DNA from: Helicobacteraceae bacterium
Lineage (GTDB): Bacteria > Campylobacterota > Campylobacteria > Campylobacterales > Sulfurimonadaceae
Reading direction: 5' to 3'
DNA length: 62,134 nt
Assembly: GCA_026988515.1 (NCBI GenBank)
Contig: JALSLA010000019.1
Span: 1 to 62,134, forward strand
The notes below the pieces were generated by a model that saw nothing but the letters and a program-made list of their open reading frames with translations, made no database searches and was not told where the DNA came from. The translations under genes were made by a program, and so were the position numbers. The first letter of the stretch is position 1; each line of letters starts with the position of its first letter. Positions 1 to 62,134 of this stretch are shown here, in pieces.

Positions 1-221
1 AAAAAAATTTTGAAATTAAGAATTTATTTATATAAATCTACTCTTAAAACTGAAAAAAGTCGCCAAAGTGTCATGGCTATTCACATATACGCCACATTGT
101 GAAAATAACAGTGCTATTACAAAAATAGAAAAATATGCTTCTATTAGGAACGACTAAGAAAAATGTGCTAGTATTGCAATTGAAATAAACACTCTTCCTG
201 GTGTGTTGAGTGTTTATTTTT
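1..221. promoter_or_regulatory. AT-rich intergenic region, possible part of oriC
   Basis: AT-rich start of window next to ruvC/dnaA; DnaA-box-like CTATTCACA at 77-85. Confidence 0.4.
183..219. terminator. Bidirectional intrinsic terminator-like hairpin at the ruvC 3' end
   Basis: Perfect inverted repeat AAATAAACACTC / GAGTGTTTATTT with 13-nt loop, followed by T-tract. Confidence 0.7.
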
Positions 222-698
222 TTACCGCTTTAATTTTACCCGTTGTGAATGGGTTATGGCTATAGCCATAGCATCAGTAATATCCAATGGCTTAATCTCT
301 TTTTTTATATTCAGTAACCGTTTTACCATAAAAGCCACTTGAGTTTTATCGGCTTTTGCTTTTCCCGTGAGTGCTTTTTTAATCTGCAACGGTGTATATT
401 CCGCAAACGATCCAAACTCTTGTAAAATTTTCAGTGTCATTGCGCCACGAAATTGTGCCAGCTTAATAACGGTTTTGGGATTGTGCGCATAAAACATATC
501 TTCAACAGCAACTTCATCAATAGTGTGCAGTCTGAAAATTTGTTCCAATGCCTCTGCCATTTGAGGAATTTGATATTGCAGTATCTCCGCTTTCATTTTT
601 ATTAGACCTGCTTCAACAAGTTCAATATTTCCATGTTGCAATGAGATAATGGCATAACCGCAATTGCGTGTACCCGGATCGATTCCCAATATATTCAC
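222..698 (-). CDS. ruvC: Holliday junction endodeoxyribonuclease RuvC
   Basis: [17 protein letters not shown]-terminus and overall RuvC pattern, including DxxDAxAxAxxH near the C-terminus. Confidence 0.95.
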
Positions 699-809
699 TA
701 TTCACACCGTGACGAAATTAATTTTACAAGGGATTTTATCATATTATATGCTTTCTTCCACTATAATCACTTGCTTATTCACAGAGAATTCACAGGGAGT
801 TGGTAGGTA
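699..809. promoter_or_regulatory. Putative oriC1 (upstream of dnaA)
   Basis: CTATTCACA 698-706, TTATTCACA 775-783, GAATTCACA 786-794 directly upstream of dnaA. Confidence 0.6.
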
Positions 810-2129
810 ATGAATCTAGGCGATAATATCTTAAATTTACTCAAAAAAGAGATTAGTGATATTGAGTATTCTCGTTATATCAAACAGCTCGACTATTCTT
901 CTAAATTATCAAAAGAAGATGATGTCTATTTTATTGCCCCCAATCCGCTTATTATCAGCTGGGTCAAAAATCGTTACCGTGATAAAATTGCCCATCTTTT
1001 TGAAATTAAGACCGGTATTAAACCCAATGTCAACATTGTTCTTAAAAGCAAAACAAAAAAAATGACAAAAACTGCCACTAAAGATAAAGCCGTTAGTGAA
1101 AAAAACAAGCATTCACTACTCAATATTGCCCATACGTTTGAAAACTTCGTTGAGGGCGGTTCCAATGAGTTTGCCTATGTCGCAGCTAAAAGTGTCAGTG
1201 AAAAACCGGGTAAAATCTACAATCCGCTTTTCATTTACGGCGGGGTCGGTTTAGGTAAAACCCATCTGATGCAGGCTATTGGCAATGTACTGCAAAACAG
1301 AGGAGAGCATGTCATTTATACTTCGGTCGAACAATTTCTAAACGATTTTACACGCCATCTTCGCAATAATTCTATGGAACGTTTTAAAGACAAATACCGT
1401 AAATGTGATTTACTCTTAATCGATGACGTACAGTTTTTAAGTAACAAAAACTCTCTTCAAGAAGAGTTTTTTCACACTTTTGAAGAACTTAAAAATGACG
1501 GCAAACAAATTGTTATTACCGCCGACAAACATCCTAAAAAAATAGCCGGTTTGGAAGATCGTCTTAAAAGTCGTTTTGAACACGGTCTGGTTGCCGATAT
1601 TCAACCTCCGGAACTTGAGACCAAGATTAATATTATTAAAAAGAAATGTGAAATCAACCGCGTCAAACTTGACAATAACGTCATTACCTACATTGCCACT
1701 ATTATTGAAAATAACGTTCGCGAAATTGAAGGCATTCTTTCCAAGCTTCATGCCTACTCGGAACTTATTCACATGAATATAACCATTGATTTTGCCAAAA
1801 ATGTTTTAAAAGAGCAGTTACAAGAGAAACGTGATCATATTACCATTGATCTTATTTTAAACCTCATCGCCAAAGAACTCAATATTAAACCCAGTGAAAT
1901 CAAATCTAAAAGTCGCAGCCGCAATATTGTTTATGCCCGCCGTATTGCCATCTATCTGGCCCGAGAATTTACTCCCCATACGATGCCTCAGTTGGCACAG
2001 TTTTTCGGAATGAAAGACCATACTGCTATTAGCCATACCATGCGCAAAATTGAAGAACTTATTAAAAACGATGAAGAGTTTCGACTCAAAATTGAAGAAC
2101 TTAAAAATAAAATAACTACCTCTTCTTAA
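810..2129 (+). CDS. dnaA: Chromosomal replication initiator protein DnaA
   Basis: NPLFIYGGVGLGKTHLMQAIGN Walker A, LLIDDVQFL Walker B, C-terminal DHTAISHTMRKI signature. Confidence 0.99.
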   Translation: MNLGDNILNLLKKEISDIEYSRYIKQLDYSSKLSKEDDVYFIAPNPLIISWVKNRYRDKIAHLFEIKTGIKPNVNIVLKSKTKKMTKTATKDKAVSEKNKHSLLNIAHTFENFVEGGSNEFAYVAAKSVSEKPGKIYNPLFIYGGVGLGKTHLMQAIGNVLQNRGEHVIYTSVEQFLNDFTRHLRNNSMERFKDKYRKCDLLLIDDVQFLSNKNSLQEEFFHTFEELKNDGKQIVITADKHPKKIAGLEDRLKSRFEHGLVADIQPPELETKINIIKKKCEINRVKLDNNVITYIATIIENNVREIEGILSKLHAYSELIHMNITIDFAKNVLKEQLQEKRDHITIDLILNLIAKELNIKPSEIKSKSRSRNIVYARRIAIYLAREFTPHTMPQLAQFFGMKDHTAISHTMRKIEELIKNDEEFRLKIEELKNKITTSS

Positions 2130-2298
2130 AAGATACCTAAAAATAAGATATAATTTGCACAAGTGAATCAGTGTGAATAGTGACATCCATTTTTTTCACA
2201 CCATCAGCTTCGTATTTTAGGGTGTAATAAGCAGTAATTCACATAATAACAGTGTACTACTGCTATTACTAAAATATTTATATAATATAGGAATTAAA
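2130..2298. promoter_or_regulatory. Putative oriC2 (dnaA-dnaN intergenic)
   Basis: TGTGAATAG (2172-2180; CTATTCACA on minus), TAATTCACA (2235-2243), weaker AAGTGAATCA at 2161; AT-rich. Confidence 0.55.
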
Positions 2299-3366
2299 AT
2301 GAAAATAGCAATTTCGAAATCTATACTAGAAAACATTCTTTTACATGTACAACCTTTTCTAGAGAAAAAAGATACCTCGCAAATTACTTCTCATCTCTAT
2401 CTCGAAGCTAAAACCGACAGACTCACCGTCAAAGCAACCGATTATGAAATTGGTCTGCATATACAGACACAAAAAGTAGAAATTTCCGAAACAGGTGCGG
2501 TAACTGCCAACGGTAAAAAATTGCTTGATATTATTCGCATTTTAAACGATCAGGAAATTGTTTTAGAAACCAAACAAAATATGCTCCATATTCAACAAGG
2601 CAGTTCCAATTTTAAACTGCCTACGTTTAACAGTAAAGAGTATCCGCCCTTTCCTGCATATGACAATCATCCTAAAATAACCATTGATTCTCAAACACTC
2701 ATAGAGTCTTTAAAAAAGATTACACCCGCAACCGATACCAATAATCCGAAGTTTGAACTTAACGGTGCGCTGCTCGATATTTCGCAAGATGCCATTAATT
2801 TTGTCTCGACCGATACCCGTCGTCTTGCACTCGTACATGTAAAAAACAGCAATGCCAAAGAGCTGGCTCTTATTGTGCCTAAAAAAGCCATTATTGAGAT
2901 TCAAAAACTTTTCATTAATGCTATAGAAGTCTATTATGACGATACCCATCTCATGATTAAGTCGGAACAGTATCTTTTTTTCACCAAACTTATTAACGGA
3001 AAATTTCCCGACTATTCCCGAATTATTCCTAAAGAACTCTCCAAAAGTCTTCGTATTCCCAAAAGCGATATTATTGGAGCTATCAAACAGATTACAACTA
3101 TCTCCAATGATATGAAAATGACTTTTCATCACGACCATATTGTTTTTGAAAGCCTTAGTGATGACAATATTGAGGCAAAAACAGAAATTTATTTTGAGAC
3201 AGGTTTTGAAGAACCTTTTGTCTTAGCCGTTAACAGCCGTTATATTTTAGATTTTCTCTCTCAAACAACAGAAAGTGAATTTACTATCGGTCTTAATGAA
3301 CCAAATTTACCTTTTGTTTTAAGTGAAAATAATTTTAAAACCATCATTATGCCTATTGTCATTTAA
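2299..3366 (+). CDS. dnaN: DNA polymerase III beta sliding clamp
   Basis: Position after dnaA, DnaN-like domains, FVLSENNFKTIIMPIVI C-terminus. Confidence 0.97.
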   Translation: MKIAISKSILENILLHVQPFLEKKDTSQITSHLYLEAKTDRLTVKATDYEIGLHIQTQKVEISETGAVTANGKKLLDIIRILNDQEIVLETKQNMLHIQQGSSNFKLPTFNSKEYPPFPAYDNHPKITIDSQTLIESLKKITPATDTNNPKFELNGALLDISQDAINFVSTDTRRLALVHVKNSNAKELALIVPKKAIIEIQKLFINAIEVYYDDTHLMIKSEQYLFFTKLINGKFPDYSRIIPKELSKSLRIPKSDIIGAIKQITTISNDMKMTFHHDHIVFESLSDDNIEAKTEIYFETGFEEPFVLAVNSRYILDFLSQTTESEFTIGLNEPNLPFVLSENNFKTIIMPIVI

Positions 3367-3392
3367 CATTCTGTCAAGTTTTACAGAATGTT
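3365..3392 (+). terminator. Hairpin at the dnaN 3' end
   Basis: Perfect 10-bp inverted repeat AACATTCTGT / ACAGAATGTT starting in the stop codon; no clear U-tract. Confidence 0.5.
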
Positions 3393-3470
3393 CCCATTTG
3401 CCTGTTAAAATTACATCACAATAAACAAAAAATACACACTTAAACAAAATATTTAGTTATTTTTAGCTAA

Positions 3471-5818
<2,348 letters not shown>

Positions 5819-5819
<1 letters not shown>

Positions 5820-7237
5820 TGTTATTACCTGAAATAAAAGAGAGGGAAGCACAATTTAAACTGGCAATTCGTATGGGATTTCCCATTTTTTTGCTGGCTT
5901 CAGTATTGATTTTTTCACTGCTTTCACAATATATGGATGTCATTCCAAGCAGCTTTATTATTATAGTGGTCGGGCTGTTTGCCGTCGCAGTCTATTTTCT
6001 CTTTTATCTGATTTACAGAGGGTATGATGAGCGTATTACCGATCCCATCACACATGTTTTTACTCGAGAATACGGTATAGAACTTTTTAAAAAAGAGATA
6101 CATAAAGAGTCACATTATACATTTGTACTTATCTCTATTAACAACCTTCATGATATTAACGAACAGTACGGTATTAAAAACGGCGATATTGTTTTGTATG
6201 AGACAGCTCAGTGGATTGGGCGATTTTTTGAGGAAAAAGGGGTTAAAAACTTTCCTATATGCGTCTTAAAAGGGGGTGACTATCTTATTGGTCTTAAGGG
6301 AACTAAAAATGACTATAAGACCATGATGGATATTTTGTGTATGAAAGTCGAGGACTATATTGTCCAAGATATTGAAGTAAATATTACCGGTGCCATTATT
6401 GATACCTCATTCAGTGATAATATGGATCATATTATCAACAAACTTATTGAAATATGTACGACCAAGGCTTGCTCCAACAACATGGATCTTCAAGATACAC
6501 AGACCGATCCCGATCTTCTTGAAACGCGTGTTATAGATGCGTTACGCCACCAACGCTACTCTATTTTGTTTCAGCGTATTGAAGGCGGGGAGAAAAACCT
6601 TTGCGAAAGTTCCATTAAGCTTCTTGATGATTTGGGGAAGATCATACACTATAAAAACTACATGGCGGTGATCAGCCGATTACGTTTGAACCGTGAGTTT
6701 GACATACTGCAATTTGAAGCGCTTTATCAATGTTTGCAACAGCATGACGAAGGAACGTTTGCCGTAACTATTTCAGCGGCATCTCTGCGACAGCAACCGT
6801 TTTTTCACAAAGTACAGACACTGTTATCACATAACAACTTTGCTGAACGCATTATTTTTGTTACCTCTGAAAAAGAGTATTTCGGAAATATCAAACGTTT
6901 CAATGAAATTTTACAGTCGTATCGTCGTATGGGTATTCGTATTGCCATTGATCATTTGGGTGCAAACCAGACGACTCTTTTGTATATGAAAGACCTTGAT
7001 ATTGACATGGTTTTATTTGATAATAACTTCTCAAAACGTATCTGTAAAAGAGGTTATAAAGAGATTATTGAAGGCTTGGCGCTAACGGCGCATGCAATGC
7101 ATCTTAAAACCTGGGTTAAAATGGTTGAAGACAGAGCACAGTATGACGAAGCAAAACGGATGGGAATTGACTATATTCAGGGACATTATATCGGAAAATT
7201 TGAAGCGTTTGAGACAATAATACAAAGGAGTAATTGA
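5819..7237 (+). CDS. Membrane protein with degenerate GGDEF and EAL domains
   Basis: Two N-terminal TM segments; GGDEF-like fold with GGDYL; EAL-like half with missing catalytic motifs (IDHLGANQTT in place of DDFGTGYSS). Confidence 0.75.
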
Positions 7238-7620
7238 TGAAATACGGGGAAAAAATTCTAAAAGCATTTGATGTAGAAAACGATCTGGAGATTTGGCCCA
7301 ATGAACATCAACGCAATTACCGTATTAAGATGACTCTTCCGGAATTTAGCTGTCTGTGTCCTCGTAGCGGCTATCCAGATTATGCGACGATCTATTTGGA
7401 ATATATCCCCAATGAGTGGGTGGTCGAACTTAAGGCAATGAAGCTTTATATTAATTCGTTTCGAGAGCGTCATATTTCTCATGAGAACAGTGCCAATGAG
7501 ATTTATGAGGTCTTGGAGCGAAAACTTCAACCTAAATATTTAAAGCTTGTTGCCGACTACAATCCCCGGGGTAATGTTCATACCGTTATTGAGATTGACA
7601 GCTCAACAATGTCTCTTTAA
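7234..7620 (+). CDS. queF: NADPH-dependent 7-cyano-7-deazaguanine reductase QueF
   Basis: [24 protein letters not shown] and [21 protein letters not shown] motifs. Confidence 0.95.
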
Positions 7621-8402
7621 CCAAACTTACCGGTAATGTACTCTTCGGTCAGTTTCTCTTTAGGGGTAACAAAAAGCTCTTCGGTCTCTCCAAGTTCAAT
7701 GAGTTCACCCAAATACATAAAACCGGTGTAGTCACTTACTCGAGCCGCTTGTTGCATGTTGTGGGTGACAATAATAATAGAGACACGTTCTTTAAGTTCG
7801 CTTACAAGCATCTCAATGCCTTGTGTGGAGATAGGATCGAGTGCGGAGGTCGGTTCGTCAAAGAGTAACACTTCAGGTTCAACGGCAATGGCACGTGCTA
7901 TGCACAGACGTTGCTGTTGTCCTCCGGAAAGACCGTTAGCATCATGTTTGAGACGATCTTTTGCCTCATTCCAGATGGCGGCATCTTTAAGTGCTTTTTC
8001 GACGCGGTCGCCGAGTTCGCTTTTATTTTTAATTCCCTGCAGACGCAAACCGTAAGCAACGTTATCAAAAATACTCATGGGAAATGCGGTCGGTTTTTGA
8101 AAGATCATACCGATTTTGGTACGCAGTTGTATGAGATCTTCTTTAGCATCTAATATATTGCGACCTTCAAAAAGAACTTCACCCTCATAAGTGTTACCGG
8201 GATAGAGATCGTGCATGCGGTTAAATGAGCGTAACAGTGTGGTCTTGCCACAACCTGAAGGGCCAATAAGTGCAGTCACGCAGTTTTTGGCAATGGGCAT
8301 ACTCAGTTTTTTGATATTTGGTGTCTCTGAACTGGCATAAGTAAATTCAAAATTATTTACATGTAAAACTTTTTCTTCCGGAACATCGATAATGGTTGCC
8401 AT
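7617..8402 (-). CDS. pstB: Phosphate ABC transporter ATP-binding protein PstB
   Basis: [53 protein letters not shown]. Confidence 0.97.
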
Positions 8403-9244
8403 TATTTACCTCGCTTTCGTAATAAAAATAATCGTCCAATAATATTGAGACCTAAAATGAACATGGAGAGAATAAATGCTGCTGCCCAACCCAGACGTTG
8501 CCAGTCTTCGTAGGGACTGGTTGCATAGTTATACATGGTTACCGTTAGTGATGCCATCGCTTCGCTCATATCGGTATTCATAAAGTTGTCGTTAAATGAG
8601 GTAAAAAGTAAGGGAGCGGTCTCTCCGGCAACACGGGCTATGCCGAGTAAAATACCGGTTAATACGCCTGCCTTGGCACCCCGATAGACTACTTGAATAA
8701 TAACTTTGTATTTGGGAGCACCTAAGGCAAAAGCTGCTTCCCGCAGTGTTGAAGGTACTAGCTGCAGCATGTCGTCGGTTGTGCGTAAAATAATGGGAAT
8801 CATAATAATTGCCAACGCCGCTGCGCCGGCATAACCGCTGAAATGTCCCATGGGAATAACAATAATGGCATATACAAAAGCACCAATTACAATACTGGGT
8901 GCACTCATCATAATGTCGGAGATATCACGAATGGTCTCTGCGAGTTTGGAACCTTGACCATACTCGCTAAGGTATGTACCGGCCATTACTCCTAAAGGTA
9001 CACCTATTGCCGTTGCATAGAGCACAATGAGCAGTTGGCCGACTAAGGCATGTTTTAAACCGCTTTGCTCATACCCCGGAGGAGCCCCTTCATTGATGAA
9101 TATAGCTAAATTGAGTGCTTCAATACCGTTAAAAACCAATACCCCTAAAATCCAAAATAAAAAGCCCAGTCCAATAAATGCAGAGATCGTAGAGAGGGTC
9201 ATGATTATATTGTTCATTATAATACGTTTGTTTCTATATGTCAT
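8402..9244 (-). CDS. pstA: Phosphate ABC transporter permease PstA
   Basis: PstA-type permease ([41 protein letters not shown]), operonic with pstB. Confidence 0.95.
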
Positions 9245-10102
9245 CTACAGACTCCTTTTACGACGTAAAAAGTAAAATTTCGCAATGGAGATAATGGTAA
9301 AACTGATGACGAGTAAAATAAGCGACAGCTCAAAAAGACTTGAAAAGTACAAATCGGTATCGGCTTCGGTGAATTCATTGGCAAGCGTGACGGGAATGGA
9401 AGTGGCCGGAGCCGTCAAGTCGGTAGAAATTTTATGAACATTACCCATTACAAATGTCACGGCCATGGTTTCACCGATGGCGCGTCCCAAAGCCAAAATA
9501 AGCGAGCCGATAATTCCGGCTTTGGCATAGGGAACGATAATATCTTTGACCACGTCCCATTTGGTGGCTCCCAAAGCATAAGCAGACTCTTTTAAGATAT
9601 CGGGGGTGGTGTCCATGGCATCGCGAGTTACTGCCGCCATAAAGGGTAAAATCATAATGGCTAAAACAATGCCGGCGGTGAGCATGCCGATACCCAGGCC
9701 GCCGAAGAGATCGCGAATAATGGGAACAAAGTAGAAGAGTCCCCACATGCCGTACACTACCGAGGGAATAGCGGCAAGCAGCTCAATAGAGACACCGACG
9801 GGAGCCTTAAGTCGATGGTGGGCAATTTCACTTAAAAAAATGGCTACACCAATGGCAATGGGAACGGCAAGCAGCATGGCTAAAAATGTAGAGATAACCG
9901 AACCGGTAATGGCAGGTAACGCTCCGAATTTTTCAAGATTGGGTGCCCATTTGGTCTCGGTTAAAAAGTCAAATCCAAAGGCATTGATAGATTCCATAGA
10001 GTGTTGCAACAACACGGTAAAAATCCATGCTACAATCAGTAAGACCAAAAGAGCTATGATTTTTGTTGAGAGGGCAAATACTTTATCAATAACGACGCTC
10101 AC
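9245..10102 (-). CDS. pstC: Phosphate ABC transporter permease PstC
   Basis: PSVVYGMWGLF, ALGATKWDVV...ALGRAIGETMAVTFVMGN. Confidence 0.95.
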   Translation of the reverse strand: MSVVIDKVFALSTKIIALLVLLIVAWIFTVLLQHSMESINAFGFDFLTETKWAPNLEKFGALPAITGSVISTFLAMLLAVPIAIGVAIFLSEIAHHRLKAPVGVSIELLAAIPSVVYGMWGLFYFVPIIRDLFGGLGIGMLTAGIVLAIMILPFMAAVTRDAMDTTPDILKESAYALGATKWDVVKDIIVPYAKAGIIGSLILALGRAIGETMAVTFVMGNVHKISTDLTAPATSIPVTLANEFTEADTDLYFSSLFELSLILLVISFTIISIAKFYFLRRKRSL

Positions 10103-10138
10103 AATGACACTCCTTCAAAAGACCAGAATTTTAGAGCA

Positions 10139-10160
10139 GTTTCATTACGGTTCGGTTACT
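10139..10160 (-). promoter_or_regulatory. Candidate Pho box upstream of pstC
   Basis: Minus-strand AGTAACCGAACCGTAATGAAAC; nearly identical to the site upstream of the porin at 22058. Confidence 0.6.
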
Positions 10161-10177
10161 AAAAAATGAACAGTTGT

Positions 10178-11728
10178 TCATAGATGCTTTTGTTGCCGTT
10201 TATTGTGGGGCAAAAGGGTGGTAGAAGGTGCGCTTACGGGCGTATGATAATGGTGTCGTATTGTTTTGGGAATACGCCTTCCTTTAACACACAGAATGTC
10301 TTTGACCATAACCGTTGCAACATATTCGGGGTCAAATTTACATGTAGATGTGAGATACTCAAAGAGCAGCGTGCTTAAACGTTCCAGAGAAATTTTCCAG
10401 GTTGATTGCGTTTGGGAGTAGATCCATTCACTTAACGCATAGAAGCCGTCAAAAACGGTGGTGTCGGTGTGAATCAGAGGGAAGGTGTTTTTAAAGTTTT
10501 GGCTATTGTAGATAAGATCCCAAAAGCGTGCAAAACGTTTCATCTTTTGAATCTCTTTAAAAGAGAGTCGGTCATTTTGTAAAATATCGTAAGGCGGTGT
10601 GTCGGAATAGATCATGCCGTACTGTGCATCATGACGTCCCATTACCGTACCGCTGAGTTTTTTTAATATACCAATTTGGATTTCAGAGTCTGTGAGTGCG
10701 CAGAGCACATTGAGATTGTTTCCAAATCCTGCCAAGCTTTCACCCGGAAGTCCTACAATAAGATCCAGATGCATATGTGCTTTGGTCTTATGGTGTAAAA
10801 AACCGATGTTCTGTTTAATCTTTTCAAGCCTTAACGGACGACCAATCGTGTTTGCAATAGCGGGATCGAGCGTCTGTATGCCAATTTCAAGCTGTAACGA
10901 ACCCGCAGGAAAACGTGAAATTTTCTCTTTGATAGTGTCGGGAAAATGGTCAGGAATAACTTCAAAATGAACAAAATAGGGCGGTTCTTTGCTCAGGAAA
11001 AAATCAAGAAACCGGTTCGCAATATGCACATTCAGATTGAACGTTCGGTCAATGAATTTAAAGTTTCTCACGCCGCGATTCCAAAGCGTTTCAAACGCTT
11101 CTAGTAACTTGTTTGTATCAAAATTACGTACTTTTTCATCTATAGAAGAGAGGCAAAACTCACATGAAAAGGGACAACCTCTTGATGCCTCAACATAGAT
11201 ATAACGGTTCGTGATGTCGTTTTGGTTATAAAACGCATAGGGGAGTGTGAGACGTGAAAGTTCAACCTGTGAGGGCTTAACAATTCTCGATGGGATAACC
11301 CCATCGGCTAACAATGTTTTACATGTTGCATAAAACGCTACGTCGCCTTCACCTTGAATAATGACATCGGCACGGTCAAAATTGACGCGAAAAGGCTCGT
11401 AACTCACCTCGGGACCGCCCAAAATAACAGTGACGTGAGGCGCAACTTTTTTTAAAATCTCCAGAAGGGCATGAACCTGCGTCGCATTCCAGATATAGAC
11501 GCCGATACCGATGATTTTCGGTTGCCGATCCAAGAGTGCTTCGGCAATAGTTTGAAGGGATTCGTTAATGGTAAACTCTAAAATACATGTAGAAGATTGG
11601 AGCTCATTCATATTGGCATACAGGTAGCGTAGCGCTAAAGAGCTGTGGGTGTAGCGTGAATTTAATGTTGTCAGAATAATCGTTTTCATCAAACGATTAT
11701 TGACATTTTGGGCAAATTCCTGACACAA
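10178..11728 (-). CDS. B12-binding-domain radical SAM protein (probable start 11689, MKTIILTTLNS)
   Basis: N-terminal cobalamin-binding-like domain; radical SAM CPFSCEFCLS motif. Confidence 0.9.
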   Translation of the reverse strand: MCQEFAQNVNNRLMKTIILTTLNSRYTHSSLALRYLYANMNELQSSTCILEFTINESLQTIAEALLDRQPKIIGIGVYIWNATQVHALLEILKKVAPHVTVILGGPEVSYEPFRVNFDRADVIIQGEGDVAFYATCKTLLADGVIPSRIVKPSQVELSRLTLPYAFYNQNDITNRYIYVEASRGCPFSCEFCLSSIDEKVRNFDTNKLLEAFETLWNRGVRNFKFIDRTFNLNVHIANRFLDFFLSKEPPYFVHFEVIPDHFPDTIKEKISRFPAGSLQLEIGIQTLDPAIANTIGRPLRLEKIKQNIGFLHHKTKAHMHLDLIVGLPGESLAGFGNNLNVLCALTDSEIQIGILKKLSGTVMGRHDAQYGMIYSDTPPYDILQNDRLSFKEIQKMKRFARFWDLIYNSQNFKNTFPLIHTDTTVFDGFYALSEWIYSQTQSTWKISLERLSTLLFEYLTSTCKFDPEYVATVMVKDILCVKGRRIPKTIRHHYHTPVSAPSTTLLPHNKRQQKHL

Positions 11729-12095
11729 TTAATGAGGTGTCATCAATCGTATAGCCATTATCGTCGGCAATTGTATGCGCGACTCGGGCAATATCAAAAT
11801 GGATATCTTTAAATTCGCCACACACATGACAGACAAGATGCGCATGCGGTGTTTTTGAAATTTCATAGCGCGCCTTGATATCAGGTGCTTTGACCTCTTT
11901 AATGAGCGAGGTCTCAAGCATGGCGTTAATGTTTTTATACAGTGTTGCCAAGGAGATGGAGGAGAACTGTTTTTTGATGGATGCAAACAGCTCTTCAATA
12001 CTAATATGTCCGGCTTCGTGCATCAACTGCAAGATGCCCAGACGCTGCGGTGTTATTTTTAAGTTATTCTCTTTAAGTAGTAATTCGTAATTCAT
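11697..12095 (-). CDS. Fur/PerR-family transcriptional regulator
   Basis: Fur-type winged helix plus zinc motifs CHVCGEF and CPKC. Confidence 0.9.
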   Translation of the reverse strand: MNYELLLKENNLKITPQRLGILQLMHEAGHISIEELFASIKKQFSSISLATLYKNINAMLETSLIKEVKAPDIKARYEISKTPHAHLVCHVCGEFKDIHFDIARVAHTIADDNGYTIDDTSLIVSGICPKCQ

Positions 12096-12198
12096 GTTGG
12101 AATTATAACACTTTTATAAGAGAAGTTAATTATATGAAAATATTAGTTAAAAGATAATAATTTTCTTTTAAGTTTTAAAGACTATAATTTCATATCAT

Positions 12199-12217
12199 TT
12201 AAGTTAGTTGGACTTAA
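12199..12217. promoter_or_regulatory. Inverted repeat in the regulator/peroxidase divergent region
   Basis: TTAAGT-N7-ACTTAA about 35 bp before the cytochrome c peroxidase start. Confidence 0.35.
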
Positions 12218-12251
12218 GTATTAAAAACAAAATTCAATTAAGGGGAAAAAT

Positions 12252-13265
12252 ATGAAAGTTATTGCATTAAGTGCATTGGCAACAGTAACATTGATGGCAT
12301 CGCCATTGGTAGAGAGTGCGAAACAAGCAGGTTTGGTTGCAATTCCGGATTCGGAATCGGCACTGTTAAAGATGATTGACAATCCAAATAATCCGATTAC
12401 GGCAAAAAAAGTGGAGTTGGGTAAAAAACTCTATTTCGATCCGCGACTCTCAAAAAGCGGTATTATCAGCTGTAATACCTGTCACAATTTAGCTGAGGGC
12501 GGTGATGACGGTGTTCCTGCGGCAATCGGTCACAACTGGGCAATGAATCCGCACCACCTCAACTCACCGACGGTATATAACTCGGTATTTTTTGAATCGC
12601 AGTTTTGGGACGGACGTGATCCGGATTTAGAAAAACAGGCACAAGGACCGATTCAGGCACATCCGGAGATGGCGGCGACTAAAGAGCATGTTGAAAAAAC
12701 CGTGAACTCAATGCCGGAGTATGTGATGGAGTTCAAAAAAGCATACGGCAAAGATGTTACGGTAGATTTCAAAACCATTACCGAAACCATTGCGACTTTT
12801 GAGCGAACATTGACAACACCGTCACGATTTGATGACTTTTTAAACGGCTGTCCGAGTGCATTGAACAAAGCGGAACAAGAGGGGTTGAAGACTTTTATTG
12901 ACAAAGGATGTGCAACCTGTCACACCGGAGTTGCGCTTGGCGGTTCCATGCAGGCATTTGAGATTACGGCAAAATACAAACATGCCGGTTTGGGTGACTT
13001 TAAAGGAAACAAAGACGGTCTGGTTAAAGTACCGACATTGCGTAACATTACGCAAACGGCACCGTACTATCACAACGGCGGTATCTGGAGCTTGAAAGAG
13101 GCGATTGATGAGATGGGGCGAACACAGTTGGGTATTAAGTTAAGCGACAAAGAGATTGCCTCTATTGAGACGTTTCTTAAAACACTTGACGGCAGAAAAG
13201 CTGAATTGGTATATCCGCAACTTCCGGCTTCTACAGAAACAACTCCTAAGCCAAACGCCAATTAA
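12252..13265 (+). CDS. Diheme cytochrome c peroxidase
   Basis: Signal peptide; CNTCH and CATCH; LGKKLYFDPRLSKSG and VPTLRNITQTAPYYHNG motifs. Confidence 0.95.
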   Translation: MKVIALSALATVTLMASPLVESAKQAGLVAIPDSESALLKMIDNPNNPITAKKVELGKKLYFDPRLSKSGIISCNTCHNLAEGGDDGVPAAIGHNWAMNPHHLNSPTVYNSVFFESQFWDGRDPDLEKQAQGPIQAHPEMAATKEHVEKTVNSMPEYVMEFKKAYGKDVTVDFKTITETIATFERTLTTPSRFDDFLNGCPSALNKAEQEGLKTFIDKGCATCHTGVALGGSMQAFEITAKYKHAGLGDFKGNKDGLVKVPTLRNITQTAPYYHNGGIWSLKEAIDEMGRTQLGIKLSDKEIASIETFLKTLDGRKAELVYPQLPASTETTPKPNAN

Positions 13266-13272
13266 CTGCTGG

Positions 13273-13286
13273 GCTCTTTCGAGAGC
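13273..13286. terminator. Short hairpin between convergent genes
   Basis: GCTCT(TTCG)AGAGC. Confidence 0.4.
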
Positions 13287-13736
13287 TTATCGGCAGCGCT
13301 TGGCCAAAAAAGCGTTAAGCTGATTGGCAAAAGCATGAGCATCTTTCGGTGAAAAGGGCTTTGGTCCTTTTGTTATGTCACCACATTCACGAATGGACTC
13401 CATGAGATTACGCATTGCCAAATAGTGCTTGATATTATCGGCACTGAAACGTTGACCGCGATGATCGATGGCATGTGCTTTTTTGGTAACGATACTATCA
13501 GCCAGGGGAATGTCAGCGGTGATGACGAGATCCCCTTCTTGAACCGATTCGGCAATAGCGGCATCAGCAACATCGGCACCTTGTGCAACTATAGTATAGG
13601 TTATATATTTAGATGTTCCCAGAGATATTTTTTTATTTGAGACGACAAAGGTTTCAATACGAAGTCGTTCAATGGCGCGCAACAGAATGGGTTTGAGCAG
13701 ATTGGGAAAGGCATCGCCATCAATAAAGAGTCGCAC
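13287..13736 (-). CDS. YaiI/YqxD (DUF188) family protein
   Basis: IDGDAFPN...VITADIPLADSIVTKKAHAIDHRGQRFSADNI signature. Confidence 0.9.
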   Translation of the reverse strand: MRLFIDGDAFPNLLKPILLRAIERLRIETFVVSNKKISLGTSKYITYTIVAQGADVADAAIAESVQEGDLVITADIPLADSIVTKKAHAIDHRGQRFSADNIKHYLAMRNLMESIRECGDITKGPKPFSPKDAHAFANQLNAFLAKRCR

Positions 13737-13745
13737 GAATGCGCT

Positions 13746-14327
13746 CTATTTTGTAATGGTTACGACGATTGCACCGCGAAGGTCACTCATTTTGTATCCG
13801 GTTGCTTTATCGTTGGGATAGCTTGACTTTATAAAGTTGGCGAGTTTGGTATTGTTAGTGATATCACCGTGACATTTGAGACAGACACCTTTGTTAATAC
13901 GTAGCGGTTTGTAATATTTTGCCGTGGCACTGTCGACACGTTCTACTACATATTGTGGCAATATAACATGATTGTTTTGTAACTGTTGCAGTGCTTCTAA
14001 AATGGCTTTTTCCGAACCTTGTGCCGCATTGGCGGGATTGCGCTCATTCAGACTGATGCGCTTGACACTAATGTCCTTGCCGTATTTGGTGCTGACGTTA
14101 TCGGTAAGGGGAAAGGCTTTAGCAGAGCAAAATTTTGCTGCACCCAAGGGTCCTTCACTTTGAAGATGTTGTTTGAGATTTTTTCCAAGGGTTTGGATGA
14201 GGCTCGTTGCGACCTCATTACCCGTTTTGACGATGCTGTCATACTCCTCTTGCGGGGTCGTATAGGGGTTGGCAAGCAGTGATGTACCCAGTAGTGCGAG
14301 GGCGCTTAGGTAAGGTAATGTTTTCAT
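13746..14327 (-). CDS. Periplasmic heme protein, DUF3365 (Tll0287-like)
   Basis: Signal peptide, single CLKCH, Tll0287-like pattern (AIVVTI C-terminus). Confidence 0.75.
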   Translation of the reverse strand: MKTLPYLSALALLGTSLLANPYTTPQEEYDSIVKTGNEVATSLIQTLGKNLKQHLQSEGPLGAAKFCSAKAFPLTDNVSTKYGKDISVKRISLNERNPANAAQGSEKAILEALQQLQNNHVILPQYVVERVDSATAKYYKPLRINKGVCLKCHGDITNNTKLANFIKSSYPNDKATGYKMSDLRGAIVVTITK

Positions 14328-14398
14328 GCGATTTCCTTTATGAATTTCAGATAACTAATAATACTACATTATACTTATAATAAATTTGATGTAAATAA

Positions 14399-15700
14399 TT
14401 ATCTTTTTATGTAAGTTTGCAACCATGCAATCGCTTCCGATTTACATGTAAATTCTTGTCGTAGTTGCGCATTGTAGGCATCATTCAATAGGGTTTTAAA
14501 GCTTTTGGAAGGCTGAAGCCCCTGTGCAATAAGATCACGACCTTGAAGCAGTGGCTTGGGCGGATGATAAAATACATGTAAGGCCTGTGCCTTCTCGGCC
14601 AGCCATATTCCGGCTTCGAAGCGGTAGTGGTCCGTATGGCGGTGACATTTTCTCGCTATGGCTTCGGCAACGGGGAGCAGGTCGGCAATGCAGACGTTGA
14701 CAGAGAGCTTTAAAATTTCGGCTGAACCCGATTGCGCATCATACATCCGTTGCGGGTAGCGATTGTAACGCACCAGCGTACTAACGGCATCAATGAGTGC
14801 AGGATGCTGTGTCAGTCGGTGAAGAAAGGTTTTGCCCTCATGGGGCATTTTATGACAGAGAATGGCGAGCATGGCAACAAGATCTTTTGTGGCATCACCA
14901 CGTCGCATTGATGCCATGGTATCTAAAGTCAGCAGTGTATGATCAAAAAGATTCTTTTGTGAACGGCAGGTTTGCGATGCCATCGCATCAAGCTCGTCAA
15001 AATAGCGTAAGGCACCGAATGCTTTGAGCAGACGTATTCCTTCGGAGGGTTTGTCGGCATTGAGCAGCAATTTACGAAACTCTTCAAAAATACGCTCTTT
15101 TGGTAACGTTTGCAGTTCACCGGAGGCCACTATGGTACGGCAGAGTCGGTGGAGTGAGTCGCTAATGTGCAGATTAAAACGTGCCGCAAACTGCATGGCA
15201 CGATAGAGTCGCAGGGGGTCTTCAACAAACGTGTTTGCATCCACTTCACGCAAGAGCCCGTTTTTCAGGTCATCTTGCCCGCCGTAAGGGTCCAGCAGTG
15301 TGTCAGTTACGGTATTATAGCCTATGGCGTTGATGGTAAAGTCTCGTCGACGTGCCGCGGCGCTAAAGTCGAGTTGCTGTGCCGTATTGACACGAAAGCC
15401 TTTGTGGCCGGGGGCTATTTTAGATTCGGTACGCGGCAGGGAAATATCTAAAGAGAGTTCGTCTATGCGCATTTTCAACACACCAAAACTGCGCCCGACT
15501 TCATGAACGGTTCCAAACGTATTGAGAACGGTTTTGAGTGTTTCTATGTTGTTAGTCCCGTAGACTTCAATATCGATATCTTTGGAATATACATGCAGTA
15601 GGGTATCGCGTACGTATCCGCCGACGATAACCGGAGTCATCTTCTTGGCTATCAGTGCGTCGAGCAGCGGCATGAGCGTTAGCGGTAGGGCAATGAGCAT
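14399..15700 (-). CDS. cca: CCA tRNA nucleotidyltransferase / poly(A) polymerase family
   Basis: VGGYVRDTLLHVYSKDIDIEVYG and RRRDFTINAIGYN motifs. Confidence 0.9.
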   Translation of the reverse strand: MLIALPLTLMPLLDALIAKKMTPVIVGGYVRDTLLHVYSKDIDIEVYGTNNIETLKTVLNTFGTVHEVGRSFGVLKMRIDELSLDISLPRTESKIAPGHKGFRVNTAQQLDFSAAARRRDFTINAIGYNTVTDTLLDPYGGQDDLKNGLLREVDANTFVEDPLRLYRAMQFAARFNLHISDSLHRLCRTIVASGELQTLPKERIFEEFRKLLLNADKPSEGIRLLKAFGALRYFDELDAMASQTCRSQKNLFDHTLLTLDTMASMRRGDATKDLVAMLAILCHKMPHEGKTFLHRLTQHPALIDAVSTLVRYNRYPQRMYDAQSGSAEILKLSVNVCIADLLPVAEAIARKCHRHTDHYRFEAGIWLAEKAQALHVFYHPPKPLLQGRDLIAQGLQPSKSFKTLLNDAYNAQLRQEFTCKSEAIAWLQTYIKR

Positions 15701-17095
15701 TTAAGATGCTTTGAATTTTTTAATGCTGAAGCTAAATGTTGAGCCTTCATGCAGACGGCTTTTAACGACAAGCGAGCTGTTATGAAGCTTTAAAATGTAG
15801 CTGACAATGGCCAGACCGATACCCATGGAGTTATCCCAGCTGTTTTTATGGACGCGGTAAAATTTTGAGCTAATCTTTTCGATCTCTTCAGCTTCAATGC
15901 CAATGCCGAAATCTTCGACCACAACGTCATTATCAGTTAAACTCAGACGAACATCCTCTTCGGAGTATTTAAGCGCATTGTCAATAAGATTGACGACAAC
16001 AAGCTCTATCATGGTTTTGTCGGCAAACACCCTGCGAGAGGTTCCCGTATAGATAACGGTACGGTTTTTATAACTTTTGGACATGTTGCTTGCAATCTCT
16101 TCAAGCAGCTCGCTAAGATCAAAATGGGTCGGTTTGATGCTTAAATCGTTATGCTCCAACTTGACCGACAGGCTCAACCGATCAAGCATACTGCTGATTT
16201 TGTGACTGTTAGAGAGGATTTTTTGTAAAAATTTTGTGCGTATTTGCGCATTGATTTCCGGATCGTCATGCAGGGTTTCGGCATAGCCCATAATGGAAGC
16301 AATCGGATTTTTGAATTCATGCGAGATAGCCGAGAGTATGTCGTTACGCTGTTTGTTAACCAAACGCAGTTTTGCCGTATATTTGCGTTTTTGTTTCTCG
16401 CGAGATGCCAATTTTTTAACAAGATTTTTTAGCAGTAAAGAGATCTGTAAAAATTCGTTAAAGTAGCGGGTTTTTACCACGGCTTTGTAATTTTTGTTGG
16501 AGATGGCATCAAGATATTGGGTGATTTGCATGATATCGTAACGGATGCGCTTGCTCATTTTTAACGAGACAACAATGGCAATAAGGGTCATGAGGGCAAA
16601 GATAATGAGCAGGTTGCGCCAGAGTGCATAAAAATTATGCATGATGCGCTCCAGACTGATGGACAGACGCAGGTAGATCGGATGCTGCTGCCAGATGATA
16701 CGTTTGGAAACATATAGAAAATCGGTTTTTAGAGTTTTCGAGTAACGGGTACTCATACCGAATGTTTGGGAGTTTGATGCTATCACTTCAGCGCGGTGAG
16801 CATGGTTTTCCATATGTTGTTTGTCCGTATTACTCTCGGCTATAACATTGCCGTTTGTATCAATAACGGTAATACGTAAGCCCGTGGCACGGTGCGCCTT
16901 TTTGACATACGTATCGAGACTCTCAACGGTATTGAGTTCCAATGCAATAAGGGCAATAGAGCTTTTGAGATGATCTTCATAATACTCAATAACTATATCT
17001 TTAAGGGTAATATAACTTGCCAACGAGGCTAAAAAGAGCGTGCCTAAGAAGAGACCGAGAAACTTAATAATAAAGACATGGTGAATGTTTAGCAC
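15701..17095 (-). CDS. phoR: Sensor histidine kinase, PhoR-like
   Basis: Two TM segments, SHEFKNPIASI H-box, VVNLIDNALKYS, DFGIGI; in locus with phoB/phoU. Confidence 0.8.
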   Translation of the reverse strand: MLNIHHVFIIKFLGLFLGTLFLASLASYITLKDIVIEYYEDHLKSSIALIALELNTVESLDTYVKKAHRATGLRITVIDTNGNVIAESNTDKQHMENHAHRAEVIASNSQTFGMSTRYSKTLKTDFLYVSKRIIWQQHPIYLRLSISLERIMHNFYALWRNLLIIFALMTLIAIVVSLKMSKRIRYDIMQITQYLDAISNKNYKAVVKTRYFNEFLQISLLLKNLVKKLASREKQKRKYTAKLRLVNKQRNDILSAISHEFKNPIASIMGYAETLHDDPEINAQIRTKFLQKILSNSHKISSMLDRLSLSVKLEHNDLSIKPTHFDLSELLEEIASNMSKSYKNRTVIYTGTSRRVFADKTMIELVVVNLIDNALKYSEEDVRLSLTDNDVVVEDFGIGIEAEEIEKISSKFYRVHKNSWDNSMGIGLAIVSYILKLHNSSLVVKSRLHEGSTFSFSIKKFKAS

Positions 17096-17811
17096 AAGGT
17101 GTATCCGACACCTCGAACCGTTTTAATGTACTCTTTCTCTTTGTCGGGGTCAATTTTTTCTTTGAGGCGGTTAATGGCAACGTTGACCGTGCGATCTTGA
17201 TAGATGCCATCATTGCCCCAGACATGCTCAAGAAGATAATCACGATCGAGTACGACGTTATGATTGTTCATGAGGGTATGAAGCAGGTCAAATTCGAGTT
17301 TGGTCAACTCTACTTCCTGTTCTGCAACATGTAAAGTATGGGCATTAAGATTGAGCTTCATGTCGCGATGTTCCAAAATACCGTGGGACGCTTCGTGGCG
17401 TGTACGGCGTAAAACGGCTTTGATACGTAGAATCAGCTCTTTCATATTGAACGGTTTGGTAACATAGTCGTCACCGCCACGTTTGAATCCCTCTTCAATA
17501 TCGTTGTCACGATTTTTGGCGCTCAGGTAGATTACAGGGAGGTCAAAGCCTTTTGCACGAATCGAGGCAACAAACTCGCTCCCCTCTACTCCGGGAAGAT
17601 TGCGATCCATAATAAGCAGATCAACCGACTCCTCTTCGAGTGCCTGTTCGACATTTTTGGTATGCATAAAACCGAGGGTTTCAAAGCCTTCTTTAGCGAG
17701 GTTATACTCGATGAGCTCTAAAAGATCCTCTTCATCTTCGACAATAAGTATGAGTGTTTGCATCACATTCCTCTGTTTAGTAGACGTTGATGCTCCCGCC
17801 CTCTTTGGCAT
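17089..17811 (-). CDS. phoB: OmpR-family response regulator, PhoB-like (probable start 17763, MQTLILIVEDEE)
   Basis: Receiver domain plus winged helix (RTVNVAINRLKEKIDP...IKTVRGVGYTL); adjacent to phoU and phoR. Confidence 0.85.
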   Translation of the reverse strand: MPKRAGASTSTKQRNVMQTLILIVEDEEDLLELIEYNLAKEGFETLGFMHTKNVEQALEEESVDLLIMDRNLPGVEGSEFVASIRAKGFDLPVIYLSAKNRDNDIEEGFKRGGDDYVTKPFNMKELILRIKAVLRRTRHEASHGILEHRDMKLNLNAHTLHVAEQEVELTKLEFDLLHTLMNNHNVVLDRDYLLEHVWGNDGIYQDRTVNVAINRLKEKIDPDKEKEYIKTVRGVGYTLC

Positions 17812-18451
17812 AGAGCATTAAATTGGCGATATTGACCGAACGATCGCATGAACGTTCGAGTTTTCGTAAGGTTCCCAGCACTTTGACATATTCAATAGAG
17901 AGCTCTTTTTCACCAATAATGAGATTCATAATCTCTTTCTCCAAAATAGCGAAAAGGTCATCGTTTTTACTCTCTTCGACCATTACTTTACGGTAATACT
18001 CGTCAATATTGCATATTGTAAACTCTTTAAAGCATTGCAAAAGATATTGTAACGCATTTATAGTACTTTTGTGTAGCTGTACAATAGTATTGTTTAGCGG
18101 TGTAAGGTGGCATTCACTTTCACAATGTTCCTTCATGCGGCGTGCATACTTTTTCACCCCGTCACCGATACGGACAATTTCATTGGTCATTTTAAGGTAG
18201 GAGACAAGCATACGAAGCTCGTTGGCTTCAGGACCAAAAAGGGCAAAGGTTTTAATAATTTCGTTGTCAATCGCGTTAGCATCACTTTGAATGGTTTTGA
18301 GTTGGGACTTTACGAGATCATATTCATCACTTTTATCGTGAATAAAGGCATCGAGTGTAAGCTGGTTGGAGACAATAATTTTTTCTAAAAGGGCGGTGAT
18401 CATCTCTTGGATTTCGGTAATTTTATTTTCGTAACGTTTTAACACGTTCAT
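17777..18451 (-). CDS. phoU: PhoU-family phosphate regulator
   Basis: Helical PhoU-like protein, divergent from pstS, upstream of phoB/phoR. Confidence 0.85.
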   Translation of the reverse strand: MNVLKRYENKITEIQEMITALLEKIIVSNQLTLDAFIHDKSDEYDLVKSQLKTIQSDANAIDNEIIKTFALFGPEANELRMLVSYLKMTNEIVRIGDGVKKYARRMKEHCESECHLTPLNNTIVQLHKSTINALQYLLQCFKEFTICNIDEYYRKVMVEESKNDDLFAILEKEIMNLIIGEKELSIEYVKVLGTLRKLERSCDRSVNIANLMLYAKEGGSINVY

Positions 18452-18498
18452 CTCCTTGCTAACATAAATAAATAATATCTGAAAGAGTATAGGATTAT

Positions 18499-18551
18499 GG
18501 TAACAGAAAGGTTACAAGCTGTATTGCCGATTGTAATCAAACGGTTATCTT
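18499..18551 (+). promoter_or_regulatory. Candidate tandem Pho boxes between phoU and pstS
   Basis: GGTAACAGAAAGGTTACAAG (18499-18518) and TTGTAATCAAACGGTTATCTT (18531-18551), half-sites spaced about 11 bp. Confidence 0.45.
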
Positions 18552-19602
18552 GCTTCTTTACAATGTCACCATCTTAAACGAAATGAGGAGAGATATTATG
18601 ATAAAACGTATTGTTTCAGCGGCATTGATTGCAGCCGTTACGGTTACGGCATCGATTGCCGCCGATAAGATTAGCGGAGCGGGAGCATCGTTTCCGGCAC
18701 CACTCTATTATGATTGGGCATATAACTATCAAAAAGATACGAAAAGCCGAGTGAATTATCAGTCGATCGGTTCAGGCGGCGGTATTAAACAGATAAGCAA
18801 CCGTATTGTTGATTTTGGAGCATCGGATAAACCGTTGAAAACAAAAGAGTTAATGAAGAAGAAGTTACTGCAGTTTCCTACGGTTATCGGATCCATTGTA
18901 GTTGCCCATAATATCCCGGGTATTGCCGATGAAAAACTCAAGTTGAAAAACAGCGTGGTTGCCGATATTTTTTCGGGTAAAATCACCAAATGGAATGATC
19001 CGGCTATTCAGGCAGATAATGCAAAACTGACACTGCCCGATGAAAAAATCATTGTAGTGCGTCGCTCTGACGGTTCAGGGACAACCTATAACTTTACATA
19101 CTATTTAAGCAAAAGCTCCGATAACTGGAGAAATCATTTCGGTACGGGTAAAGCGATTGACTGGGCCGTTGGAATCGGCGGCAAAGGGAACGAGGGAGTA
19201 GCCAATTTACTCAAGCAGACACCGTATGCCATCGGTTATATTGAGACAGCTTATAAAGAAAAGAGCAAACTCGCGGCTGCAACGCTTCAGAGTGCAAGCG
19301 GAAAATGGGTCAGTGCCCGTGAAGAGAATTTTAAAGCAGCAGCAAAATATGCGTCTTGGACGAAAGAAGATAATTTCTATGCCATGCTGGCACTGCAGCC
19401 GGGTGATACATCGTATCCGATTGTAGCGGCAACGTTTATTTTGCTTCCGAAAGAGCATGTTGCAATGAATAAAAAAGTTATTGCTTTCTTTGACTATGCT
19501 TTTAAAAACGGTGACGCATCCGCGAAAAAGTTAGGATATATTCCCCTTCCTGAGGAGACAAAAGCAATGATTCGCGAGTATTGGAGTATGCACATTAAAT
19601 AG
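18550..19602 (+). CDS. pstS: Phosphate-binding protein PstS (probable start 18598, MIKRIVSAAL)
   Basis: GAGASFPAPLYYDWA, GSGGGIKQI, VRRSDGSGTTYNFT. Confidence 0.97.
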   Translation: MLLYNVTILNEMRRDIMIKRIVSAALIAAVTVTASIAADKISGAGASFPAPLYYDWAYNYQKDTKSRVNYQSIGSGGGIKQISNRIVDFGASDKPLKTKELMKKKLLQFPTVIGSIVVAHNIPGIADEKLKLKNSVVADIFSGKITKWNDPAIQADNAKLTLPDEKIIVVRRSDGSGTTYNFTYYLSKSSDNWRNHFGTGKAIDWAVGIGGKGNEGVANLLKQTPYAIGYIETAYKEKSKLAAATLQSASGKWVSAREENFKAAAKYASWTKEDNFYAMLALQPGDTSYPIVAATFILLPKEHVAMNKKVIAFFDYAFKNGDASAKKLGYIPLPEETKAMIREYWSMHIK

Positions 19603-19622
19603 CCTTAGGCTATAATGGCGGT

Positions 19623-20312
19623 ATGAGTTTTACCGCCTTTCCCCAAGCAAGCCTCGATTTTCTGGCGCGTATTCGTCGCAACAATACGAAAGAGTGGTTT
19701 GAAGCCCACCGAGAAGAGTATGAAAAACTTATACTGACCCCCTCCCGCTCCTGTGTGGTGGAGCTCGGTGAGCATCTTCAAGCCTTGGTGCCGACAATTA
19801 ACGCTACCCCCAAAGTTAACGGATCGCTCTTTCGTATCTACCGCGATCTACGTTTTTCCAAAGATAAAACCCCTATTAAGAGTCGGATCGGATTGATCTT
19901 TTGGCAAGGTCGCGGAAGACGGATGCAAAGCAGTGCTTTTTATCTGCATTTTTCACCCGATGAACTGTTTGTTGCCGCCGGCATACGCAAATTTTCGACA
20001 CAGATGCTGACATGTTATAGAGAGTACATCAACACGGCACGGCATCGTGAAGAGCTGCACAGCATTTTAGAAACAATGCGCACAGAGGGGTTGACGATAC
20101 CGCCACCCAAATACAAACGACTTCCCCGTAGCTTTGATACGAGCTTGAGTGAAGAGCTGCTCACCCGCTATGACAGCATGTATGTCAGTAGTGTTTTTCC
20201 GTCTGAAATGATCCACTCTCAAGAGTTCATTCCCAGAGTGTTTGCAAGCTATGCGGCCATGTTGCCGTTACAGCAGTGGGTCTATGAGATGACGATGACG
20301 TGTGAGTCATGA
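19623..20312 (+). CDS. DUF2461 family protein
   Basis: FLARIRRNNTKEWFEAHREEYE and GRRMQSSAFYLHFSPDELFVAAGI patterns. Confidence 0.85.
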   Translation: MSFTAFPQASLDFLARIRRNNTKEWFEAHREEYEKLILTPSRSCVVELGEHLQALVPTINATPKVNGSLFRIYRDLRFSKDKTPIKSRIGLIFWQGRGRRMQSSAFYLHFSPDELFVAAGIRKFSTQMLTCYREYINTARHREELHSILETMRTEGLTIPPPKYKRLPRSFDTSLSEELLTRYDSMYVSSVFPSEMIHSQEFIPRVFASYAAMLPLQQWVYEMTMTCES

Positions 20313-20398
20313 TTTTACATGTAACCGGTTCTTTTAAGAGATGCTGTTACTTCTCTTGGCTATGATTTCAAAAATTTTTAATAAAAGAGCATGACGAT

Positions 20399-21985
20399 AT
20401 GAAAACAATGACACCGATACGACTGATACTGTACGTCTCCATATTTTTAGTACTGTTTGACAATGTCTCGTTTTTTACGAATGTTATTAAAGCTTACTAT
20501 CCGATAGGTGCCGATAATATACTGCCGCTATTGTCTGTTGTCATGATGCTAACCCTGTTTATTGCGCTGCTTTTTACGCTGGTGAGTTCGCGTTATACGA
20601 CCAAGCCACTGCTCATTGGTATATTGCTCATTTCGTCATTGGCAAACTATTTTATGAATACCTATCAGGTAGTGATTGACGACAGTATGATCCAAAATAT
20701 TGTCGAAACCAACCTGGATGAGTCCATGGAGCTTTTTGATATCAGGATGTTGTTTTACTTTCTGTTGCTGGGGATACTGCCCTCGTATGTTGTCTATAAG
20801 ACGCCGCTTATATACGGGACATGGCGCAGCGCGCTACTGCAACGCCTTAAAGCCGTTTTGATCCTTGTTGTATTGATTGTGTTAATCTTTTTTAGTTTCA
20901 GCAGGTTTTATACTTCGTTTTTTAGAGAGCACAAGCCGTTGCGATTTTATACCAATCCGACATACTACATTTACAGTTTGGGTAAATATATCGGCAATAC
21001 ATTTCGGATTCAAGAAGTGTTGCAGCCATTAGGGCGTGATGCGACTGTGATGCCCAATGATAACGGACGCAAAAAACTGCTCATCATTGTTGTAGGAGAA
21101 GCGGCCCGTGCAGATCGTTTCGCGTTAAACGGATATGCACGCGCCACGAACCCGTTGCTTGAGAAAGAGGAGGGTATTGTTAATTTTACGAACCTCTATT
21201 CGTGCGGCACATCGACCGGAATTTCAGTACCGTGCATGTTTTCTGTGTATGAGAAAGATGATTTTTCAGTTAAAAAGGGACGCGCTATTGAAAATGTCTT
21301 GGATGTGCTACAGCATACCGGTGCGGTTGACCTGCTCTGGCGCGATAACAATTTCAACTCAAAAGGGGTGGCGGATCGTATTGTGTACGAAGATTATAAA
21401 AACGCCGAAAATAATACGATATGCGATAGCGTTGAATGTCGTGACGAAGGCATGCTGGTCGGACTGAAAGGATATATTGACGAGCGTCCCGAAAAAGATG
21501 TGGTTATTATACTGCATCAAATGGGCAACCATGGGCCGGCATATTACAAACGATATCCGAAATCTTTTGAGATATTCACCCCCGTATGTCAAACCAATCA
21601 GCTTGAAGCATGTACACAAGAAGAGATCTCCAATGCTTACGATAATGCCATGATTTACACTGATTATTTTCTCTCCCAAACCATTGCACTGCTAAAGCAG
21701 TATGATACACAGCGTGATACAAGTATGATCTATATGAGCGATCATGGAGAGTCGCTTGGAGAAAACGGACTTTACCTGCACGGACTTCCTTATTTTATGG
21801 CACCCGACACCCAGACGCATATTGCAGGGTTTATGTGGTTTGGCGGTATGAATCCTAAAAAAACGCATGTTTTGGCACGTCGTAACGATGCCCTGTCTCA
21901 CGATAATTTGTTCCATACCATACTCGGAGTGATGGATGTCAATACCTCGGTATACGACGCCTCTTTAGATATTACCCGACCTTAA
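20399..21985 (+). CDS. EptA-like phosphoethanolamine transferase
   Basis: N-terminal TM segments; sulfatase-fold domain with IIVVGEAARADRFALNGY, CGTSTGISVPCMFS, YMSDHGESLGENGLYLHG. Confidence 0.93.
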   Translation: MKTMTPIRLILYVSIFLVLFDNVSFFTNVIKAYYPIGADNILPLLSVVMMLTLFIALLFTLVSSRYTTKPLLIGILLISSLANYFMNTYQVVIDDSMIQNIVETNLDESMELFDIRMLFYFLLLGILPSYVVYKTPLIYGTWRSALLQRLKAVLILVVLIVLIFFSFSRFYTSFFREHKPLRFYTNPTYYIYSLGKYIGNTFRIQEVLQPLGRDATVMPNDNGRKKLLIIVVGEAARADRFALNGYARATNPLLEKEEGIVNFTNLYSCGTSTGISVPCMFSVYEKDDFSVKKGRAIENVLDVLQHTGAVDLLWRDNNFNSKGVADRIVYEDYKNAENNTICDSVECRDEGMLVGLKGYIDERPEKDVVIILHQMGNHGPAYYKRYPKSFEIFTPVCQTNQLEACTQEEISNAYDNAMIYTDYFLSQTIALLKQYDTQRDTSMIYMSDHGESLGENGLYLHGLPYFMAPDTQTHIAGFMWFGGMNPKKTHVLARRNDALSHDNLFHTILGVMDVNTSVYDASLDITRP

Positions 21986-21991
21986 AAGTAT

Positions 21992-22013
21992 CTGTAACCG
22001 AAATGTAATGAAG
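21992..22013 (+). promoter_or_regulatory. Candidate Pho box upstream of porin
   Basis: CTGTAACCGAAATGTAATGAAG about 45 bp before the start codon. Confidence 0.6.
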
Positions 22014-22057
22014 ATATTTTACACTGCTGCTTATCAAAACTTAGGAGAGATTTTTAC

Positions 22058-23224
22058 ATGAAAAACGTAGCACTTTCTGCATTAGCAGCATTGGTGATAG
22101 CCCCATCCCTTTTTGCAGGGTATGCCGAAGCGACAAACCTCTATACGGACACGACGACCGGACAGGTTTTTACCACACCCGGAGAGAACCGTGTTGCAAT
22201 GAAAACGAGCGATACGCCGGTATTTTCTAAAGCAAGCAGTTTAAAGTTTAGCGGGGTGCATTATCTAGGATTTGTCAGTTCAAATCCCGATAAAAGTGAC
22301 AGCAGTACTTATTTTGAGACCCGTCGTAACTATTTTCAAGTCAAAGCGTATCTGTTTGACGATCCTAAAAGTTATTTGCGTACCACTTTCGATACCCATC
22401 AAGATGAAACGGGCGACTGGAAAGTACGCCTGAAGTATGCGTATCTTTTTTTAAATAATGTCCTGCCGTATACCGGAGTAGAGTTTGGTCAGGTGCACCG
22501 TCCATGGATTGATTATGAAGAGCATCAAGCATGGTTTATGCGCTCAATCAGCAAAGTATTTGTTGAGGCGAGTGAGGCGTCACACCTAACCAATTCGGCA
22601 GATTTGGGGGTTAATTTTAAGACAAAAACAGCGTATTTCACCTCAGAACTCGGCCTGTTTAACGGTGAAGGCTACCACGGCGATGAGAGCGGTGCCGGGA
22701 ATTCATTAGAGTGGCGTTTAACCGCGGCTGTCATGGGTAACGGAGAGAAGAAGCGCAAACCGCTTAAAGACACCTATTTCGATGCATCATTTTTTGGTCA
22801 GTACAATATGGACAACAGTAAAAATGAAGATCAGACCTATACCTTTTACGGACTGCATGCGGTCTATAATATGCCGTCACTTTTAGTAAGCGCACAATAT
22901 GTCACGGCAGACAATGACAATGATATTAGCGATACCAGTCAATATAATGGCAGCGGTTTTTCTATTAACGGGAGCTACCGTTTCGGTGATCATAAAGAGT
23001 ACTCTGTTTTAGGACGCTATGATAACTGGACAGCGGAAAAGACAATTTCCGGTGAAGAGTATGAGACCAATAATTATATTTACGGTATTGCATGGCAGCA
23101 GAACAAAAATGTCAAATGGCTGCTCTCGGGTCAAACGTATGATCCAAAAGATGCCAAAAGCTACAAAGGCAAAGATGCCGAAAAACGTACCGATATCCTA
23201 GTGACCGCTGAGGTTCACTGGTAA
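22058..23224 (+). CDS. Outer-membrane porin, probably phosphate-starvation-regulated
   Basis: Signal peptide, beta-barrel alternation, C-terminal aromatic (EVHW), Pho-box-like site upstream. Confidence 0.8.
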   Translation: MKNVALSALAALVIAPSLFAGYAEATNLYTDTTTGQVFTTPGENRVAMKTSDTPVFSKASSLKFSGVHYLGFVSSNPDKSDSSTYFETRRNYFQVKAYLFDDPKSYLRTTFDTHQDETGDWKVRLKYAYLFLNNVLPYTGVEFGQVHRPWIDYEEHQAWFMRSISKVFVEASEASHLTNSADLGVNFKTKTAYFTSELGLFNGEGYHGDESGAGNSLEWRLTAAVMGNGEKKRKPLKDTYFDASFFGQYNMDNSKNEDQTYTFYGLHAVYNMPSLLVSAQYVTADNDNDISDTSQYNGSGFSINGSYRFGDHKEYSVLGRYDNWTAEKTISGEEYETNNYIYGIAWQQNKNVKWLLSGQTYDPKDAKSYKGKDAEKRTDILVTAEVHW

Positions 23225-23230
23225 GAGAGG

Positions 23231-23247
23231 AGTGCCTTTTCGGCACT
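23231..23247 (+). terminator. Hairpin after the porin gene
   Basis: AGTGCC-TTTTC-GGCACT; T-rich stretch further downstream. Confidence 0.45.
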
Positions 23248-23446
23248 GCTGCAATATAAAAGCTTAATTTTTTTCTTCAATAAAATCCTTTTTGCTACTG
23301 CTAAGAAACATATTTTTACTCATAAAACAGTGTCCGAAAAATTCTCAAACCGATGGATGAATGTATAATTTTTAATAATTTAACAATAAAGTTAAAACAT
23401 TATGCTAGAATCAACAATAATACTTAAATCTTATAAAGGATTTGGA

Positions 23447-23794
23447 ATGAAGATGTTGATTTTAGGTTTATCATTAATGATAACACTCTATTCAAACAGC
23501 GCCATGGCTGACAGCGCCAATGGAAAAATTATTTTTGAGGCAAAAGGGTGTGTCATGTGCCACCAAAAAGATATGGATACGGTCGGTCCTTCGTTGCGCA
23601 CCATTGCTATTGGCTACTCGGGCAAAGAGAGTACGCTGGTCGCGTATCTTAAGGGGCAGGGTGCACCGATTATTGATCCTTCGCGCGCATCGGTAATGGC
23701 ACCGCAGTTGGTTAAAATACGCATGCTCTTTGAAGATGAGTTTCGCGATTTGGCAGAGTATATTGTGGCATCGGCAGATCGTCCGGTCTACTAG
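23447..23794 (+). CDS. Monoheme class I cytochrome c
   Basis: Signal peptide; GCVMCHQKDMDTVGPSLRTIA; ORF track extends to 23402 but MKMLILGL is the likelier start. Confidence 0.85.
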   Translation: MKMLILGLSLMITLYSNSAMADSANGKIIFEAKGCVMCHQKDMDTVGPSLRTIAIGYSGKESTLVAYLKGQGAPIIDPSRASVMAPQLVKIRMLFEDEFRDLAEYIVASADRPVY

Positions 23795-23846
23795 TGAGGA
23801 TTTTGTTGTATCATGAAAAAAATATTAATTGCAAAGGTAAGCAGTA

Positions 23847-25052
23847 ATGAAACGTCGTTTTTTTTATATATTTAGTACATTGTTGGTGTTGCATACGGGA
23901 TTGTTTGCAGCTGAAACAGAAAAAGCAGCATCGAAAGAGAGCGCTCTGACTGAAGATGAAAAATTTTACGGAACGGAATTGCGTTCGAGTAAAAAAGTGG
24001 TGCATCCTCCGTATGAATGGGGTGACTGTACGGTTTGCCATACCGATGCCAAAGGCGAGGGCGGGTTGGTGCAAGATCCGCCGGAGTTGTGTTATATGTG
24101 CCATGAGCCCAAAGACAGCAAAAAGTTTATTCACGGTCCGGTTGCCGCAGGCGCCTGTACTGCGTGTCACAACCCTCATGAGTCAGAAAACTCAAAATTG
24201 CTGGTAGCATCGAGTATTAATGAGCTTTGTACATCGTGTCACCAAGCCAAAGGGGAGTTTTTGCATACAACGACACACATTCATCCTCCGGTACAAGACA
24301 AGTGTACCAACTGTCATGATCCGCATACCGAAGATCACCTTTACCAGCTTAAAGCCGACCGTTTTATGGATCTTTGTGTGATGTGTCATGTTGACAAAGA
24401 GGTGTGGACACGTGAAGTCAGCGTGAAACACGGTGCATTGAATCGTCCGCGTAAATGTTTGGAGTGTCATGATCCACACGGTTCGGAAAATCCGAAATTT
24501 CTTATTAAAGAGACCTCTAAAGAGCTCTGTCTAACCTGTCACAATCAACGGCTTGTTACCGATGAAGACGGCTACAAACTGACTAATATGGCAAAGCATC
24601 TCGAAGAGAATCCCGATTGGCACGGTCCGATTTTATGGGGTGATTGTGCAGCGTGCCATAATCCGCACGGCTCTAACAATTTGCGTATGCTCAAAAAACC
24701 GTTCCCGAAAAAATTCTATGATAAGTTTGATAAAGATCACTATATCTGTTTTGAGTGTCATGAGCCTGAAAAAATTCAAGATGAGTTTACCACGACGGCA
24801 ACGAACTTTAGAAACGGCGATAAAAACATGCACTTTGTACATGTAAATGGGAAGAAAGGGCGTACGTGTCGTGCTTGTCACGATTTTCACGGAACCAAAG
24901 AGTACCCGCATCACTTGCGTAAAAAGACGAGTTTCGGTAAAATCAACTTTCCAATCCGTTATATTGAAACAGATACCGGCGGATCATGTGCACCGGCATG
25001 TCATGCGCGGCGTTATTATGATAGAGAAACACCAAAGGTGAATTTAAAATAA
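23847..25052 (+). CDS. Multiheme cytochrome c, doubled-CXXCH type (11 CXXCH + CX3CH)
   Basis: Signal peptide; CTVCH, CYMCH, CTACH, CTSCH, CTNCH, CVMCH, CLECH, CLTCH, CAACH, CFECH, CRACH plus CAPACH. Confidence 0.95.
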   Translation: MKRRFFYIFSTLLVLHTGLFAAETEKAASKESALTEDEKFYGTELRSSKKVVHPPYEWGDCTVCHTDAKGEGGLVQDPPELCYMCHEPKDSKKFIHGPVAAGACTACHNPHESENSKLLVASSINELCTSCHQAKGEFLHTTTHIHPPVQDKCTNCHDPHTEDHLYQLKADRFMDLCVMCHVDKEVWTREVSVKHGALNRPRKCLECHDPHGSENPKFLIKETSKELCLTCHNQRLVTDEDGYKLTNMAKHLEENPDWHGPILWGDCAACHNPHGSNNLRMLKKPFPKKFYDKFDKDHYICFECHEPEKIQDEFTTTATNFRNGDKNMHFVHVNGKKGRTCRACHDFHGTKEYPHHLRKKTSFGKINFPIRYIETDTGGSCAPACHARRYYDRETPKVNLK

Positions 25053-25053
25053 G

Positions 25054-26091
25054 TTGAAAACGATGCGTTTATTATCTCTAATGCTTTTGTCAGTTGCCGT
25101 GCTTTTCGGTAAAGCAGAAGACGTAAATCATTCCGCAACGTCTTTTGATATTGTTGAGCCGATCAATAAGGCTCTTTATACCGGAGAGCGGGCGACATTC
25201 GTGATAAAAGTGTTGTCAAAAGAGATTGACAGGCTTGTCATTGTGCAAGATGAAGGAACCACTGAAGAAATCAAGGTGCTTCCCACAAAACGTACGTATT
25301 GTAAAACGATTAATTTACATGTAGGTGACAATAGTATTCAGGTGCAGTCATATCATGGTACAACCTTGATTGAAAGCAGAGCAACGGAACTCTATTTTCT
25401 TTCGGAACTCTTTGAGGGTCTTGATGATGAACCCGAAGGGTTTAAGCGTTACTATTTTCATACTGACAACGAAGAGAACGGCTGCAAGGCCTGTCATAAT
25501 ATGACATCGAATGTTCCGACTGACGGGGAACCGTTTGAAGATGTCACCAAAACCACCTGTTATGAGTGTCATCACGGCATGCTTAACACCAAAAATACAC
25601 ATGCGCCGGCAGCAAATTGGCTCTGTCTGGATTGCCATGACGGTAAAATCGGTGAATACAATATGCAAGATGAAGGCAAATCAAAATATCTGGTACGCGA
25701 TCCGGTGGAACGTAACTGTGACGATTGTCACGATGTGTTGCAGGAGTGGCATAGTAAAAAATATTCACATGGACCTGTTAATGATGGGCACTGCATTCGT
25801 TGCCATAATCCTCACGGTTCTGAAAATGAATTTTTCCTTCGCAAAAGTATTTGGGATCTGTGTACGACATGTCATGCCGAAAAGGCAACCGGAAAGCACA
25901 TCGTCTCAAGTTTTGTATTTGCGCGTAATAAGGGAGTTCATCCTACCAAAGGTCCCAAGGATCCTGCCCGTCCTGAGCAAAGTTTTGCGTGCAGCAGTTG
26001 CCATAACCCCCACGGCTCTGACGGTATTTTTCTACTAAGAATGAAGGGCACCATGCCGTTTAATGTCTGCAATCGTTGCCATAAAAAATAA
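25054..26091 (+). CDS. Octaheme cytochrome c with N-terminal beta-sandwich-like domain (TTG start)
   Basis: Signal peptide; CKACH, CYECH, CLDCH, CDDCH, CIRCH, CTTCH, CSSCH, CNRCH. Confidence 0.93.
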   Translation: MKTMRLLSLMLLSVAVLFGKAEDVNHSATSFDIVEPINKALYTGERATFVIKVLSKEIDRLVIVQDEGTTEEIKVLPTKRTYCKTINLHVGDNSIQVQSYHGTTLIESRATELYFLSELFEGLDDEPEGFKRYYFHTDNEENGCKACHNMTSNVPTDGEPFEDVTKTTCYECHHGMLNTKNTHAPAANWLCLDCHDGKIGEYNMQDEGKSKYLVRDPVERNCDDCHDVLQEWHSKKYSHGPVNDGHCIRCHNPHGSENEFFLRKSIWDLCTTCHAEKATGKHIVSSFVFARNKGVHPTKGPKDPARPEQSFACSSCHNPHGSDGIFLLRMKGTMPFNVCNRCHKK

Positions 26092-26347
26092 TTTTAATTA
26101 ACTAATTTTATTTTTTAAAGTTCTTATTATAGGGACTGATCCTTGGAAGTTTTTTTTTGGAATAACCTTGAGCAGGCAAATAGAGCGTAGTAAGTAAAAA
26201 TATTCTATATCCACGCTATTATGTTACTATTTGTAACGGATTTGGAAAATTGTTCTTCTCTCAATTGCTTTTTCATTAACTATTGGTTATCATAGTACTA
26301 GTAAACATTATATAAGTATTTTTTATATGGTGTGATAAGGAGTTATT

Positions 26348-27106
26348 ATGAATAAAAAGATAAATATAATTACAGGTTTATTAGTTCTTTGTTCTCCACT
26401 GGTATATGGTGGATCCATTGTAGGAAGTCCGCACGATATTGGCGGAGGTGGAAATAATGTTGCCGGCGACAACGGTGAGATTTGTGTATACTGTCACACG
26501 CCTCACGCGGCGAATGTCGCCTTTGACGGTGCTCCGTTGTGGAATAAGTCCGGAACGGCAAGTAACGACTATATGATGTACGGTGCAACGGCCATCAATA
26601 CTGCAGGTACAACAATTGCCGGTAATGCAACGGAGGCAACGCCATCGAGTCCTTCATTGGCATGTTTAAGCTGTCATGACGGTATCAGTGCCATCGACTC
26701 TATTGTCAATGCTCCGGGTTCTGGTCCGGGGAATTTAGCAGCCGGTACGAAAAACATTGGTCAATTGACGACAATGTTTGGTGGCAATATCGGTGGGGCT
26801 GCCGGTGCACCAACCTCTGGTACTACGGTAGACCTTGCCAATGATCACCCGGTATCTATTTTATATGTTGAGAATGCAGCCGGCTTAAGACCAAAAACAA
26901 CGGTACTTAGCAGTACCAATTCCGGCGGTACGTCATGGGTTGGTGCAACAACTATTAATGATCTGCTTCGTGCCGGTAGAGTAGAGTGTGGCAGTTGTCA
27001 TGATCCACACAATGGCGGTAACACCCAGGGAGTCAGTACTGAAGCCAACTTCTTGCGTCACAGTAATACCGGCAGTCAACTTTGTATCGGTTGTCATGAC
27101 AAATAG
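26348..27106 (+). CDS. Tetraheme cytochrome c, OmcE-like
   Basis: Signal peptide; CVYCHTPHAA...APLWNK, CLSCHDG, CGSCHDPH, CIGCH; N-terminal SPHDI motif. Confidence 0.9.
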   Translation: MNKKINIITGLLVLCSPLVYGGSIVGSPHDIGGGGNNVAGDNGEICVYCHTPHAANVAFDGAPLWNKSGTASNDYMMYGATAINTAGTTIAGNATEATPSSPSLACLSCHDGISAIDSIVNAPGSGPGNLAAGTKNIGQLTTMFGGNIGGAAGAPTSGTTVDLANDHPVSILYVENAAGLRPKTTVLSSTNSGGTSWVGATTINDLLRAGRVECGSCHDPHNGGNTQGVSTEANFLRHSNTGSQLCIGCHDK

Positions 27107-27129
27107 CAAACGCTACAAATATAGCCTAC

Positions 27130-27152
27130 GGAAGGGAGATTTTCTCCCTTCC
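27130..27152 (+). terminator. Strong hairpin between tetraheme cytochrome and NHL protein genes
   Basis: GGAAGGGAGA-TTT-TCTCCCTTCC, 10-bp perfect stem. Confidence 0.65.
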
Positions 27153-27268
27153 ATTCTCAATCTTCATTAAAGTTTTTTTGATATAATAATTAGACATTTA
27201 CTTAAGAAAAACGAATCGTAATGGGTACGATTAATTTAAAAAAGAGGACGAGGTAAGGGAGTTATTAT

Positions 27269-28357
27269 ATGAAAAAAACTTTTCTTTTTATATCTGTTTT
27301 CAGCATACTGTTTTTCACGGCATGTGCACCCAAGGTTGTTGAAGTCAAGCCAAATATTGTGTTCCCGCCGTATCCAGACGAACCTAAAATTGTCTATTTG
27401 GAAACCTACCGAGGCGGTGTGAGCGCTGAAGAAGCGAAAAGCCTAAGCGGTGTTCTTGATGTGTTCTTAGGCGAGGACAATGGTGATTCGGGTGTGTCGA
27501 ATATTATTAAGCCTTATGGGGTTGGGCTTCTTGACGGCAAGGTGTATGCTGTAGACACCGGTTCCGATGCGGTCTTTATTATGGATGAGAAAAGCAGAGA
27601 AGTAACTTTTTTGGGAAATAAAGCACGAGGAAGGCTCATTGGACCTGTAGCTGTAGCTTTTGACAGTAACGGTACGGTGTATGTGAGTGATGCCAAGCAA
27701 AAAGTCATTCAAGGGTACGATAAGGAAGGTAGGCTTAAATATGTATTGGGAGGCAGATTGGTATTTACCTATCCTACCGGTATTGCCATCAATAAAAAGT
27801 TAAACCGCCTCTATGTTGTCGATACCAAATTGCACCATTTTAAAGCGTTTGACCTCAACACAAAAGAGCATCTCTTTACGGTTGGAAAGCGTGGAAAAGG
27901 CGATGCCGAATTTAATTTTCCCACTAATGTCGCCGTCGATCAGAGAAACGGTAATGTCGTTGTTGTGGATACACAAAATTTTCGGGTACAGATATTTGAC
28001 AAAGACGGTAACTTTATTCGTCGTTTTGGTAAAATTGGAGATAAACCAGGAATGTTTGCACGACCCAAAGGGGTCGGAATCGATACGGAGGGGCATATTT
28101 ATGTCAGTGATGCCGCATTTAACAATGTTCAAATTTTTAACGATCAGGGACAGCTTCTACTCTATTTCGGAAGTGCCGGCTATACTCCTGCAACATTTCG
28201 TTTAATTGCCGGTCTCTATATTGACGAGAACGATAAAATTGTTATTGCAGACGGATTTTCCGGACAGGTGCAAACTTTTCAGTATTTAAGTCAACAATGG
28301 AAAGAGAAGCATCCCGATGAATATAAGAAATTAAAAGAGTTTCAACCGGAAATGTAG
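27269..28357 (+). CDS. NHL-repeat lipoprotein
   Basis: Lipobox FFTAC; repeated NHL-type motifs (VVVDTQNFRVQIFDKDGNFIRRFG, YVSDAAFNNVQIFNDQGQLLLYFG). Confidence 0.88.
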   Translation: MKKTFLFISVFSILFFTACAPKVVEVKPNIVFPPYPDEPKIVYLETYRGGVSAEEAKSLSGVLDVFLGEDNGDSGVSNIIKPYGVGLLDGKVYAVDTGSDAVFIMDEKSREVTFLGNKARGRLIGPVAVAFDSNGTVYVSDAKQKVIQGYDKEGRLKYVLGGRLVFTYPTGIAINKKLNRLYVVDTKLHHFKAFDLNTKEHLFTVGKRGKGDAEFNFPTNVAVDQRNGNVVVVDTQNFRVQIFDKDGNFIRRFGKIGDKPGMFARPKGVGIDTEGHIYVSDAAFNNVQIFNDQGQLLLYFGSAGYTPATFRLIAGLYIDENDKIVIADGFSGQVQTFQYLSQQWKEKHPDEYKKLKEFQPEM

Positions 28358-28376
28358 GCAACTCTAAAGGAATCAC

Positions 28377-29309
28377 GTGAAAATAGTTTTTTTTGTTATG
28401 GGTCTGTACGGTTTATTAATGGCTCAAGCCCCATCGCTGCCGGAAGCGACCGCAGCAATTGTTAACGGCATTGCAATTACTGACGATGAGCTCAACAAAG
28501 AGATAGGAAAAGAGCTGCCGCGAACCTATTACCACGCAACGTTAAATGATGAAAAGCTCTCAAAGCTTAAGAAAAAAGCGTTACAGTCGTTGATAGAAAA
28601 AACGCTGTTGTATCAATACGCGCGGTCACAAAACATTAAAGTTACAGATGATGAGATCGATGATGTGATGGGTACGCTTGCTGAAGCGTACGGCTCAAAA
28701 AATACACTGGAGAAAGCATTTCGACAGCTGGGGTTTACGCCGAAGTCATTCCGAAAAGCCATTGAGAAAGATGAAGTGCTAAAAAAACTTTACACCAAAG
28801 AGATTGAAGTTCATATTGATGAGAGCGAACTGAAGAGATATTACGATACAAACAGGTACAAGTTTAAGGAGCCTGAAAAAATACGAGTTCGGTTAATTCA
28901 TGTTCGCAATGATCCGAAAGATCCAAAAGGAAAGCAGAAGGCCAAAGCAGCTATTGATGCCGCCTATAAAGAGCTCAAAGAGGGTGCTGATTTTGCCGAT
29001 GTTGCAGCAAAATATTCAACAGCAATGAGCCGTATTAAAGGCGGTGACATGGGCTACCTTCATAAGGGACGGCTCGATGCGGCGGTGGAAGAGAAAGCTT
29101 TTGCTATGGATGTTAACACTACCAGTGATATTATTGAAGATACAATCGGGTATTTCATTGTTAAAGTAGAGGACAAACTAGAACCCAATCAGCTCTCTTT
29201 TGAACAGGTCAAAAAGAGCCTGAAAAAAGATCTTAAAAAACGCCGTGAAAAAGAGCGTAAAGCAGCATTGCTCAAGAAACTCATGGCAACCGCGGTGATT
29301 GTAAAGTAG
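28377..29309 (+). CDS. SurA/PpiC-like parvulin peptidyl-prolyl isomerase (GTG start)
   Basis: SurA-N-like region, then IRVRLIHVR...GADFADVAAKYSTAMSRIKGGDMGYLHKGRL. Confidence 0.92.
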   Translation: MKIVFFVMGLYGLLMAQAPSLPEATAAIVNGIAITDDELNKEIGKELPRTYYHATLNDEKLSKLKKKALQSLIEKTLLYQYARSQNIKVTDDEIDDVMGTLAEAYGSKNTLEKAFRQLGFTPKSFRKAIEKDEVLKKLYTKEIEVHIDESELKRYYDTNRYKFKEPEKIRVRLIHVRNDPKDPKGKQKAKAAIDAAYKELKEGADFADVAAKYSTAMSRIKGGDMGYLHKGRLDAAVEEKAFAMDVNTTSDIIEDTIGYFIVKVEDKLEPNQLSFEQVKKSLKKDLKKRREKERKAALLKKLMATAVIVK

Positions 29310-29312
29310 CTG

Positions 29313-31139
29313 ATGAGTATGAAAAAAATGGTACGTATTGTCTTATTGGTGTGTGTAGCAACTACCGGATTATTGCAGGCATATAACTATAGAGACAAAG
29401 GTGCATACGGTCGGATTGAGTTTCGATATATTGACGATTACTACAAAACTGACAGTTCCGTGACGTCGCAGCAGGATTTTATTCAAGAGTACCAACTTGG
29501 ATATATGGGAAATATTTACAGTCCCCGTCTCTTAGATTATACGCTGGAGGGTTTGCTGCGCTTTGAAAATATTGATGACAAGACGCAAGGTGTTAAGTCA
29601 ACGACAAAAATTGACAGCCAGGATTATAAAGTCAACCTTGCCTTTATTAAACAGAGCAGCTACCCGTTTACGCTGTATGCGCAACGCACCAACCGACCCT
29701 ACTCGACAATATACAGTCAGTCTATTAGCCGTTATACGCAAGATTTGGAAAAATTCGGTATTACCGGAAGTATGAAGTTTGATCTGTTTACCGTAAATTA
29801 CGGCGCCTCTAAAAACAAGAGAGTGCAAGAGGATATTGCGACGCTTCAAGATGTAGATACGACAACATACCGTATTTCTGCACGTCGTGCGAAAGAGAAC
29901 TATCATGTGCAAGTCAGCTATCAGCACCTTAAAAGAATTACGGACCAGACCTATGCGAACAGCAGAACCAGCCAGATTAATCAAACAGACGACAGTGCCG
30001 ATATTAGATATGGCTGGAATATTTCCGATGCCTTAACGCTAAATTCGGGACTTCGTTATTTAAAAAGCGACTACTATCGTACCGAAACAACAACAGCCGA
30101 TGCCAGTTTGCGATGGCTCCCCGATACTAAAAAGTATAACGGGATGCTGTCAATATCGGCGAGTCGATCCGATCAGTTGGCTAATGCGTATGACATTGGG
30201 GATGCCCAAATATATTCAAATCAGGTAGATATGCTCAATATAAACCAAAATTTTAACTATAATGTGACGCCGCAACTGATGCTTACTGAAAATATGTCCG
30301 TGTACCGATTTAGTTCAGATGCCAGTACCGGAACGATTTACAGTTTACGGTTTGGAGCAAACTACAGCAAAAAGCTTGGAAAAGAGACGAGAATGCAGCT
30401 CTCCTCAAGTATTGATATGCGCTCGAGCCAAAATGAGACGAGCGGCACGGAATACAGCAGCTATCAGTCCTTGGACAAAGAGAGCTACAGAGTCAATCTT
30501 GGTGCTAGAGTGAATCGAAATCTGCCAAGTATACGCTCGACACTCAATACGGGAATAACCTATTACGGTATGCGGACATCACTGGATGAAACACGAGATC
30601 GTTACAGTATAAACGGCTCACTGTATACGAAACTTTTTGGTGCATTTGGCAATCGCATTGATGTGAGCTATATGGATGACGAGAGTCTTACCTATTTGAG
30701 CAGTACGGACGGTTTGTATGCCCGCGCCATTACACGATTGGAAGCCGGTGAATATATTGACTATACGACACGTTTAGGCATACGGGGAAGGCTGTCGCTT
30801 AAAGCAGGCGTTCGGTATTCCAAAATAGACAATGACGGATTGGTGGTATCTCGAACTGTGCCGCGTGTCGATATGAATATGAACTACCGCTTTTGGCAGC
30901 GACTGATTTTCACGGCCGGTGCTCATGTTGACAAGGATTTGACCTACAACTACATTAACTATGCGGCTAATGCCAATATTAGTTATAAAATCCGAAAAGT
31001 TGCTTTTTCGATGGGGTATCAGTATTACAGAACGAAAGTAACGGACGTTGTTGATGCGATTGAAGGCATTGAGTCGCTCGTGATTATACCTGAACGGGAT
31101 CGATCCCGATTTGAGATGAAATTAAGTCGGAGATTTTAG
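29313..31139 (+). CDS. Outer-membrane beta-barrel protein (MtrB/PCC-porin-like by context)
   Basis: Signal peptide, pervasive amphipathic beta alternation over ~580 aa, C-terminal RF; no Cys in mature part. Confidence 0.8.
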   Translation: MSMKKMVRIVLLVCVATTGLLQAYNYRDKGAYGRIEFRYIDDYYKTDSSVTSQQDFIQEYQLGYMGNIYSPRLLDYTLEGLLRFENIDDKTQGVKSTTKIDSQDYKVNLAFIKQSSYPFTLYAQRTNRPYSTIYSQSISRYTQDLEKFGITGSMKFDLFTVNYGASKNKRVQEDIATLQDVDTTTYRISARRAKENYHVQVSYQHLKRITDQTYANSRTSQINQTDDSADIRYGWNISDALTLNSGLRYLKSDYYRTETTTADASLRWLPDTKKYNGMLSISASRSDQLANAYDIGDAQIYSNQVDMLNINQNFNYNVTPQLMLTENMSVYRFSSDASTGTIYSLRFGANYSKKLGKETRMQLSSSIDMRSSQNETSGTEYSSYQSLDKESYRVNLGARVNRNLPSIRSTLNTGITYYGMRTSLDETRDRYSINGSLYTKLFGAFGNRIDVSYMDDESLTYLSSTDGLYARAITRLEAGEYIDYTTRLGIRGRLSLKAGVRYSKIDNDGLVVSRTVPRVDMNMNYRFWQRLIFTAGAHVDKDLTYNYINYAANANISYKIRKVAFSMGYQYYRTKVTDVVDAIEGIESLVIIPERDRSRFEMKLSRRF

Positions 31140-32138
31140 ATGAATAAGCTATGGTATTTTGCGCTACTGTTTGTGACAATAGAGAGTTTTGCAGCCACAA
31201 AAGCGTCAAAACTTGTTTGGCCCTCACCCCCGGATCCGGCGCGCATAGAGTATGTTGCTTCCGTAAACAATGCAAAAGAACTTGGTATTGAGAAAGGATT
31301 CTTCTCTAAAATATTTGATTTTATGTTTGGTGAAGAAGATCCGGTTCTAAACAGCCCGTTTGGCATTCATGCAGACAAAAGCCGCGTGTACGTCACCGAC
31401 ATTTTTGCCAAGACACTTTATATTTTTGATAAAGACGAGAGCGATATCATCAGTGTCAAAGGTTCGGATAAAGAGCCGTTTTTATATCCTGTTGATGTGG
31501 TCACCGATACCCAAGGTAATATTTATGTTTCTGATTCGGTGCGTGCCAAAATTTATGTTTTTGACAGTGACGGCGATTTCATACGCACTATTGCACCCAA
31601 AGCGCTGCAGCGCCCCGTCGGTATTGCCGTCAGTGCCGATGGTCGATGGCTCTACATTGTTGATGCTATGGCAAGTCAAATACATGTAACCAGTTTAAAA
31701 GGGAGTTATCTCAACTCTATAGGCGCTCACGGTAAAGGCGAAGGGGAATTTAATCGACCGACTTTTATTGATGTCGGTAACGATGGAAATCTTTATGTGA
31801 GTGATTCCATGAATCATCGGGTGCAAATTCTCGATAAAAACGGGAACTACATAAATGCTTTTGGTGAGTTGAGTGACCGTATCGGAGGCTTCGGAAGTCC
31901 CCGCGGTATTGCATTGGACAGCGATGGCAACATCTATGTTAACGATACGCTTTACAATACGGTGCAGATCTTTAATTCTCAAGGAGAACTTCTGATGCTC
32001 TTTGGTTCATACGGAACGCACAAGGGTGAATTTGCATTGCCTATAGATATTTCAATTTCGGTCGATAATACTATATATATTACGGATACTAATAACAAGC
32101 GCTTCCAAATATTCAGACGATTGGAGGCGCCTGAGTAG
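31140..32138 (+). CDS. NHL-repeat periplasmic/extracytoplasmic protein
   Basis: Signal peptide; repeated YVSDSMNHRVQILDKNGNYINAFG-type motifs. Confidence 0.88.
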   Translation: MNKLWYFALLFVTIESFAATKASKLVWPSPPDPARIEYVASVNNAKELGIEKGFFSKIFDFMFGEEDPVLNSPFGIHADKSRVYVTDIFAKTLYIFDKDESDIISVKGSDKEPFLYPVDVVTDTQGNIYVSDSVRAKIYVFDSDGDFIRTIAPKALQRPVGIAVSADGRWLYIVDAMASQIHVTSLKGSYLNSIGAHGKGEGEFNRPTFIDVGNDGNLYVSDSMNHRVQILDKNGNYINAFGELSDRIGGFGSPRGIALDSDGNIYVNDTLYNTVQIFNSQGELLMLFGSYGTHKGEFALPIDISISVDNTIYITDTNNKRFQIFRRLEAPE

Positions 32139-32150
32139 AGGAGCCTCCCC

Positions 32151-41796: not shown

Positions 41797-43293
41797 GTGA
41801 AAAAGTACTGTATAGTAGCGGCACTAATAGTAACATTGGCACTGGTGGTGACAACGCTTTATATTGTCGAGACAACATCGGTGACATATTATCATGGTTT
41901 TTATCTTCTGTTGGCTCTGCTGAATACCGTAATTCTCTATATTGTGGCTACAACCAAAGAGCGTGATGAGCAGCAAGACTATACGGCATTGGAGCAGATC
42001 GCCTTTCGGGATGCTTTGACCTCTTTGCTGAATCGGCGTGCAGTCGATAATTTTATAGATAAAATTATTGCCCGTTCTGAACGGGACGGTTCCAAGTTCG
42101 CCATACTCTATTTGGATATGGACAATTTTAAACCCATTAATGATACTTTGGGGCATGATGTCGGTGACAATGTTCTTCTGGGTGTTGCAAAACGCTTACG
42201 TAATCTGGTTCGCGGCAATGATGTGGTAGGACGGGTTGGAGGCGATGAGTTCGTCATCATTTTAGATGAGATTAACGAGTCTTCCCTGGCCTTTATTACT
42301 GCGGAGCGGGTGATACAAAGTTTTAAAAAACCGCTTAATGTCGATGGCCATAGAATTTCAGTGAGTTTTAGCATCGGTATTAGTATCTATCCCGATAACG
42401 GGGTATACCGACTCAGTCTTTTCAAGGCGGCTGATATTGCAATGTACCAAGCCAAAGAGAACGGTAAAAACGGTTATAAATTTTATACGAACGAGCTGGA
42501 TGACAAAGTTAAAAAAAGTCGTACCATGAACATTGCGTTGGAGCAGGCTCTTGCTGAAGAGCAGTTTGTGTTGCTGTATCAGCCAAGGATAAACTTCAAT
42601 AACAATCATATACAAGAAGTAGAAGCGTTGATTCGCTGGAAACGACCCGATAGCGGTCTCGTTGCCCCTTCAGAATTTATTCCTCATGCCGAAAAAAGCC
42701 ATTTGATACTCTCGATTGGGGCCTGGGTCATTAATGAAGCATGCCGTCAGTGCCGTATTTTTTGTGATCGAAATGAGCCGACACAGATATCAATAAACAT
42801 ATCGTTAATACAGCTGAAAGATCCTGATTTTGTTGCAACCTTAAAGCAGGCAATTGATACACACGGCATCGATGCCGCATTGATTGAATTGGAGATGTCA
42901 GAGTCATATCTGATGCAAGAAGTCGAAGAGATCATACCGGTACTGCACAAGCTTAGAGCAGTCGGTGTCAAGTTGGCGATTGATGCGTTCGGGAAAGGAT
43001 ATTCGTCCATGGGCTATATGAAGCGCCTACCGATTGATACAATTAAAATAGACAGATCACTGATTAATGAGATTCTCATTAATCAAAAAGACAAGGAGCT
43101 TGTTGCAGCGATAACCGCTCTTGGTCATGTGATGAATATGAGCGTTGTCGCTGAGGGTGTTGAGATTGACAAGCATCTGGAGATGAGCAAAAAACTTCAT
43201 ATTGATGCCGCACAGGGTTTTTATGTGGCAGAGCCCCTTGAAGCTGATGCGCTGCATGATTTTTATAAAGAAAGAGGTGAAAAAATATCGTAA
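41797..43293 (+). CDS. GGDEF-EAL bifunctional-type c-di-GMP protein (GTG start)
   Basis: VGGDEFVIIL intact; EVEALIRW intact; IDAFGKGYSS in place of DDFGTGYSS. Confidence 0.9.
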   Translation: MKKYCIVAALIVTLALVVTTLYIVETTSVTYYHGFYLLLALLNTVILYIVATTKERDEQQDYTALEQIAFRDALTSLLNRRAVDNFIDKIIARSERDGSKFAILYLDMDNFKPINDTLGHDVGDNVLLGVAKRLRNLVRGNDVVGRVGGDEFVIILDEINESSLAFITAERVIQSFKKPLNVDGHRISVSFSIGISIYPDNGVYRLSLFKAADIAMYQAKENGKNGYKFYTNELDDKVKKSRTMNIALEQALAEEQFVLLYQPRINFNNNHIQEVEALIRWKRPDSGLVAPSEFIPHAEKSHLILSIGAWVINEACRQCRIFCDRNEPTQISINISLIQLKDPDFVATLKQAIDTHGIDAALIELEMSESYLMQEVEEIIPVLHKLRAVGVKLAIDAFGKGYSSMGYMKRLPIDTIKIDRSLINEILINQKDKELVAAITALGHVMNMSVVAEGVEIDKHLEMSKKLHIDAAQGFYVAEPLEADALHDFYKERGEKIS

Positions 43294-43398
43294 AACTATG
43301 TAAATCTCATGGGTTACATGTGCTACGCTCTTCTTGTCCAATATCATTGAAAATACAACAATGGTAATGTTACACTTCAATATGAACAGTTCAAAGGA

Positions 43399-44016
43399 GT
43401 GATGATGCGCTATCCGAAATTTTATGATGATGTTGAGACAATAACACTGTATGACCCGCTCTCAGAGGTATTGGGGAGTTTTGAAAAAGGAATTATTGAA
43501 TTTTGCTACCTCAACAGTGTTCAAAGTGCCGGACACAGTTGTCCGACGGTAGCCGGTGCGTATCTGATGACACTCAAAGCACTTCAAGCCTTATATCCTG
43601 ACACCATGCCGGTTCGCGGTGCGATTCATGTTGCTTTTGCTCAAGCCGATAATGAGGGTGTATCCGGGGTAATCGCCAATGTCATCTCTAATATTACAGG
43701 AGCGACAGAACGGACGGGTTTTAAAGGCCTTGGCGGTAAATTTGCACGACACTCGCTAATGGCATTTCATCAAAACATTAGTGCTTCAGCACGCTTTACG
43801 CGAACCGATACGCAGCAAAGCGTCGATGTTTTTTATGATCCGAGCAGTGTGCAGGCTGATGGAGATATATCGCAGATGCAGTCACTGATGGGACGCGCGC
43901 TTCAGGGCGATGCAGAAGCAATACAGAGTTTTGGAGTGATGTGGCAAAGTCGGGTCAAAAAAATATTAATCGATAATATTAACAATGAAGAGGTTATTAA
44001 AAGCGTTGAAATTTAG
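43399..44016 (+). CDS. FmdE-like domain protein
   Basis: SAGHSCPTVAGAYLM motif typical of the FmdE family. Confidence 0.65.
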   Translation: MMMRYPKFYDDVETITLYDPLSEVLGSFEKGIIEFCYLNSVQSAGHSCPTVAGAYLMTLKALQALYPDTMPVRGAIHVAFAQADNEGVSGVIANVISNITGATERTGFKGLGGKFARHSLMAFHQNISASARFTRTDTQQSVDVFYDPSSVQADGDISQMQSLMGRALQGDAEAIQSFGVMWQSRVKKILIDNINNEEVIKSVEI

Positions 44017-44122
44017 TATCTAATATTTTTCGCTATGTGTGAATTTAATGCTTCTTTTACGCAAACTATCTAGAATCGTTAGGACAGTTTTGCTATAATG
44101 AGCAAAGCAGCAAGGAGTAGCG

Positions 44123-44755
44123 ATGGATATTTTACTATTAGAAGACGACCAGATTTTAGCCCAAAGTTTGCAAGAACTGCTTGAAGATGAGGGCTACAGT
44201 GTTGATGTCGTCTATGATGGTGAAGAGGCATTGGAATACTCGTATAAAAAAGAGTATAAACTCTATATATTTGATGTCAATGTACCTGAAATTGACGGGT
44301 TTGAACTTTTAAAAAGCTTGCGTGATGCCGATGACACGACACCGGCAATTTTTATGACGGCACTGATTGATATTAAATCCATGGAAGAGGGGTTTAATTC
44401 AGGCGCTGATGATTATATTAAAAAACCGTTCGATCCGGATGAGCTTTTGATTCGCGTCAAAGCAAAAGTAGCGCAAAAAAGTATGAAAATCTACTATTTG
44501 GATCTTGATTACGATCCGGTTTCAAAAGAGCTATATCAAGACGGTAAGCTGGCCAACCTAAGCGAAACACAACTCTTGATTTTTGATCTTCTCATTCAAA
44601 ATATTAACCATGTTATTGACAAAGAGCAGCTGCTTGATCTTCTCAACATTGCTTCAGATGCCTCCTTGCGTGTTCATGTTAATAAGCTCAAGAGCCGACT
44701 GGGCATTGAGATTCGCAATGTGAGGGGTGTAGGATATATGATTGAAAAAGTTTGA
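44123..44755 (+). CDS. OmpR-family response regulator
   Basis: Receiver DILLLEDDQILAQSL...IFDVNVPEIDGFELL; C-terminal winged helix (VRGVGYMIEKV). Confidence 0.92.
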   Translation: MDILLLEDDQILAQSLQELLEDEGYSVDVVYDGEEALEYSYKKEYKLYIFDVNVPEIDGFELLKSLRDADDTTPAIFMTALIDIKSMEEGFNSGADDYIKKPFDPDELLIRVKAKVAQKSMKIYYLDLDYDPVSKELYQDGKLANLSETQLLIFDLLIQNINHVIDKEQLLDLLNIASDASLRVHVNKLKSRLGIEIRNVRGVGYMIEKV

Positions 44756-45800
44756 GGCTGAAGCGCTTACAAAAGGATTTATACTTTTTTTCGTCTCTCT
44801 TGAGATTCTTCTTGCCATTATTTTTGTACTTGACTACGATAAAGAGATCGACCGGCTCGACAACAGAATCTCAAACGAGATGAAAATATGCAGCTACAAC
44901 TTAAAATGCAAACAGTTTGATTTTGACTTTACCGATCGGGAAGATCAGGTCACGTATACGCTCTACAAAGACCGAACCGGCCTGTACAGCTATTTTGACA
45001 TTCCCACAACCAAAAACTACCTTATGAAGCTTTTTTATCCGCAAGAGCGCTATTTGCAACAGGTGTATGAGATAAAGAAAAGTCAAATATTGATTTTTTC
45101 TGTCATTTCAATAGCATTGGCGTTGTTATCGCTTTTCTTTTCATTTTTATCACTGCAGCCGTTACGATCGGCACTGTCGCTGACGGAGGAGTTTATTAAA
45201 GACATCCTGCATGATTTTAATACACCGATCTCTTCCATGCTTATCAATATGAAAATGATGAAAAAAGGGAGTGGCGATGCTCAAATTACCAAAAAAATAG
45301 ATCGAATGGAGCAAAATATCAATACCTTGTTATCGCTGCAAGACAATCTAAAAAGCTATATTTTGAATCATGATTTTCAGATAGAGTCTATTGAGTTATC
45401 CAAACTTTTAAAAGAGCGCGTGAGTGCCATTCAAAAACTCTATTCGGAAATTCATTATGAAATTGATGTGGAAGTGATGCACATTAGTGCGAATGAAGAT
45501 GCCTTGATTCGCGTATTTGACAATCTGTTAAGCAACGCCGGTAAATATAACAAGCGTCACGGATTTGTCCATGTCGGCTCTCACAAGGGAGTGATTGTCA
45601 TTCAAGACAGTGGCAAGGGAATTAAAAATCCCTCTAAAATATTTCGACGTTTTTATAAAGAACAACAACGGGGCATCGGCATTGGACTGCATATTGTTAA
45701 AAAGTTGTGCGATGAGATGAAAATTACAATAGAGGTCTCTTCAGAGGTAGGAAAAGGGACAACATTTACGCTGGATATGAATGCGTTGCGACGGGACTAA
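44742..45800 (+). CDS. Sensor histidine kinase
   Basis: Two TM segments; DILHDFNTPISSM H-box; DNLLSNAGKYN; GKGIKNPSKIF. Confidence 0.9.
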   Translation: MKKFEAEALTKGFILFFVSLEILLAIIFVLDYDKEIDRLDNRISNEMKICSYNLKCKQFDFDFTDREDQVTYTLYKDRTGLYSYFDIPTTKNYLMKLFYPQERYLQQVYEIKKSQILIFSVISIALALLSLFFSFLSLQPLRSALSLTEEFIKDILHDFNTPISSMLINMKMMKKGSGDAQITKKIDRMEQNINTLLSLQDNLKSYILNHDFQIESIELSKLLKERVSAIQKLYSEIHYEIDVEVMHISANEDALIRVFDNLLSNAGKYNKRHGFVHVGSHKGVIVIQDSGKGIKNPSKIFRRFYKEQQRGIGIGLHIVKKLCDEMKITIEVSSEVGKGTTFTLDMNALRRD

Positions 45801-45897
45801 ACACGACATGAGTGTCCTAATAGTTAATTAACAAATATATTTTATAATGTTAATAAGAGAACTAGGGTATAATATACCATTAATAGAGGAGTTTATT

Positions 45898-46380
45898 ATG
45901 ATCCGAATGGTACTAATAACTTTATTGAGTATGTTGGCATTTCAAGCGAGTGCTATGGATATTGAAGAGCAGATCTTAAAAATACGCAATGCGAGTGACA
46001 GCGATCGGTATCAACTGGTAAATGAGCTAAAGCGGGAACTTTCAAAGCTTGGACGCAATGAGCGGGTCGGTGCTATTATCGCGCTAAAGCAACAGCTGAG
46101 TGCTTCACAGAGTGATGCAAATACCTTGTTGGTATCGGGTACGACTAAAAGTGAGCTGAAACAGGGACCGCAAGCAGGACAGCGGAATATTTTAAATAAC
46201 TTTCCAAGTGTTGCTGCGGTAACCGATGCGCAAGGGAGCGGCATGGTTGGCAATGTGAACACGGTACCTCCTGCGGTCGATCAGGTGGCGCCGCCGCGTC
46301 CGCCGTCTACCGTTCCGGTTCCCAGAATGGCACCTTCAAGCAGTACGAGAATGATGAACAGCACCCAAGTTGTCGGTTAA
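45898..46380 (+). CDS. Exported hypothetical protein, helical with Pro-rich tail
   Basis: Signal peptide (MIRMVLITLLSMLAFQASAM); translated sequence. Confidence 0.6.
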   Translation: MIRMVLITLLSMLAFQASAMDIEEQILKIRNASDSDRYQLVNELKRELSKLGRNERVGAIIALKQQLSASQSDANTLLVSGTTKSELKQGPQAGQRNILNNFPSVAAVTDAQGSGMVGNVNTVPPAVDQVAPPRPPSTVPVPRMAPSSSTRMMNSTQVVG

Positions 46381-46396
46381 TGCACCTCATGCAGTG

Positions 46397-47218
46397 ATGC
46401 TGCGGATTGCACTAGGGTTGCTTTTGGCAACCGGTGTAGTGTTTTGTTATCATGATGCGGACTTTGACGGTGTCTCGGATGAGAAAGACGAGTGCCCCAA
46501 TACGCCCATTACAAATCTTATTGATCGGTATGGGTGCAGCATTATTAAAATCATGGACAATGACCCGATGGGATCGCATTATGATATTATTCTGGGTTAT
46601 ATCTATGATCGTGCTGACTATGGTACTTCTGACGATATTGCAACGCTGACGAACACGCTGCAAGCAGATATCTTTATGGACAACTGGGGGGGCGAACTGT
46701 TTACCTCATATTTTGTCTCAGATACGAATCGCTCAAACAGTAGCGGAATGAATGACACGACGCTCTCTCTTTACTACGGTTACAGTGCGCTTGAAGAGTA
46801 TAATATTTTTCTGCGCTTACGTTTTGGTGCGATTTTTCCGACCAAACAGAATGACTACAACAAGATGGACTATCTTGGCGCAATAAGCGCTAACTTTATT
46901 GTCAGTAACTACGCTCTTTTTGCAGGGTATACTTATACTGTTATTGGTGATGACGATATAGAATTCTATGAATTTCAAAATACCCACGCTTTTAATGTGG
47001 GATTGGGATATTACTTTGCTGCGAACATGTATACCAGTGTATCGTATTTGAATGCCGACAGCAGTGTAAAAATGATGGAGAACATCAAGAGTGTCTCACT
47101 CTATCTTTTTTACGGTATCAATAACAACTGGTTTACAACATTTTCATATTCACAAGGTCTTAGTGACAGTACAAGCGATCTGGCTTCGAACCTGAGAGTC
47201 GGCTATTATTTTCAATAA
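46397..47218 (+). CDS. Outer-membrane beta-barrel with N-terminal thrombospondin type 3-like repeat
   Basis: DADFDGVSDEKDECPNTP motif; beta-barrel alternation; ends YYFQ. ORF track start 46370 is TTG. Confidence 0.75.
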   Translation: MLRIALGLLLATGVVFCYHDADFDGVSDEKDECPNTPITNLIDRYGCSIIKIMDNDPMGSHYDIILGYIYDRADYGTSDDIATLTNTLQADIFMDNWGGELFTSYFVSDTNRSNSSGMNDTTLSLYYGYSALEEYNIFLRLRFGAIFPTKQNDYNKMDYLGAISANFIVSNYALFAGYTYTVIGDDDIEFYEFQNTHAFNVGLGYYFAANMYTSVSYLNADSSVKMMENIKSVSLYLFYGINNNWFTTFSYSQGLSDSTSDLASNLRVGYYFQ

Positions 47219-47287
47219 TATTGTCCTTAACTCATTTTAAAAAATAGATGGTATAATCGTACAAAATTCATTAAAAAGTGAGATACT

Positions 47288-48148
47288 ATGACCTTACCGG
47301 CTTTAGATATTCCCATCACATTGCCTATTGAACTGCCGCTTTTAGTGCACCCGATCACCGTACATTTTGCTATAGTGCTACCCATTGTCATTCTTTTGCT
47401 GGAGCTGAGCAATCTGGTATTTAAACGGCGGGCTTTGAGTGTGACATCGCTTCTTTTTATGCTTCTTGTTGTACTTGTCTATTTTGCTGCATTTTTTACC
47501 GGAAAAGTGGATGGTTCCGAAGCCGGTCCGCTCTTGAGTGCAGCTGGAAAAGAAGAGCTTCAAGAGCATAAGCTCATCGGCACCTATTTAGTGTATGCAA
47601 CCATCTTGTTGGTTGCTGTGAAGTCATTTAGCATGCTAATAGCACGAGGCTGGGCAAAAGGGCTCTTCTTTTTGGTACTGGTTCTTTTTATTGCAGCAAG
47701 TTTAAAGCAAGGAAAAGACGGCGGCGAATTAGTATATGAGTACGGTGCCAATAATGCCATGGTGTCAACGCATGAAGATACTATTGACGACCTTAACGAT
47801 AAAATCGAAGAACTGGAAGAGCAGCTAGAGCAGTCTAAAGCAGTTTCTGGAGCAACAGTAGAGGCAGTGAAAGAGGTTCAAAAAGAGCTTGGGAACAGTG
47901 TTGACACTGTTGTTGATGCGACCAGCGATGTGGTTGAGGCAGTGACGGATTATGTAAATAAAACGGCACAAAGTGTCAGCAAGGCTGTTAAAGAGGTTGT
48001 CGGTGATGTCAATAGCAGCGCTTCCGATGCGGCAGCAAGCGAGACGGCAGATCAGAACAGTTCAAGTCCGATGGATGAAGCCGTTCCGGTATCGATGCCT
48101 CAGAGAGATCAGGCAGATTTTCCCCGCGGCACTATTGCAACGCATTAA
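47288..48148 (+). CDS. DUF2231-like membrane protein with coiled-coil C-terminus
   Basis: PLLVHPITVHFAIVLPIVILLLEL and several TM helices; coiled-coil/helical tail. Confidence 0.75.
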   Translation: MTLPALDIPITLPIELPLLVHPITVHFAIVLPIVILLLELSNLVFKRRALSVTSLLFMLLVVLVYFAAFFTGKVDGSEAGPLLSAAGKEELQEHKLIGTYLVYATILLVAVKSFSMLIARGWAKGLFFLVLVLFIAASLKQGKDGGELVYEYGANNAMVSTHEDTIDDLNDKIEELEEQLEQSKAVSGATVEAVKEVQKELGNSVDTVVDATSDVVEAVTDYVNKTAQSVSKAVKEVVGDVNSSASDAAASETADQNSSSPMDEAVPVSMPQRDQADFPRGTIATH

Positions 48149-48254
48149 TTTACATGTAAATTGTGCTTAAAGCAAAACAAGGCATAATTGCGACACATTT
48201 ACGTAAGATCTTTTGAGGAGGTCTTACCATCAAGATATTAGGAATACGATAGCA

Positions 48255-50063
48255 GTGGATACAATAGCCATAAAACATAACGATGAGATTGTCGATCTCC
48301 AGACGGCAGAAGCGAAAGGGATTAGCGGTAGCCCTATTGTGCTGGACAACTCCGATGATGCCCTCGAGGTATTGCGACACTCAACCGCTCATTTGATGGC
48401 GCAAGCCATTAAGATGCTCTATCCCGATGCACAATTTTTTGTCGGTCCGGTCGTTAAAGAGGGGTTCTACTACGATTTTAAGGTACACGAAGAGATTGGC
48501 GAAGGAGATCTTAAGCGCATTGAAAAGCAGATGCTCGCTTTGGCAAAGAAAAAATATGAGATTGAGCGTTACGAAATTTCAAAAGAGGAAGCGCAGAAAA
48601 AATTTGCCGATGATCCGTTGAAACTGGCAGTGATGGATCGCATCCCCGATACCGTAGTCTCCATATACAAGCAGGGCGACTTTGAAGATTTGTGCCGCGG
48701 ACCGCATCTGCCCTCAGTAAAAGCCATTCGCTTTTTTAAGCTGACTAAAATAGCCGGCGCCTATTTGGGTGGTGATGCCAAGAATGAGATGCTTACACGT
48801 ATTTACGGCATTGCTTTTGCCGACAAAGAGTCGTTGAAAAAGCATTTGGAGATGCTTGCGGAAGCTGAAAAACGTGATCACCGAAAAATTGGTGCTCAGA
48901 TGAAACTGTTTACTTTTCGCGAAGAGGTCGGCGCAGGATTTCCCATATGGCTTCCTGCCGGGGCTCGGTTACGCTCACGTCTGGAAGATTTACTCTTTAA
49001 AGCACATCGCAAACGGGGGTATGAGCCGGTGCGCGGTCCGGAGATGTTGCGTTCGGACTTGTGGAAACAGTCCGGACACTACCAAAACTACGGTGACAAT
49101 ATGTATTTCACCATCATTGATGATGTTGAGTTTGGTGTGAAACCAATGAACTGTGTCGGGCACATTAAAGTTTATGAAGACGAATTACACTCTTATCGTG
49201 ATTTGCCGATAAAGTATTTTGAGTACGGTGTGGTACACCGTCATGAGATGACCGGAGCACTGCACGGTCTGTTTCGAGTACGTGAGTTTACTCAAGATGA
49301 TGCGCATATTTTCTGTACATCCGAACAGATTGAAGAGCAAATTATCGAGGTGGTTGATTTTGTCGATAAAATTATGAAAACGTTTGCGTTTGACTACAAG
49401 ATGATGATTTCAACCAAGCCGGAAAAAGCAGTCGGCAGTGATGCCGTATGGGAAGTTTCTACACAGGCACTTAAAAATGCGATGGACTCCAACCATCTTG
49501 ATTATGAGATCGATGAGGGAGGCGGTGCGTTTTACGGACCTAAAATCGATATTAAAATTACCGATGCGATCGGGCGTGAGTGGCAGTGCGGTACGATTCA
49601 ACTCGATTTTAATCTTCCGGAGCGATTCGCGCTGGAGTATAACGGCGACGACAACAGCAAGATACAGCCGGTGATGATTCATCGTGCCATTTTAGGTTCA
49701 TTTGAGCGTTTTATTGGTATATTAACAGAACACTATGCTGGTGAATTTCCTATGTTCATTGCGCCGACACAGGTGGCGATCGTTCCCATTGCGCCATCAC
49801 ATCAGGCGTATGCTGAAGTGTTACGGGAGAAGTTGCTCGATATTGGGGCAGATTCGGAAATTTTTAACAAGAACGAAAGTTTGGCGAAACGTATTCGCAC
49901 AGCGGAGAAGGGTCGTGTTCCTATGATTATTGTAATTGGCGATGATGAGGTTGCAAACGCAACCGTTGCTGTGCGTGATCGACGGACACGAGAACAATAC
50001 AATGCAAGTGAATCAGAGTTTATAACGATGATTCAAGAAAAAATTAGAGAGGTACATTTTTGA
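48255..50063 (+). CDS. thrS: Threonyl-tRNA synthetase (GTG start; ORF track begins 48213)
   Basis: [58 protein letters not shown]. Confidence 0.98.
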
Positions 50064-50590
50064 GTAAAAAAGATCAGGTCATTATGAATGATGACATTAG
50101 AGTTCCCGAGGTTCGTTGTAATGTTGACGGCGAAGAATCGCTAGGCGTTGTTTCGATTGATGAGGCAATGAATAAAGCTAACGAGATGGGGCTCGATCTT
50201 GTGCTGATCGCTCCCAATGCCAAGCCACCGGTCGCTAAGGTAATGGACTATGGTAAATACAAATACCAAGAAGAGAAAAAACTTAAAGAGCAGCGTAAAA
50301 ATCAGACAAAAATTGAAATTAAAGAGATCAAACTTTCGGTTAAAATTGCCGATAACGACATCAGCTACAAAGTCAAACATGCGCGCGAGTTTTTAGAGTC
50401 AGGCAAACTGGTAAAATTTCGCGTCTTTTTGCGTGGACGTGAAATGGCGCATCCCGAAGCGGCAAAAGCAGTTTTGCTAAAAGTCTGGCCCATGGTAGAA
50501 GATGTCGGACACATGGACAAGCCGCCGAAATTTGAAGGGCGTTATTACAATATGCTTGTAACCCCTTTAAAAGATGATAAAAAAAAATAA
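50060..50590 (+). CDS. infC: Translation initiation factor IF-3 (TTG start, overlaps thrS stop)
   Basis: [24 protein letters not shown] and RGREMAHPE motifs. Confidence 0.97.
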
Positions 50591-50733
50591 AGAGACATAA
50601 CTGAGTCTCTGCCGAGGCTCACGCTCTCTTCCGTGCTGACGTAATCTACATGTAAAATCATTGTAATCATTGCAAAAGTTCGCTATAATGCCAGACCTCA
50701 AATTCTAGAGAATCATACGAAAGGAGTCCTACG

Positions 50734-50925
50734 ATGCCTAAAATGAAATCGGTTAAAGGCGCTGTCAAGCGTTTTAAGGTGAAGAAAAACGGTTCGATTA
50801 AGCGCGGTACTGCGTACAGAAGCCATATTTTGACCAAACAAGATGCTCAAACACGCCGTGAACAAAATCGACCCAAAACGGTAGCGAAAGCTGACGAAAA
50901 AAATATTAAAGCTATGATTGCATAG
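50734..50925 (+). CDS. rpmI: 50S ribosomal protein L35
   Basis: MPKMKSVKGAVKRFKVKKNGSIKR. Confidence 0.97.
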   Translation: MPKMKSVKGAVKRFKVKKNGSIKRGTAYRSHILTKQDAQTRREQNRPKTVAKADEKNIKAMIA

Positions 50926-51020
50926 TGTAACACAATAGTATCTCCACATTTAAAGTGGGCAAGTCCGTATAACAACGGCACCTTAGCGCCATTGCGTCAG
51001 GGGTAAAGAAAAGGAATAAC

Positions 51021-51374
51021 ATGCCAAGAGTAAGAACAGGCAGCGTCCGAAGACGTCGCCATAAAAAGATTTTAAAACTAGCTAAAGGTTTCTACAGCGG
51101 TAGACGAAAACATTTTCGAAAAGCAAAAGAGCAGATTGAACGCAGTCTTGTTTATGCCTTTCGTGATCGAAAGCAGAAAAAACGTGAATTCCGTAAGTTG
51201 TGGATTATCCGTATTAATGCTGCCTGTCGTCTTAACGACATTAGCTACTCTCGTTTTATTAACGGATTGAAAAAATCCGGTATCGAGCTCGATCGTAAAA
51301 TTCTCGCCGATATGGCAATGAATGATGCCGCAGCATTTAGTGCGGTGGTAGCACAAGCCAAAGCAGCACTGTAG
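51021..51374 (+). CDS. rplT: 50S ribosomal protein L20
   Basis: [33 protein letters not shown]. Confidence 0.98.
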
Positions 51375-51392
51375 GAGTTTCTCCGCAGTGCT
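51365..51392. terminator. Hairpin at the rplT 3' end
   Basis: AGCACTG / CAGTGCT outer stem with GGAG-TTT-CTCC inner stem. Confidence 0.6.
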
Positions 51393-51630
51393 ACTCCAGA
51401 ATATAGCCTTTCTCTTCCAAGCAGCGTAAGCACTCTTCATCTATCTTTGGTCGTGACGACGTTTCAATAGCCTTCATATCATAATAACGACACTCTTTAA
51501 AATCATTTTGTATCATCTCTTCACTGTGACCTTCCGGGCAGATAAGACCGTTAACGGTAATTGTTTTAGAGCTGCAACCGCTATAGAGCAGAAGGCTTAG
51601 GGGTACTGCTATGAGTGTGCGCGCTTTCAT
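51391..51630 (-). CDS. Small lipoprotein
   Basis: Signal peptide with lipobox LLYSGCSS. Confidence 0.65.
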   Translation of the reverse strand: MKARTLIAVPLSLLLYSGCSSKTITVNGLICPEGHSEEMIQNDFKECRYYDMKAIETSSRPKIDEECLRCLEEKGYILE

Positions 51631-52247
51631 TCGGCACTCTTTAAAGAGGCTTCAAAAAGGTAGCGGTGATCTTGCGGCAAGGCATTGTAAAGGTTGTGTG
51701 CCAAGTCACGAATTTCCCATAGTGCGGCTTTGTCGCTTCGTAATGCAATAAAGTTCTGCAGGCTGCGTGCATTGCAGCTCCATGTCAGCTCTGTTTTATA
51801 GCTTTCCGGCAGGCAGTACTTAGCGCGGTCGTTAGAAATTCCGGCAGATAATACTTGACGCAAGTTTTCCAGTGCTTTGACACTCATCTCATCGACAAGC
51901 GTTATGTGGGTTAATACCAGATATTTTGAAGCGCGTTTCAGGTCATTTGGTTCAAAAGGCTCTTCGTCTTTAAGTTCTTTAAGGGTATAGCGTGTGCTTT
52001 TAACTGAGAGTGATGCCATACGATGACGGGAAAGTTCTTGCAGCAGAGCGCGGCTAACCCCTTTGATATAGAAGTTGTAGGCAAGATGCTCCAGCGTCGA
52101 AGCATGCTTGAATTTATTACCGACTCGGTCAATGAGTTCACGGTCTTTATCGCCGCCGTTATCGCTTTTGTCAAAGCTTTGCCAACAGGTGCGTATGGCA
52201 TTGGCGCAAACAACAAGCGGTGTGTAGTGGTTTAATGTAACGTTCAT
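51627..52247 (-). CDS. thyX: Flavin-dependent thymidylate synthase ThyX
   Basis: ELSRHRMASLSVKSTRYT (RHR motif) and ARSLQNFIALR. Confidence 0.96.
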   Translation of the reverse strand: MNVTLNHYTPLVVCANAIRTCWQSFDKSDNGGDKDRELIDRVGNKFKHASTLEHLAYNFYIKGVSRALLQELSRHRMASLSVKSTRYTLKELKDEEPFEPNDLKRASKYLVLTHITLVDEMSVKALENLRQVLSAGISNDRAKYCLPESYKTELTWSCNARSLQNFIALRSDKAALWEIRDLAHNLYNALPQDHRYLFEASLKSAE

Positions 52248-52330
52248 AAGGAAATCCTTTATGCTTTTTTAATTATAGCAAAAGTCGTCGAAAAAAGAGA
52301 CAGGCGCATCGCTCCCGCCGAAGGCGAGAG

Positions 52331-62134: not shown

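Follow-up and report, generated by a model that had tools for sequence, protein, structure and literature searches.

The gene at positions 26348-27106 of the DNA analysed here is likely to encode the principal building block of a cytochrome filament of the OmcE type, made from an osc-like operon in a bacterium of the Sulfurimonas family. This reading is drawn from sequence homology, a conserved set of haem ligands and gene context, and on the same grounds these sulfur-oxidising bacteria probably build protein nanowires. The gene sits within a dedicated osc-like module. The window, by which we mean the whole stretch analysed, comprises positions 1-62,134 of the forward strand of contig JALSLA010000019.1 (Helicobacteraceae bacterium, GCA_026988515.1); all features given below lie on its plus strand. 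The host genome belongs to the Campylobacterota (1.99 Mb, 97.8% complete) and its closest named relative is a Sulfurimonas MAG, the tetrahaem of which is 87% identical (locus L014). About 25 kb separate the locus from dnaA-dnaN-gyrB, which probably mark the origin of replication, and its flanks hold phosphate uptake genes, among them pst, a PhoBR-like pair and one for a PhoU-like protein (window positions 810-5819 and 7617-19602).

The open reading frame begins with ATG, is preceded by a strong ribosome-binding site (AAGGAG, 26337-26342) and encodes a precursor of 252 residues with a Sec-type signal peptide of about residues 1-21 (26348-26410; the cleavage site was judged by eye, and an AlphaFold model places an N-terminal helix at residues 2-20). 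The first-pass annotation had described a small exported protein with exactly four CXXCH motifs, and this was borne out: sequence and alignment place them at C46-H50 (CVYCH, 26483-26497), C106-H110 (CLSCH, 26663-26677), C214-H218 (CGSCH, 26987-27001) and C246-H250 (CIGCH, 27083-27097). The SPHDI, CVYCHTPHAA and APLWNK blocks that it listed were all found, as were its five histidines outside the haem motifs, namely H29 (SPH, 26432-26434), H53 (CHTPH, 26504-26506), H167 (DHP, 26846-26848), H221 (DPH, 27008-27010) and H238 (LRH, 27059-27061). It had also reckoned that one of the five would be left over from bis-histidine ligation; this one is H238, which is unconserved among 69 relatives, where K, R, I, M and other residues take its place.

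When the protein was searched against sequences in the PDB, the best solved match was the OmcE filament subunit (7tfs, E=7.9e-20, residues 8-252), followed by cytochrome 9yuq (E=2e-16), and the three proteins align through the four haem motifs, an N-terminal SxxH, CHTPH, PLWN, NDHP and CHxxH. Among the 69 relatives, which come from many phyla, the only conserved histidines outside the motifs are H29 (67/69), H53 (66/69), H167 (69/69) and H221 (69/69), and this conserved distal set is the same four as in OmcE. The resemblance to OmcE that had been noticed from the letters is thus genuine homology, since the match is full-length and all four distal histidines are retained; judged by sequence, the tetrahaem is a true homologue of the filament subunit, and chance is ruled out as the source of its motif pattern by a full-length match at E = 8e-20. 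The further suggestion that it could be a nanowire subunit is supported by this homology, by the distal histidines and by a strong gene context, polymerisation itself being what we infer from them. Four haems need eight axial histidines, and these are supplied by the four in the motifs together with H29, H53, H167 and H221. As there is no spare histidine in the conserved set, any ligand given to a neighbour would have to be returned, as happens in a polymer.

The histidine most likely to make such a contact can be named by comparison with OmcS, where His16 serves as a ligand to haem V in the adjoining monomer (PMC13319180). We checked the OmcS sequence and found His16 to be the second histidine of CEGCHTMH (positions 9-16), and the first four OmcS haems are reported to superpose on those of OmcE, motifs and distal histidines included (PMC9473688). 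H53, the second histidine of CVYCHTPH, would then be the equivalent of OmcS His16 and is a clear candidate for the inter-subunit ligand. This putative role is argued from OmcS. The AlphaFold monomer of the tetrahaem, computed with the 69 relatives as input, was poor (mean pLDDT 54) and Foldseek found no structural match for this model in the PDB, so that the fold and the H53 contact are predictions from sequence. In published searches, too, OmcE and OmcS found nothing beyond themselves and their close homologues (PMC9473688).

Immediately upstream of the tetrahaem gene, the module contains genes for a monohaem cytochrome c (23402-23794; PF00034, conserved in position) and two periplasmic cytochromes with doubled CXXCH motifs, one with 11 haems (23847-25052), comparable to OscI/OscJ, and one with 8 (25054-26091). 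Downstream come an NHL beta-propeller lipoprotein (27269-28357; PF01436, conserved in position), a periplasmic prolyl isomerase (PPIase) of the SurA/PpiC type with a putative OscH-like role (28377-29309; PF13616, PF13624), an outer-membrane beta-barrel ending in a C-terminal Phe (29313-31139), a second, exported NHL beta-propeller protein (31140-32138; PF01436), a 678-aa multihaem cytochrome (32151-34187), a 186-aa exported protein that has no Pfam match and is conserved in the module by synteny (34339-34899), and a CcsBA-type cytochrome c synthase (34953-38114; TIGR03144), of which a second copy, 44% identical, is present elsewhere in the genome. A DUF4136 lipoprotein gene follows CcsBA. The barrel protein has no Pfam match but gave a high-confidence AlphaFold model (pLDDT 90.8) with 28 strands, for which the best solved structural match was MtrB of the Mtr complex (6r2q_B, E=7e-12, TM 0.46); its sequence search against the PDB returned only noise, with no similarity to MtrB.

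The order tetrahaem-NHL-PPIase-barrel-NHL-multihaem cytochrome is repeated in Sulfurimonas-family genomes and in Nitrospirota (L025), recurs with an additional tetrahaem and NHL gene at an Aquificota locus (L029), and is found without a recognised PPIase at an Aquificaceae locus (L026) and a Nitrospinota locus (L028). In Proteobacteria the order is NHL-tetrahaem-PPIase-barrel. Among 228 Sulfurimonas-family genomes the tetrahaem is present in 26 and the barrel, always single-copy, in 22; all 22 genomes with a barrel have the tetrahaem, while none of the 202 tetrahaem-free genomes has a barrel (p=6e-27 on the assumption of independent genomes, which ignores their kinship). Across the phylum the trait is patchy, the tetrahaem having been detected in 11 of 397 sampled genomes. 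Two complete, single-contig genomes (G087 and G098) carry both the module and nifH. A tree of the multihaem cytochrome, built by a quick method and with several open forks, unites Campylobacterota, Aquificota, Nitrospirota and Nitrospinota as a single supported clade, in which Nitrospirota and Nitrospinota rows fall near Sulfurimonas rows; this is in keeping with transfer between phyla.

The multihaem cytochrome encoded at 32151-34187 is of particular relevance to how a filament might be attached. It has ten CXXCH motifs, one CX12CH and one CX4CH, and its N-terminal third (residues 5-225 of 678) matches OmcE at 1e-27, which is stronger than the tetrahaem's own match. The four distal histidines of OmcE are invariant in this head in all 22 orthologues, and past haem 4 there is an invariant H249 and then a fifth haem motif, CVNCHTPH. 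Counting over the orthologues gave 13 invariant other histidines versus 11 universal haem motifs plus one frequent one, most orthologues having an irregular C-terminal haem motif; by sequence, the count of 13 is consistent with one donated histidine. We infer that the OmcE-like head would attach to one end of the polymer and that the other haems would form a path to the barrel or to a final acceptor. A more specific proposal, which we regard as possible and put forward tentatively, is that this protein is the end piece of a nanowire, its head binding the tetrahaem polymer through the inter-subunit histidine that the subunits themselves use, and the haems of its C-terminal part, in or on the barrel, linking the wire to the periplasm. 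If this is true, the end piece would supply what cytochrome nanowires have so far lacked, an anchor and a point of electron entry, and would do so in several phyla.

The CX12CH motif (C299, C312, H313; 33045-33089) is present in 22/22 orthologues and invariant in the Campylobacterota/Aquificota/Nitrospirota clade, many members of which have a linked CcsBA; proteobacterial homologues have CXXCH at this position. There is precedent for an extended motif requiring its own enzyme in Wolinella, where CX15CH depends on the dedicated haem lyase CcsA1 (PMC6976685). By analogy the linked CcsBA may serve the CX12CH motif, but because motif and CcsBA linkage track the same phyla, we treat the tie as a lead only. 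A second OmcE-headed multihaem cytochrome, of 687 aa, is encoded on another contig (C41 of genome G000; L010, 8595-13409), where it is next to genes for a PPIase and for a protease of the subtilisin family (PF00082). Given this neighbour, and given that OmcZ maturation in Geobacter needs the serine protease OzpA (PMC12307469), the C41 locus may be a second, protease-dependent system.

A hairpin (GGAAGGGAGATTTTCTCCCTTCC, 27130-27152, -17.8 kcal/mol) lies right after the tetrahaem stop codon and ahead of the NHL gene, and most relatives have a hairpin in this place. In the relatives its sequence varies, the median energy is -16.2 kcal/mol, and z<=-3 was scored, against mononucleotide shuffles, in 83% of 30 genes. 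The same threshold was reached in 0-11% of cases after the NHL1, PPIase, barrel, NHL2, fusion, CcsBA, 186-aa and monohaem genes and in 22% after the 8-haem gene; the control is unclean, since the 11-haem gene reaches it as well, owing to a hairpin at the beginning of the coding sequence that follows. That other hairpin is conserved at most Sulfurimonas-family loci and lies within the part of the 8-haem cytochrome gene that encodes the signal peptide (window positions 25054-25130), where it could possibly exert translational control or reflect only codon conservation. We considered the hairpin at 27130-27152 as a terminator and rejected this, since no T-run follows it and it was not listed by the terminator scan. 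Hairpins of this kind have a precedent in operons from which one structural subunit is made in surplus, and by analogy its position after the tetrahaem gene fits a subunit that is needed in excess.

Some relatives of the tetrahaem lack nearby assembly genes or a part of the ligand set. An orphan paralogue, about 55% identical, is encoded on contig C30 of the same genome (L009, 10109-10864) with no assembly genes nearby. Two trihaem relatives in this genome, on contigs C16 (L013, 8147-8668) and C46 (L012, 8561-9097), are missing the N-terminal part and with it H29, haem 1 and H53; the C16 copy is placed among RND efflux genes. Loss of H53 alone is seen in two of the 69 relatives (at L029 and L035); the sequence at this place is CHTQN in two second-copy tetrahaems of Persephonella.

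A working model that would accommodate the module as a whole is as follows. The tetrahaem would be exported by Sec, receive its four haems from the CcsBA synthase and be aided in folding by the SurA-type prolyl isomerase, after which it would either pass the outer membrane via the 28-stranded barrel or be retained by it. Outside the cell, H53 of each subunit would ligate a haem of its neighbour to give a wire of stacked bis-histidine haems. Electrons would be conducted across the periplasm by the 11-haem and 8-haem cytochromes, and the OmcE-headed cytochrome would cap one end of the wire through its head, either at the base, as the link to the barrel, or at the tip, as its terminus. By way of the wire the cell would then exchange electrons, in one direction or the other, with a solid or with a second cell.

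Several other readings have to be weighed against this model. One is that the tetrahaem is a monomeric carrier, periplasmic or loosely bound at the surface, which diffuses and retains the OmcE fold without polymerising. That the fold can serve without the wire contacts is indicated by the C16 and C46 relatives, which persist without H29, haem 1 and H53, and by the L029 and L035 relatives without H53; moreover, no wire is known for most OmcS paralogues (PMC12977616), and the existence of module-less OmcE paralogues, the one on C30 included, means that membership of the family does not equal a wire. The tetrahaem studied here, however, retains all four distal histidines and sits in an export and assembly module, and a diffusing carrier has no need of a barrel of its own, of a PPIase encoded beside it or of a partner with an OmcE-like head; we therefore consider a free carrier unlikely. 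Even less probable, in our estimation very unlikely, is a porin-cytochrome conduit of the Mtr type, in which the barrel would hold the multihaem cytochrome and the tetrahaem would dock outside as a single reductase subunit. Such a conduit would account for MtrB being the barrel's nearest solved fold and for the MtrA/DmsE-like motifs of the neighbouring multihaem cytochromes, but the tetrahaem is like OmcE and not like MtrC or OmcA, the hairpin points to its being produced in larger amounts than the barrel, and NHL proteins and a PPIase belong to osc clusters. To our knowledge, neither is a component of MtrCAB.

The remaining question is one of direction and is compatible with the filament reading itself. 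The wire might serve for electron uptake, with Fe(II), a cathode or a partner cell as the source, instead of respiration with a solid acceptor, as could be expected of a family that lives on reduced sulfur and hydrogen and of a protein with homologues in Nitrospirota, Aquificota and autotrophic Proteobacteria. Against this, cultured Sulfurimonas has been documented to reduce MnO2 (PMC9789136), and the direction of electron flow cannot be told from sequence; we think uptake somewhat unlikely. The MnO2 reducers are Ca. Sulfurimonas marisnigri SoZ1 and Ca. S. baltica GD2, and S. gotlandica GD1 is unable to use this acceptor (PMC9789136).

If the tetrahaem does form a filament, the module bears on two matters of wider interest. 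A 2025 review lists the anchoring of nanowires in the membrane and their points of electron entry and exit as unsolved (PMC12307469). Here the genes for an OmcE-type subunit, for a putative export barrel and for the OmcE-headed multihaem cytochrome are neighbours, and they recur together across phyla, which offers a concrete candidate for the missing anchor part. With regard to physiology, MnO2 respiration by Sulfurimonas is held to be important in the Black Sea (PMC9122950), and the literature we searched described no electron transfer route for it; the module is a candidate mechanism. Nor did the literature that we covered, which did not include key work on wire distribution, mention wires of the OmcE type from Campylobacterota, and the novelty of the organismal range is accordingly uncertain.

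Compared with OmcE of G. sulfurreducens (GSU0618, PDB 7TFS), the tetrahaem is alike in the places of its four CXXCH motifs, its four distal histidines, the SxxH, CHTPH, PLWN and NDHP blocks, its size and its export signal. It differs in sequence, with 34% identity (4-way alignment), in its larger loops and in heading an assembly module, whereas a transcript of its own is predicted for G. sulfurreducens omcE (PMC1829397, Table 1). OmcE filaments are about 4 nm across, with a rise of about 34 A (PMC13319180). The 'putative multiheme cytochrome c' of PDB 9YUQ, the runner-up at E=2e-16, shares the four haem motifs and the distal histidines. With the MtrCAB conduit (PDB 6R2Q) the likeness is in the barrel, the fold of which is nearest MtrB among solved structures; unlike MtrB it has 28 predicted strands, the TM-score is only 0.46 and there is no match in sequence. 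For the decahaem MtrA plug inside the barrel, a candidate counterpart is the multihaem cytochrome encoded at 32151-34187.

In gene content the module resembles the osc cluster of Geobacter, where a filament cytochrome is likewise accompanied by NHL/beta-propeller proteins, a SurA-type PPIase, a barrel of the outer membrane and large multihaem cytochromes of the periplasm. OscH has been assigned to folding of OmcS, OscE/F/G to its secretion and OscD to its morphology (PMC13194489, citing Shen 2025). Six OmcS-bearing, Geobacter-like loci (L143-L148) contain NHL/beta-propeller proteins, a barrel, lipoproteins, a PPIase and 26-haem and 16-haem cytochromes, in agreement with the published cluster, whose 26-haem protein is GSU2495 (PMC12977616). 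The profile of the module's PPIase matches the osc PPIases at about 1e-17 (range 1e-15 to 1e-25), and that of its barrel gives weak but significant matches (4e-7 and 3e-6) to barrels in two of the six osc loci; NHL proteins occur in the osc loci and the module has two. The 11-haem and 8-haem cytochromes are comparable in type to OscI (26 haems) and OscJ (16 haems), with high profile scores that come largely from haem repeats, for which reason we rejected these scores as evidence that the 11-haem cytochrome is orthologous to OscI/OscJ. An OmcE-like tetrahaem gene also lies between the OmcS-like genes of one osc cluster in a Geobacter-like genome (L146, 3331-3987). With the PPIase profile matches, the weaker ones of the barrel and this OmcE-like gene in L146, our locus looks like an osc-type cluster with an OmcE-type subunit, which suggests that OmcE-type and OmcS-type wires may share one kind of assembly machinery. 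The two nevertheless differ: the subunit is an OmcE-type tetrahaem here and the hexahaem OmcS there; an OscF-type, GNA1162-like lipoprotein, present in an osc locus, was found among none of the module genes, the DUF4136 lipoprotein gene following CcsBA instead; and the module adds the OmcE-headed multihaem cytochrome and CcsBA.
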